A stretch of DNA of 64,000 nucleotides from Prostheceraeus crozeri (taxonomy: Eukaryota > Platyhelminthes > Polycladida > Euryleptidae): the NCBI GenBank assembly GCA_907163375.1, contig CAJQUW010006829.1:154114-218113 (forward strand), given 5' to 3'. Positions 1-64,000 of the stretch are shown in pieces; position 1 is the first letter of the stretch; every line of letters starts with the position of its first letter. The notes under the pieces were generated by a model, which did no database searches, was not told where the DNA came from, and worked only from the letters and a program-made list of their open reading frames with translations. The position numbers and the translations under genes were made by a program.

Positions 1-2890
1 CTCAGGTTATTTCAGCTTAAGGTAGTATTCTCATCTATTTATGTATAGATATGGTAAGTTAATAGGTTAGAACTAACTTCGTGTTCTACTAGGTTACTAG
101 GTTAGAACCTTCAAGAAAGCAGCAACACTTGCTTTCGTCGAGATCTAGAAACAAAGATTGTAATATATTTGTATATTTATAGAACTTCGCTAGTCACGGT
201 AGTAAGCACGGAAGCCTCAGTAGTTACTGACTGTAAAATTTCCACTGAAACTCCCAAGAATGCGAAAATGCCAATGATCACACTGCACTCAGTACTTCCA
301 CCAAACATGACATCACATTTTTCAGTTAAATATGAACCTAATTTGCATCAGGTATCAATACAAGGCTTACCTGAATTGCTTATCTTCTTTCAACTCATGA
401 GGATAGACGGAATATCCAAATAATGTTTTCCCAGAACTTTTACTTTGTTTCACGATGGGTAGACTGACATCAATATTAAATGAGTAAGCAACAGCCATAA
501 AAGATAGCATCATGAGCAATCTGACTCTCGTCATTTCTAAATGCAGTTTCGTGCATGAAATATGATTGTAAGACGATAACTACAAACAGTTGCACATGCG
601 TTGAGCGTGTACAAAACTTTGCAAGAGCTATAAACTTGTAAATTCAAATATTTCAGTAACCAATCAAAACGAAGCAAACTTTTGTGAGCAGCGAATATAA
701 ATTATCTTTTTTATTTTCTTATTTTCCTGTCCCTTATAGATATGTCCCAAACAATTTACGGCAGGTTTGCAAAAAGTTTACAATAAATTGATTCAAAGAA
801 AACGATGACAAAATTTTCAACAGCATCAGCAGTTTGGCTAAAATTTTGAACAAACATACTCAGCACGTATTACTCTATACAGACAAGAGCGTGTATTATC
901 AAAGAATAATACACTATCGCATTGCAGAAATGTACTCTCATCCAATCATAATATGAGCATTTGACAAAGGATTGTAGGATTGTAATTTAAATAATTCTTT
1001 TTAGTGAAGCTGTAGATGAAAACTCAAAGATGCTTAACACTACTTACTTTCTCGCAAGCTACTTGTACCATACTGCCGAACCGAAACTCGCCGAGCTTCT
1101 TTTTTCCCATTTTGTACAGCGTTATACAACAGCATGACTTAGTAAACTGATGCATTCTTGTAGAAGTTCAAATTTCTTTGTTGATGCATCGTTTTTTCTT
1201 GATTGACTTTATGGTTTGACCATTGCTTATACCCGATCATTGTAAAATTCTATTCTATATGGAAAAAGTGTTCATTATTTCATAACAGTTCTTCTATTTT
1301 AGTTCAGTTGTCACGACTAGGAAAATTAGTCGATGAACTAAGCGACAAATAGCAACGATATTATTCCTAAATGGAAATTGTACCAGAAATTTAGCTATAA
1401 TTCCACTAGCGAATTGCCTGTCACATGGAGAAGCATGCTTGAACAACTTAGCGTATCCCTCGCAAGAACGACAGCAAAAGCAGCCTTGTCGAGACTTTTT
1501 TGCACCACTCACACATGTTGTTTTTTCTTTGCATCATACACTTCTACCTTTAAGACCTTTACTGGCCCATTTATCTTTGACTTTTAGGTATTTTGTAAGC
1601 ACATGTATATGTTTTCTTGTTGATAAAAATATATTAATACTAGAAAAAATTTATTGTAAAATGAATACTAACGATATTTTATTGACAATTAATTCCGAAA
1701 TGTTGAATTCGATAATGATTGCTTCATCTATGTGATTGGCTGATTTTTGAGATTTGTCAGTTTACAAGTTCAACGCTAAACAAATTCAACGTAGCAAAGT
1801 GCGTCGTAACAAAATTAAAAAAAAAACAAAACAAGCTAATGACTAGTTAATTTTCAATAGGTACAAAATATGATTTAAAAGAAAATTTTTATATCCTAAT
1901 GTGTCTAAAAATTTTAAAAAATGCTTTCTAGAATGACAAACAGCGCTTCTCCTCTCCTCATATGTAATGAATTGGCGAGTAAGTCGTTCTGTTCAAAATT
2001 ATGTTTATCACTTATATATTGAAAAGATCCTATTTAACAGTCTGCCCATTCAGATGATAAGAGGACAGGTCTGTTTCCAATCAAAATACCGGATCTAGCT
2101 AACACAGCGGGATTACGCTACCTAAAATCTACCAGGTGTGTAAGAGAATTAATGTTAGTTCCTTAAGCTTAAACGTGATATAAAATTCTACAAAATATGC
2201 ATACAAATTATTTGACTATTTATAATGAGGTCATCAACGGGAACTTGGTCAGAACGATCGCGTTTCGACCGCTTCATCCTGGACGCTCAAACCCGACCAA
2301 GCGCGGTCCTGTACATTTAAGATGCACAGCCTCAAAAGTTATATTTATAATAGGGAAAGATTAGCATCTATCAAAAAAATAGTCGCTATTGACTGAAATG
2401 TACCTCAGGCATTTGAAAGAAGGACAGAGTCCAGCCAGTAGAGGTCATGAGGCGGGTTATGGGGGGTCAAAGTTAGGGGTTAGGTATATTTGACGCAAAA
2501 GACAAAATGAAATTTCTAGCGCAAAGGCCATAACTTTTTAATCAACGGTTGCCTCTCCTACTTCGAATACAGTACAAGCGAAGACTGATTTACATTGTAC
2601 TGAAGTTTTTCGCACAGATATAATCTACTTTTCGGGAAATACTTCAAAATTCAGGAAAATATGAGGAATAAACAATGTTTTTATACCTCATTGGCCAAAA
2701 CTCTTTCATTTGCCAACCGATCGACATGAAACCCGGTGTTTGTAAGTTATTTAATAGCGTATTTCTCTATAAATGCATAGTTTCAAACGTGAAGCAAGCA
2801 CCGTTACTTATTCAGACCACTATAAAATAATGATTTATCTGAAAACAATGAATTTTTTCACATCAAATATTAGAGAAACTTCTTCCAGGA
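1..2890. other. Noncoding stretch, no gene recognised
   Basis: AT-rich sequence. The short open frames at about 1.3-1.7 kb have no recognisable motif and no codon pattern that sets them apart. I see no RNA gene or element boundary here. Confidence 0.5.
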
Positions 2891-3340
2891 TCCCGCACTG
2901 AAGCCAAACTAAAGCTAGCCACCCCACCCTCTAATCACACTCAAAATTTCAGATCAATCCGCCCTTCCTGTCTTATATCACACTCTTATAATCTTAGAAC
3001 TCACCCATTCTCATCTACACAGGTGGATGTTGTAATGCAAAAGTTAAAACTTAATCCTCACTCCAACCAAACTTAGGCAAACCATGCAACTCTAATCACA
3101 CTCCAAATTTCAGTTCGATTCGCCCTTCCTGTCTTACACCGCACTCTTAATCTTTACCTTAGATCACACCCAATATCATCTACACAGGTGGATGTCGTAG
3201 CGCTAAGGCCGTAACTTACAACCATTCCCTATCGTTCGCTCCAGCCAAACTTAAGCTAACCACCCCACTCAACTTTCAGCTCAATCCACCCTTTCTGTCT
3301 TACACTACACTCTTATCAATGATTGGTGGATGTCGGATGG
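2891..3340. repeat. Degenerate tandem repeat, about 3 copies of 150 bp
   Basis: A unit containing 'cactcaaaatttcag', 'cgcccttcctgtcttac' and 'catctacacaggtggatg' recurs three times with substitutions. No coding potential is seen. Confidence 0.6.
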
Positions 3341-3479
3341 GATTATAGTCCGGGAACTCACAAAAAATTGTTTAGCATTTTGCGTGCATAAGGTTTGATG
3401 GCTGAAATATGTTGAGTGCGGTTGAGAAACCGTCATATTGCTTTTCCTAAGTTTCCTCCCTGTACCAAAAAGTGGAGTA

Positions 3480-3792
3480 CCACTATAAGTACCCCAAAAT
3501 TTAACTAATTTTCATAATCGAATACATCAGCGAAACCTGTGCCAAAAGTTGTAAGGGTCTACATGAAGAGTCACAATTCTTAAGTGTCAACTCCTGTACC
3601 GAGTCCACTTACAAAGGTCATAAATCATCGCTAATTATCATTTTAACTAGCATGATCGAGTACATAACGAAGCTTTGCAAGAACTTGAAATTTATCCCGA
3701 TAAGAAACGGTGATTCTTAAATGTCAAAGCCTGTACGTTGACCCCTTAAGAAAGGGTCACAGGTCAGCCGTAGGCACATGCGGTGAATAAAA
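3480..3792. repeat. Diverged repeats flanking the inverted-repeat element
   Basis: A loose unit of about 150-200 bp with 'agcatgatcgagtacat', 'aacgaagc' and 'cctgt..gttgacccc' occurs near 3,530, 3,650 and again inside the left inverted repeat near 3,860. The terminal repeat of the adjacent element seems to have grown from, or seeded, this array. Confidence 0.45.
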
Positions 3793-5408
3793 GTAGTAAA
3801 TGTCAATAAGTATACATAACATAGGTAGCATAACAAGCAGTCAATGGCATAATTAGCATGATCGAGCACATCAACGAAGCCTTGGTCATACAATTTTTTC
3901 CTTAAAAGATGCGTTGATTCATAAGTGCCAAATCCTGTTAGTTGACCCCCTAAGGATAGGCTTCACTCAGAAGACAGCAGTTACATGTACGTATCTACCT
4001 ACTATGTATTCTGCTTACTATTTCGAGAACAGTTGTTGCAGCATTACATATATTGTCGAGATATTTTCGAATCCAAAGTTTTGCCATGTTGGAATTTTGT
4101 TAAAGCGCCTAATGGCGCTTAATAGCGTTTAAGATAAGTCATTCAAGTCACCTATAAGTCACAAATGTTTGTTCTGACACAATATACTCAGTCCAGTCAG
4201 ACTCGTCGTCGGAAGTTTTTACTGACTGAGTGACTTTTATTAGTCAATTCGTCTTTACTTCCATGGTTACATATCGTCATCAATCGTCATCTCATCTTGT
4301 TCAGAAATCGGTGTGTCTGGCATCTGAGGCACATCGGACCATATTGGAGTGAAACATCCATCATGGAGATCCCAACCGTTTGATGTATCTGGATGTTGTC
4401 GGATATCGGCAACATCAGCATTGGCCTATATTTGAGCTACAAAAGCACCTCGTTTCATATGCAATTCAATTATTCACAAGGTGGGATGGCAGTAGCATAT
4501 TTTCCTCAAAACTTCCCCAGTGGATTCTTCGCTAAGGATTTTAGTCCAAAAACCTTTTCAAAGATCTTGTATCTATGCTGATTCAAATAAATGTTGTCCT
4601 TAGCTCCATAAACGACTGCCGTGAGCATTTCTGTCGTCTTTTTAGTTCTTCGACTTCGAGTATTTTCTGCAGCAAGACATTGCAAATCTCTTAGGGCTTC
4701 TGCGTTATTTTCCAACTTTGTGAATGGCTTGATCTTCCCTTTACGAACGAATGAGCTTGTGTAATCACTTCCAGTTAATGCATGGAATCACGGGAGTGCA
4801 GCACACATCTGATGTCCGAGTAGCTCAAATATGGAAGTGATGCAGACGTTTCTCTTGTAGTTTTTTGATACGGTTCCAATATCCATCCACAATCGCGATC
4901 TGAATATGTTGCATTGGTGAAAGAGAAGGATGATTGCAATGTCAGTGTCTGAAGTAATGTCTGTTGTCATCGTCATCATCTACTGCCTTTCCCGGAAAAA
5001 ATCTTGGTGTATGCTTCTTAATGATTGTTCACAAGGCTATCGCCTTATGACTTATTTTGAATCCTTACCCTTATGCGTATTCCATCACTAATCTTCTCCA
5101 ACGAAATTCCAACATGGCAAAACTTCGGATTCGAAAATATCTCGACAATATATGTAATGCTGCAACAACTGTTCTCGAAATAGTAAGCAGAATACATAGT
5201 AGGTAGATACGTACATGTAACTGCTGTCTTCTGAGTGAAGCCTATCCTTAGGGGGTCAACTAACAGGATTTGGCACTTATGAATCAACGCATCTTTTAAG
5301 GAAAAAATTGTATGACCAAGGCTTCGTTGATGTGCTCGATCATGCTAATTATGCCATTGGCTGCTTGTTATGCTACCTATGTTATGTATACTTATTGGCA
5401 CTTACTAC
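3793..5408. mobile_element. DNA element with ~305-bp terminal inverted repeats
   Basis: 3,793-4,099 and 5,101-5,408 are near-identical inverted copies (only scattered differences), enclosing about 1 kb. Because of this the same translated peptide appears at both ends on opposite strands; it is not a gene. The interior carries the broken minus-strand coding region listed separately. I could not find a convincing target-site duplication. The superfamily is not assigned. Confidence 0.7.
4400..5040 (-). pseudogene. Decayed transposon-associated gene (HALTGSDYTS family)
   Basis: Minus-strand fragments at 4,788-4,979 and 4,506-4,715 read as parts of one protein broken by at least one stop. They carry 'DTDIAIILL', then 'HALTGSDYTSSF', then a basic segment and 'VVYGAKDNIYLNQHRYKIF'. 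A 'HA(x)TG(S/C)D' core followed by an 'RY/VRxxxF' segment is common in large uncharacterised proteins spread by transposons in cnidarians, echinoderms and other invertebrates; family membership is from memory. Only the C-terminal part remains. It lies inside the inverted-repeat element and is probably its former cargo. Confidence 0.5.
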
Positions 5409-5444
5409 CTATATGCCTACTTGTATGGGACATGAGGTTAATGT

Positions 5445-6030
5445 ACAGTCTTTATCAGTTTTGCGTTCATTGTTTTTCACGCTTCTTAATGTTTGATTGT
5501 GGCGAACTAGTGTAATGTTTATCTTTTCTTTTCTGACGATTCGTTTGATATCACGGATCCAAAATGAAGGGTAATCGAATGACCATACGATTGTCATTCT
5601 TCTTCTTGTTTTGTATTTGTATATTGTCGCTTGTTTTTGTAGATCGGATGAGATCATGAGGATAATCATTCAATGCAAGAAGATAATCGAATTCTTGTTC
5701 ATTTGTTACCTAATATTTTCTTGTTCACCATCGTTGATTTATTCTTTTCCCTTTCAAATTTTATTAATATGCCGTTTTGAAGATGTTGGAAGATGGGAAT
5801 TGATGTTAATAATAATCATCTTTTTGGCACCTTTTTTATAGAATTTGAAAGTCTTCTCATTAGTTTCAGTTATACGCACTGTAAAATCCAGTAAGCTGAG
5901 ACCGTTTTCATTTGAAGGTAATTCAATTTCAAATTTAATTGAAGGATGTTGTGAATTCAAAGCGTTTAGGAATTGCAGAGCTTGTGATTCATCTTCAAAA
6001 AGAGAATCCTTAGCGTATACGGGTTAAAGA
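5445..6030 (-). pseudogene. Penelope-like reverse transcriptase fragment
   Basis: On the minus strand, 5,754-5,960 encodes 'LNSQHPSIKFEIELPSNENG', then 'LSLLDFTVRI' and 'KFYKKGA'. This is the palm/thumb-side pattern of Penelope-type reverse transcriptases (NxxHPxIxF...LxFLDxxV...YxK). Shifted frames downstream continue with 'MVIRLPFI' and a Cys-rich stretch, again Penelope-like. The gene is short, frameshifted and lacks the catalytic core, so it is dead. Confidence 0.6.
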
Positions 6031-6564
6031 GCACCCCAGCATCAATCACTCATCTGTACATAGACACCTTCAACAAAGCGATAATAACTCACGCAATATC
6101 AAAGTAGATATCATTGGCCGGGACAATGAAAGTGCAAATCTCAGACTCCGCTTAACTGCTTAAATAGATAAGTGTAAGCCTAAGTTAAACACCCGGGCTG
6201 AGATGGAAGACTACGGAGATTTCTTATTTTTCTAAATGCAATCTGTAGTCCCTATCAATATCAAGATCATCTTGAAAACCGTACTTAGTTCAGGTTATGA
6301 AATTATCATCTTTTATATATATTTTTTGTGAAGTTATCCCCCGATGATATGGACCGGTGTGGTCAATGAAATAGGCATCAGAGATTAACATAATCTGTCT
6401 ATTTTGAAACAAATTTTATATCAAGATAAACACTTGGCCTACTCTCAGATTCTAATTCTTATATAATGCACGGTCAAGGCATTTTTTACACAAAGCAGAA
6501 TGCAAGAATCCAAGGTTCCATTGATGCCGCCTTAACTTCCACTTGGTGCCCTGTAATTTTTAAT
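6031..6564. other. No feature seen
   Basis: Mixed-composition sequence without long open frames, repeats or recognisable sites. Confidence 0.4.
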
Positions 6565-6566
6565 TA

Positions 6567-7710
6567 CAGTAGAATTCGCATATATCGGCTTCGGCTATGT
6601 CGGCGGTTTCTTTTTGTCCCGGCAAAATTTCCTATCTTTTCCATATAATCGAGTTCGCTTATATCGGCTTCGGCTATATCGGTGATTCGCCTATATTGGC
6701 GCATTTTCGCTGTCCCTGACAGAAAAAAGTTCGTTTATAACGGCGAATTTCCTGGAAATCCTAAAGCGATGTGTTTTGCCTAGAAGAGTCATTAGAATGA
6801 CAGTATATGTGGACGCGGATGGCTGTAGATTCTGTTATGACTATCCGATTCTAACTATTCTAGTGGCATGTGAAAATTTAGATATCTTCTACAATTCATC
6901 TCGATCATGTTTGGGGGTTTGATCAAAATTGTAGAATCTAGCAGCCGAGGAAAGATAAGTAGGCTTGCCACTGTATCTCACTGATAATTCTCACATAATT
7001 AGTCTTTCATTCGACGTGATGATTGCATTGTTAACGCCTTCACCTACAATGCTATTGTCAGACCTGACTAAGTGACTGTTGCGTCATCAAAGGAGCACAA
7101 GCTACCGTCGAAAACATTGTTGAGTTCGATGCATGTCCTCTCTCTAGACAGAAAGCGGCTCGCCACCCCATCCATCTCTCTGGTTTCGCCTGCACGTGAC
7201 TCTTAGCAGCGTCTTGATTGACTTAGATTGGCTGGCTTCGCCTGCACGTGACTCTTAGCAGCGTCTTGATTTATGCATACTCTTCTTTGTTTTGTGCTTC
7301 ATATAGCAGGTAAGCATGTAGGCATGAAGAAACTTCAATCTTCTTGATTCAAAAATCATACTCAGTTTTTGACAAACATAGTGATATCCGGCATGCGATA
7401 CTTACGTTGCAAGCATCAGTTGAGAAAGGCACAATTTTTAGATATCTATTGAATACATAGACACAATTACATGTGCATGCACTGTACATGTTGGACAATA
7501 AGTCAATATGTACATGTGTTTAAGTATAGCAACGCAATAATTCATGAGTCAATACACGTATATACATTGTATGATGCATGGCATGATCTCAGAGCTCTGT
7601 AGATTTCACAAAACTTCAAAATTCAGGGAGTTCGCATATATCGGCGGTTCGCGGATATCGGCGGTTTTCGTCTGTCCCTTGAGGCGCCTATATATGCGAA
7701 TTCTACATAA
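6567..7710. mobile_element. pogo/Tigger-like nonautonomous element
   Basis: The left end reads 'CAGTAGAATTCGCATATATC' and the right end is its near-inverse (…'ATATATGCGAATTCTAC'). Subterminal repeats of 'cgcnnatatcggc' sit inside each end. A TA dinucleotide flanks both sides, as expected for Tc1/mariner-pogo insertion. There is no transposase frame, so it is MITE-like. The right tip differs slightly, so its last base is uncertain. Confidence 0.6.
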
Positions 7711-8500
7711 TACTTTAATACAATAACGGCCTCAAAATACGGTTAGACTGAATCGATATAAATCCAAAATTCAAGTGTAGAAATTCAAGTATTTCTGAGG
7801 GTTCATAACCAGACGACATTAGTGGTGGAAGTATTTCCATATCCATGATTTACAAATCGCATCAGCCACAGGCCTTATGGATTTCACTGTGTGTTAAAGT
7901 GTATGACAGCGTGTCGTACAAGACAAACTTCAATTGCTGATTTTGTGTAAATACTCATACTTGCCCAGGTAATTCTTTGAGATCATTGCTACCTGAATTG
8001 AAAATGCAGAAGATCCTAATTCCTACGAAGCTCTCCTCTTTCTTGCTCGAGAAAAAATGACCCACATGTTTGTAGACTACAAGTTATACACGCACAATAA
8101 AAAAACTTCAGGAGTTTTAATTACTTCCTAGGATTTACGGGTCAATATATACAGATAACTAACAAAGCTTTCGACAACTTTTCAGGATGAAGCACAGCTA
8201 AGAAAGCGCATTGATTAACTTTGAAAGTTATTTGAGCTTTAGTTTTTTATCTATGAACGAACTTTTCTGGAGTTTAGAAAGTAACCAAACAAAATTTAAC
8301 TGGAAAATTTATCAAAAAAGTCAAATAGCACAAAGTACTAGTAGTATTAAGCTGCTGACCTTATCCTGCAGTCGGAGATAGGACTATTTCAAATTAGGAT
8401 ACGGTCAGTTCGTGATGGTAGTGACAATGTAGAAACAATGAATGTCCCCGTTGGTTACAATAGCTCAACTTCGTCAGTAGTGTCAGCCTTCCAAAGGAGT
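7711..8500. other. No feature seen
   Basis: No convincing coding region, RNA gene or repeat. Confidence 0.4.
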
Positions 8501-8508
8501 CGCCAAAC

Positions 8509-9274
8509 TAGGGATGCTGCGTCCTATCATTTTTATGGAACTCCGACTGCGGAGGTTGATAGGACTCCGACTCCGGGTGGCAAATATATAAAGCCTAGTT
8601 TTTTGTAAAATATGCTGGTAACCTACAACACATATTATTATAGGCTTGCCTGAATCTATTTTTGGTGATCATTGCTGTATCAATTATCAATCATTTTCGA
8701 TGAAAGTTTATCAAATATCGCTTTAAGTTGGATGATTGCGACTCGGCTCCTCCCATCTTGTTGATGTGTGCTTCACACGGTTTTCTCCAGTCTCTATCAG
8801 GCAGGAAAATCCCCATCCTTCTCCAACATTTGAGTGTACTTTCGATTTTAATATGCGCTTTAATAATCGTGAGGAGCCATCACACACGATTAACGTGATG
8901 GTAGGAGGTAATGTTCTCAAACAAAATAGCATTTCATTTTTGTCTCTGATGTGACCTTTGGCACGTAGGTGTGATCAAGGCTAGGAAGGCTTGTCTTCTC
9001 TACTAAATCACCGAGTGGAAAGACAATCCTTATTTCACTATCACGGTTCATTCCCTCAACTATTACAAACTTTGCATGCAGCAGTGTCTCTGTACTTTTG
9101 TTTGACGGAGAAAGTTGACATCAAGACAGTGCCAGCTATGCACGAGAATAAATAACTTGTTTGTATTATGTTTCGCGTCCTAGTTATAGACCGGAGTCTG
9201 GAATCCTATCATTTGATAGGACTCCGACTCCAGCAAAAATGATAGGACTCCGGGACTTCGACTCCGCATCCCTG
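8509..9274. mobile_element. hAT-like MITE (766 bp) with 8-bp duplication
   Basis: The ends are inverted: 'TAGGGATGC' on the left against 'GCATCCCTG' on the right, with internal inverted copies of 'gataggactccgactcc'. The flanks are CGCCAAAC (8,501-8,508) and CGTCAAAC (9,275-9,282), an 8-bp duplication with one mismatch. An 8-bp duplication and CAGGGATG-like tips are typical of hAT. It has no transposase. Confidence 0.7.
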
Positions 9275-9369
9275 CGTCAAACATATCATAATCTTCTGAA
9301 AATTCGAAATTAAAAAATCCTCTTCCCTTGTATCTGTGTTATCATAGACTGAAGCCAAGAGGACGATAG

Positions 9370-10070
9370 TGAAAGCTAAGTGGGCAGATGAATTTAAAGG
9401 GGCGCCCATCGAAACTGAGGAAGCGCTGCTGAAAGCTAGAGAGCGTCACATGAAGCTAAAGATGCGCCAATGCAAGCTAAAGCAGTTCGTCAGTGACCCC
9501 AGGGGCAATAGTGGAAGACAAGGGGCGCCAGCAGAGTCAAAGACTAAGATGGGTCCATCGAAAGTATAACGATGCGATGCTGCAGGCTAAGGAAAATCCC
9601 TTGGGGCCCATCGAAACTAATGAGTCGCCGCGGGTAACTGAGGATGCGCGACTGGAAGGGAATTGGAGCCTTCCGAAACTTAGACGGCAGCAGTAGAAGG
9701 CCAGAACGCGTCAATGAATGCTAAGGGGGAGCCAGTGGAACTTAAGAGGACAACAGGGGTACCTGCAGAATAGCGGTACAGATAGCGATCAATGGGGCAC
9801 TTATGGAAGTCATAGGGGTGCAAGTAAAGACCAAGAACGCGCCTCCAGAACCGTCAAGGGCGCTGGTAGAAGGTGAGGGGTATTCATTGAAACAAAGAAT
9901 GTGCTATTGAAAGAAAGTAAGGATATCGTCACTCGCCAGCAAGAGAAGGAAGTGCAGAAGTCAAGGCGATGACAGTAGAAGATAAGCGCGCTCCTGCTGT
10001 CCCTGGAGGGCGTCACGTCAGTGGATCGGAAGGGGCATAGGTAGAAACCACGCTGTAGCCAATAGAATCA
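9370..10070. repeat. Purine-rich degenerate minisatellite
   Basis: A unit of roughly 30 bp built around 'ggcgcc(a/c)(g/t)(t/c)(g/a)gaa(a/g)ctaag' recurs many times with heavy drift across 0.7 kb. The plus strand is strongly A/G-rich and unlike both flanks. Short open frames in it are products of the repeat, not genes. Confidence 0.55.
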
Positions 10071-13000
10071 AGCGAGACGCAAGTAAATGACAGTGGGGCG
10101 CAACGGAACATTGGGATGGGAGCAGAATATAAGGACGCATATAAATGCTTCAGATGGGGAATGATCTGACAACCCTTTTATAATATTGACATTCGTTGGC
10201 ATTGCTTGTGTTATGTTATCATTAATACATGTACTAAGGAAGAAATTGCTTGCGTTTTTAGAGAAATAGAAGTCAGGGGTCGGGCCAGAACTAGTTGGGC
10301 GATTGGACTGAAACTCCACCGGCCACTTAAATGTAGCTAGAACTGGATAGAAATTGCGCGGCTAGTTCAGGTAGATCGGAGTTGAAATAAAATGTTTTGG
10401 CCACTCGCATGTCAAAAAGTTTGTGACTTAGCCTACAATGAGAACATAGAGTTGGTCGATGCAGTTCATGTTGATGTGACTTCAGTAGCATATTGAATTG
10501 AGTATTCATAAATGTCCTACTTAACATTTCAGACTTCAAAACTCGGCATCCCTTTCATGTACTCACAACCAATGAACTCATTTGAATGTGTACGTTTTGT
10601 TATTGACACGGGCGTGCATATATCAGTTTGAGTTCTTTGATAAGTGAGACTGGACAACACTGATGATCACTGTGCGATAAGGAATACCTTTTAGGTGAGT
10701 CAATCGAAAATTATGTTGGAATTGTACGTGATCGTTAGTTAGAACACATTCCAAGAATTTTATGAATATGGATGTTGTTGCTGTTACAAAACAGAAGCAT
10801 TGCTTTCTGCTACATTTCCTTCGTTACTTTTTTCCATGTGGTTGGTCATACTTTTGCGATTGGAATTGATTGCTGTTGTGGCACATTATTCGACGCTTCT
10901 CAAATCCTCGAAAATCATGGCCGTTCTCGGAAGATTGCTTTAAATTCACTAGGAAGGAAGACTGCGGTTTATCCATTCAACCCACCTAACTTAAGCAGCG
11001 AAGCAAATAATGCTGAACACACAAAAGCTATTTTTTTCTTTTTTTCAAACAGAAAATATTTTACGGATTATTGCAGTCAAACTTAAACACTGTCGAACTC
11101 AATCTGAAAATGATGCAGCTGATAGTGTCCACAAGAACAATACAATCTTTAATGATGCCCGCACTACTTTGTTCCGATTGCTGCATGTGCAACATAGGAT
11201 ATCTGTAAAATTCGACATTGGAAATAAAAAACAAATATATTCTCGAAAAACATCACGACATGGTCGCTCAGGATGTTGGAAAACTGAAGAAAAGTTATTC
11301 AAATTAGCAGCATTCCAGATCTCACCTTTATCAAGTTTATCACCTGAGTGTGACTTTTCCCACGACTTTCTCCGATTCATTGCTGTGGAACGCGGTCCTC
11401 TTTCTCAATATAATTGGAATTGTATTTCATTGGATAATCGAAAGATTCTTTAAGCTATCGCATCGTTTGTGAATGAAGCAGCGTGAATCTCAGAGAACTA
11501 GCACCTTTCTAATTCTTCTCATTAAATTTATGACAGGCGCTCAGTCCGTGATTCACAATGCACCTTTTTTGACGTCATTTTATGTGCACCTGCACCCATA
11601 TTTCATGGTGCTGCTCAAATTTGTTTGCAAACTAATTGCTAGGCATAAATCAATTTACAAATTGTTGCATCTCCATTCTTTTCCAGCTGAATTCACTACT
11701 CAAGACTATTGCGTGCTCATGCTCATTAGTAATATAACAGATAGCAAGTGGAATGTCACGACGCGAGTGTTTTCATCACGTTGAACGTCTAGTTGTGTTG
11801 CTCAGGCAGAGTTGACTTTATAAATGTAACTCAAGAAGAAGGCAGTTATGCACCTGGGGTGGAGAGAAATTCGCTAGTAATGAGAATTAACAGTTCCTCA
11901 TTTCTTGCACGTGGTTATTCATTTAGTTCGTGCGCTTTTATCAACTGCATAACTACAGACGTATTGAAGCATTTAAAGATAAAATATGTTTGTAAAAATC
12001 CATGGCTGTAAACGTCATGTCCACGACATAGAGAAAATTTGCCGTCTACAGACGCATAACAAATCTTGCACTAACCGTACAACAATCAATATCCAGTATA
12101 ATTGCACAAAATGAGTACGTTGCATATGCGTTATTCTTTGCATTTTCTAGTACATGTCGGCCAAAAGTCGATCATGCCAATCTCTCGTGCACTTGTAACT
12201 GGAAAAGCTATGCAAATTATCGAATGTTATTGTGACCTCACTTCCTTTGGATTTTTGTATCATGCGGTCACTTCATTTATCAATTGTAGTTCAAACGATC
12301 TGGCTTGCCCTACTTCTATGATTCATGATGTCATACAAAATCTCCAATATTTTCAAATTGGCGACTGATGTTCTAGAGCTTCACATGTGCTGCAGCAATC
12401 AGGAAACGCTTGATTGGTGCATAAAATGTCAATTTAGCTGAAAGTACTCAGAATGCACATTGCCCACTGAGTTATGATAGCGCCTCATTCATTCAATTGT
12501 CAGTGACGCCTACTACAGGGGGCAAAAGATTTTAGTAGTGAATCTGAACTTGGTAGATTCTGATTATTAGGAATCTTATTTAATATGTATCAAATATTAT
12601 TTTTACAAATAATTTCGCTTTATTGAATTTTCTGGTAGGAAAGTAAATTTCCTTTTAGCTTCCAGCATTCATAAACGTATTTGCGTATGTTACCAATCAG
12701 AGCAGAGTTTTTCAATACATCGCAAGTTTGTGACTTTTTGCATGCATCCTGCTTGCACTTAAAATTTCAGCAACCAAAATTCCGTTTCGTCGTTATATGA
12801 TGTGTGAGAGGCACATTCTTTGATTTATGAAGAAGTTGGATATTCATGAAATTGCTGTGTCATCTGCATCTGTATGTCCGATGCTGTAATGAAGTTATGT
12901 ATGTTTCCTTGCATCCAAGCTCCCCAGCCTTATTTTCTATGTTGAAAAAATTGTAGCCTTTTGAAATTTTGACCATGCAGGCACTTGGAACATCTACTAT

Positions 13001-15013
13001 CATTTTTCTCTGTGTGAAATAGTCTAAAGGCAATAGTGACAGATTAAGAGGTTTTAGCTACTTGCAGCTTTTCGAAATTTGGCTACAGGCACATCTTACA
13101 GTTCATTGTATTCTCTTCTATGCTCTTGTTAGCCCAGTATTGCAACCGCGTTTTTCCGTTATTTCTGCGCTTGCCTATTGCAACTTAGATTGGGCAGCTG
13201 AACCATATGAGGGCATCTGTAGAATGGTGAGACTAGCAGCAAGGCAAGATAAGCAGCAGCTAGTACAACGGCTAAGCCTGACAAATGCTTCACATTTTCC
13301 ATGTAGCAGCATCTTCAAAACCGCTGAACGATGTTTCTCGACTAAACGGAGATTGAAATTTGGTTCAACGGAGCTGTGTAAACAAAGTGAAAATTTTATT
13401 GACTAACGAAGTGAAAACTTTTTTTTCAGACAGCAATTTGAAGATGCTTATGAAGAGGAACCGTCTGTGTGGAAGAGCTGATGAAAGAATCTGCTCGGAC
13501 TGTATCATCCGGTATTTGTGGATGAACCAAAAATATTAATGAATGCCTACAGCATTTATGAATGTTTTTGTTTCGTGAATCTATCTGGCCTGATCCTACA
13601 GTAACTTATCATGGCTTTCTCATTGAAGCATTTGTAAGGAGATAACATTTTTCATCTAACAAGGAATTGAAATGATCAGGCAAAATAGTATGACGAGTCT
13701 TAATTCGACGCAAAATGACGTGTGAATGGCCAATTACCTACAATTAGGTTATTCGCAATCACCGCTGCGTCGCAATAACGATTCTCGCCAAATCGTTATT
13801 CGAATGCTTCGATGCGTGGGAAGAGCCGAGCCACTGATGCGCCGTTGTTCCGGTGCAATGATTGGTGTACATAGCCATAACTAAATAGTGAAGTTATTCA
13901 AATGCAAATATTCTTTTGAATAATTAATTTTTTGCTTGCGAAAATCGATTTCTCGCTTTTGCCAAGCTGATATTTGATCAGAAATTGGTATATGGGTCTC
14001 TTCTTTAACTAAAATTCTGGAGGAAGAATTTCAGTTAATGAACAGTCCTATCGACATGATCATAACCAGATACCAGGAATTTAATCAAATCATTCAAACT
14101 ATACGAGCTATAAAGTAAAGTTTCGATGCCATGCCACCTGTCAATGAATATTTAATCATGAAAACAAAGATAATAATTGATAACTAATCTATCTATTCGT
14201 GTTTCAGAGAAGAAGTAAGAATCTCGCAGTGATCGAACGAGGTAAACAAAGCTTAACTTTCTAGAACTCTATATTTTCCGCTTACATCACGAAATAAAGA
14301 TGTGGCCCATTCATAGAGGGCCCATTTTACATGCGCATGCTTTGGCATTCTCAGTTGATTTTAGCTTTTTTCACTGTCATATGTGCAAAATTAGTGTATT
14401 TTCATTCAATAAATAAATTCTTCAAAAAGAATTATGCTTTTTGAGGATTCAATTTCTATAGATATTTAAAATCATGTCACTGACAAACTTCCAACAGGGA
14501 TCGGCCCCACGCACAGTTCAGCTCATCAAATAGGCCGGAATGAGATTTGAGCACAAAACTGACAGCTTGTCAACTTATTCAATTAACTACGCAAGTCAAC
14601 GCGATGGACAGTCTACATGAAATGATGTCTTGTTTGTCTCCTTCAAAATATTTGTGCATCAAGTAGTAGAATTATCCTTTGAGTTTGACTGCTACAAATC
14701 AGTCGAATATGTGTGATAGTTTCTACACGTTTAAATTTTTGCGAGCAAGTTATTATGTAGATAAAATCAGAAAAATTATAAACTGGAATATCGCAGATGA
14801 AATAACAATGGAGCTGCTTTAATTTCCCTCATAATAGTTAAAACAAATGATACATAGCTTCCATGACTTGTAATCGAAACTGTGGTTTGGAAACTGCAAC
14901 ATGAATAGAAAATATGCGTAATCTTTCCGATCAATTTGAAAGCTAGCAGACTCCCCACCAATCAATGCCAATTGGAACATAATGGTATGGGTTTTAAATG
15001 AAACTCATTGCAC
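10071..15013. other. Long noncoding stretch
   Basis: No intact gene is recognisable in 4.9 kb. Several open frames of 70-150 codons exist (10,772-12,368) but have no motif. Around 13,290-13,400 a frame reads 'AERCFST..RRLK', faintly like the dimerisation tail of a hAT transposase, so part of this region may be an old hAT remnant. Confidence 0.35.
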
Positions 15014-16590
15014 GAAACAAGTTGGATATCAAAAGGAATGAATATACGCTAACAAGCATCGTAACTAAGCGGAAATCATAGAGTAAGTACATTAGGTGGA
15101 GTGTTAACTCCGCATTTCATAAATCCAAACGTCTATACACATTCGATTTTATTAAATGAACAAGCAATTCGATAGGTTCCTATTTCTTTCATTTGCTCAA
15201 CCATAGAGTATATATAGGCGGAGTGTCGACTCAAAAAAGTATCTGCATGTAGTGAAAAATTTTTATATCAAAAGATTCAGTTTATCGCGGAGACAACGTC
15301 CCCGTGGACCAAAAAATTATTTGAGCAATTTTAAATAAGTCAAAATTTTCACAATTTTTACCGAGATGACTCGCCTATGTAAGTAGTTTGAAACAAGTTG
15401 GATATCAAGGGGTATGAATATTTGCTAATAAGCAACCTAACTAAGCCGCAAATGAGCTGATTATTAAGGAAATTTCATTATCCGTATTTTTATGGAAGTC
15501 TTCATGAAAAAGTCGCGATGTTATTCGTGCTTTCTTGCCTGAAATTTCAAGTTTTTAATTCAATTTTTACCGGCATGATTTTATGATTCACTCAATTCAT
15601 GCTTCATTTCTTGAATTTGAATAGTGATGTGGACCATTTTACATCTCACAAAGTTAATTGAAAGCATTGTCTTTGAATCTAAATTTTGCCATGCCAGTGG
15701 CAGCTGTTGCCTGATCACGCTTAAGAAGACGCTCTTGAGGTTCAACAGGAAAGCAATAGCGCAGGTCATCGAGTTCCCAATTTAACGAACATAACCTCAC
15801 CAAAGCTGTCAGACACGGACTATCTGTAAAATAATATCATTTCTTTCTGCTTTATGCTATCATGATCGCAGTCAATTCCGTTGTAATTTCTTCAAAACTG
15901 CATAAATGCGCACATCTCACATTTTGGAAACAATTCCGAATGCATCTTCTTGGAGTTCATTTAATAAAATCGAAAGTGTTGGGGATTCAATAAATGCGGA
16001 GTTACCACTCTACCTAATTATACTTACTCTATGTGCTCAACCTCAAGAGCATTTTCTTAAGCGTGATCACATCACAGGCAAACTGCCACTGGGAGAACAA
16101 AATAATTTAATCAAAGACAATATGATCTCAATTAACTTTGAAAGACGGAAATGGGACAAGAAATGAAACATGAATTTAGTGAATAATGAAATCCATGAAA
16201 TCATGCCGGTGACAATTGAATTAAAACTTCAAATTTCAGCCACGACAGCACAATAAGATCTCGACTTTTTCATGAAGACTTACATTGTAATGCCGTTCAT
16301 TAGATCTCCTTGATCATCAGCATAATTTCCGCTTAGTTACAATGCTTGTCAGCGAATGTTCATTAATCCCCTTTGATATCCAACATGTTTCATACTACTT
16401 CTAAAGTGGACGTCATCTCGGTATAGTATATAAATTTTGACTTTTTAAAACTGATCAAATAACTTTTTGGACCACGGGAACGTAATCTCCTCAGAAAAAC
16501 TGAATCTTTTCACATAAAAATTTTCACTGTATACAGATACTCCTTTTCAGTCGACACTCTGCTTATATCCCCACTTTATACTATTCACGA
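15014..16590 (-). mobile_element. Inverted MITE copy (CATAGAG family), split by an insertion
   Basis: From 15,077 the sequence is the reverse complement of the family (starting CATAGAGTAAG). It continues after the inner copy ends and reaches the other terminus near 16,590 ('gtcgacactctgcttatat'). At 15,014-15,076 a short forward fragment of the same family abuts it, so three copies are stacked here. Confidence 0.6.
15202..16033 (+). mobile_element. CATAGAG-family MITE inserted in another copy
   Basis: The termini are CATAGAGTA...TACTCTATG. The 8-bp sequence TGCTCAAC flanks both sides (15,194-15,201 and 16,034-16,041), an exact duplication. The element is 832 bp and noncoding. The 8-bp duplication and CA/TG tips fit hAT-type or similar transposition. 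It lies inside the older inverted copy. Confidence 0.75.
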
Positions 16591-17741
16591 AGTTGTCATA
16601 TGTTTAGTGATGAAAATTTTCCGGAAAATTTTGAATCAAAATTTTCCATGGAAAATATAGGAAAAAGTTGGAAAATTTTGGAAAATTGTGAAAGCTTTGA
16701 TTTTTTGTGATGGGCCCTATAATTTGACCGGTTCCACACTCGAGGCATGGACACATCAATGGAATTGTTCTGAAACTCTTGATTTCATCATTTTATTTCG
16801 ATTAAAACGATCGTAGCAATACGACTCCCGTCCGCGGATTTTGAGCACTCCTTTACCACCAATGGCTTGTGGTAATTTGCTAGCATTTTTAATTATCACA
16901 GCTGCGACACCGTTTGGGATAATGGGACTTTTTTCCTTTACAATGGGGGTATAATATCATGCAATGTGAAAGATCTGGAGCAAAAATAATGCACTTGATT
17001 TGTGAGCTTGCTTATAGCTTGAAAGTTAGGCGGAATTATGCAACCTTGAATGATACAAATTCTCCATGTGTTGATGAACATGTGAAGCATAAGCACACAG
17101 TCCACGAGCGATCTACATAAGCGACCATATTGGAAGATATATAAAGACTATAAACTCGTGAAATATTTGGAAACTAAAAATATCTGTGATATGTAGAAGA
17201 ATATCTATGACAGTTTCTAACTTCTGGCGTATTGTCCGATCTTCGATGAGGACAAACTGCACATCTTCCATTTCTAGCTCAGATGGTTCAGATAGTTCCA
17301 AATCGATTTCAGATCTACCCATATGAATTTCAGACATTTCTAGATAAATTGGAGATTCTCCAGTTGAATTTAAGATCCTTTCAAAGTTGGGTTTATGACA
17401 GATATCTGAAATTCAATTAGAGAAATCTGAAATCCATCTAATGTCTGAAATTCATTTGGAAAAATCTGAAATAGACGTGGAAAGGGTGCAGTTGGTTCCA
17501 AAAGGTAACATTCAGGGATGATAGGGAAGTTTTCGGTCATTGAATATTACATAGTCTTTTCAAGCGACTATACCAAGTCTTCAAAACAATGGAAAAAACG
17601 TCAATCACCGAAAAATAAATTTCAAAATTTTCTATTTGCATCACTACATATGTTATATGAGATTCTTTTAACAGTTATAATTTTTGAAGTTTAAGTCATA
17701 GATGGTTTAAGTGTTAAAGTTGTAGATTTGCGCAAGCTTTA
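16591..17741. other. Noncoding; A/T palindromic patch at 16.6 kb
   Basis: No gene is recognised. 16,615-16,690 holds repeated 'ggaaaatttt' words in both orientations centred on 'ttttccatggaaaa', which can fold back. 17,330-17,480 repeats 'gaaattcat/tctgaaat' words. Confidence 0.4.
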
Positions 17742-17749
17742 GTTTAGGA

Positions 17750-18393
17750 CATAGAGCAGGGTAGGTAGAGTGTCGACTCAAAAAAGTATCTGTATAGAGT
17801 GAAAATTTTTATATGAAAAGATTCAGTTTTTTTGCGGATATTACGTTCCCGTAGTCCAAAAACTATTTGAGCACTTTTGAAAAAAATTTTACCGAGATGA
17901 CTCCTCTATGTAAGTAGTATGCAACAAGTTTGATATCAAAAGGAATGAATATTTGCTAATAAGCATCCTACTGAGCGGAAATTAAGCTGATTATCTAGGC
18001 AATTTCATGATCCGTTTTATGATGGAAGTCTTCATGAAAATATCGCGATCTTATTGTGCTTTCTTGGCTGAAATTTCATATTTCTAATTCATGAATGCAA
18101 TAGCAGTTCATCGAGTTGCCAATTTAGCAAATATTAAAAATACCTCTCCAAGGCTGTCATGACACGCACATTCTATAAAATAATATCATTTCCTTCTGCA
18201 TTATACTATCATGATCAGTCAATTCCGTTGCGATTTCTTCAAAACTGCACAAATGTGTATATATCTCACATTTTGGAATAATTCTGACTATATCTCCCAT
18301 GAGTTCATTTAATAAAATCGAAAGTGTATACACATTGGGGTTTCGGTAAATGTGGAGTTACCACTCTACCCAACATACAGTACTTACTCTATG
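17750..18393 (+). mobile_element. CATAGAG-family MITE, shorter copy
   Basis: The tips CATAGAGCAG and TTACTCTATG are flanked by exact 8-bp duplications GTTTAGGA (17,742-17,749 and 18,394-18,401). At 644 bp it is internally deleted relative to the 832-857-bp copies. Noncoding. Confidence 0.75.
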
Positions 18394-18401
18394 GTTTAGG
18401 A

Positions 18402-19416
18402 TGAGTATATGATATACATGTACATTAATAAGTGTTGACTAGAGGATGTACCGGTAGGCATGGCTACATCCTATAGGATCGATTTAGAAAACATCAACTT
18501 CGAACTGCTATCTTTTCATCACGCGGCTAACGCGAAAACAAATTTATAACTAAAATGAGTTTGCGCTACTAGCTTAGTATTGATTCAAGGTTGGTTAAGG
18601 AGACATTTTCGGTTGCTTAGTGATTGGATTTTTTTGTAGTTAGGTTTTGTTCCGGGTTTGTCTTGGTATGTCTCATGGACACGGACGGCGGCAAAGGTGT
18701 TGCAGGTGCTGAAGATGCAACACCTGCCCTTAAGCAGATGTTGCATGTGTGCCCTCTTCATGAATTACCTCAAAAATATTATTTAATCAACTTTTCGTTG
18801 AAGCGTGTTGTGGTCACAAATTATACCGGCACGGAGATGGTGTACATAAATTTTGCGTGTGTTAGGAAATTATAAAGATGGATACGATACTTTTAGTGTG
18901 AACTGATAACAAAATTGTCAACAAACAAAACTTTAGAAACATTTGATGTAGCGAGCAAATTATTTCGTCTTATTGATCAACCTGCTCTTGACAATCGTTC
19001 CAAGTGATGCGCTGACGTGATGTTGCAAATTATTTACAAATGTTTTCGGCAATGTGTTTGACAAGACACAATATTCCAAGCTTTTGCTTAACTAAGTTGA
19101 CATAACTAAAAAAAAGACATGATTTTACATGTATGAGCTTATGCTACTCTTGTGCGTAAATGTTTTGAAAGCTAATTTTGTAATTTTTCAAATATTTCAA
19201 ATTTAACCATGTAGCCCACCAGAAGATCCAAATTGTGATGAAAGTGCGGAGTTTTGTAGCATGTTTTGTATTGAGCATGTTTCAGAAGTTCCATGATATT
19301 TTTCAAACATAATATTCATTGACATATGGCTCACTTAGAACACCTACCATAAGATTATCCTTGCCTGAACAACATGAGCGATTTTATGTAATAAAAATTG
19401 TCAAAAATTTCAATTT
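18402..19416. other. No feature seen left of the Polinton
   Basis: A short open frame at 18,624-18,875 shows no recognisable motif. This is the left flank of the Polinton insertion site. Confidence 0.4.
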
Positions 19417-19422
19417 TTTATC
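19417..19422. repeat. Target-site duplication of the Polinton, left copy (TTTATC)
   Basis: TTTATC precedes the element's first AG and is repeated exactly after its last CT at 42,503-42,508. A 6-bp duplication is the known signature of Polinton/Maverick integration by the retroviral-type integrase. Confidence 0.93.
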
Positions 19423-20510
19423 AGTAGTAAGTAAAACTCTACTTCTGGATAGCGCAAGATGGCCGCCGTCGCTGACGTCCCCCCCCCTCTGGAACGGCAG
19501 AGCGTCGTGGTCGGCCGCCGTGGTGCTTTGAGTCTGACGTCCCCCCCTCTGGTCGACCGTCGTATAGCGCGCGGTGATGTGCTGTCTAGGTTGGCGTGGT
19601 GTGCCGGCCAGGTTGGCGTGGTGTGTCGGCCAGGTTGGGAGGGTGGACTGTTGTAGCTCACCTGAAAAAATCCGAAGTGTCAGAGTGACTTTGTATGGGT
19701 AAAATTTTGAAAATTTTCCAAAGTGTGGAATTTCGACCTGGGACCTTCACCAAAGTTTGTTTCATCAAATTTCACGGACCCCCACCCCCCGACAGCAATC
19801 TTCTAACTTTGGTTCTAGTGAACGGATTTTGTCTTACAGCTACTCGTTTGAAAGAGGAGAAAAAACTGCTCGACGCCATTTTTGCCGCGAGTCAATCGGA
19901 CCAGCCGTTCAAAAGTTAGAGCTGTTACAAGATTTTAGGTCGGAGCTCACCTGAAAAAATCCGAAGTGTCAGAGTGGCTTTGTATGGGTAAAATTTTGAA
20001 AATTTTCCAAAGTGTGGAATTTCGACCTGGGACCTTCACCAAAGATTGTTTCATCAAATTTCACGGACCCCCCCCCCCGACAGCAATCTTCTAACTTTGT
20101 TTCTAGTGAACGGATTTTGTCTTACAGCTACTCGTTTGAAAGATGAGAAAAAACTGCTCGACGCCATTTTTGCCGCGAGTCAATCGGACCAGCCGTTCAA
20201 AAGTTAGAGCTGTTACAAGATTTTAGGTCGGAGCTCACCTGAAAAAATCCAAAGTGTCAGAGTGACTTTGTATGGGTAAAATTTTGAAAATTTTCCAAAG
20301 TGTGTCATTTCGACCTGGGACCATTACCAAAACATTTTTCATCAAATTTCACTGACCCCCCCTCGGGAGAGCTCGCTTCGATCTTGGCTTCTAGTGAACG
20401 GATTTTGTAGTGCAATAAATAGCTCGTTTGAAAGCTAAGAGTGAGACAAATTCACTGAAAGAAACGCCTTGTTCATATCTGTCTTCGTTCAAAAGTTAGA
20501 GCTGTTACAA
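19423..20510. repeat. Left terminal inverted repeat of the Polinton
   Basis: About 230 bp of unique GC-rich tip is followed by tandem units of about 288-292 bp starting at 19,656, 19,945, 20,233 and 20,525. Each unit holds 'gagctcacctgaaaaaatcc', a C-homopolymer tract and 'caaaagttagagctgttac'. The same arrangement occurs inverted at the right end. The overlapping short open frames here are by-products. Confidence 0.9.
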
Positions 20511-20524
20511 GAATTTAGGTCGGA

Positions 20525-20775
20525 GCTCACCTGAAAAAATCCTAAGTGTCAGAGTGACTTTGTATGGACAAAATTTTGAAAATTTTCCAAAGTGTGGCAT
20601 TTCGACCTGGGACCTTTACCAAAACATTTTTCATCAAATTTCTCTGAACGAGGGGGGGGGAGGGGGTCCGTGAAATTTGATGAAAAATGTTTTGGTAAAG
20701 GTCCCAGGTCGAAATTCGGAAGTTTTAAATTTTTCAAAATTTTCACCACACTGGAGCTCTCACACTTAGGATTTT
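20525..20775. repeat. Fold-back of the terminal subrepeat
   Basis: The fourth unit runs forward to about 20,648 and then turns back: the reverse complement of the same segment (tccgtgaaatttgatgaaaa...) follows to about 20,775 after an A/G-homopolymer tract. It forms an imperfect hairpin with arms of about 110 bp. Confidence 0.75.
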
Positions 20776-20952
20776 TTTCACTTGTGGCATGTTACATGGA
20801 CATGTGCTGACGGACCAACTTCCCTTGGTCATATGAGAATTGTTCAGGTGTCATGTGATAGAGAATGATGAGACAAATCGTTTGCAACAAACCGCATGTC
20901 GCTACGATGAATACTTTCGGAGATAGAGCCATTGTAAGTTTTCTTCCGAGCA

Positions 20953-20990
20953 TATATAAACCCCCGACAACGTAAGTCTGATCACTTCAT
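20953..20990 (+). promoter_or_regulatory. Core promoter of the left-end coiled-coil gene
   Basis: A TATA box, TATATAAA (20,953-20,960), is followed 29 nt downstream by TCACTTCA (20,982-20,989), the likely start site, and then a splice donor AG|GTAAGC at 21,001/21,002. The same TATA-to-TCAYTYCA design occurs at three other Polinton genes. Confidence 0.6.
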
Positions 20991-21310
20991 CGAAAGACGA
21001 GGTAAGCGACGGTCGTCGCTCTGAGCTCCCGATATCGGGTGTTTCAAAGGACTCTATCTTTTGAAGTAGGCAAGCTATCTTCTTACTTCAAAGTTTGTAT
21101 GATAGAGTTTGATAGTGTTTTTACTACTGATAAAATTTTTTAAAAGTAGTATGAGTAGTAAAATGCGGAATTTTTTAAAAATTCTTAATTTTCAGTTTTT
21201 TCAAAGTTTTAACATATAGACTAAGGTTTTCAAGTATCCTGAGTTCAAATATGCTATCAGATTTGAAATTTGACTAAGTCTAAGGCAGCTTTGAGGGGTT
21301 AGATCCCAGC

Positions 21311-21428
21311 TACTGATCACTACCTTTGACTCGGCGTTGCTGTTACCACTTCGGGGCAGTGACAATGATGTCTTCAGCTGTAAAGAGCGGGTATCGGGGA
21401 AGATCTCTCACTTCCCTAGTGATCAGTA
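21311..21428 (+). ncRNA. Possible structured RNA inside a 5'UTR intron
   Basis: A perfect 12-bp inverted repeat, TACTGATCACTA (21,311-21,322) and TAGTGATCAGTA (21,417-21,428), encloses 94 nt. Abutting the closing stem is a second perfect hairpin, GGGAAG (21,397-21,402) with CTTCCC (21,411-21,416). A weaker G-U-rich stem can form around 'acttcgg'. The whole lies in the predicted intron 21,002-21,564. No known RNA family is recognised. Confidence 0.35.
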
Positions 21429-21584
21429 CAAGGCCTTCGGGCTGTCGACGGGATCGAGTGCCACTCACTATACTCAAATCTATCATTCCTGACTAAGTGT
21501 AATGCTTTTGGAATATGACTATACTACATGATTCCAAACTTATACAAATTTCATTATCTTACAGTTAACGATAAAATCTCAGGC

Positions 21585-22775
21585 ATGGCAAACGACAAAA
21601 ACAGAAAATTCCATATCAAAATGTGCGCATGTGGGCGAATCAATCGCAGTGCGGACGCCAAGGCGCATGTAAAGAAGGCGGGCACCGACCACATGATTAT
21701 CCTGAATAGGGTTGCGTGTGTGAAGTGTAGAGTGTTGAAGGGTGATGAGGATGAGGCGCGTTTCTACAGAGTGCATGCTGACTGTAGTGGAGGTTTGGTG
21801 AATGACTTGAGATTCACGCAGTTGATTGTGGAAGAGAGGGAGCGAATGTTGGCGATAGAGCGAGAGGGTAAGGTTGAGAATATTGTTGAGAATGTTGTTG
21901 AGAATGTTGTTGAGAATGCTGTAGAGAATGATGAGTTGGCGAGAGCAGTTGCGTCGTTGGAGGCTGAGATTGGGCGAAAGAGAGTGCTTGAGAGTGATGA
22001 TGAGGATGATGTGGATTTAGATAGGGAGCGTGTGAGGAAGTTGAGCTCTTCGTCGTCGGAGGTGTCAAACATTGTCATCACCGACCCCCCGAAGAGCTCA
22101 TCTTCCCCAAAAGTGAAGAGTGGTGGGATTCGTATGCAGTCGGCGAGGTGGTTGAAGGATGAAGAGAAGAGGCATGTGTCGCAGCAGATGGCGCATGATT
22201 TGTTGGTAAATAAGTATGAGAGTTTGAAGAAGGTGAAGGATGAAGTTGTGAAGGAGTTGGATGAGTTGAAAAAGAAGGAACTGAAGTCGAAGGAGGTAGC
22301 GGATGAGAATATTAGAATGAGGCGTAGTGTGACTGATTTGAAGAATAAGACGCGAGAGTTGGAAGAGAAGAATGATGAGTGTGAGAAGAGGGCGAGTGCT
22401 GCGGAGAGAAGAATGAGAGATGTAGAAGCGAAGTTTGAGGAGATGATGAAGGAGATGAGTGTGTTGAGAGCGAGGAATGTTGAGTTGGAGAGGACTGTGG
22501 CTCGGCGGGGTGATGAGAGGCAGGCGTATGAGAAGTTGGAGCGCATGAGGGATGAGTGGAATCGTGTGAATGAGGATCGTTTGTTTGAATTTCACATCCC
22601 TATTCGGGATAATCATTTGGACGGCGAAGTACTCGTAAATCAAAGTCTCGACGAGTCCATAATTTGTTATAACGGACATCCGACGAAAAAATGTCTCCAT
22701 GCCAGCCTGAGAATGCGCGGCCATCTGTACAAATTCTCGATTCGGAAGCGCGCGAGACTGCCAAAGGATGGCTAA
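21585..22775 (+). CDS. Zn-binding/coiled-coil protein, unknown function
   Basis: A 396-residue protein from the ATG at 21,585. The frame is open from 21,528, but a strong splice acceptor (ttatcttacag) ends at 21,564, so 21,585 is preferred. The N-terminal ~65 residues hold CxC, CxxC and HxxC patterns that could bind zinc. Next comes an acidic region with repeated 'VEN' units, then about 140 residues of heptad-like Glu/Lys/Arg/Leu coiled coil, and a C-terminal ~55-residue domain ('HIPIRDNH'...'KCLHASLRMRGHLYKF'). The coding strand is extremely G/A-rich, so the opposite strand shows long false open frames. It is the first gene inside the left end, with a TATA promoter upstream and a histone-type stem-loop downstream. 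A 60-nt intron (22,780-22,839) follows the stop. A DNA-terminus or replication role is only a guess. Confidence 0.7.
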   Translation: MANDKNRKFHIKMCACGRINRSADAKAHVKKAGTDHMIILNRVACVKCRVLKGDEDEARFYRVHADCSGGLVNDLRFTQLIVEERERMLAIEREGKVENIVENVVENVVENAVENDELARAVASLEAEIGRKRVLESDDEDDVDLDRERVRKLSSSSSEVSNIVITDPPKSSSSPKVKSGGIRMQSARWLKDEEKRHVSQQMAHDLLVNKYESLKKVKDEVVKELDELKKKELKSKEVADENIRMRRSVTDLKNKTRELEEKNDECEKRASAAERRMRDVEAKFEEMMKEMSVLRARNVELERTVARRGDERQAYEKLERMRDEWNRVNEDRLFEFHIPIRDNHLDGEVLVNQSLDESIICYNGHPTKKCLHASLRMRGHLYKFSIRKRARLPKDG

Positions 22776-22873
22776 CTTGGTAAGTGAAAAGTAAATAAGA
22801 TAGTATATCCTATTCTAATGCATATCATTTTCATTGCAGATCTTTGCCCGCCTTCACCACCCCATCACGACAC

Positions 22874-23018
22874 TCCCGAGAACGAACCATCGGCTCTCTT
22901 AAGGGCCACCTAGGGGCAAGACATGATAGAACCTCCACGCGTTTTGCCCTGGGCAGTCTTCGGACTGGCGAATACTATCATTAAGTTGAATCTGCTATCA
23001 GTCAACTTGAACGTTGCG
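22874..23018 (+). repeat. 3'-end cassette, copy 1
   Basis: 145 bp, from 'ctcccgagaacgaaccatc' through the stem-loop to 'caacttgaacgttgc', repeated at 23,350-23,494 with only a few differences. Besides the histone-like stem-loop it holds a second hairpin, AAGTTGA/TCAACTT, near its end. The same 3' module serves two different genes. Confidence 0.85.
22892..22907 (+). promoter_or_regulatory. Histone-type 3' stem-loop, copy 1
   Basis: GGCTCTCTTAAGGGCC fits the animal histone mRNA stem-loop consensus GGYYYUHHUHARRRCC at every position (6-bp stem with one G-U, 4-nt loop) and is followed by ACC. Twelve bases on lies 'CAAGACATGATAGAA', purine-rich and like the U7-snRNA-binding downstream element. 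It sits 116 nt after the stop of the coiled-coil gene. Confidence 0.75.
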
Positions 23019-23032
23019 TCGCGTTAGAGGGT

Positions 23033-23068
23033 TATATAAACCACTGCCTCTCATTTCATGTCATTTCA
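23033..23068 (+). promoter_or_regulatory. TATA promoter of the 88-residue gene
   Basis: TATATAAA (23,033-23,040) is followed 28 nt later by TCATTTCA (23,061-23,068; another copy at 23,051), immediately before the ATG at 23,072. The predicted 5'UTR is only a few nucleotides. Confidence 0.65.
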
Positions 23069-23071
23069 ATC

Positions 23072-23338
23072 ATGCAGACGCCGAACAGTCAAGTCAGCTC
23101 TCCTCGCGGAACGCAGTTAAGGCCGCGAAATTTATTTGAGGAGTTTGTCAGGCTAGAGGAGCAAGACAGAGTTTACAATAATCTTGCTCGGATTGGCAAT
23201 CCGATGACAGCAACTGTTGTCAATCCAACGGAATGGCGCTACATTCCACTTTTTAGCCATGTGCAAGTTAGTGTGGAAGTCGACACTGCTACCAAAGAGA
23301 GAGTCAAAGACTCTCTCAGCAGAATTGGTAGGGTGTAA
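23072..23338 (+). CDS. Small protein with histone-type mRNA end, unknown
   Basis: An 88-residue protein with a complete mini-gene layout: TATA box 39 nt upstream, ATG, stop at 23,336-23,338, histone-type stem-loop 30 nt after the stop. The sequence is mixed, with an N-terminal Ser/Pro/Arg tail and an amphipathic helix ('LFEEFVRLEEQDRVYNNL') followed by likely beta strands. It is neither basic enough nor patterned like a core histone, and I do not recognise the family. The intronless short layout copies that of replication-dependent histone genes. Confidence 0.65.
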   Translation: MQTPNSQVSSPRGTQLRPRNLFEEFVRLEEQDRVYNNLARIGNPMTATVVNPTEWRYIPLFSHVQVSVEVDTATKERVKDSLSRIGRV

Positions 23339-23349
23339 GATGACGTTAC

Positions 23350-23494
23350 TCCCGAGAACGAACCATCGGCTCTCTTAAGGGCCACCATGGGGCAAGACAT
23401 GATAGAACCTCCTCGCGGTTTGCCCTGGGCAGTCTTCGGACTGGCGAATACTATCATTAAGTTGAATCTGCTATCAGTCAACTTGAACGTTGCA
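23350..23494 (+). repeat. 3'-end cassette, copy 2
   Basis: Second copy of the 145-bp module, beginning 12 nt after the stop of the 88-residue gene. Near-identity between copies suggests a recent duplication or gene conversion. Confidence 0.85.
23368..23383 (+). promoter_or_regulatory. Histone-type 3' stem-loop, copy 2
   Basis: The same 16-nt GGCTCTCTTAAGGGCC, followed by ACC and, after a short spacer, the purine-rich 'GGGGCAAGACATGA'. It lies 30 nt after a stop codon, the usual distance in histone genes. Stem-loop-binding protein and U7 snRNP would be the expected readers. Confidence 0.8.
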
Positions 23495-23495
23495 A

Positions 23496-23939
23496 ATGAA
23501 GTTCGGTGTAATACTTCCTTTCGACGGGCGTTCCTGTAAAGGGCGGCGGTGAAACCCGTAGCTATGTATACCGCAAGGGACATTCGGCAATGGTCAATCT
23601 TGTTAAACCTCTCTGCGTCATGTTTGCAAGTGATTGCCTCTGTCTCAACGTAGTATGCATTCGCGCCAGGGCGACATTTAGCCAACTGTCGAAGGTTGCC
23701 TTATAAACTTTCCATTGCATACGTTATGAGAACCATGAGTTCTACCTGTCTCTATCAATGAGACGAATTGATGAATGGAATGAAATGGGAGGACACTCAC
23801 GCGCCACACGCAACATGACACACTTCTCTCTTCCGTAGTCTAACAAGCTCTTTACACATGGATCGCAGTCGATTGCTATCCCTGTATCAGAAGTGTAAGC
23901 TATCTTAATTTTATTTGACACTATTTCATCTATCATCAT
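23496..23939 (-). CDS. Candidate spliced gene, unknown product
   Basis: A first exon from the ATG at 23,939 ('IDCDPCVKSLLDYG') runs to a strong donor GTGAGT at 23,800. Skipping 23,700-23,800 (acceptor ATAAG) keeps the frame open into 'LAKCRPGANAYYVETEAITC', 'KHDAERFNKIDHCRM' and beyond. The Cys/His spacing and codon use look protein-like. The 3' end is unclear because the frame runs on antisense through the 145-bp cassette, where it is probably not genuine. No family is recognised; splicing is inferred only from the sites. Confidence 0.4.
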
Positions 23940-24086
23940 CGCCCATATGAAATGTTTTAAGATTTACAAGTTAGACTAAGCGTGCTACTATTTCCAAATG
24001 AAAATGTATACATGGTTAAATCATCCACTGAAGCCCCGTTCAAGTAAGTCAGTATGAAAGCAAAGATAATACGAAATAAAAATTTA

Positions 24087-24536
24087 TTATGGCATGTATT
24101 TCAAAAGGTCATCATCGTCAATATCGTCCCAGAGTCTGGCTTCACATAGATAACAAAAACAGTTCAGTTGCTTTAATCGTTCTTCCACTGCGAGCCTCAC
24201 TTTGTCGATGTACTCCCACTCCGCCATAGTTCGTGGCTGGGAGTTAGGGGTGTACCACTCCCATAATTGGTGGAGGAATTTCGTGCTGGTGATCTCCATC
24301 ACATCGTCAGTATCGTACTGGAGATACTTCCACCTCACGCCTGTTAAGTCGGGACACTCCTTCTCACATACACTCTCCTCTTCCTCATCCGCTGGTAATG
24401 ACAACTTTCTGATATTGTCCAGTCGGTACACCTTCTCTACCTTCCCCTTCGTTGGAGCGTTTGGTGCAACGAGCGCCTTTGGTGTTGAGCATGGATAAGA
24501 GAATTTTGTGTTTGGTGTTGTCGGAGGGCTTGTCAT
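24087..24536 (-). CDS. Acidic 149-residue protein, unknown
   Basis: The protein has a Ser/Thr/Pro-rich start, a basic patch (about residues 28-45), an acidic centre, a Trp-rich stretch, a helix, a CFCYLC motif and a very acidic tail (DDIDDDD). The tail resembles a transactivation segment, but that is speculation. The gene diverges from the polymerase gene, sharing the ~250-bp region with two CCAAT boxes. A poly(A) signal in minus orientation overlaps its end at about 24,083. Confidence 0.6.
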   Translation of the reverse strand: MTSPPTTPNTKFSYPCSTPKALVAPNAPTKGKVEKVYRLDNIRKLSLPADEEEESVCEKECPDLTGVRWKYLQYDTDDVMEITSTKFLHQLWEWYTPNSQPRTMAEWEYIDKVRLAVEERLKQLNCFCYLCEARLWDDIDDDDLLKYMP

Positions 24537-24587
24537 GTTGACTGTGAATAATAACTTTGAAATGTTTTCTAATTCTTAAGTATCAAC

Positions 24588-24665
24588 AAGCAACCAATCA
24601 GAATGAACAGCCAATGAATGATGAATACGAAAGTATATATGTAAAGTGACATTCGTGTCATTTCA
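24588..24665 (+). promoter_or_regulatory. Polymerase promoter, possibly bidirectional
   Basis: Two CCAAT boxes (caACCAATcag near 24,592 and caGCCAATgaa near 24,610) precede TATATATG (24,634-24,641) and TCATTTCA (24,658-24,665). CCAAT boxes in either orientation could also serve the divergent 149-residue gene. Confidence 0.55.
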
Positions 24666-24793
24666 CTCTGTCTTTGTGGCATATAAGTGAAGTGTTCTCT
24701 GGCGAATTCTATATTTGAGGCGTACAAGTGAACTGCTCTCTCGTGAAGTCTCTATCTTGTTGAAGTATCAACCTTAAACTCGATTTCGTTGAA

Positions 24794-24863
24794 ATGGTAA
24801 GTTGAAAATTTCTTCACTCATCTCCCTCAAACGTGTGGCTAATAGCATCTTCCTCAATTTCAG
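24794..24863 (+). other. ATG-only first exon end plus 67-nt intron
   Basis: ATG at 24,794-24,796 is followed directly by the donor GTAAGT. The acceptor 'cctcaatttcag' ends at 24,863, and the next exon begins GTATCAACTTCATC. The minus-strand gene at the other end has the same design (ATG|GTAAGT, 68-nt intron). Here the downstream frame meets a stop before reaching the polymerase frame, so another intron or a mutation must lie between. Confidence 0.5.
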
Positions 24864-24966
24864 GTATCAACTTCATCACCAACACCCTCCTTCTCGAGGA
24901 AAGTTTAGAGTTGTTGAGTCAAAGTAGGTTGTAACAATACACTGAGACTTGAACAGAGATGATAGA

Positions 24967-27900
24967 ATGATTTCTCTTTCAGGTGATGTGAGTTCCAGCT
25001 CAGGACTCTCGCGACAAGGCAACGAGTGGGAATGTGCCGACTGCGGACATATGTTTGCAAGGAAGCACAGTCTCCTTCGACACATCAAACAACGTGTGTG
25101 TCAACGCAAAGCGGCGTCAATCTCCGGAGGTGAAGTTGATTCTGACGATGACATCTCCTTTCCTTGCGATTTGTGCCCTCTTTCTTTTGATAGTCACTTT
25201 CAGCGATCTTCGCACAGACTTCAACACACGCATGCAAATGATCACTACACCAACGGTACCTCTACCATCTCCCTCATTGATGTTTCACACAATAATTTAG
25301 TACGCGACTACTGCATGGAGTCCAATACTCAAATAGTAGATTTTCCTGAGTGGCTCCTTCAAAATTCTAACATTATCGAAGCGCTCTTCAACAATTTAGA
25401 CAATTTTAGAATGAAGGCGCTCATCTACCTCAAACTAAAATATATTAAGATAGATTTTCAAACGGGTCAAGTGACGGAGAGAATACAGTTTCATGTTCCT
25501 TCCTCTTCCGCAACTGAAGTTGTAGACTGCGAGTCTTGGCTAAATTTTCACATTCAATGTTTAAAATCAAATGTAGATAAATTCAATCAACGCGACAGCG
25601 CTCTCATTTTTGATGGTGTGGACTCAGTCATATTCAAAATTTCCCTATTAGAAAGTCATGCAGCTCGAGGCACATTTAAACTACCAAAAACGTTGTATAA
25701 TAAGAAAGCTGTCATCAATGTCGATTGTAAATCACAGTGTTTCAAATATGCAGTCCTATCCGTCCTTCACTATAATGATATCAACGCGAATCGAAATCAT
25801 ACCTATAGCTATAGACAGTGGGAGGATGAACTAGACTTTGAAGGTTGTGATAGTAACAACATGAAAATCAAAGATGTAGAAACGTTCGAAAAACATAATA
25901 ATATTAAAATTGTCGTTCACGTGTGGGAGAAGGGGTTGAAGGGTGCCCGCTATAATTCACGTTCAACTTGTCATGAACGTGTAGTCAACCTCTTATTAGT
26001 AAAACAAGATGATAGCGAGGAATGGCACTACTGTGGTATTCCCAAAATCTCTCGCTTGTACACTCACTTGGGGCACTCTAAAAGAGGTGAACATTTTGTA
26101 TGCGACCGCTGCATCCGCTCCTTTTGGAGTAAAGATAAATTTGAAACTCACTATGGTGCAAGCGAGGTAAACTACAAATGGAACGCATGCCCAAAGATAA
26201 AATATTTTCACATAGGGATAATGGTGACGAATTAAGTCCCCTGCGTGTCATTTACGCAGACATAGAATGCTACATTGATGATATCATCCAAAAGCCAGCA
26301 GCCATATCCTGCTATGAAGTATGGCATGACCACTTTAGGAATAGACAAAACAAAATGCATACTTGGCAAGGTGAAGATTGCATTTCAAAATTTCTAGAAT
26401 TTCTCGATAAAGCTGCTAAATTTCAACAATCATATGATTCCCAATTGCAGCGTAAGTCACTACATATGTCAGATGAAGACAAACAAAAATTTGAAAGTTG
26501 CACATCCTGTCCTAAATGTCATAAAACGTTTGATGACGATAAAATTAAGAAAGTGCGTGATCATGATCACATCACTGGTAAATTTAGAAACGCACTCTGC
26601 TCCAAATGTAACTTTTCACTTAGGTTGAGACGTCGTGTACTACCCGTCATTTTTCATAACTTTAAGGGCTATGACAGTCATATGCTCATAAAAGGAGGGT
26701 TGAGCCAGATGAAATCGTGGCAGTTTAATGTAATAGCACAAACGAGAGAAAATTCATGGCAATGACAGCGAAAGTACCAGTAGATAAAACTAAAGAAAAT
26801 AAGACATTCTTCTTCGAAATAAAATTTTTAGATTCATTTCAATTCATGTCAGCGTCACTAGCTTCTCTCGTTCGTAATCTCAAGTTTCTTCCCCATAGTC
26901 AAACTTTGAAGAAACACTATCCAAACTTAACGGATGAAATAATCACTCGCAAAGGAGTCTTTCCTTATGCGTATTTTAGCTCAATGTCTAAACTAAATGA
27001 AACAACCCTTCCTTCCATTGACAAATTCCAAAACGATTTGACGGGTGAAGATTGTCCAGTATAGGACTATGAACATGCTCAAGAGGCATGGTTAAAATTT
27101 GATTGTAAAACGTTTGGCGATTATATGATCGCTTACTTAGAATTAGATGTCATTTTGCTGGCTGATGTCTTTCAGGAATTTCGACGAGTGGCATTAGAAG
27201 AAGACAAATTAGATCCTGTCCACTTTGTCAGTCTGCCAGCCATGTCCTTTAAATCAGCCTTTAAAATGACTGGTGAGACCATTCATCTCCTACAAGACCC
27301 GGAGATGTATAATATATTTGAGCGCGGAATACGCGGTGGTCTCACATTTGTAAATAAACATCATATAAAATCTGAAACAGTAGGTGATGATCATATCCAC
27401 CTGAAGTACTATGACCAAAATAATTTATATGGCAGTTCACTGTCTAAACCACAACCTCATTCCGAGTTTAGTTGGTTAAATCAAGATGAGCTTGAGTATT
27501 ACTCCAACCCTTCAAACATACTGAAGATTCCAGATGAAGGTGATTGGGGATATTATTTTGAAGTGGATTTGATTTATCCAAATAGCATTAAAAATAAAAC
27601 TTCTGATTTCCCACTCGCACCTGAATCTGGTGAAGTGACTGAAGATATGTTTTCACCATTCATGTCACAATTTCATAATAACTTAACAGAGTGTGGACAG
27701 CCAAGGTACAAACCATGCCGCAAACTTTTACTCACCCAATATGATAAGAAAAATTATCTCGTACACTTCTGCATATTAAAATTCTATTTAGAAATGGGCA
27801 TGCTTCTAAAGTCAGTTCACCGCATTATCAAATTTAGACAGAAAGCCTTCCTGAAACCCTACATAGATAGTAACAGTCAAAAACGTGCACTCGCCCAAAA

Positions 27901-28762
27901 TAATTTTGAAAACGATTTTTATAAATATAAGAATAACAGTCTTTTCGGAAAGACCATGGAGGATGTTAGAAAACGTATGAACTACAAACTAGTCGTTGAT
28001 GAACAAAAATATCACAAATTGACCTCATCATCTCTTTTCATTGATAGAGACATCATCGATGAGGATCTTGTAGGTGTTAAAATGATAAAATCTGAAGTTG
28101 AGTTGTGCAAACCCATCTATATTGGGCAAGCCGATTTAGATTATTCCAAGCTTGAAATGTATCAACTCTTCTACAACATATTAAAACCATGCCCTCTCGT
28201 AAAAGAGGTTCGCTTGCTGGGTGGTGATACAGATAGTTTCTTTTTAGGAATTACCACTCAAAAAGATTTAAATTTTAATGAAGTAGGCAAGTCATTAGAA
28301 AAATATTTCGACACATCTAACTACAATCCCACTCATCCACTCTATTCCATACAGAATAAAGCCAAACTTGGTTGTTTTAAGGATGAAACAGCAGGAAAGG
28401 AAATAGATGAAATGATTCTCCTCTGTCCTAAAATGTATTCCATGAAATTAAAAGAATGTGCAGATAGTATTAAGCGTGCTAAAGGTATATCAAAATCCAT
28501 TGTTCATAAAATGAAACATCGGTCCTATAAGAAGGCCTATAAAAATAAAACTATAACGTTTGTCAATATGACAATCTTAAAATCTCAAGTTCATACTGTG
28601 AAAACCCACACGTTCAAGAAACGAGCGCTTTCAGCATGGGAGGATAAGAGGTGTTGGATAAGACATAACACATCTCTTCCACATGGACATCCTGACACAA
28701 ACATACCTCCACCCAAAAGAATAAAACTAACGCTACCACATTCAGGAGATGTATTGACATAA
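24967..28762 (+). pseudogene. polB: Protein-primed family B DNA polymerase (broken)
   Basis: Polinton polymerase. The first part (to ~26,200) has C2H2-type zinc-finger motifs ('CADCGHMFARKHSLLRH', 'CDLCPLSFDSH') and a later CxxC...H. Next are exonuclease motifs: Exo I 'YADIEC' near 26,250, Exo II 'FHNFKGYDSH' near 26,660 and Exo III 'YLELDVILLAD' near 27,140. The polymerase palm follows: motif A 'YYDQNNLYGSSLS' (~27,410), motif B 'NNSLFGKTM' (~27,935) and motif C 'GGDTDSFFLG' (~28,225). It is broken by two frameshifts (about 26,190-26,210 and 26,745-26,760) and an in-frame TAG at 27,062-27,064. All catalytic motifs survive, so inactivation looks recent. The true N-terminus is probably spliced. 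Confidence 0.93.
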
Positions 28763-28794
28763 TCAACTTTAACTCAGTATTTTGATGTTGCTTT

Positions 28795-28890
28795 TTGTAG
28801 ATATACATGGTTGTTTTATGTATCGCATGAGATCGTTTCTTCCTTGTGAATATATGCCCACAGTCAGCCCATTCCCCCTTTATCTGTGAA
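28795..28890 (-). pseudogene. Antisense relic of the polymerase zinc-finger segment
   Basis: The minus strand reads 'EWADCGHIFTRKKRSHAIHK', clearly related at both protein and DNA level to the finger 'WECADCGHMFARKHSLLRHI' coded near 25,030-25,085 on the plus strand. About 60-70 bp are shared. It is too short to be a gene. Confidence 0.55.
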
Positions 28891-28912
28891 AAGAATTTTT
28901 CATACACATATT

Positions 28913-28926
28913 TTTATTTCAATAAA
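28913..28926. terminator. Back-to-back poly(A) signals
   Basis: TTTATT (28,913-28,918; AATAAA on the minus strand) and AATAAA (28,921-28,926, plus) sit between the convergent polymerase and LPSN genes. Confidence 0.6.
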
Positions 28927-28941
28927 CATATCACAATGACT

Positions 28942-30462
28942 TCACTTTGTTTTCCGAAACACTAAAGTTACGAGGGATTTAGTATCTTTCACATGGATGC
29001 ACTCTTGTAAACCATTGGTAATTTTGATAGCAATAGAGGGTATAGTTTGTTTGACGACGGGATGATAGAAAATAGATTCAAACATCTGCTCGACTATTCC
29101 ATATGAAGCGTCTTTATCATGAATGAAATCACGTAAAATGTATTCTTTTTTCTCACCAACAGAAATAGGAAGAATCAAATCACTTTGAATGTAAAGGTGC
29201 TGTTCATGTTTATCAAGTGTCATTGGTGTTTCTATACCAATCGTATGCGCAGCAGTAAACACAGTTTGTAGCATTGAAAAACCAAAGAGTTTTTTCAAAT
29301 TTTTACTCAACTGACATTGAATGTCATCACCCAGTTTCAGAACAACGCGATGATTTTCAATTGAAAACGAAATGTGGTGTGTCTTTACATCATATTTACT
29401 TTTCATCACATGCTTCAACTTCTGTTGTATATAAGGATTTACTACATGAATGAAGCTTTCAACTGTATGATATAGACGCGGCATTATATTGATAGCAACT
29501 TTAGATTCTTCATAAGACTGGTAAATTTTCTTGATGCGATCACCATAGATGCCCACCCACCATTCATCATTAACTGAATCAGCTTTAGTGTGATATTCAT
29601 GAGAAGCATACACCACACCGCTTCCAATAATAGGTGTATAATGTCTTACAAAATGACGCAAGGTTGGAGAGAAATAAACTGTAAGTTTGTCATTATATTT
29701 CTGAATAACCAACTTATTTTTGTCCGCCATAATTTTCTCTCCATACTTCTTACACACAGTCTCATTCCATCGTTTTACTAACTCAATAAGTGATAAAGGT
29801 TGAACACCACGCTTTTTCAAAATGATGCGTTCTTCACATTCTACAACATCTTCATCAAATATTTTAAATCTATAATGAAATTTGTTGATTCGATTTGAAT
29901 AAACTTTTTTAACATTTGCAGTAGCAATTGACATTAGATGTAGTCCATGACCAAAACCGAGATGTGGATAGAATTCATTATCCAACCTCAGTGTAAGACC
30001 TCTAGTAAAAGAATGAAAGCGAAGGAACTGTCTCCTACTCCAATGATAGATAGTAAACTCATAAGCTTTCTGATTTTTATTCTTCATGATGGAAGTATTA
30101 CCACTGTTGAATGCCTTAATAATTTTCTCATTCCCAAATGGTTCATAATAATCTGATTTTATCTGAATCCATTCATAGTTCCACTTTCCATCTGATGTTA
30201 AATTGTATGGGAACTGGAATGCATTATTCATCGTTATTCCATCATGGGTGCGAGGAGTCAATATCATTTCTTCCAAATAATTCACATTCTGAATATTGCT
30301 ATCATAGCAAATACTAGAAACGCCAACCTCCCATTCACCTTCTAAATGTAGTGGGCGATTTAATTCTACTCGATAGTGTGATGGTTTATTTTTGGGAAAT
30401 TTATTCATAGAAGCATTACTGGGTAAGTAGATTAGAAACGAGTCCTTATTTTCACTTTCCAT
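28942..30462 (-). CDS. Conserved Polinton protein, LPSN family, intact
   Basis: A 506-residue protein from the ATG at 30,462. The N-terminus 'FLIYLPSNASMNKFPKNKPS' followed by 'LEGEWEVGV' is the hallmark of a family found next to capsid genes in animal Polintons and adintovirus-like elements (from memory). It is beta-rich with no enzyme motif, so a virion role such as vertex, fibre or minor capsid is likely but unproven. A related, broken copy lies directly upstream at 30,503-31,860 in the same orientation, 40 bp away. This copy is free of stops. Confidence 0.75.
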   Translation of the reverse strand: MESENKDSFLIYLPSNASMNKFPKNKPSHYRVELNRPLHLEGEWEVGVSSICYDSNIQNVNYLEEMILTPRTHDGITMNNAFQFPYNLTSDGKWNYEWIQIKSDYYEPFGNEKIIKAFNSGNTSIMKNKNQKAYEFTIYHWSRRQFLRFHSFTRGLTLRLDNEFYPHLGFGHGLHLMSIATANVKKVYSNRINKFHYRFKIFDEDVVECEERIILKKRGVQPLSLIELVKRWNETVCKKYGEKIMADKNKLVIQKYNDKLTVYFSPTLRHFVRHYTPIIGSGVVYASHEYHTKADSVNDEWWVGIYGDRIKKIYQSYEESKVAINIMPRLYHTVESFIHVVNPYIQQKLKHVMKSKYDVKTHHISFSIENHRVVLKLGDDIQCQLSKNLKKLFGFSMLQTVFTAAHTIGIETPMTLDKHEQHLYIQSDLILPISVGEKKEYILRDFIHDKDASYGIVEQMFESIFYHPVVKQTIPSIAIKITNGLQECIHVKDTKSLVTLVFRKTK

Positions 30463-30502
30463 ATTATTCACATTGGAAAATATATATTAGCATACTTTTG
30501 CA

Positions 30503-31860
30503 TTAACTCTTCATTCGGAAATGGAGTGTGATACTTGTCACAGCATCTTTATGAAAAGGAATCAACGCACCAGCATCGTCATAAATTGCAATATCAATTT
30601 GTGGGATGTAGTTTGATTTAGTATAATGCACTTTCTTGAAAGTATGCTCAGATAAAATACTGCAGCTTTTTGGCTGGTATGGTATCATTGCTAGCAATGG
30701 AGCTTCAACATCTCCCACACGTACATCTTCACCAATATTGGAATATATCTGAAAATAGCTAATACGACGCGATAGCGACATGTCTGCGCTAGCTTTGGTT
30801 ACAGTACCACTTTTAAAGATATTTTGATCAAAACCTAAAATGTCCATTAGAGTTTTATCCATAATTAGTTCAATACCTATTCCACTTATAGTGAGAGACA
30901 AAGTACCTTCTTTTTCAGAAAATAAAATATGTTGCTCATTAATCACTTCATTTAAATAATCTACAACCAATTTAACTGAAGTAATGATGCGAGGCATCAA
31001 CACTCTTGTTTCATGTAAGATACCACCTAAAGGCTCTACACACTTTCTGTATAAAGATACGGTCCATTCTGTATCAAATTGATTTGACCTTTCACATGGT
31101 AAATGTTGCATATCAAATTTTCCATGAACAGCTGCAGAATGATGTCGCAAGAACTGATGAAAATCTTTTGAACAAACTAATACTAGATCATCATCATTTA
31201 ATTTACTTATTGCAATATGATTAGATGATTTGATATAAGTCAATGTTGCCACTTGTTTACCATCAACTCGAAGGAGATAATTAAATTTCTTCAATAATGT
31301 TTCAGGAGTCATGTTTGTCTTTCTTGGCTTAATCACAATCTTCTTCACCAACTTCTTTTCATTTCTTGGAATAAGATCTACATAATAAGCTTCCTCTCGA
31401 TATATTAACTGTTTATAACCACTTATGTGGTAATTAACGTTAAAATTATCATAGCCTGTTAAGGCGCTAGCGAGGTAACCTAAATCATTTCTTAAACTTG
31501 GACTTAAACCAACAATCCAATCTTTCTCAACTACATGATGTACATAAGTATGATCATCATTGTGCGGAGTAAATTGGACAATATGTTTACTCGCTTTATT
31601 CAGGAAATCATATTAAACTTTTTACATAATAAGAGATCTTTCTTTGGCCACTGTGGAATGTACACTCGGCAGCCCTTTTCACATTGGTAAGCAGCTGTAC
31701 GTCTCATATTAATAGTCATCACCTCATGATCAAAAGTATAGACACAGTTGCTATAAACAAGTTGAGTGACACCCACTTCCCAATTTCCATTTAGCTGTTG
31801 TGTATGATCAATGGGAGTAGAAAAGAGTGCGATTACTAGCAAATCTATTTGCGGCCGCAT
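30503..31860 (-). pseudogene. LPSN-family paralogue with a frameshift
   Basis: The ATG at 31,860 opens a frame with 'LNGNWEVGVTQLVYSN', the family's N-terminal signature (the LPSN tip itself is degraded). A frameshift near 31,600 moves the reading frame, which then stays open through about 370 codons to 'ITLHFR' near the stop, the typical C-terminus of the family ('IPF...ITLHFR'). It diverges by 63 bp from the PC4-like gene. Confidence 0.7.
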
Positions 31861-31923
31861 TGCTAAGCAAAATATGATAAAACGACATTTTTATATTGCT
31901 GATCTGTGACTTTGCATAACATC
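31861..31923. promoter_or_regulatory. 63-bp divergent promoter region
   Basis: Only 63 bp separate the ATGs of the minus-strand LPSN paralogue and the plus-strand PC4-like gene. The space is A/T-rich with a central 'tttttatattgc'. Both transcripts must start here or inside the neighbouring genes. Confidence 0.4.
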
Positions 31924-32280
31924 ATGAAGACTTGGATTTTGGACTCTCTACAATATATCAGAGTTGATCGTGATGGAAACGTACATTTCTAAAATTCTCA
32001 TGGTCATACATCAAGAGGTATTACATTAACATGGCGACAATTTGTCAACCTCAATGATATCATGAGGGATTTGGAATATTTTGAAACATTAAAATTCATC
32101 TCCTTGGGTGATCAAGTTTGGCTTCAACATTATAGAAATGAAATTCAAATCTGCCATTCTCATTCCGCAAACTGTTTCTCATTTCGCAAATACAATTGGG
32201 AGAAGTATAGAAGATACATACATCGCTCCATCATGACATTTATTCGTCGTGAGTTCATCGCCCTACTATGCAAATCTTAA
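31924..32280 (+). pseudogene. Possible PC4-like protein 1 (one stop)
   Basis: 118 codons from the ATG at 31,924, interrupted by TAA at 31,990-31,992. It appears to contain two repeats of 'strands then helix': 'RGITLTWRQFVNLNDIM' ends the first and 'SFRKYNWEKYRRYIHRSI' the second. The 'G-I-(S/T)-L-T-xx-(Q/W)-(W/F)' pattern before a helix recalls the single-stranded-DNA-binding PC4/p15 coactivator fold. This is a fold-level guess. A clear paralogue follows at 32,303 with the same spacing. Confidence 0.4.
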
Positions 32281-32302
32281 TCAGACATGACTACCACACA
32301 TC

Positions 32303-32953
32303 ATGAGTTGGAAATTAGATTCTCTACAACGTATTGAAACGGATCATGATCGAAACGTCTATTTCAAAGATTCAACTGGAAATGTGAGAAGAGAGTTTGC
32401 TTTATCTTATCGTCATTTTCAGTCTCTACATCATATCATGAAGGATTTGAAATACTTCTACATGAAAAGACATTCACGTATTGGAAATCGCATCTGGCTG
32501 CGCGTCAACAATCGGCGAATTCAACTCTATCATTCCCAACTCCATACTAACTTCACATTTCATCAAGGTAGTTGGGAGAAGCATAAAAGGAAGGTACATC
32601 GCTCAATTTACTCATTCTGTCATCATGAAGCGCCATCGCTACACCATCGTCAACATTCTCCGTCGCTTCAGACTCTACACCAAAATCGATCTCACAACAT
32701 TACACCAACACCTTCCAAACAGCAAGTATTACCCGGGCCGACCTCAAATGTTAGTGGTGAAGATGAACAATTCACGGAATCTTCAACTCTTCCCAAATGG
32801 GACTGTACAGATTCTCGGCGCCCTTTCTCATTCATCGGCGCAGTCAATGCGCTTAGAGCTACAAAGACTACTACGTCGGATATGGAAGAGGGAGAGGTGT
32901 GTGATGTCGAATCTGACTGTGGACAATATGGTGATCTCTACTCAATTGAGTGA
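32303..32953 (+). CDS. Possible PC4-like protein 2
   Basis: It starts 'MSWKLDSLQRIETDHDRNVY' and is related along its first ~108 residues to the upstream gene (LDSLQ, then FALSYRHFQSLHHIMKDLKYF, then IGNRIWLRVNNRRIQL, then WEKHKRKVHRSI). No stop interrupts it. After residue ~108 the frame continues for another ~108 Ser/Thr/His-rich residues that overlap the TBP-like gene in a different frame. Since the paralogue ends at 118, this tail is probably due to loss of the original stop, unless it is true overprinting. Confidence 0.5.
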   Translation: MSWKLDSLQRIETDHDRNVYFKDSTGNVRREFALSYRHFQSLHHIMKDLKYFYMKRHSRIGNRIWLRVNNRRIQLYHSQLHTNFTFHQGSWEKHKRKVHRSIYSFCHHEAPSLHHRQHSPSLQTLHQNRSHNITPTPSKQQVLPGPTSNVSGEDEQFTESSTLPKWDCTDSRRPFSFIGAVNALRATKTTTSDMEEGEVCDVESDCGQYGDLYSIE

Positions 32954-33170
32954 CAGTCTATCATTTTTGAAGATCCGTACCAGCAGTTACAGTTTGTGTT
33001 ATGAACCCGAACTTTTTCCTGCAGCTCTCATTAGTTGTTGGTTACCTGTGCATGTGGCAATCTTTCATGATAGTAAAGTGATCATTACTGGATTAAAATC
33101 TCATGTACAAGCAAATGCGATCCTAGACTATCTCATCGAGTATGTGCGTACCCAGCGGATTGTAAAATAA
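32625..33170 (+). CDS. TATA-binding-protein-like factor
   Basis: An intact 181-residue protein, the size of the conserved TBP core, with two direct repeats. Repeat 1 (about 7-90): 'YTIVNILRRFRLYTKIDL', then 'NSKYYPGRPQMLVVKM', then 'LQLFPNGTVQILGA'. Repeat 2 (about 96-178): 'NLTVDNMVIS', then 'YSLCYEPELFPAALI', then 'VAIFHDSKVIITGLK'. Three of the four DNA-kinking phenylalanines of TBP are in place (F56, F131, F147); the fourth position is Q41. The TFIIB-contacting stirrup YEPELFP of cellular TBP is kept exactly (residues 126-132). It lies on the plus strand after the PC4-like genes and its stop overlaps a poly(A) signal. It could direct transcription from the element's TATA promoters. Not a copied host exon in any obvious way, as most residues differ from animal TBP. 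Confidence 0.85.
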   Translation: MKRHRYTIVNILRRFRLYTKIDLTTLHQHLPNSKYYPGRPQMLVVKMNNSRNLQLFPNGTVQILGALSHSSAQSMRLELQRLLRRIWKRERCVMSNLTVDNMVISTQLSDSLSFLKIRTSSYSLCYEPELFPAALISCWLPVHVAIFHDSKVIITGLKSHVQANAILDYLIEYVRTQRIVK

Positions 33171-33201
33171 AAAACAATTTTTCCAACATGATGTTTTTAT
33201 T
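33166..33201. terminator. Poly(A) signals overlapping both convergent stop codons
   Basis: AATAAA at 33,166-33,171 contains the TAA stop of the TBP-like gene. On the other strand AATAAA (33,201-33,196) contains the TAA stop of the protease gene. Only 26 bp lie between the two coding regions. Confidence 0.7.
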
Positions 33202-33658
33202 TCAAATCATGATAGAACTTACAAATCATTTTTTCATTAGAGGATGGATTACATGAAAAGTTTTGAATAACAGATACAAATCGAGATACATGTAAACGTT
33301 TTAAGATGAAGTACAGTACAAAAGCACCACACGTTGATGAAAGTGGATGTTGTAGTATGCGTTTATTTCGCTGATATTGACGCGTATGTTTTCTCAACCA
33401 CTGCTGTGTTGGTATATTTGGAGGTTGAGCAAGAGAGTCAAATAGTTCACCACGTCGGTCTTCTCCAATAAAGATCGCTTTCCAATGCTCACCGCCTAAA
33501 TTCTGCGAATGAGTGTTTAGCACAATAAAGATGGGATAGCGATTTACTACAGGTGGTAAGGTATCGAGTGAATAAACATTATCGAAAGCTTTCAACGTCG
33601 CTTCGTCTGCATTACGCTGCACTTTAGTCTTAATATCGTCAGCAGTCAACCAACTCAT
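33197..33658 (-). CDS. Adenain-type cysteine protease, intact
   Basis: 153 residues of the Ulp1/adenovirus-protease fold used to mature virion proteins. The catalytic set is visible: H58 in 'GGEHWKAIFI', D74 in 'GELFDSLAQPP', Q103, and C110 in 'SSTCGAFVLYFI'. Spacing and size suit the Polinton protease. Its ATG overlaps the capsid gene's stop (TAATG). Likely substrates are the basic core and minor capsid proteins nearby, which have Gly-Gly motifs. Confidence 0.9.
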   Translation of the reverse strand: MSWLTADDIKTKVQRNADEATLKAFDNVYSLDTLPPVVNRYPIFIVLNTHSQNLGGEHWKAIFIGEDRRGELFDSLAQPPNIPTQQWLRKHTRQYQRNKRILQHPLSSTCGAFVLYFILKRLHVSRFVSVIQNFSCNPSSNEKMICKFYHDLK

Positions 33659-34923
33659 TAACGATTATACTGAAGAATCACGTCACGATACTTTGAAATT
33701 TCAATATTTGAATCGAAGACTGCATAAATTAATACATTGATCGTCTCAGGTAGTGTTCTTTTGAACGTCAAATCCAAACGAATATTATGAGGCACGTTCG
33801 CTTGACGATAGGGGGCACTAATATCGCTGTCAGCAGTCAAATCAAATGCATAAATAGTATATCCACTCTTAAACTCTTTCATAGTGAGTCCGTTGGTGTC
33901 ATCCGTATTGTAAAAGCCAAAGACATCCATAAAATCAACATAACTGCGCATAAATTGATCCGCAGCAAAATCTGATTTGTAGGGTGGACCAGGATGACTC
34001 ACACCATTTACACGTAAAGCAATTTCACTTAACTGATTGTTTTTAAAATTGAAAGGATTCTTCTTTATATTACCATTAAATGCATCATTTTCAACCATTG
34101 CCACCATGAGGAGCTTCGGTGCTTCCGATGGAAAGAGGCCATCTTTCATGAAACTCTTTTGATCTTTTGGAATTGTAAAGGTAAGAAGCTTTGTATGCTG
34201 AATGGGGTAAATGGCATTTTGGCGGTTAAGACCTTCAGCATGTCCTCTAATGACACTTGGATTCGGTACTGCTCGACGAATGTAAAGTGCAATATCTTCC
34301 ACATGAATTCTAAAATTGTCAACTTTAGCAAATGCATTCAGCGCAAATTCAGGCTTATTCAATGTCAGCTTGAGTCGCATGCTGGTATTACAGAGTAAAA
34401 ACTTTGACTGTCTAAAGAAGTCTAAATTCAGCGGACCATATAGCTGACATACTCTACTATCACATCGCTTTACAAAGCCACTGTTTGTTTCAACATCAAA
34501 TTTTCCTGCTTCATCTCTGTACCATCCCATGGCTTACATATGACTTTTTTGTGCTGCTGGATGAAACTGTGATACATGATTGAAATATGATTTATAGGGA
34601 TAATCGCTTTGACCACCTTCCACCTGCTGCTCTCCAATCGTTAGAGAAACATCATGAAGTAATGTAGTCAATGGTAAATTGTTCAGTCCAACTTTATGTG
34701 TATCGTCAATAGCAGTTACATCTGCTTGCTGAATTCTAAACCTCAAATCAACCATCGCATAACTCAAATCTATGTAGTCATCACTACCACCAGGAATAAC
34801 AAATTCAATGGGGCCAGCATTCTCAGCTGTTCAAGGATGATAATCTACAATACTTGAACTAAGAATATCTGTCTGTATGGCTTGTTGATCAAACAAACAA
34901 AAACCGGAAGTTTTACACTCCAT
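33658..34923 (-). pseudogene. Major capsid protein, double jelly-roll (two stops)
   Basis: One continuous frame of 421 codons interrupted by TGA at 34,831-34,833 and TAA at 34,534-34,536, with no frameshift. The N-terminal part includes 'GPIEFVIPGGSDDYIDL' followed by 'DLRFRI'. The C-terminal half has 'LYGPLNLDFFRQSKFLL', 'MRLKLTLNKPEFAL', 'NAIYPIQHTKLL' and 'MVENDAFNG', motifs of the Maverick capsid protein seen in animal genomes (the F54H12.2-like family). It lies between the basic minor capsid gene (2-bp gap) and the protease (overlap). The protein forms the capsid lattice in this lineage; here it cannot be made full length without readthrough. Confidence 0.88.
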
Positions 34924-34925
34924 GA

Positions 34926-35381
34926 TTAGAAGTTATGGCAGCGTCGTCGTTTAGCGCCTGATGAATGATTAGAGCCTCTGCGACATTTGCGTGAATGCCT
35001 TTTGACTGAAGATCGCACCTTACCAGCTCCGCGATGTTTCCTCCTTCCTTTATTCATTCGTTTAGGTGATTTCTTTCCTTGAGTAACACCAGCAAAGGTC
35101 TGCTTCAATGTTTTTAAACCGCGTTCCTTCCCACGATTCAACAAACTGCTCTTAAAACTTCTACCTCTGGAAAGATCACTAGCAACATCACCAGCAAAGC
35201 CAACGGCATTACTTAAAACATTTCGTTTTAAAGATCTACCGACATTGGATACGAGAGGTGCTACAACAGATTTCAGTGCACCAAGTATGCTACCTCCACG
35301 TTGGCGGCGAGCGCCGATGTAAATTTGTCCTCCACTATTTACATAGGAGGGTCGTGAATAAAATGAGGCAGTTGGATTCAT
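34926..35381 (-). CDS. Basic minor capsid/core protein
   Basis: 151 residues. 'RRQRGGSILGALKSVVAPLV' is a basic Gly-Gly site followed by an amphipathic, membrane-active-looking helix, as in adenovirus pVI/pX-like proteins of Polintons. The C-terminal half is extremely Arg/Lys/Ser-rich, suited to DNA packing. Gly-Gly sites are candidates for cleavage by the nearby protease. Its ATG overlaps the integrase stop (ATGA) and it ends 2 bp before the capsid ATG. Confidence 0.7.
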   Translation of the reverse strand: MNPTASFYSRPSYVNSGGQIYIGARRQRGGSILGALKSVVAPLVSNVGRSLKRNVLSNAVGFAGDVASDLSRGRSFKSSLLNRGKERGLKTLKQTFAGVTQGKKSPKRMNKGRRKHRGAGKVRSSVKRHSRKCRRGSNHSSGAKRRRCHNF

Positions 35382-36289
35382 AGCTCAAACCCTAATTCAT
35401 TATCGTAATCTTTCAACTTGTAGGTGGTGGGAGAGTCTTTTTGGTTAATACTTGATACTGTAAATACCTCCTCTGTCCAATTCGGAAGGTACCCTTTAGC
35501 AAAAACACTTTTCACTTTTGAGATACGAACTTTATCACCAATTTTCACATCACTTTTGACATGAGTGGGTTTACGTTGGAATAATTCGCGCACTTTATCT
35601 ACATTGTCAGCATTTACATCTACTGGTCTAAGTCCAATAGAACGACGGATAGAGTGATTGTAGGCATGGAGTGTATCTTGTAGAACCTTTGTCCAATTTT
35701 GCGTCAAGTTGGCAGTAAAATGTCGCCACAAGCGATTTTTTAATGTGCGATTAAAACGTTCAACGAGTGCAGCTTTATAAGCACTCTTTACACTAAACAA
35801 CTCAATGTCATGCCTCTCAAATAATCTTCTCACATGCTGATTTTCAAACTCTTTTCCTTGATCACTCTGAATTCTTTTTGGAATCCGACCTTCTCGAAAA
35901 ATTGTTTGGAATGCTTTTGCTACTCCTTTCCCTTCTTTAGTTTTTAAAGGTTAAGCCCACGCATAACGCGAGAAAATATCAATGACGGTTAAAATAAAAT
36001 TATTGCCCGAGTTATGTTTTGAAATGGAGGCGACATCACACAAATCTGCCTGCCACTGTTCATCGATGTCATGAACAATATAATGGCGGGTGCGGTACTT
36101 CTTTTTCGCTTGTTTGTGGAGTGTATAGGTAGCCTGGCCCTTTAACCATCGTTTCACTTGTGATTGTGGAAGACCACTCGCTTTTGATAATTTCTTGATA
36201 GATGCAAATCCTGCCGGATGTTTTGCATCATAATAGATTGACTTCAAACGTTCAGTCGATGACGACTGACTCTTTTTTCTCCTTCTCAT
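35378..36289 (-). pseudogene. Retroviral-type integrase (one stop)
   Basis: DDE integrase that would insert the element and make the 6-bp duplication. The ATG at 36,289 ('MRRRKKSQSSST') is preferred, though the frame extends to 36,421. After a helix-turn-helix-like segment ('KKLSKASGLPQSQVKRWL') come 'QWQADLCDV' (first Asp), 'SDQGKEFEN' (second Asp) and 'LVERFNRTL' (Glu). A C-terminal SH3-like part ('GDKVRISKVKSVFAKGYLPNW') completes it. An in-frame TAA at 35,951-35,953 lies after 'IDIFSRYAWA', between the first and second Asp, so the truncated product would be inactive. The start overlaps a Cys-rich frame. Confidence 0.9.
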
Positions 36290-36467
36290 CTTTTTGTTTT
36301 CTTGCCTTTCTACATTTACAACAACTGCAGCATTTAGCTTTAGCGGTTTTGCGATCGTGTTCACATTGCTTAGGGGTTTCATTGTGAGAGCTGGCGCAGC
36401 AAGTGCAAGTGACAACGACATTCACCTCTGGCGGCTCATTACATGGCAAGCAACACATCTGCTTCAT
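36252..36467 (-). CDS. Small Cys-rich protein overlapping the integrase start
   Basis: 71 residues with CCxxC, CxCC, CEH and CCSCCKC clusters, then a Lys/Glu tail. The ATG comes one base after the stop of the upstream gene (TAA-T-ATG). It overlaps the integrase N-terminal frame by about 40 nt if integrase starts at 36,289. Cysteines (13 of 71) suggest zinc or metal binding. It could be fortuitous, but the junction spacing matches the rest of this packed block. Confidence 0.45.
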   Translation of the reverse strand: MKQMCCLPCNEPPEVNVVVTCTCCASSHNETPKQCEHDRKTAKAKCCSCCKCRKARKQKDEKEKKESVVID

Positions 36468-36468
36468 A

Positions 36469-37158
36469 TTAATAGTCTGAGAACATGTATTTCCTGGGAG
36501 GAGCTGTTTTACGTTTTCCTTTTACTAGTTTTAGTGGCGATGTAGATCTACGTCGAGTTCTTCCTCTTGTTTGCTTAGTGAGTGTGGGAGGGGATGTAGC
36601 AGGTGACGTCTTAAACCAATTTGTTGGCATTTTCATCGTCTGAAGCATTGGAGCAGTAGCCACTGTTGAATCAAGTTCTTTCAATGTCTCATTATTCAAA
36701 GCAAATTTTGGTACATGCTTTTTCAATAGTTTAAGAAAGTATGACCAACCAGGTGGAACATAGCCCTGACGGCGCTTTCTACGCGTCGCATACTGAATTG
36801 AGTCTTCATAACGTGAAGCATCAATCACTTTATTTTCATCTGTAATGATTTCTCCTCTATCATTTACATTGAGGTGGGGTTCAATACTGTTGAAAAGAGA
36901 TATGGCATGTGCGCGAGATGCTAAAGGTGTAGCAGTCGATACAGAGTCACGCATCTTATTCTTCAAGTTTTTCAATTGCTCAACAGTTTCCGATTGTAAT
37001 AATACAGCACGATGTGGATCTTTGATGTGAACATTTTGCTGATAATCTATTTCCTTCCTATACATTTGATTTGCAAGAGGTTGCTTTACTTGCTGCATGG
37101 CAGTCAATTGTACATATTCATCCTGAGGAATAACAATCATGCGAGAATAAGAACTCAT
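36469..37158 (-). CDS. Conserved Polinton protein next to the ATPase
   Basis: 229 residues, intact. The N-terminal 'MIVIPQDEYVQL' type start and a C-terminal basic Ser/Thr/Pro tail are seen in a protein commonly next to the ATPase in animal Polintons (from memory). A central 'GYVPPGWSYFLKLLKK' looks like a short globular or adaptor segment. The ATG overlaps the ATPase stop (ATGA). A structural or scaffolding role is possible; no enzymatic motif. Confidence 0.6.
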   Translation of the reverse strand: MSSYSRMIVIPQDEYVQLTAMQQVKQPLANQMYRKEIDYQQNVHIKDPHRAVLLQSETVEQLKNLKNKMRDSVSTATPLASRAHAISLFNSIEPHLNVNDRGEIITDENKVIDASRYEDSIQYATRRKRRQGYVPPGWSYFLKLLKKHVPKFALNNETLKELDSTVATAPMLQTMKMPTNWFKTSPATSPPTLTKQTRGRTRRRSTSPLKLVKGKRKTAPPRKYMFSDY

Positions 37159-37772
37159 AGTTTGTAGATAATCATGGGAGTTTTCAAAATATCACTTCGA
37201 AATCTAAATTCTTCCGGACACTCTTGCGTAAAGTCAATGAATAAGTAACCGTATGGTTTTTCAGTAGCTGCTTGAAAAATTTCAATTAAGGCTTTTGATC
37301 CTCTGGGTGCAACTTGTCGCGCTAAAATTTCAAATTGACTTTTATCTCGCGGATTCTTGAAAATAGCATAATAGTGTGTATTCAGGTTTCGTGTACGAGC
37401 TTCTTTTCCATCAGGAAACAAATTTTGTGTGATATAGATGATAAAACACCTTTTATGATGTGCTGCACGAGTGAACATATCTGTAACATCTTTTGAATTC
37501 TTACTTTCTTTTAATAAATCATCCAATACAACAACATCATTAGACTGAAGTTTATCCTCTGCAATAATTCCTTCATGTCGAATAAAGTTGCGACTTTGCA
37601 ATTCCTGAAACAGCGACGGTTGATAAATACCATAACACCAAATCACTCGATTGATAGGTTCCTTAAACAACTCCCTTCTTTTATCCAATAAATTCAGCGT
37701 GAAAACAGTTTTACCTGCATGAGATGGACCTGATACAGTCAGAACTTTATCGCATTGAAGTCTGAAATCCAT
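37155..37772 (-). CDS. A32/FtsK-type genome-packaging ATPase, intact
   Basis: 205 residues from the ATG at 37,772 (the frame is open slightly upstream). Walker A GPSHAGKT is at residues 15-22, Walker B 'VVVLDDL' with D84/D85, and a sensor-like 'YITQNLF' follows. This is the small packaging ATPase shared by Polintons, adintoviruses and virophages, which pumps DNA into capsids. The gene overlaps neither the upstream basic protein's stop region nor its partner except for the 4-nt ATGA junction downstream. Confidence 0.92.
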   Translation of the reverse strand: MDFRLQCDKVLTVSGPSHAGKTVFTLNLLDKRRELFKEPINRVIWCYGIYQPSLFQELQSRNFIRHEGIIAEDKLQSNDVVVLDDLLKESKNSKDVTDMFTRAAHHKRCFIIYITQNLFPDGKEARTRNLNTHYYAIFKNPRDKSQFEILARQVAPRGSKALIEIFQAATEKPYGYLFIDFTQECPEEFRFRSDILKTPMIIYKL

Positions 37773-37803
37773 TTTAATACTTTGAGATTCAACATTTGCA
37801 TAA

Positions 37804-38160
37804 TTAACGCTTAGAGCCAAAGATATTACCCAATAGGTTACCCACGACAGGAGCTAACATTGGAAGTATTGCTGAAAGGAAACCACCCTTTTGTGTTAGA
37901 GTTTTCCTCTTTCTTTGAAGGGTGACTTTAGGATTGGAGATGAAACGCAATTTTGTGGCATATCGCTTAAGTAACTTTCGTTGTTTTGGTGCTAATTTCT
38001 TCGTCCTCAACTTCCTCACATGAGAAATAATTTCACGAATGAATTTATCGTTAGCATGTCGTATAGCATTGTATCGCTGATTTGCTTTCATTCGTCGGAG
38101 AGCTTGAATGGCTGAAGAAAACTTTTGACTTTTACGTTTCGTCATTTTACGTTTCGCCAT
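37804..38160 (-). CDS. Basic core protein with hydrophobic Gly-Gly tail
   Basis: 118 residues, strongly Lys/Arg-rich over the first ~90. It ends 'KGGFLSAILPMLAPVVGNLL', a Gly-Gly site followed by a hydrophobic helix, as in adenovirus mu/pX-like proteins. Likely DNA-condensing and processed by the protease. Intact. Confidence 0.7.
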   Translation of the reverse strand: MAKRKMTKRKSQKFSSAIQALRRMKANQRYNAIRHANDKFIREIISHVRKLRTKKLAPKQRKLLKRYATKLRFISNPKVTLQRKRKTLTQKGGFLSAILPMLAPVVGNLLGNIFGSKR

Positions 38161-38211
38161 TTTCCGTGTTAGTCTTTGCTAAAACTTATCTTTACCACAT
38201 TTGCATAGGTA

Positions 38212-38535
38212 CTAACTATTGCGGCATAAGTGACACTCGAAATGAGCAATATCACAGTGGTTACATTTGCAAAGTTGAATGCCATTACGTATGAAACAGC
38301 GTTGACAAAAAGCATGCTTACATCTCTTGAAGATGCGCTTTTCATTTCCATCCTTTCGCTTACATACATCACAACACATAGTTTCACCGTTACTGATGTC
38401 TATAGCAAGTCTTCTTGAAGATATGAATTTTCTAGCCTTTTCTAAATAATAGACGCATGTACAGAAGGAATATACTTCGAGAGTGAGCAGACATAGCTCG
38501 AAAACCAGTTGTGCTACAATCAAGTACCACTGCAT
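38212..38535 (-). CDS. Membrane-anchored RING-finger protein
   Basis: 107 residues from the ATG at 38,535 (2 nt after the preceding gene's stop). An N-terminal hydrophobic helix ('YLIVAQLVFELCLLTLEVY') is followed by a RING-like pattern: CDVC, 12 residues, CKHAFCQRC, then CKCNHC. RING domains recruit E2 ubiquitin-conjugating enzymes, so it may be a membrane E3 ligase acting on host proteins. The last pair of ligands is less certain. Confidence 0.65.
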   Translation of the reverse strand: MQWYLIVAQLVFELCLLTLEVYSFCTCVYYLEKARKFISSRRLAIDISNGETMCCDVCKRKDGNEKRIFKRCKHAFCQRCFIRNGIQLCKCNHCDIAHFECHLCRNS

Positions 38536-38537
38536 TT

Positions 38538-38948
38538 TCAATTTTCCTTTATGGAAAGTTGAATGTGAATATCTGAAATCGCTTCAATCACTAGACTGCT
38601 GCCATGATTGTTAAATGCGTTAAGACGTTCAGCAATTTTTATCATATGTCTTTTAAAAAATTCTTCGGGGTGATCTACCACTTCCATTGAATAAGAAGCA
38701 AAATGGAAAGAGCGACTTTCCACCTCTTCCTTTCCAAAATGACTAAACTTAATTTTCGCAACTAATCGCGCCATGATAATGCTATGAGAGAATGTATTCA
38801 TTAACTCTAGAAATAGAGTGCTAGCATCATTGACCACTGCTTCGATGTCGGTCTCATCTTTATGAAAATTTATCACATAATCTTGAACAGCTCCTTTTAA
38901 ACTTTGCCTATGAAAATGTAATGTTCCGCAGTCGTTTGAGAAAGACAT
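38538..38948 (-). CDS. Conserved small Polinton protein, unknown
   Basis: 136 residues, intact. The C-terminal third ('ERLNAFNNHGSSLVIEAISD' then 'IHIQLS') matches a pattern frequent in Polinton proteins, 'hydrophobic-(D/N)-xx-xx-GS-(G/S)-(W/L)-(V/I)-(V/I/L)-E-xI', often found near polymerase or capsid genes (from memory). No catalytic motif. Confidence 0.5.
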   Translation of the reverse strand: MSFSNDCGTLHFHRQSLKGAVQDYVINFHKDETDIEAVVNDASTLFLELMNTFSHSIIMARLVAKIKFSHFGKEEVESRSFHFASYSMEVVDHPEEFFKRHMIKIAERLNAFNNHGSSLVIEAISDIHIQLSIKEN

Positions 38949-39032
38949 GATCGCCCTTTATCTAACCCATCCATTGAATGAAAACAACTCTTCTCATAGT
39001 AACATTTATTGAATAATAGTAACAAGCATGCA

Positions 39033-39563
39033 TTATAAATCAATGGTTTGAAAGAGATAAAATAGATACAGCTGGTAACTATCATACAGCGAGCAATGAT
39101 AACCATACAGGACTTTGGCAGTGCTGAGGTAAGGAGGAAAGAAGCATTGGTTATGAACGTAGCTACTACAACGAACAGACAAAATAGGAACAGACAAATC
39201 CTTAAAACGTTTCGTGACTTCATGATAATGTTGATTCACTCTACTATCCCAAGGTGGGAGCAAAATGTCATCAATGATTAGATTGGGAAATACTTTCCTC
39301 TCCTTACCAGGATTATTACAAAAGATGCGTATAACATTGAAAGCAGCTAACCATCGTTTAAAGTCAATAAGAAGAGCACTCTCACAAGAAAAGCCATAGT
39401 CTTGCAAATATTTCAGATTAAGTCCATGAATGTGTTTTCTCGCCCATTGATCAACATTGGGATCGCAGTTGGCATGTTGATGATAGACACTAACAATCTG
39501 ATATGTCCAATTGTTCATAGCAATAGCACTGAGCTCCTGTACAGGTTCACCCTCACAATCCAT
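39033..39563 (-). CDS. DEDD-type exonuclease-like protein
   Basis: 176 residues. It opens with 'MDCEGEPVQELSAIAM', the Exo I pattern (DxE followed by a strand and E-L) of DnaQ/RNase-H-fold 3'-5' exonucleases. Later 'LLIDFKRWL' and 'VRCSSYVHNQC' match a family of short invertebrate Polinton-type proteins that begin with a DxxG(F/E) strand (from memory). The second and third acidic residues are not clear by eye. Possible roles are proofreading, genome-end trimming or mRNA degradation. A minus-strand poly(A) signal lies near 39,003. Confidence 0.5.
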   Translation of the reverse strand: MDCEGEPVQELSAIAMNNWTYQIVSVYHQHANCDPNVDQWARKHIHGLNLKYLQDYGFSCESALLIDFKRWLAAFNVIRIFCNNPGKERKVFPNLIIDDILLPPWDSRVNQHYHEVTKRFKDLSVPILSVRCSSYVHNQCFFPPYLSTAKVLYGYHCSLYDSYQLYLFYLFQTIDL

Positions 39564-39615
39564 AAAAATGATAATAGAAGCCTAAAACGGAAATTTACAC
39601 ATCTAAGGAAACGTT

Positions 39616-39816
39616 CTATAACATATTACAAAATGAAGAATTACATCGATGCTTTTCACGACAAAATACACAAATGATATGATGGCAACGAAGAAGTAAA
39701 ATGTATCTAATAAGACCACGTCTACGACACTCAAAGCACATAAGCGAATTGTCATAGGGTAGAGTTAGGAAAGGACTAGTAATTCTCCTTCTTTGATTTG
39801 CGTTTTGAGGCAGCAT
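39616..39816 (-). CDS. Second small RING-like protein
   Basis: 66 residues from the ATG at 39,816. 'CFECRRRG', 13 residues, then 'CHHIICVFC', then a Cys-poor end 'CNSSFC'. This gives C-C, C-H, C-C and C-C ligand pairs of a compact RING/HC finger. It has no membrane helix, unlike the other RING protein. It overlaps the possible frameshifted tail of the next gene. Confidence 0.5.
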   Translation of the reverse strand: MLPQNANQRRRITSPFLTLPYDNSLMCFECRRRGLIRYILLLRCHHIICVFCREKHRCNSSFCNML

Positions 39817-39930
39817 TCTTCTCCGACTTGCGCTTCGTACCACTGCTGTTAAGGATTTGATCAATTATGTCGTCCACATTGGATGGTTTTGGAATATATA
39901 GGATGGATTCCATATGCATGGAGAGAGAGG

Positions 39931-40553
39931 CTATTTTATTATCCTTGTGCCGACAATATAATATAGTCCATTCACTTTGAAAAGGATATCCCAAGTACCT
40001 TCTCCGAGCTCATCACATCTGATGGGTATTGAATGATCTCCCTCCTTCTTATAGTAAGTACACCAATGTGATACCGGTAGGCAAATGTGATTACCATCCC
40101 AAATCTTTCTATAGGGAGTATCCTTGTCATCTCTCGCCTTCCACTCTTGAGCAAGAGTAGTAGGAATGTCCATATTTAATGTCACGTACTCCTCAATAAT
40201 ATCAAGTTGGCGGCGAATGTACGGACTCACGGGGATCAGTATGTAGTCCCCATACTGATTGTGCATTATCTTGACATCCGTGGAAGGGAGCATTCCCGTT
40301 TGGAGTACTACGCCATGATCGTCATAACGCAAGAGTTGTTTAAATTTACGCTGTAGTGGTGTAGGATTATGTACCTTGGTTGTTTCTTCCACTGGCCTCA
40401 GTTGTAGATGATCTGACCGTAGCGAACCTTGTAACGTTTGACCACCATTTTGTCCTACTAGTGCAGCAGATGGAGTAGATGCCTGAAAATGAAAAAAGAT
40501 TGTATTAAGTTTACGTTCAAGGGAGGAGAGGGAGGGAAGTAGCGACTTACCAT
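39931..40553 (-). CDS. Spliced right-end gene, unknown function
   Basis: Exon 1 supplies only the ATG (40,553-40,551), followed by GTAAGT. Intron 40,550-40,483 (68 nt) ends 'ttttcattttcag', and exon 2 (40,482-39,931) continues in frame 'ASTPSAALVGQNGG' into a 184-codon body. The protein has an aromatic/acidic mixed composition with 'DYILIPVSPYIRRQLDIIEE' and 'HWCTYYKK'; no family is recognised. A shifted frame (39,930-39,776) adds 'HMESILYIPKPSNVDD' and a basic nuclear-signal-like tail, so the original protein may have been longer before a frameshift. It is the outermost right-end gene. Confidence 0.6.
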
Positions 40554-40628
40554 TTTAGTTGGATAATAGAACAGGGAACTAGAGAGAGAGAGAGAAAATG
40601 TGCGTCCGTCACTCGTGTGATTCAACGA

Positions 40629-40667
40629 TGGAATGATTCTCACTGTGGAAGGCTCGCTATTTATATA
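40629..40667 (-). promoter_or_regulatory. TATA promoter of the right-end gene
   Basis: On the minus strand TATATAAA (40,667-40,660) is followed 31 nt on by TCATTCCA (40,636-40,629), matching the design of the three left-end promoters. It drives transcription leftward into the spliced gene. Confidence 0.6.
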
Positions 40668-40721
40668 GAAATGCTTGATTCTCATTGGATGATGATCCTC
40701 ATTGGACAATAACATCAAGCT

Positions 40722-41195
40722 GATTCCAAATCTGGCCTCCGTTTACCAATCCGAGCCTTTGTTCGCCCGCTGGAGCTGTTTCTTTGGAAATTCTAACTCT
40801 GTCGTTTTTCGTCAATCTCCCAAAATCTTAAATGGCGTCTCACATGTAAACGAAGAAAGATATGAACAAGCCGATTCTTTCACTGAATTTGTCTCACTCT
40901 TAGCTTTCAAACGAGCTATTGCACGACTTTCTACGATCTCTAGAACCAAAGTTGGAAGATCGGTGCCGGGAGGGGGGGGGCGTAAGCGAAACTTTATCTC
41001 TCCGATTGCGTTCAAATTCACCATACCGATGCAGAATTTCACGCTGAATCCGAATCTGGCCTCCGTTTTCCCATCCGATGCCTCGTTTTGGCGCTACAGC
41101 CCAAAACGTCCCAAATTCTAACTCTGTCGTTTTTTCGCCAATCTCCCAAATCTTAAATGGCGTTTCACATCTAAACGAAGACAGATATGAACAAG
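40722..41195. repeat. Diverged subrepeats inside the right inverted repeat
   Basis: A second repeat type with period about 320 bp, marked by 'tctggcctccgtt' at 40,731 and 41,053 and by 'cttagctttcaaacgagct'. It is related to the standard terminal unit but different, with G-tracts. Similar sequence reappears at 63.8-64.0 kb. Confidence 0.7.
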
Positions 41196-42502
41196 CCGAT
41201 TCTTTCAGTGAATTTGTCTCACTCTTAGCTTTCAAACGAGCTATTGCACGACAAAATCCGTCCACTAGAAGCCAAGATTGAAGCTAGCTCTCCCGAGGGG
41301 GGGGGGAGGTCAGTGAAATTTGATGAAAAATGTTTTGGTGAAGGTCCCAGGTCGAAATGACACACTTTGGAAAATTTTCAAAATTTTACCCATACAAAGC
41401 CACTCTGACACTTAGGATTTTTTCAGGTGAGCTCCGACCGGTCAACTGGTCCGATTGACTCGCGGCAAAAATGGCGTCGAGCAGTTTTTTCTCCTCTTTC
41501 AAACGAGTAGCTGTAAGACAAAATCCGTTCACTAGAACCAAAGTTAGAAGATTGCGGTCGGGGGGGGGGGGTCCGTGAAATTTGATGAAACAAACTTTGG
41601 TGAAGGTCCCAGGTCGAAATTCCACACTTTGGAAAATTTTCAAAATTTTACCCATACAAAGCCACTCTGACACTTAGGATTTTTTCAGGTGAGCTCCGAC
41701 CTAAAATCTTGTAACAGCTCTAACTTTTGAACGGCTGGTCCGATTGACTCGCGGCAAAAATGGCGTCGAGCAGTTTTTTCTCCTCTTTCAAACGAGTAGC
41801 TGTAAGACAAAATCCGTTCACTAGAAACAAAGTTAGAAGATTGCGGTCGGGGGGGGGGTCCGTGAAATTTGATGAAACAAACTTTGGTGAAGGTCCCAGG
41901 TCGAAATTCCACACTTTGGAAAATTTTCAAAATTTTACCCATACAAAGCCACTCTGACACTTCGGATTTTTTCAGGTGAGCTCCGACCTAAAATCTTGTA
42001 ACAGCTCTAACTTTTGAACGGCTGGTCCGATTGACTCGCGGCAAAAATGGCGTCGAGCAGTTTTTTCTCCTCTTTCAAACGAGTAGCTGTAAGACAAAAT
42101 CCGTTCACTAGAACCAAAGTTAGAAGATTGCGGTCGGGGGGGGGGGGGGTCCGTGAAATTTGATGAAACAAACTTTGGTGAAGGTCCCAGGTCGAAATTC
42201 CACACTTTGGAAAATTTTCAAAATTCTAACCATACAAAGCCACTCTGACACTTAGGATTTTTTCAGGTGAGCTACAACAGTCCACCCTCCCAACCTGGCC
42301 GACACACCACGCCAACCTGGCCGGCACACCACGCCAACCTAGACAGCACATCACCGCGCGCTATACGACGGTCGACCAGAGGGGGGGACGTCAGACTCAA
42401 AGCACCACGGCGGCCGACCACGACGCTCTGCCGTTCCAGAGGGGGGACGTCAGCGACGGCGGCCATCTTGCGCTATCCAGAAGTGGAGTTTTACTTACTA
42501 CT
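41195..42502. repeat. Right terminal inverted repeat of the Polinton
   Basis: Inverse of the left end: GC-rich tip (42,270-42,502), then ~288-bp units back to about 41,430, then a variant unit to about 41,195. Unit number, order and lengths of the G-tracts differ from the left end. Confidence 0.88.
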
Positions 42503-42508
42503 TTTATC
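42503..42508. repeat. Target-site duplication of the Polinton, right copy (TTTATC)
   Basis: Exact repeat of 19,417-19,422. Confidence 0.93.
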
Positions 42509-44136
42509 GTGAAAATGTATTCTGCTGTGATATCGATTTTTCCTGATCCACTACAGTTCATTCAATACCTCCTTAATTGTTTGAGTTACAATTGTTTTAG
42601 AGCAAGTTTTATAGTTGAAATTATAGAGACGCTTGATATATCGGTGCATGAAAAATGGAAAAGCATAGAAGGTTGCATTATCCCCTGGATAATTGCATGC
42701 CATTTTCAAGGAAAAGGAAATGTGTCGCTAAACATAAGATCTATTTGAATAGAATCTGACTTTTTATTTGTATTGCAGTAAGAGGGTGTCACATACATTT
42801 ATATGTGGTGCAGTAAATTCACAGAATTTCGTTTGTTATTAATAGGCTATGCTTGGGCTAGAATAGACAAAGTGATTTTTGATCATTTGATTTACGCATT
42901 TGTACTCATGTATACCGGTAATAGCTGTTGTCGGATGAGCATAGAATAGTTATCAATCGAAAGTTTACAGGTCTTTGGATGGGCCTATACAAAACCTAAT
43001 TTAGACTTATTAGAACGTGAAGCATTGTGCATGGGGTGAATGGATGGAATATAGCACCCCAAAAGCGCCCTCCTTTAGATCGATGCAGCACCTGCCCTAA
43101 AATCGTGCCGGCGTCCCTGCTCATGGATCGCTTTCTAGAGTGATTGCTTTATAGGACGGAAACGTCAGATAATTGAGAGAGACAGGAGTCTTCGGCTGGT
43201 GGGCCTACAAAGCATTCAACGGCTAAAATCGAAGTCCTGCCGATAAAATTGCTAACAAACATTTATAATAATGCAATGACAATGAATCAATAAAGACTTG
43301 AACAATTAAAGTGTGCGAGACATGCTTCCATGAAAGGTAGGCCTATACGTAGGGACAGTCGGCTTCCTCTTTTGTCACGTTCTCCTCTGAAAAGTGGCTC
43401 GTTGATTGAAAGATGAAAGGGGGAGACTTTAACATCTCTCACTGATGCACAGGAATTGTTTGCAAGATGCACATGTATATATGCTGAAACAGCGCAATCG
43501 GCGCCTTACTTTTCCAGTCGGTACACTTTAGAAGACATTTGTGTCGTGGGACATTATCTTCCAAGGACATCATGTCAAGCAGTGTAGATTAAATGGCAAC
43601 TTAAGTTTCCATCATCACATCGACGCTGAAAGTCGTAGGCCTATCGACGGCGTCGATGCGTGATGACAGTTTGTGCTATTTTTTGAGCCATAGAGCAAAG
43701 TCAAAAGGTCGAATGACAAATCCAATTATGTCATTATGGACGTTTTAGGGCAGGCCATTTATGACGAAAATTATGATCAATTGAGCATTTCCGCTGGCTA
43801 GGAGATCACAATGAGTAGCCGTTGATGTGATGACGTAAAAAAGTTGTGTAAAATTCAAATTATGAGGAGATGAAATGTCACAGAAACGTTCAACAACTTA
43901 GAGATTACTTTGTATGCCCTTAAATTTTCATCCAAGTTTGATTTTGGTTCGTTTGATTTAGTATTTGAACTATGGAGAAAAGTTCAAAGGCATGTTCAAT
44001 GTGCCCCACCCTCCCACACTAATTCGGCCAGCATCGTAGTCTAACCATTGGCCATATCATCTTCGAAATCAACTGTTTCAGTATAGCGGGAATTCGATCG
44101 TCACCCGGCACTGTCTCATTTTTTGGCCTACTCCTC
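42509..44136. other. No gene recognised right of the Polinton
   Basis: Mixed noncoding sequence with short frames lacking motifs. Nothing found that continues a left-flank gene across the insertion. Confidence 0.4.
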
Positions 44137-44470
44137 ATGGGTGGCGTTCACCTAAGAGCAGGTTGTGTATATATTTTCCGATTTAACAAATACAAGCGCA
44201 GCCTATCAAATAATAGTATGGATAGCGCATTGGCAGAGCACGCAAAACAATACCATCATGGACATCTGGCGATCACAGACTTCCATGCAGACATTATTGA
44301 CAGATGCAGATCACCGATAGAGAAGAGACTTTCAAAAGCCAATCATATTGAAGAACATAGACCAGCACTCAATCGAAGACCCGAAATAGCCAGACGTTAA
44401 ACGTGCCCTCATTCCTGCCATACTACTTGACAATGAGAGCCGCCTCGCGAAAGCTCGGACATGTACATAT
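44137..44470 (+). pseudogene. Penelope-like element 3' end (GIY-YIG-associated tail)
   Basis: The frame ends 'SALAEHAKQYHHGH', 'IIDRCRSPIEKRLSKANHIE' and 'RPALNRRPEIARR'. The pattern (S)ALAEH...H...R...EA..I....PxLNR is the C-terminal part of GIY-YIG nuclease domains of Penelope-like retroelements. A 3'UTR-like tail with 'gcctcgcgaaagctcggac' follows. 5' truncated; distinct from the fragment at 5.4-6.0 kb. Confidence 0.6.
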
Positions 44471-44684
44471 TTTTTTGCAATAAAGTGTGAATATTTTTAG
44501 TAGCAAACTTATTCTTGGGGAGACGAGACAAAATGGTGTGATATCCACAATGAGATAAGAGAAGGTTCTTTAGCTGCACCCAAGTTAATAACTATTGTTG
44601 TATTAACGTTGGCGCTTTCGAGTTTGGGTTCAAAAGAATGCTAGTGTCATCGCTCAACTTCGCACGAAATATTCAACTCCCATC

Positions 44685-46226
44685 ATGTCACTGGTGTCAA
44701 ATTATAATTCAATTCAAGACGGAGTAGACTCAATCAATTCTTCATTGAGCTCAGTTTTTCTTCCTCAGCAACTCGATGGAATTCTTACTGATGACTACTG
44801 TCCAGATGAGGATTTTCAGGACGAACAAAATCTGACAATTTCTGCGGAGTTTGTTTACAAACTCATTGATAAGTGCTCAAGTCATAAGGCCACTCATGAC
44901 TTACCTATCCGAATATTCAAATACGTGGGCCCCATCATAAGTGAACCTCTCAGTAAATTGTTTCAGGAATCCATTCAGCATTGCACTGTTCCAAGGTTTT
45001 GGAAGGTTTCAGTTGTTTGTCCGGTCCCGAAGGTATCTTCACCGACGATTAATGACATTCGACCAATCAGTCTGCTATGTTTTCCTGCTAAATTACTTGA
45101 AAGTGTTGCTCTGGTGTTTTTAAAATCAAATCTGCTTAGACATTATGATAAATCTCAATTTGGATTTCGACCAAAATCGTCAACACTTTGTGCACTGGTC
45201 TCACTGAATGAACATCTTACGCGGTATCTTGATAGTTCAGAAACCTGCGGAGTCTTGATATTATCATATGATTATTCGAAGGCTTTTGATCAGTTGAGGT
45301 CAGATATAATCATACAACGATTAATTGATTGCGGTTTTCCTAGGAAATATGTACAATGGATACAAAGTTATCTAAGTGAGCGGAGACAGATGGTTCGTAT
45401 TGGACTGACAACAAGCTATGATTGCCCCGTAACGTCTGGCATCCCACAAGGTTCCTTACTTGGACCATACCTTTATGCCTTTGCAACATCGACATATAAA
45501 GCAGCAACACAAACCAGTCACGTGATACGATACGCGGATGATACTACTTTGTGTTTGCCTATTTACGAATCACAACCCAACGATCAAATCAAGGTAGAGC
45601 ACGATCATATGTTGAAGTGGTCGAATGAAATGTCATTGACCATTAACTCAAATAAATGCAAGGGGCTTTTGATAAGAAAGCGGAATTTCGGAAGCAGGGT
45701 TGTTGACAGTCTGCCGGATATTGCAATTGTGGACATGTTGAACATTTTGGGTGTAACCTTTAACGAGCGAGCGACGTGGTGTGACCATATCGATAGCATT
45801 ATCCGAACAGCTTCCCGAAGACTATATCCCATTCGAATTCTCAAGCCTTCCATATCATGTGATCAGTTAAAAACGGTATATAATGCAACAGTCCGCTCCT
45901 TGCTTGAGTATTGTGCTCCGCTGTTTCTGGGCTTATCCAGCACTGATGCTACCCGTCTTGAACGTATTCAGAGACGATTCCACAAGATAATTTGCGCCGA
46001 CAAGGATTGTCCTGGTACATGTATCCCCTCTCTAGATCAGAGACGAGACATACTATCCAGTCGATTTCTAAAAGTGATCATGAAACCAGACCATATTTTG
46101 AATAATTTATTGCCTGAAATGTCTGACGGAGGTCGGTTTCTCCTTCCAGCTCGGAGAAGTTGCCGCCGCAGCAACTCATTTATTTTGAAGGCTTGCAGCG
46201 GTTATAATCGTGTTCATCATCGCTAG
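44685..46226 (+). CDS. Non-LTR retrotransposon reverse transcriptase, 5' truncated
   Basis: A 513-codon open frame. RT motifs in order: 'RPISLL' (~125-130), 'QFGFRPKSST' (~160), 'YDYSKAFDQLR' (motif A), 'SGIPQGSLLGP' (motif B), 'YADDT' (motif C) and thumb-like 'LGVTFNERATWCDH'. Closest in style to CR1/L2/Rex-type LINEs (inference). The endonuclease is missing, as is usual after 5' truncation, yet the RT frame has no stop. It lies head-to-tail after the Penelope fragment. Confidence 0.85.
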   Translation: MSLVSNYNSIQDGVDSINSSLSSVFLPQQLDGILTDDYCPDEDFQDEQNLTISAEFVYKLIDKCSSHKATHDLPIRIFKYVGPIISEPLSKLFQESIQHCTVPRFWKVSVVCPVPKVSSPTINDIRPISLLCFPAKLLESVALVFLKSNLLRHYDKSQFGFRPKSSTLCALVSLNEHLTRYLDSSETCGVLILSYDYSKAFDQLRSDIIIQRLIDCGFPRKYVQWIQSYLSERRQMVRIGLTTSYDCPVTSGIPQGSLLGPYLYAFATSTYKAATQTSHVIRYADDTTLCLPIYESQPNDQIKVEHDHMLKWSNEMSLTINSNKCKGLLIRKRNFGSRVVDSLPDIAIVDMLNILGVTFNERATWCDHIDSIIRTASRRLYPIRILKPSISCDQLKTVYNATVRSLLEYCAPLFLGLSSTDATRLERIQRRFHKIICADKDCPGTCIPSLDQRRDILSSRFLKVIMKPDHILNNLLPEMSDGGRFLLPARRSCRRSNSFILKACSGYNRVHHR

Positions 46227-47393
46227 TTTGACTGTTTTTTAAATTTGCTTTTTGCTGTGTCTTTTCTTGATATTCTACTTTTTTATGCTGAAACATTGTC
46301 TGATTGATTGTATTACTTCTGTAAATTTTGTCGATTACCATTCCAAGAGAAAATATACGCTTATTATTATCAGCTCCAATGAAAGTTTTATCAAGATCGT
46401 CCCATCCGTTCACTGGCAAACTTCAAATTTGTACATTGCCATACTCAGTCATTTGGTGAGTCATCATTTCCCTCGGTTGACGTCAGAAGATTTCGAATCC
46501 TTGATCTGCGCGCACGAAAGCTGTCGGCAAGTTATCCCCACCTGTTCACAAGCAATAGCAATTTTTCACGCCGTAGTCCATCCGCCAAGTGGATGGACAA
46601 GATTATTACTTTGCAATTCAATGATGACGGGGGATGGAGGCAGTTGACATGATCAGTTACGCCTACGGTATGATCATGTGAAGTAATGGACTTCATAATT
46701 GCAATAAGTTTAGTTATCAACGAAATGAGCTTATGGTAAATTTGATAAGAATAAATAAGCGATAAAGAGCCTTTCAGGTTGTGCAACGATTTAGGAAACG
46801 GACTGTGTAGTGCAATCTATACTACAACTATTATGCAGTAAGTTTAACATTCAATAAGACATTTCAATAACTACACAGTCATTCAAAACTGTTAATATCT
46901 TAAAGTATTTTTATGGCTCATTCGCATGTTCACGATTGAACTATTGATGGCAAGTTTGGTCTCCCGACGCGAAGCATTTGAACGATTGCAAGCACTTTTT
47001 TGTAAAGCATTTATCATGCTTCATAGCGTTCTGAAACACACAATTCTAAATAATTCAGGTCAGAATGACTGAATAGGCATATCAATTTTTCTTCTATGCA
47101 ATGAGATGTTCGTTTTTTGGATTGCTTATACATTCTTTTCCATTATTTTGAAACTGTCCATCCCATAGTCTTGGTAGGTAAAGTTGTGATTATGATTATA
47201 TTGGTTATATCATCAATAGCAGTATTATTAGTTGATATTGGATTATATAAATTATGATGTGATTATTATTATGTTAAGTTGGCAGATTAGGTACCATAGG
47301 TTATGCACCATGCAAACCATATACATTAGCTCACTTGATATGATATTCAACTATACTGCATGATATACATCTTCCGTTGCACGCCATTAGTCT
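46227..47393. other. No gene recognised
   Basis: LINE 3' tail at the left, then AT-rich noncoding DNA up to the hAT insertion. Confidence 0.4.
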
Positions 47394-47401
47394 CTTTGAA
47401 C

Positions 47402-50270
47402 CAGGTGGCGAATGCTCCGGGCATGCTAGGCATGCGGCGCATGCTCACAATTTGTGGCTTTAGAAGCACTTTTAGCGCTGAGTTACTATTAATGCGATTC
47501 AAGATCAGACTGTAGCAAATCAGACCTTGTCAGCTCTGTCTATGAGAGCATGCGGAAAGGCAATAGCTACTAAACTGCTGCTGCTGCCGCTTGCACTGTA
47601 GAAATCTGTTACTGAAAATAGAATTGCATCGTTCCCTGTAACACTTGCATCGCTGCCGAAGGCATCTTCCCGGCATGCGAAGTAAGCCGACTCCCAAAAC
47701 TAAAATGGCTGAAGATCAAATCGCGTCCTTGATTCAGACTCCGTTTAGTAGGAGAGATATAGCCGAGAAAAATGACATCATTTCGAAGCCGGAACTACCA
47801 AACCTCACGCGCATTCACAGGGACAAAAATAAAGAATTTGTAAGGCATTTTCATTCTTCCCAATATGATAATACATTTTGGTTGACTGGTTCGAGTGAGC
47901 TGAACAAATTATTTTGTTGGCCATGCCTGTTGTTTTCAGGCGACCACAACACATGGTCTAAAACTGGGTTTGACAATCTCAATACGCTATCCATTTCTCT
48001 AACACGCCATGAAAAATCACTTAATCACATCAAGTGCTTTCTTCAATTAAACAGCTTCGGGAAAAACTATAGAATCGATCACCAACTTGATCAACAGAGG
48101 CGCATCAATGACATGATGCATAATGAAAAAGTTTAAAAATCGCGAAATATTGACCCGCCTTATTGATGTCGTCTGCTCTATCGCCAAGCGTGAGCTTCCT
48201 TTCCGAGGCCATGATGAAGCAAAAACTTCGGCCAATAAGGGTAATTATTTAGAGACTCTCGATTTGATAAGTCATCACGATGCAACATTAGCAACCCACT
48301 TCAACGAGTCAACCATTTTTAGAGGGACTTCCTCGTATATTCAGAATGATTTGATCGAGGCGATCAGTTCGTTATTAACTGATCACATCAAACAAGATTT
48401 AGAAAACTCAGAATTTGTGTCTCTCATTCGAGATGAAACATCCGATATAGTTAATAAGTCTCAGCTCTAAACTGTTGTACGATACGTTGATGAGAATTGT
48501 GAAGTTCAAGAAAGATTTCTTCATTTCACTGATATGAGTTCTGATCGGTCATCTGATACTACAACACGTGAAGCAATTGTTGATGAACTTTCACATGGAA
48601 GGTAAACTTGTTGCCCAAACCTATGATGGTGCTGCCGTGATGGCTGGCCACCAAAACGGATTAAATAAAAAGGTCAGAGACGTTCAGCCAAGTGCAATAT
48701 TTGTTCATTGTTACAGCCATCAGCTGAATTTGACAATTCAACAATCAGCCAAATTGATCCCTAAATGTACATTATTTTTCCAAACCCTGTCTTCGATGGC
48801 TTCCTTCTTTTCTCGATCGCCTTTAAGGACTGACGCTCTTCAAGATTTTGTTCAAAAAAGATTGCCTCGAGTTTCTCCAACTAGATAGAACTTCACCTCA
48901 AGACTGGTAAACACTGTTACGGAAAATTATGAAAATTTGAGGGCATTTTTTCAGGATGTATTGGAAAATTCTCAAAACTGGGAAGAAGATTGCATTGACA
49001 GATGTCTTGGATACATTGCTTTTCTTGATAAGTTCCAGACTCGCTTTTTGATAGCCGTATTTTCTCGTATTTTTTCACTGACAGATACATTATTTGAAAT
49101 TTTGCAATCAAAAAGTATGGATATCTTGTATTGTGGACAAAAGATCCAGGAATTGATAGAATATGTCAAAAAAATTAAAGAGAGTGATTTCGAACTTATT
49201 TTTCAAGAATCCTTTGCCCCTACTAATGCGTCTTTCGAAATGCGTAGAACTGAAACACCGGATCTTTACAAACATCTTTTTCAGGAAATAACGGATAATA
49301 TTCTGACACAGCTGACAAACAGGTTCAAAACGATTTCTGAATTGGAATTCTTTAATTTACTTAATTCTAGTTTCTTTTCAAAGCACAATAAACAATTTCC
49401 AGAAACGGCATGAAATCGCTAGATAAGCATTATGGCCGATTCTTCGATGCAATTCGTCTGAAAAATGAGTTGATTGCAATTTATTGCATGTCTGACTTCG
49501 ATCGAAAGTCAGTGCTTGACATTCTGAAAAGCATGCATGAGCAGAAATTGTATATACCTTGGTATGCCTGAACTGTTCAAATTAGCGAAATTGGTCGTCT
49601 CCATCCCGTCTTCAAGTGCAAGTGCGGAGCGATCTTTCTCGGCTTTAAAACGAATCCATACATACTGCCGGAGCATCCAAAAACAAAACAGACTTCCTTC
49701 TTTGAGTGTAATGGCTATTGAGAAAAGCTTGTTAGTTTTGCTTCAAAAGAAGCCTGCCTTTTTCGATAATGTAATTGAGAACTTTGTAAAGAAAAACATG
49801 AGGGTTGATTTTTTTATATCGTTAGAGAAGTGACAATCTTTTGAAATTGTGAATAATATTTGGAAAAAAACGGTCGTGCTAGTCTTGAAATCGTCTTCTG
49901 TTTTAGAATATAATCATTTTGAGTTGTGAATATGGTTTTTATTCATTTACATATACCGTTTATGCGCATATGTAGTGTACAGTGTATAGGCTATTATATG
50001 AATTAATTGCAAAGATATTAATTTTGTTCATCAACCCGAGTTTAGTATCATCGTACTAATAATATTATGTAATATTAATGATGATAATATTAGCATCATA
50101 AACTATGATGAAAAAAGTCAGTGTAGAGAAGTATAGCCTATATTGGTGACAAACATGATGAAAATAATCAAGTATGGGGCATTTAAATGAAAGTATCACA
50201 GGGTCTATGGTTTATGTTATGCATATTTAGACGGCGCATGCCTATTGTGTGAACGCAGGATTCGCCACTG
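47402..50270 (+). mobile_element. hAT transposon with 8-bp duplication (2,869 bp)
   Basis: The ends are CAGGTGGCGAATGCT (left) and …GCAGGATTCGCCACTG (right), inverted with one indel. CTTTGAAC flanks both ends exactly (47,394-47,401 and 50,271-50,278). The interior carries a decayed hAT transposase. Confidence 0.88.
47705..49833 (+). pseudogene. hAT transposase (ZMYM/SCAND3-like), broken
   Basis: Order of domains: N-terminal TTF-type zinc segment ('FWLTGSSELNKLFCWPCLLF'), DUF4371-like catalytic part ('FVSLIRDETSD', 'QTYDGAAVMAG', 'FVHCYSHQLNL'), and the C-terminal dimerisation domain ('SSSASAERSFSALKRIHTYC'). Stops or shifts occur near 48,133, 48,467, 48,885 and 49,410, so it is inactive. Confidence 0.85.
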
Positions 50271-50278
50271 CTTTGAAC

Positions 50279-50968
50279 TATACATTGCTGCTTTATAGAA
50301 GCGAAAATACATTGGATGTGTTTCAAAGTCACCAATAGATCAATAGTGATATGTTTTGTTTTAAATAGTAATATCACCGGCAAAATTGATATTGAATATG
50401 ATTTAAGCTTGTCAGATGATTAAAGGAAAATGTTCTGCACAGTTATTCATTTTGAACAGTGAAAATTAATCCATTCCAAATGAATTTCTAAAATTTTTAT
50501 AGTAGATTGTCCGAATTCTCTTGTCTGTTTCGTTGTGAGATAAGATTCTTCTTCTATCTATCTTTCTATCTTCTATCTAAAGGTCTATCTTTGGTCCTCA
50601 ATTACTTAAAATGGCATTTTCTATCTTTTGATATCAGCTAGAAACTTGATATTGAAAACATCCATCCTAGCATAGTCTCATATTGAGTGATAATTTTCAT
50701 TGTTCGTTGTTCATGTTGAGACCATTTTCTGTGCAATAATTGTGAAGTAGTTTGAAGCAATTAATCATTTATATAATTAGTAGAGAAAGTAGTTGATAGA
50801 ACGTCTTCCAGAGGAATTCTATTTTCATGTTTATATTGGTTTGCGTTTTTGCCATCATCACACTATTTGTAATCATTCTTCAATAATTTCGCAATTTCAA
50901 GTCTTTCAGTCTTATAATTGTTCATATATTCTCACTTGGGATCTAGGATGGTCAAATGATTTATTACA
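50279..50968. other. AT-rich 3' flank of the channel gene
   Basis: Probably 3'UTR and flank of the minus-strand channel gene. A TCTATC/TCTT microsatellite-like run lies at about 50,550-50,600. Confidence 0.4.
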
Positions 50969-51815
50969 TTAATTTATAATAACAATCGTCGCTAAAAATA
51001 CACCGAATGACACACAAGCATTAACAAAAATGAGAATTCTGTCGATCCATAATATAATGTCAGGCCATTTCCATCTAAAACTTGATATATCCTTGATTTC
51101 ATTCGCATTGATGTAGCAGTTAATGATGATGCAAATAATGATTGATTCTATAACATTCACGCCTGCAATTATAAAATTCAATAAAATACTGATGGAAATA
51201 ATTGAGGAACCAGATTTTGGTAATTTGCTGTCCAGAAGTAAAAGAAAAATAATGTATGCAAATGTAACGCTTGTTGCGTAACTGACACGCTCTCCTGATT
51301 TTTGTGGTATGGACGGAATAAAAATGGTTAGTACTGATAATATCAAAGCAGGAATGATAAGCAGAATTACGTAGTACATGTGACGTCTCTGAATGAAGAT
51401 AGTGAAATTCAATTTTGGTACAATAAACTTATTATGTTCACTCAAAGTTCCTTCAGATGTTTCCGTGAATGTGAAGTTAGTAATTGACCATTCGGAATTG
51501 CCATCGTCGGCTAGTGCACGCGCTTGGCTTTCAACAATACCGAATTTCAGGACCACGTCTTCAAAAGAATACAAAGCCTCAAAAACAACTTTGCATGTCA
51601 ATGTATCCACCGGAAACTTGCCGATATTTGATGTGCATGCCACTTTCCACACACGGAAAGTCCTATAGTAAATCACTCCCTGAAAATATCACAAAACCAT
51701 CAACTGAATTCATAGATTTGGTAAATGTTTGATGCAAAAATCAAGAATATCAATATATCAGAATCAATTACCACAAAACCTGTAGCACTGGGCAATGGCG
51801 TGTACAACTGTCTTC
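50969..51815 (-). CDS. Cys-loop ligand-gated ion channel, 3' exons (nAChR-like)
   Basis: The last exon (51,681-50,969) encodes the Cys loop 'CTSNIGKFPVDTLTC' (13 residues between cysteines), pre-TM1 and four transmembrane helices. TM2 is flanked by 'SGERVSYATSVTFAYIIFLL', with Glu at the cation-selectivity ring position. A 36-nt exon (51,815-51,780) precedes, with matching AG and GT sites. There is no vicinal Cys pair in loop C, so it is a non-alpha type, and the TM3-TM4 loop is very short. It is the only clear host gene; the 5' exons lie rightward or are beyond recognition. Confidence 0.8.
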
Positions 51816-52182
51816 CTATAACAAGAAATCAAAGAATACATCAGTATCCGCTTATATTAATTTCAAATGTTTGGTAATCGCCATTACCCTGGTTATTTAG
51901 TTCACTTCTGCAATATATCGGTAAGCTTAGGCTATATTACGTAATCAGGGCAAGTGTTGGAAAAGAAGTAATTGCAATTTAATTGGTGTAATTTTTTCAA
52001 CAATCAATTATTTAAATTATATCACATGAGCAATCAATAAATTGCCAAATATATCAGAAAATCCTTTCACAAAGTGACTGTTTGATTAAAATTTGATTGA
52101 TAAATGTTCGAGAAGTTATTTCCATAGTACATAGGCCTATGAAGGCACATTCGAGCACCTACAGAACAGAATTTTGCCCATA
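51816..52182. other. Intronic or flanking DNA of the channel gene
   Basis: No further exon recognised by eye. Confidence 0.35.
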
Positions 52183-52190
52183 ATCACAAG

Positions 52191-53047
52191 CATCGAGTAG
52201 GGATATTATATATATATATATATCGACTCAAAAAAGTATCTGTATATACAGTGAAAATTTTTATATGAAAAGATTCAGTTTTTTGCGGAGATTTCGTTCC
52301 CTTGGTCCAAAAAATTATTTGAACAGTTTTAAAAAAGTCAAAATTTTGCCAATTTATACATACTATCGAGATGACTCCTCTATAAAAGTAGTATGAAACA
52401 AGTTGGATATCAAAAGGAATGAATATTTGCTAATAAGCATCCTAACTGAGCGGAAATAAAGCTGATTATCAAGGAAATCTCGTGATCCGTATTATAATGG
52501 AAGTCTTCATGAAAAAATCGCGATATTATTCGTGCTTTCTTGCCTGAAATTTCAAGTTTTAATATAATTTTCATCGGCATGATTTTATGACTCATTAAAT
52601 TCATGTTTCATTTCTTGAATCTGATTATTGATGTGGACCCATTTACATCTTACAACGTTAATTGAAATCATTGTCTTTGATTATGTGATTCTCTATGCAA
52701 GTGCCAGGTTGCCTGTGATATGATCACGCTTAAGAAGATTCTCTTGAGGTTCAGCATGAAAACAATAGCAGATTGTCGAGTTGCTAACTTAACCAACATT
52801 ACCTCTCCAAGGCTGTCATGACACTGAGAATCAGTAAAATACCATCATTCCTTCTGCATCACTATCATGATCACTCAATTCCGTGGCAATATCTTCAAAA
52901 CTGCAAAAATGTCCATATCTCACATTTGGAAACAATTAGGCTACCAACTATATCCCTTGAGTTCATTTAATAAAATCGAAAGTGCATACACGGGGATTTA
53001 ATAAATACGGAGTTGCCACCCTACCTAATATACCTACTTACTATATG
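52191..53047 (+). mobile_element. CATAGAG-family MITE, full-length copy (857 bp)
   Basis: Termini CATCGAGTAG (mutated) and TTACTATATG are flanked by exact 8-bp duplications ATCACAAG (52,183-52,190 and 53,048-53,055). A TA microsatellite has grown in the left end. Interior matches the copies at 15-18 kb. It lies close to the channel gene. Confidence 0.78.
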
Positions 53048-53055
53048 ATCACAAG

Positions 53056-53440
53056 CATGCATTTTCTGCATCATTGTGTCCGTTGAAATAATTTACAGGA
53101 CAAAACATATAAATCTACCGCTAACAATCATTATGCGATGGCTGGTCTGTGTTCTCCTCCATTCTACGAGCGTGATATTTTCCAATTCAAAGACTGAAAT
53201 ACTACCACTCTGTCTATCGCGAGATTAAGTGTTTCATTATGCTTTCCATGTTTTCAATTAATCCAAGAGCATCGGAATGTATGCAACACAAATGTTTAGT
53301 TAGAGACTATTGAGTTAATATTTAAATAAATGCTATGGATTACTGAACAGGTTTCCCATTTAGCTACATGAAAATCAACAGTTTTCATTTGTAATACGAG
53401 TGGCATATTATACTGCATGATGGCTCAAAAACTATCTCCA
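53056..53440. other. No feature seen
   Basis: Noncoding; no motif. Confidence 0.35.
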
Positions 53441-54590
53441 TGAAGGTACCTCTTGTGTACGCTTGAACGGAATTTGGTCTAATCATTTCGATATCGTTTC
53501 AGGAATCCCTCAAGGAACAGTGTCTTTGGAGATTACTATTGCTCTCTATATCCGAACGTGCGTCGTATCAAACACACAGACGATCTGGCTTTGATTTCAC
53601 CTGTCATGGATCCTGATATTTTTTAATCAATTTATTGATATACCTAACAAATTGCGGTACTTCTATTATTCCCCCCACGGTATTTTCTAATGCTTCCAAA
53701 TTCATCAAATTTCGTCAACCTCAACTGACAAAGTTGATCTACCACTGAATGATAGTACAGCACTACTGAGAAGTCTTACTTGAATCTTAGGATGAAGGAT
53801 TGGTACCTTGGATACTCAGCTAGAGTACGAAATACAGCTGTGATCATGAACTGCGTGGGATTATTGTTAACAGTGAACGACCAAGCAAGTGCTGCAAATT
53901 TTCTACAAACCATAGGAATTTTAAACACTCAACGCTTTTGCAACTGTAGTGAGGCTGCACTTAGGAGCAAGAGAAGATCGTTGACGATGCAACACTGGCG
54001 GATGTCAACAAATGTGGAGGGGGGAGAAGTACTCTAATCACGGATAAATGCTCGTTTGAGAGATCCAACTTTGTCTGATTTTCCCCTTAAAGATTTTACG
54101 ATTCGGGAGTCTCTATTACAGAAGATCTGAAATGGAGTATGCACATTGAAAATACTTTAAAAACAATCAACAAGCGCTTTTATGTTTTGAAATGCCATCG
54201 ACCATGTCTATTATTTACGTTTGACATATACGGCCTATATGCATTCTGTAATTGAATATTCTCGTCCCGCTTTTGCTTTTTTAAATAAATCGTTGTCGCT
54301 GCATTTAATGAAGATTGACAAGAGAGCTCATTAGATCATTTTCAGAAGCGATGCCAAAGCATGTATCGGTGCTGCAGACGAAATTGTAAAACGGCGGTGA
54401 AAACTCAGTAAAGTTTTGTACTTACGAGCCGAGAGAGATTCAAGTCACTGCCTTCATTTCATGATTCCGAAAAGACAATTGAATGCTGGTGTCCCTCTAA
54501 TTCCCCTATCCAGGACTGACGTGTTGCAGAAGTCTTTCTTTCCTTTTACTGAAACTTTATTAACTCATCGTTAATCACTACTTTCTTTGC
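53441..54590 (+). pseudogene. Decayed LINE reverse transcriptase and 3' end
   Basis: Frames read 'FDIVSGIPQGTV' (RT motif B) near 53,490 and, after many stops and shifts, C-terminal parts resembling those of the LINE at 44.7 kb ('PLIPLSRTDVLQKSFFPF'). The 3' tail has 'ttgaataaaatacttc' near 54,680. Long dead. Confidence 0.55.
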
Positions 54591-54699
54591 TTCATGCTGC
54601 ATATACATGTACAATGTATTTGTTCTTGTGCATGTATGATCACTAATTCTTGTAAACTATGATTTTCATTTTTGAATAAAATACTTCTACCCTATTCTA

Positions 54700-55388
54700 C
54701 AATCGCGCAAGATATTGATAATTGGAAGCAATGGTAATAATTGACACCTGATCCCGACAACATCGATTCGGCAGTAAGCATGTCACTATTTAGTAATGCG
54801 ATGCCTCATTTCTGCTAGTTCTTGCAAGTGGAGGCGAGTAAACATTGTCATTCACATTGCCCCTAAAGAAGAAATCTGCAAGCCATTAGGTCCGTGATCT
54901 TGATTGCCATTCATGTAATGCTAAATCTAAACGGATCCATTGCTGAGATAGCTCGCTAAATATCTTCAACATGCCAGTGCGATGGCCAAACATCCTGTTA
55001 AAAGACGAAGTCTTTGAATCGGCTGACATGAAAGACAAGTAATGAAATAAAGACCGGTCCAGGCCACATTAAAAAAAATGTTAAAATTAGGGTCCTCCTG
55101 AAATTTATAAAAAACAGTTAAAATTAGACCCCCTTGATAACTTATAAAAATGAAAAAATCAGAACCCTACCTGAGGTAAACCTTGGTCCAAATGCAAAAA
55201 TAGGGACCTCTTGAAATTTAACAAATCCAAATGCAAAATTAGGGACCTCTTGAAATTTAGCAAATCAAAATGCAAAAAAGGTCCTCTTGAAAATAGCAAA
55301 TCAAAATGAAAAAATAGGGGCCTTCTGAAATTTAGTAAATCAAAAATGAATATGGATAAAAAATGCAATAAAAATATTCATTTAAAAA
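54700..55388. repeat. Short tandem repeats left of the second element
   Basis: From 55,075 to 55,350 a ~50-bp unit ('aaatgcaaaaatagggacctcttgaaatttag') repeats about five to six times. 54,700-55,074 shows nothing recognisable. The array may mark the left border of the virus-like element. Confidence 0.6.
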
Positions 55389-55688
55389 TGGAAGATGTAA
55401 AAACAAAAGAACCATCAGCCCCTTTATATCCTTCATTATCATATGAAATGGATATAGCAAAACAAAGATAGAGTCAGGTACATGAAAGATAAGGAAGCGC
55501 AACTATTGTTAAGATTAGAACACTATGATAAATTAAGAAAGAGATGGACTATAGTTAAGAATGTGACACAAGGCGTTGGAGCATTTGTAACAGTTTCTTT
55601 AGGTGCTCTCACTATTGTCATTTCATCTGGAGTTCTTACAATTCCTGTTGTTGCTACAGCTATGGAGATTTCAAGTCACATAATATAG
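55389..55688 (+). pseudogene. Small membrane protein (broken)
   Basis: The ATG at 55,389 begins with 'SAPLYPSLSYEM'. A TAG and a shift near 55,468-55,482 break it before 'RLEHYDKLRKRW' and a hydrophobic double helix ('GAFVTVSLGALTIVISSGVL'). Proteins with 'APLYPSL' starts, a charged helix and two membrane segments occur in related elements (from memory). Function unknown. Confidence 0.45.
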
Positions 55689-56020
55689 CAATAAGAAAAA
55701 ACAACCAATGTCTTCATTTATAAACTGGGAGTGCCATTCTCATTCTCTTATTCCACCTCATAAAATAAAATGTTAATGCATGCTTCTCACATATTATAGG
55801 AATAAGAAAAAAAACCAATGTTTTCATTTATAAACTGCGAATGCTATTCACATTCTATTATTCCGTCTCATAAAATAAAATCTTAATGCATGCTACTCAC
55901 ATAATATAGCAAAGTCTTGCAATATAAGAAAAACATCCAATGTTTTCATTTATAAACTTCGAATACCATTCCCATTCTATTATTCCTTCTCATAAAATAA
56001 AATGTTAATGCTACTCATAC
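55674..56020. repeat. Three tandem copies of a ~110-bp unit
   Basis: The unit 'cacataatatagcaataag' ... 'tttcatttataaactgcgaat' ... 'ctcataaaataaaatgttaatgc' repeats at about 55,675, 55,785 and 55,896. It overlaps the end of the membrane protein gene and carries possible poly(A) signals (aataaa). Confidence 0.75.
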
Positions 56021-56640
56021 ATTTTGTCAGTAGTCATAGATGACATAGATGATTCTTGCGAAGAAAATATTTCTGAGCTAGTTTGAAGCAACTGAAGGAA
56101 CAAATATTGTGTACACACACTGTTGAATAGTGCATGTTGCCTGACCACTTACGTCGAGCTGTCGTTGGATTATTTGTCCATTGAAAAAAGAGACTCTTAT
56201 TATAGAAAATATCTCGTTTTTCTTGTCTTCCGTTTCTGGTTTGGCCTTCTTTCGAAAATGAAATTCGTGATTAACAATAAGAGTTTTGAATATTTATTTT
56301 TTCGTCCTTGATAAGTGGAAATACTTTATCACATTGATGATGATGTCATATTCCGAGATGAAGGATGAACAAAATCGAAGGTGAAACGAAATTGATAAAC
56401 ATTGCTACAGCAGAGCAGGAAGACGCAGAAAATTGCAGACACACTCAGTCTCGTAGAACACTCACAGAAAGAATGAAATTGACAATACGTGGCAGCATCT
56501 GCTCCTAATGGCAACCGCTGCTGCTTGTGGCAGACAATGGTGTCATGCATAATGCGCTAGAGGTCGGCTCGCTAGAGGTAACAAAGCTCTGAGTCATACA
56601 GATTGTGCAATTCTTTTGTGTCATTTCTGAAATAGAATTT
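56021..56640. other. No gene recognised
   Basis: Between the repeat and the protease gene; no motif seen in short frames. Confidence 0.35.
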
Positions 56641-56652
56641 ATCTCATGTAAA

Positions 56653-57078
56653 ATGACTGGCCTGACCGTGTTCTTAAAATTATATGGAAGGCAAACAACT
56701 ACGAATTTCGACTTAAAGAAAATGGCTAAACAATTACGACTAAAGAATTTTCACGTATTGATGAGGAATGAATTACGATTATTGATACATCAAGCCAATG
56801 TAAATTTCGTAACAAATCTCCATACGTCAGATCAAAAAGGAGTACATTGGTCAGCAGGTATGTCTAATAAAAATGGTGATAATTACCATTTTCACTCTTA
56901 TGGACTTCCACCTACAAATGAAGTAAGAGAAATACTTGGCAATGGAACATACAATACTTTTCAAATTCAAAAACCAGGAACTACTTATTGTGGTCAATTA
57001 TGTATTTATGTTTTATATAAAATGCAAGAGGGTATGCCGTTTCTAGATATCATGTTAGAATTGAATAAGGGAATTTAA
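56653..57078 (+). CDS. Adenain-type protease of element 2
   Basis: 141 residues from the ATG at 56,653. 'KNFHVLMRNEL' and 'GVHWSAGM' (H65), 'YHFHSYGLPP', 'FQIQK' (Q106) and 'TTYCGQLCIYVLYKM' (C113) match adintovirus-type proteases. The catalytic acid is usually Asp in 'FDSYG'; here it is His81. The frame is open but activity is doubtful. Convergent with the integrase gene. Confidence 0.82.
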   Translation: MTGLTVFLKLYGRQTTTNFDLKKMAKQLRLKNFHVLMRNELRLLIHQANVNFVTNLHTSDQKGVHWSAGMSNKNGDNYHFHSYGLPPTNEVREILGNGTYNTFQIQKPGTTYCGQLCIYVLYKMQEGMPFLDIMLELNKGI

Positions 57079-57148
57079 TTCTCGAAACGTTAGTTCCAAT
57101 TACTGTAATTAAAGTTCAAGCGCAGCTAGCTAAAGCGCCACCTAAAGG

Positions 57149-58414
57149 CTAAAGCTCGCTTCGTTGTAATTCGTTTTCATAAAATCGGCCTCTGATTTCC
57201 TCATTATCTAAATCTTTAATTTCATAAGTAATCGGATAAGTTTGATTTATTGTACAAACTTCAAATATCTCTTTCGTCCAATAGCCAACAAAGCCTTTTT
57301 CAAATTTATTTTTATACTTGAATATTCGCACTCTATCTCCAATCTTAAATTTCGGCTTACTTTTCTGTAGATTCGGATTACTCTCATTCGAATAATTATT
57401 TTCGAATATTTTCTTTCGTATTAAATCAGGATCATCAGAAGCCATCTTTGGAGTTTCTTCAATACCTGAATGAACTTCATTATTGTACTGATCTACAATT
57501 CCTGGTAATATCTTCAGACATTTCTGATTACTTTGTTCTGTAAATTTCTTGAATATTTTATTTTCTAACGTTCTATTAAATGTTTCTATTACTACAGCTT
57601 TTCCAGCATTTTCTGTGGAATAAACTGAGCCTTGGTAATGACTTTCGTCTGATTCAAATAGTGGCTTAACATTTCTATTATAAAATTCAGATCCTATATC
57701 AACGAATAGCTTCTTTGGCTTTCTATTACTTTCTTTAAAGATTTCTTCAAACGCATATTTAACTGACAAACCACTTTTGTTTTTTAAAGGCTTTGCCCAA
57801 GCGTATCGTGTATATAAATCTATAACGGCCATTTCGTACTTAAACCCTCTTTCATTCGGCATATTGATTAGATCTGCACTCCTTATGTCATCTTTATTAA
57901 ATACTTTTACTTTCAATAGATATTTTGGTTTTCTATATTCTTTATGAATTTCAGACGGGTAGGTTTCATCTATCCCCTGGCCAATAAGCATTTTTGCTTG
58001 TAAAGCTTTCTTAACAAACATTCGTTCAATTCTTTCTCTAAAGGAAAGATTCTGAATACTATCTAATTCTTGAATCATTATCTTATCTGCTTCATGTCTA
58101 GAAGCTATATCACCATGTTCTCTGTATGCTAAATCATGTCTATAAGCCGCTGCATCTACTCCATTTATTCGTTTACTATTTTTTCTAGGTGTATTATCAT
58201 CGTTTAATCTTAAATCTAATCTTGTGCCGGGGCCAGTAAAATTATGCCCAGGTAAATGTTTCTCTTTCGAATATTTACTCCAAATAAAGCCAGGAAAGTT
58301 TTCTAATGTTTTTTGTATGTCACCTCCGGTGTGCTGACAATTTGAGGTTCTATGTACTTTTAAGAGATAATCCATTAGATCTAGATTTGAAATTCTTAAG
58401 TTATTCAAATTCAT
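57149..58414 (-). CDS. Phospholipase A2-integrase fusion protein
   Basis: A 421-residue open frame. Residues ~50-145 are a parvovirus-VP1-type phospholipase A2 domain: calcium loop 'TGPGTRLDL' (GPG 61-63) and catalytic 'HDLAY' (93-97), followed by a conserved helix ('RHEADKIMIQEL'). Residues ~150-421 are a DDE integrase: D181 in 'RSADLINM', 'IDLYTRYAWAKPLKNKSG', D239 in 'LFVDIGSEFYN', E277 in 'AVVIETFNRTL', plus a C-terminal SH3-like part ('GDRVRIFKYKNKFEKGFVGYW'). The usual integrase N-terminal zinc domain is missing. The phospholipase would act on membranes during entry; fusing it to integrase is odd, as the roles differ in time and place. Confidence 0.85.
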   Translation of the reverse strand: MNLNNLRISNLDLMDYLLKVHRTSNCQHTGGDIQKTLENFPGFIWSKYSKEKHLPGHNFTGPGTRLDLRLNDDNTPRKNSKRINGVDAAAYRHDLAYREHGDIASRHEADKIMIQELDSIQNLSFRERIERMFVKKALQAKMLIGQGIDETYPSEIHKEYRKPKYLLKVKVFNKDDIRSADLINMPNERGFKYEMAVIDLYTRYAWAKPLKNKSGLSVKYAFEEIFKESNRKPKKLFVDIGSEFYNRNVKPLFESDESHYQGSVYSTENAGKAVVIETFNRTLENKIFKKFTEQSNQKCLKILPGIVDQYNNEVHSGIEETPKMASDDPDLIRKKIFENNYSNESNPNLQKSKPKFKIGDRVRIFKYKNKFEKGFVGYWTKEIFEVCTINQTYPITYEIKDLDNEEIRGRFYENELQRSEL

Positions 58415-58430
58415 TTTTAAAGATAAAATC

Positions 58431-58793
58431 TTATCGCTCCATACTAGGATTTAGATATATGCCAGATCCATCTTTTGTTTCTTTTTTTTCAATTAAATCA
58501 TCAATATTATGTAGTACATTTTTAAGAACTCGTTTCCCTTTATCAGCTAAATTTAATTTACTAATAAAATTATCTACTATTCCCTCACCCCTAGCCGCTT
58601 TCTCTAACTCCCTATTATAACGTTTTTGCTCTTCTAATGCTGCCTTCTCTGATTTATTTTTATTTACTGCCTGGACAATACCAGCTGTCCCACCTGCAAC
58701 ACTTCCTGCAGCTGCTATACCTCCTATTATTACTGGAATTAATGGGAGAATCCCACCATTCTTTTCTTCTTGTAATTTAATATTCTCTATCAT
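58431..58793 (-). CDS. Gly-rich membrane/minor-capsid-type protein
   Basis: 120 residues. 'GGILPLIPVIIGGIAAAGSV' then 'GGTAGIVQAVNKNKSEK', a charged helix, and the tail 'DGSGIYLNPSMER'. A Gly-Gly hydrophobic start with a 'GSG(L/I)YLNP' end is typical of virion-associated proteins in adintovirus-like elements (from memory), probably cleaved by the protease. Intact; ends 16 bp upstream of the fusion gene. Confidence 0.65.
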   Translation of the reverse strand: MIENIKLQEEKNGGILPLIPVIIGGIAAAGSVAGGTAGIVQAVNKNKSEKAALEEQKRYNRELEKAARGEGIVDNFISKLNLADKGKRVLKNVLHNIDDLIEKKETKDGSGIYLNPSMER

Positions 58794-58960
58794 TGGTCTA
58801 CTTATGTAATACTTCTTTTTGTCAATCGTAATAGTTTTAGGGGTATTTTGTCAATGATGTTACGCAGTTTTAATTCAACAGTTTTATTATTCACTTGCAC
58901 AATTTTTTAATAAAAATTTATAGTCTTTGATTACTAACCTATAGAACCTTGTTCAGATTA

Positions 58961-60290
58961 CTAACCAATCCTAGACATCTTTCCATTAAGAATTTCAATT
59001 GAATATTCTACATCTTCTAGCAATAAACCATAAGCCATCAATGATGTTGTGGAATTATTCTTTTCGATATTAATTGTTACATCACAACCATGCATATCTT
59101 CCGATTGTGCACGTAAATCAAAACGGAAAACAGGATATAAATTTTTCAAATATACAGGAATTAATTGTGCTTCTACTCCAAAGTTCTCGACACAAATTTC
59201 TATAAGCGTCATATCCTTCCATAAACTGATTATTGGTATCATCAACTCTCAATGGATCAATAGGATAACGTGTTTGATTTCATGAAATTTGTAAACTTCT
59301 AATTGAATTAATATGGAAAAGACTTTTGTTCTTATCAAAACTAGGTGTTTCATTCTTTTGAAAAGTGAGTAAAAAATATCATGGAGTATTGGATGTCCTT
59401 GTGAAATGCCAGTTAAATCTTTGTTCAGAAAAAGTGACAGAACTCGCAGTACGCTTCATAAAACTTACTTGAATTGGTTTTTCCGTAGTTAATCTTTTCG
59501 TAATAGTTGTTTCAACCTCTAAACTAGGAGCAATATGTTTTATCCACCATTCAAGTCTATCAATTTTTAAATTTGCTTTTTTTCCAGTCTTACCATAAAA
59601 TATTGATTCATTATTTACAGTGCGATGAATTATTAATTTGAACTTTAATTGATATGATATTTTAGGGTAATATAAATAACCGAATAACGGAGATAATGAC
59701 CAATCAACAGTTTGTATACTTTTATTGTTAAAATCCCGTCTTCTCTGACATGAGCTATTTTGTGTACTGCTTAACTGTTTCACTATGTTTTCTACATCTT
59801 TCGCAATTCCTGCTGCATCTGTTCCAGTGTGAGTGAAATCATCTTTAAGTATGCCGATATGGTTATCAGGAAACCATCCTTCGATTTCATGCATTTTAGT
59901 ATTTTCACCTATTGTAACAAATCGAAGCATTGAATCAATAATACCTGGGGAATCACTTATGGTTTCTATATTTTGTGTTGCAACATCCAAACGCATTTGT
60001 GTAAATAATCTTGGAAAGAATTTGTTTTTTAATGTAATATTATCCGTAGCAGGTAATGGTGTTGTAAAATCAGCATCAGAATATAGAGAATATTCACAGT
60101 GTAAAAATGAATCGGGTAAATATAAATAACTTTGCTGATTATCAACTTCAAAAATTAAATCACCTCCAGTATTCACTCTTCCTGAAGATCCAGGATTCAT
60201 AGCAACTCTTATATAGTCATTCTTTTTTCGATTGTAACTAACGAACTGGGGATCGTCTAATCTAAATTTGCTTTCGATAAGAGTTGACAT
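58961..60290 (-). pseudogene. Capsid-protein-like gene of element 2 (broken)
   Basis: The ATG at 60,290 opens 303 codons ('SSGRVNTGGDLIFEVDNQQS', 'YLYLPDSFLHCEYSLY', 'FFPRLFTQMRL', 'HIAPSLEVE'), beta-rich with the layout of a double-jelly-roll capsid protein of adintovirus type. A TGA at 59,379-59,381, another stop near 59,280 and a frameshift near 59,170 interrupt it. The C-terminal part is in the fragment 59,245-58,961. Family assignment is by order and pattern. Confidence 0.6.
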
Positions 60291-60323
60291 TACATTTTTT
60301 TATGAGAAAAAATCAGTTTGGTA

Positions 60324-60504
60324 CTAGAATTTTGCTAAACCATTTCCCACGTTAGTGGTTAGGGACTGCATCCCACTTCCTCTCATTTCTTCAATTGTTT
60401 TTTTTCATCATGTTTACTTTCCATCCAGGTTTCATAGATGGTTCATGAGCAATCTTATTATTTGAAGCAAAATGTTCAAGATTGTGTTTATAAATGATAG
60501 GCAT
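60324..60504 (-). pseudogene. Small element-2 gene, one frameshift
   Basis: About 60 codons from the ATG at 60,504 ('MPIIYKHNLEHFAS', 'MKPGWKVNM'). A one-base shift in an A-run near 60,400 separates the second half ('IEEMRGSGMQSL'). 'GSGMQSL' may be a protease site. Between capsid and fibre-like genes. Confidence 0.4.
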
Positions 60505-60546
60505 TTTTTAAGCTTAAATTTGACTTTTGGGAAAAATGTTTGCGTT

Positions 60547-60600
60547 TATGATCGGCTAAAGCCTCTGAACAAAGTGGTCGGCTATAGCCTCTGAACAAGG
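60547..60600. repeat. Two direct copies of a 26-bp unit
   Basis: 'cggctaaagcctctgaacaa' and 'cggctatagcctctgaacaa' in tandem, just downstream of the fibre-like gene. Confidence 0.6.
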
Positions 60601-60605
60601 TTCTA

Positions 60606-61438
60606 TTAGGATTTACGTGTGTGAATGGACAACAACTTCGTGATAACTTTACTAATTTTCTGTTGCACGTTATCTATTGCGTCAAGCAGCGTGTGATGTA
60701 CTTTAATTTCTTTTTCATTTACTTCTAATTTTTTCTCACTTTTCTTGACTTCTGTTTTAAGAGCATTTAATTGAACTTTAATAGCATTCAAATGTTCCTT
60801 ATTTCCTTTATAATTTTTCTTTACTTCATTTTCTAAATTCGTTTTAAGGGTCTTCAATTCGCTAACCTTTTGTTTAAGTGCTTTCACTTCATTTATCATT
60901 CTGTTCATGTGCTTTGCTTGTTGTGTGATTCGGCTACTTAATTCATCAACATTTTTTTGGAATGTGGATTGCAGCTGTTGTAAGTGTTGTAGTAATTTTC
61001 GATTCTTTTCGCTAATTTCTTCTAACTCTTTTTTCAGTTGTTTATTTTGATTTGTATTCTTTGCAATGGCAGACTTTAAATTTAGTGATAACCGGATTAC
61101 AATTTTGAATGTTCTGTTATTTTTTTATGAAGTTTTGATATATCTGCTTCTATATTTCCATGTTTGCTACTTAGGTCTGCTAGCTTTTCTCGCAGTCTTT
61201 CATCATTCTGCTTTAGAAGCTTGGTTTCTTTCATTAGTGCAGTCAGCAGTGTCACAATTCTATCGAACTGTTTATCCACATATTCTTTATTTGCCAACTC
61301 AGTATTTTGTTATGGAAGAATAGAAAGATGTAACGGACCTGTTAAAACGTCTCCAGTTTTCATGATATAGTTTTCTAGTTCTATTTCTGATTCTTGATTA
61401 TTCGGAATGCAAGCACACCCGCCAACATTTGTTAACAT
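60606..61438 (-). pseudogene. Coiled-coil protein with tail-fibre-like N-terminus
   Basis: The ATG at 61,438 leads to 'MKTGDVLTGPLHL', then 'NTELANKEYVDKQFD', the 'M(S/T)GxLxL...A(A/N)xKxYVD' pattern of phage and giant-virus tail-fibre/collar repeats, followed by about 200 residues of heptad coiled coil. A TAA at 61,310-61,312 lies inside the motif and a frameshift near 61,085 breaks the coil. A trimeric attachment fibre is the simplest reading. Confidence 0.55.
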
Positions 61439-61473
61439 CATTTTTTCTAGATTATTTTTTTCTGTTAAAAAAT

Positions 61474-62384
<911 letters not shown>

Positions 62385-62388
<4 letters not shown>

Positions 62389-62644
62389 CTTTGGGTAGAG
62401 GAAAGTAACTTTGGGTGGAGGAAAGTAACTTTGGGTGGAGGAAAGTAACTTTGGGTGTGGGAAAGTAACTTTGCGTCTGTAGTAGTTTAGAGGCCTCCCC
62501 ATACGCCTGGGTGAGTGGATATGGCTTCGTTTTCGGCCGCCGCCCCCAGCGTCCGTATGAGTCTAGAGCTCCAAGAGAGGTATTAATCACTCAAATGAGT
62601 GGAGAGGTGCACGGAGTCTGAAGCACTTTTCTCACTTTAAAAAA
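62385..62644. repeat. 22-bp tandem repeat and spacer
   Basis: 'gaaagtaactttgggtggag' repeats about five times (62,390-62,478). The rest up to the next gene is noncoding. Confidence 0.75.
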
Positions 62645-62857
62645 ATGGAAAATCCACCGATAAATGCGTTTACTGTTATACCTACTTCACGTTCTATAGT
62701 CAATCAATATCATCCAGCTGAAGAACAATCTTTAGTCACAGAAAATTCAGATCTTGGAAGATTCTTTGGTTTTCTAAAATTTCATTGTGTAAAAATTATT
62801 ATTATATGTATTCTTATTTATCTTACTTATGGATTTGTAAATTGGTTAGGTTTCTAA
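62645..62857 (+). CDS. Small single-pass membrane protein
   Basis: 70 residues with a polar N-terminus and one C-terminal transmembrane helix ('CVKIIIICILIYLTYGFVNW'). It ends 15 bp before the ATPase ATG, so the two may share a transcript. No family assigned. Confidence 0.5.
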   Translation: MENPPINAFTVIPTSRSIVNQYHPAEEQSLVTENSDLGRFFGFLKFHCVKIIIICILIYLTYGFVNWLGF

Positions 62858-62872
62858 CAAACTCCAGAACAA

Positions 62873-63325
62873 ATGAAGGTTGCATTTTATAAAGAACAAA
62901 CTAAAACTTTTAAAGGTTGGAAATCTCCTTCACGTAACCATGACAAACCAAAAGGACGTACTATACAAGAGAACTTACATTTTATAGTTTATGGAAAGAC
63001 TGCAAGTGGAAAGACGACATTTATGCTGAAGTATATACAATATCATTTTAAAGAAGAAGATGTATGTATTTTCTGTTGCAACCTGACGAATGGCAAGGAT
63101 ATTCAAATGTTTATAATAGAGGACATTTAGATATGTTGGAAGATATGGCAAGTTTTGCGGGTACATATGAACAGAACTCTTTACTAATATTAGATGATGT
63201 AGCTATTTTAGTGAAACAAAAAGACGTGAGAAATATTTACAAAAGGCCGTCACCATCGTATTCAAATAATCGTATTAGCTCATAAAGCTTGTGACGTAAT
63301 TAATAAGATTAGAGAAAAGAAGTAA
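62873..63325 (+). pseudogene. Packaging ATPase of element 2 (two frameshifts)
   Basis: Walker A 'YGKTASGKTTF' near residue 37-47, Walker B 'LLILDDVA' near 63,185, and a late 'IQIIVLAHKACD' in a third frame. Shifts lie near 63,070-63,120 and 63,250. It ends early (about 150 codons), so the C-terminus is probably lost. Same family as the intact ATPase at 37.2 kb but only distantly similar. Confidence 0.8.
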
Positions 63326-63860
63326 GCCCATCCCAAATTCAAGCACAAAATGTGCAACGATGAGTCATCAGGCTGACTCAGCCCCCAACCTCTGGAGAGA
63401 GGAAGGAAGTGGCCAAGGATGTGCTGGGAGGAATGGGTCCGAGCGGAGGAAACAGGTCCCTACCCCCCCTCTGGAAGGAAGGCAGGAGTTTTCCAGCTAG
63501 GAGTGGAATCTCGGAAGGGAGAAGGGGTGGAATGTGGGAAGGATAGAGTGAGGAAAGGGTGGATGTTGATGGTTTTGGGATGAGAAAAGTTGGAAATCGT
63601 CATGAAGGAGGGTTCGGATGTGAAAGTGGAGATCAGATTTGGAATCTACTTGAAATTTTGGGTGGGGAAGGAAGGCGGGAGGAGTTTTCCTGGGAGGCAA
63701 GGGGTAGAATCTCTGAAAACGGCAGAGTTGGAAAAAGGCGGGGTTTAGTGGTTTTGGGATGAGAAAGTCCATTTTTCGGGCAGAAGGAGTTCTCGGATGG
63801 GAAAACGGAGGCCAGATTCGGAATCTACGTGAAATGTTAGGTTAGGAAGGATGTTTCCAG
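63326..63860. repeat. Purine-rich repeat, ~195-bp period
   Basis: Two diverged copies from about 63,475 and 63,670 share 'gg.aggagttttcc', 'gtggaatct', 'ggttttgggatgagaaa' and 'ggagatcagatttggaatcta'. 'gaaaacggaggccagattcgga' also occurs, inverted, at about 41,050 in the Polinton right repeat. Confidence 0.65.
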
Positions 63861-64000
63861 CGACATCGGAGAGAAAAAGTTTTGAAGAAGTCCCCCCCTC
63901 GGCAGCGATCTTCCAACTTTGGTGTTAGAAATCGTAGAAAGTCGAGTAATAGCTCATTTGAAAGCTGAGAATGAGAAAAATGCAGTGGAAAGCTCAGTTT
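63861..64000. repeat. Polinton-terminal-repeat-like sequence at the window edge
   Basis: 'cagcgatcttccaactttgg', 'atcgtagaaagtcg' and 'aatagctcatttgaaagctga' match (inverted, about 80% by eye) 40,900-41,000. The window ends inside it, so the element it belongs to is not visible. Confidence 0.7.

What the first reader, a model, noticed from the sequence alone, without database searches (positions are those of the whole stretch)
32625..33170. A Polinton carrying its own TATA-binding protein
Intact 181-codon gene with both TBP repeats in order. Three of four DNA-kinking Phe positions (F56, F131, F147) and the exact TFIIB-contact stirrup YEPELFP are present, while the rest is far from animal TBP. 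I know of no described TBP homologue in Polintons or adintoviruses; giant viruses do have one. It could redirect host TFIIB and Pol II to the element's TATA promoters.
Basis: partly seen in the sequence, partly recalled or inferred. Interest (0 to 1): 0.93.

Follow-up and report, generated by a model that had tools for sequence, protein, structure and literature searches.

The report
A Polinton with its own TBP
A virus-like mobile element in what is probably an animal genome carries its own version of TBP, the protein that marks where cells start reading genes, and this version looks built to bring the host's transcription machinery to the element's genes.

The parts
19423..42502 (.). Polinton element, 23,080 bp
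   Evidence: Terminal inverted repeats beginning AGTAGTAAGT, 6-bp TSD TTTATC on both sides
19423..20408 (+). left terminal inverted repeat (part aligned to the right one)
   Evidence: 96% identity over 989 columns; contains part of a 288-bp tandem array
41518..42502 (-). right terminal inverted repeat
19417..19422 (.). target-site duplication TTTATC, left
42503..42508 (.). target-site duplication TTTATC, right
32625..33170 (+). TBP gene, 181 aa, two TBP repeats
   Evidence: PF00352 E 4.5e-20; fold; 61 homologues
32303..32953 (+). 216-aa ORF overlapping the first TBP repeat in another frame (329 nt overlap); function unknown
   Evidence: Same arrangement in one copy each of lineages B and C; open frame as long in 3 of 20,000 synonymous shuffles
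31924..32280 (+). upstream paralogue of the 216-aa ORF, interrupted in this copy by a stop
33197..33658 (-). adenain/Ulp1-like cysteine protease, convergent with TBP (26 nt apart)
   Evidence: Peptidase_C48 E 0.0012, just under the cut-off; a homologue, P0211, passes it; a profile of three lineages matches protease S273R in the PDB, E 8.4e-7
33658..34530 (-). capsid-like protein, 290 aa here, mostly 424-427 aa in listed relatives (shortened in this copy)
   Evidence: Homologues; the label 'major capsid protein' is recalled, no library named it
37155..37772 (-). packaging-ATPase-like protein
   Evidence: Weak: Pox_A32 E 0.013, PHROG ATPase E 0.0045; label partly recalled
35378..36421 (-). integrase-like pieces
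   Evidence: rve_3 E 0.0044; rve E 0.013 in the lineage B copy; both below cut-off
24967..28762 (+). polB-like region in several open pieces (interrupted in this copy)
   Evidence: Endonuclease_7 piece E 2.3e-7; stops in all three frames; the polB label comes from recalled motifs, no library match to the 545-aa piece
28942..30462 (-). 506-aa protein of unknown function; related stretches in lineages B and D
30503..31312 (-). 269-aa protein of unknown function; related stretches in lineage B

Best explanation
The ORF is a true TBP homologue that belongs to a group of Polintons and serves as a virus-encoded promoter-recognition factor. Shown: gene, family, predicted fold, residence in the element, recurrence in several Polinton lineages, kept TFIIB-contact residues, changed N-lobe DNA-contact residues. 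Inferred: the C-terminal lobe still kinks the 5' half of a TATA-like site and docks host TFIIB, so host Pol II is brought to element promoters; the N-terminal lobe (Phe to Pro, Val to Gln, Thr to Leu) reads a changed 3' half-site, so that element promoters, perhaps a late class, are read by the element's own factor rather than by host TBP. No TFIIB-like gene was recognised in the ORFs scanned, so the host's would be borrowed.
Against: No binding or expression data. No promoter motif is shared by lineages: ATGCAAA lies upstream of 6 of 18 lineage A genes (12 of 2,000 null runs reach 6) but the 8-mer ATGCAAAT was not seen upstream of 6 lineage B genes, and a first look was not significant; it also resembles the POU octamer (recalled). 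Lineage C copies show only mild constraint on the TBP frame (pN/pS 0.59). TBP and capsid-like lists share 0 contig lengths. The changed N-lobe could also mean loss of DNA binding. Not all short ORFs were scanned for TFIIB.
Confidence: 0.62

Rival explanations
1. Decoy: the protein binds host TFIIB (or other TBP partners) through its kept stirrup and keeps them from host promoters, without itself starting element transcription.
For: TFIIB residues acidic in 62 of 62 while part of the DNA surface is changed.
Against: Three kinking Phe (61 of 62) and both central Asn (N101 in 62 of 62; N10 in all 50 rows with a residue there) are kept, which a pure decoy would not need; the invariant Q62 suggests a selected DNA contact.
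Confidence: 0.17
2. TBP fold reused for another job, such as replication or packaging, with the stirrup kept for structural reasons.
For: TBP-like lobes occur in other DNA-binding proteins (recalled).
Against: Among the best conserved columns are TFIIB- and DNA-contact positions.
Confidence: 0.13
3. Pol III or other TFIIB-family route: it recruits Brf-type factors.
For: The same TBP stirrup serves TFIIB and Brf proteins (PMC7221094, passages).
Against: Element genes are long protein-coding ORFs, typical of Pol II (recalled); Pol III promoter boxes were not sought.
Confidence: 0.06
4. Recent capture of the host's own TBP (retrocopy), with no role in the element.
For: Intronless ORF in the element.
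Against: Host TBP core is identical to human at 132 of 152 positions, while the element protein shares 19-26% with TBPs of known structure and lies outside the eukaryotic TBPs; the gene recurs in four lineages and many other sources.
Confidence: 0.02

Closest known systems
Cellular TBP (PF00352; eukaryotic and archaeal)
   Same: Two TBP repeats, saddle fold, TFIIB stirrup, three of four kinking Phe
   Different: Pro at the first kinking position, Gln and Leu at two N-lobe minor-groove positions, 19-26% identity, separate group
Giant-virus TBP-like proteins
   Same: Virus-encoded TBP (BFVD match such as Heterosigma akashiwo virus 01). For Chrysochromulina parva virus BQ1, TBP and TFIIBs are proposed to redirect host RNA polymerase (PMC12085832, passage), so the idea itself is in print for a large virus
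   Different: Viral TBPs are reported often to lose the acidic TFIIB residues and mostly to come with viral TFIIB (PMC7221094, passages); here both residues are acidic in 62 of 62 and no TFIIB was recognised
Nimavirus TBP (wsv303) and mirusvirus TBP
   Same: TBP in DNA viruses of eukaryotes (PMC10871703, passage; PMC10132985, passages: in 59% of mirusvirus genomes; PMC10675990, passages)
   Different: Larger viruses with other capsid systems (recalled); not compared by sequence here
Poxvirus VITF-3 TBP/TFIIB-like factor
   Different: Works with a viral RNA polymerase; the fold similarity is at background level
TBP-like factor TLF/TRF2 of animals
   Same: A TBP paralogue, TLF by recalled motifs, is in the same genome (C3829)
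   Different: Host TLF reads ELH where this family has ELF; the two do not group
Polintons/Mavericks and adintoviruses
   Same: TIRs, 6-bp TSD, protease; ATPase-like, capsid-like, integrase-like and polB-like genes
   Different: No TBP in the Polinton papers opened (PMC11071308 and PMC8097293: term search of the main text, 0 hits for TATA or TBP)

Membership tests
TBP family (PF00352) | Significant family match over two repeats | tested here: met
   71.7 bits, cut-off 22.9, two stretches
TBP family (PF00352) | Saddle fold of two pseudo-symmetric lobes | tested here: met
Canonical TBP | Four DNA-kinking Phe | tested here: not met
   Three of four; the first is Pro in 58 of 59 rows with a residue. 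This bars 'canonical TBP', not 'TBP family'
TBP family (PF00352) | Two acidic TFIIB-contact residues in the C-lobe stirrup | tested here: met
   62 of 62; positions after PMC7221094, passages
TBP family (PF00352) | Binds TATA-type DNA and TFIIB | not testable with these tools
   Needs binding assays
Polinton/Maverick | Long terminal inverted repeats starting AG, with 6-bp TSD (rule recalled) | tested here: met
Polinton/Maverick | Cysteine protease | tested here: met
Polinton/Maverick | Protein-primed polB, capsid, ATPase, integrase | tested here: inconclusive
   Recalled motifs and weak matches below cut-offs
Giant-virus-type viral TBP-TFIIB pair | Own TFIIB-like gene | tested here: inconclusive
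   No TFIIB match in 20 other window ORFs scanned with Pfam; several short ORFs were not scanned
Host TBP retrocopy | Close to host TBP in sequence and tree | tested here: not met

The most novel reading that the evidence does not exclude
Polintons of one widespread group carry a dedicated promoter-recognition factor: a TBP whose N-terminal lobe has been rebuilt to read a non-TATA half-site in the element's own (late) promoters while its C-terminal lobe hands the site to host TFIIB and Pol II. It would be a one-subunit switch between host and element promoters without a viral RNA polymerase or viral TFIIB, encoded in a frame that overlaps a second, unknown viral gene.
Probability: 0.35. Interest if true: 0.88.

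Novelty: new variant of a known kind. Interest (0 to 1): 0.77.

Why it matters
How Polintons, thought to lie near the root of many eukaryotic DNA viruses (recalled), control their genes is little known. A recurrent Polinton TBP gives a concrete handle: a small protein whose DNA site, TFIIB binding and promoter use can be assayed. Its design is also opposite to that reported for other viral TBPs: the host TFIIB interface is kept while half of the DNA surface is changed. It may explain how a small element without its own RNA polymerase picks out its own promoters.

Tried and rejected
Host retrocopy: rejected. TLF origin: the single, partial TLF row groups with eukaryotes. The tree program warned of long branches meeting, so the deep donor is undecided.

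Tree sampling: of 80 archaeal loci kept, 17 were used; of 12 IMG/VR loci, 11 gave a row (L072 dropped); of the 62 family members 24 were used, plus one copy each of lineages B and C. Lineage D was left out there; it sat on a long branch.

Context in IMG/VR: the TBP family, the capsid-like piece and the capsid-like alignment gave 0 confirmed loci; a fourth scan with cellular TBPs gave 12. No named viral record with this gene was reached.

Linkage by equal contig length: capsid-like list 0 of 61 TBP lengths (120 of 200 hits listed); protease list 6 of 61 (120 of 380 listed). The all-length count of 6 (1.26 expected) is within the extreme of the null (maximum 7 in 20,000 runs); the case rests on the four above 5 kb. 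The protease and capsid-like lists share 14 lengths (1.28 expected), so the method works.

Selection: TBP pN/pS 0.07 in L001-L030 is biased, as those loci were ranked by TBP match. In the same 30 loci the 216-aa ORF is open in 27, with 1 in-frame indel and 2 frameshifts (pN/pS 0.54 from 27), and the protease in 28, with 1 frameshift and 1 stop (0.41 from 29). Lineage C (13 rows but 12 places, L036 and L056 being one; ranked by PF00352): TBP 0.59, overlapping ORF 1.20. Copies mostly decay.

Overlapping ORF: its C-terminal motifs shared by lineages may be a by-product of TBP conservation in the other frame, so only the open-frame length test (one copy each of A, B, C) is used. A PC4/Whirly-like idea for its N-terminal part came from recall; the two-sequence model is poor (pLDDT 57.2), fold searches gave no clear match and Pfam none. 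This does not exclude such a fold.

Promoter motif: first look (17 genes, 80 nt) not significant (76 of 300 null runs for 7-mers); second look (18 genes, 100 nt, two regions from copy L048) gave ATGCAAA in 6, reached in 12 of 2,000 null runs. A lead only.

Literature: Polinton with TATA-binding protein 3 papers, TBP 2, TFIID 1; adintovirus with TATA 2; wider searches with 15 listed, 60 with 20 listed, 157 with 30 listed. Passages or term searches only: PMC10675990, PMC10871703, PMC7221094, PMC11071308, PMC8097293, PMC10132985, PMC11464507, PMC12085832, PMC4602308. In the passages shown from the papers holding both Polinton and TBP terms, the TBP belongs to a giant virus, a mirusvirus or mirusvirus-like elements. 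Other listed papers were not opened. The library is open-access only; the adintovirus paper PMC8502044 is not held.

Full report

THE ELEMENT. Terminal inverted repeats run inwards from 19423 and from 42502, 96% identical over 989 columns, start AGTAGTAAGT, and are flanked by the direct repeat TTTATC. Inside are a cysteine protease (33197-33658; a profile of three lineages matches protease S273R in the PDB, E 8.4e-7), a capsid-like protein (33658-34530), ATPase-like and integrase-like proteins and a polB-like region in pieces. The labels capsid, ATPase, integrase and polB rest on weak matches and on motifs that I recall; searches for the capsid-like and polB-like proteins found no named family (P0063 has one weak PHROG match, E 0.0047, of another name). 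This copy is damaged in the polB-like region (stops in all three frames) and shortened in the capsid-like gene (mostly 424-427 aa in listed relatives).

RECURRENCE IN THE SAME GENOME. The window lies in an assembly of 2.05 Gb. A search with the TBP scored 150 of 11,869 candidates; all 150 cover residues 1-181 at 98-100% identity without a stop. Only the best are scored, so this is a lower bound and says nothing on the share of broken copies. A PF00352 search (150 of 10,983 candidates scored) found the host's own TBP in separate exons (C9306), a gene that reads like TLF (C3829; recalled motifs) and element copies, some with stops inside. Of 20 stretches fetched, 3 are host loci, 3 are lineage A, 3 lineage B and 11 lineage C. 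In B, protease and TBP stay neighbours although the TBP is 42% identical and the capsid-like protein mostly 51-55% (one piece 44%, others to 60%). In C the TBP (40-44% where aligned in one piece over at least 150 residues) lies near the polB-like gene in 11 of 11. Lineage D (L040) has a TBP at 40% with a stop inside, beside capsid-like and protease genes.

RECURRENCE ELSEWHERE. A search of about 5.8 billion proteins listed 61 homologues, all with PF00352 precomputed, 31-77% identical to the window protein over the alignment. No names are given. Six of their 61 contig lengths equal those of protease homologues (120 listed of 380); above 5 kb four are equal where 0.04 are expected with jittered lengths, and no run of 20,000 exceeded 2. 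With the capsid-like list none is equal, while the protease and capsid-like lists share 14. I take this as good, indirect evidence that TBP and protease are linked in other sources too.

PHYLOGENY. In a tree of 60 rows the 26 rows of this family form one group (100/100) on a long branch, apart from human, Encephalitozoon, host TBP and host TLF (one group, 100/99), 19 archaeal and 11 IMG/VR rows. The host TBP core is identical to human at 132 of 152 positions. The gene is no recent host copy; the donor cannot be named, and the program warned of long branches.

WHAT CHANGED AND WHAT DID NOT. Counts over 62 sequences (yeast equivalents recalled, alignments): both residues that contact TFIIB acidic in 62; Phe at three kinking positions in 62, 61 and 62; Pro at the fourth in 58 of 59 with a residue there; Gln at the N-lobe position of yeast Val122 in 62; Leu (56), Met (4) or Phe (2) at Thr124; the C-lobe Asn in 62 and Thr in 61. 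So the C-lobe and the TFIIB dock are conservative and the N-lobe DNA face is changed throughout the family. In known viral TBPs the first acidic position is reported kept in about 40%, and almost all of those viruses have their own TFIIB-like protein, poxviruses excepted (PMC7221094, passages). No TFIIB was recognised among 20 other window ORFs scanned. From this I infer that the Polinton protein borrows host TFIIB. That a viral TBP redirects host polymerase has been proposed for a large algal virus that also has TFIIBs (PMC12085832, passage).

OVERLAPPING GENE. Upstream, 32303-32953(+) is a 216-aa ORF that runs 329 nt into the TBP gene in another frame. One copy each of lineage B (L042, 199 aa, 308 nt, counted from the TBP's second ATG) and C (L044, 209 aa, 341 nt) shows the same arrangement and frame offset; no long overlapping ORF was seen in the lineage D copy. 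When TBP codons are shuffled among synonyms the frame stays open as far in 3, 8 and 5 of 20,000 runs. The N-terminal part has an upstream paralogue. Its function is unknown. Gene callers that forbid long overlaps would drop one of the two genes, which may be why the TBP was overlooked (inference).

PROMOTERS. ATGCAAA occurs 29-69 nt before the start codon in 6 of 18 lineage A genes, reached in 12 of 2,000 null runs, but after a first look without significance; ATGCAAAT was absent upstream of 6 lineage B genes. A TATA-like CATAAAAGG begins 43 nt before the TBP start, inside the overlapping ORF. The promoter code is open.

SELECTION. Deep conservation shows constraint on the replicating element. 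Integrated copies mostly decay: lineage C TBP pN/pS 0.59, overlapping ORF 1.20; lineage A protease 0.41 and 216-aa ORF 0.54. I see no sign of host use.

VERDICT. A real and recurrent TBP branch in Polintons, not found described in the papers searched. The kind, a viral TBP, is known; the carrier and the design (TFIIB dock kept, N-lobe DNA face changed, no own TFIIB recognised, overlapping gene) are new to my knowledge.

Noticed in passing
window 32303-32953(+); L042 1606-2205; L044 1468-2097: A 199-216 aa ORF overlaps the TBP gene in another frame in three Polinton lineages; its open length beats nearly all synonymous shuffles.
   Followed up: partly
L049 2459-7501; L058 247-3209 and 4839-7801: Two of five element stretches tested are near-perfect palindromes (99.0% over 5,048 columns; arms of 2,963 nt at 99.5%) with the polB-like gene or the TBP in both orientations.
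   Followed up: partly
window 31924-32280(+): Upstream paralogue of the overlapping ORF; open in L048, interrupted by one stop in the window.
   Followed up: partly
window upstream of 32303, 30462, 37772, 38160; L048 upstream of 4288 and 4746: Motif ATGCAAA 29-69 nt before start codons in 6 of 18 genes; candidate promoter element or POU-type octamer.
   Followed up: partly
window 28942-31312(-): Two neighbouring proteins (506 and 269 aa) without Pfam match; related stretches in lineages B and, for the first, D.
   Followed up: no
window 26178-26765(+): Endonuclease VII-like match (PF02945, E 2.3e-7) within the polB-like region.
   Followed up: no
window 21528-22775: 415-aa ORF near the left repeat, with open antisense frames of 260 and 208 aa.
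   Followed up: no
window 3804-4097 and 5104-5397: Inverted repeat outside the element, about 1 kb between arms.
   Followed up: no
window 44685-46226(+): 513-aa reverse-transcriptase-like ORF outside the element (label recalled).
   Followed up: no
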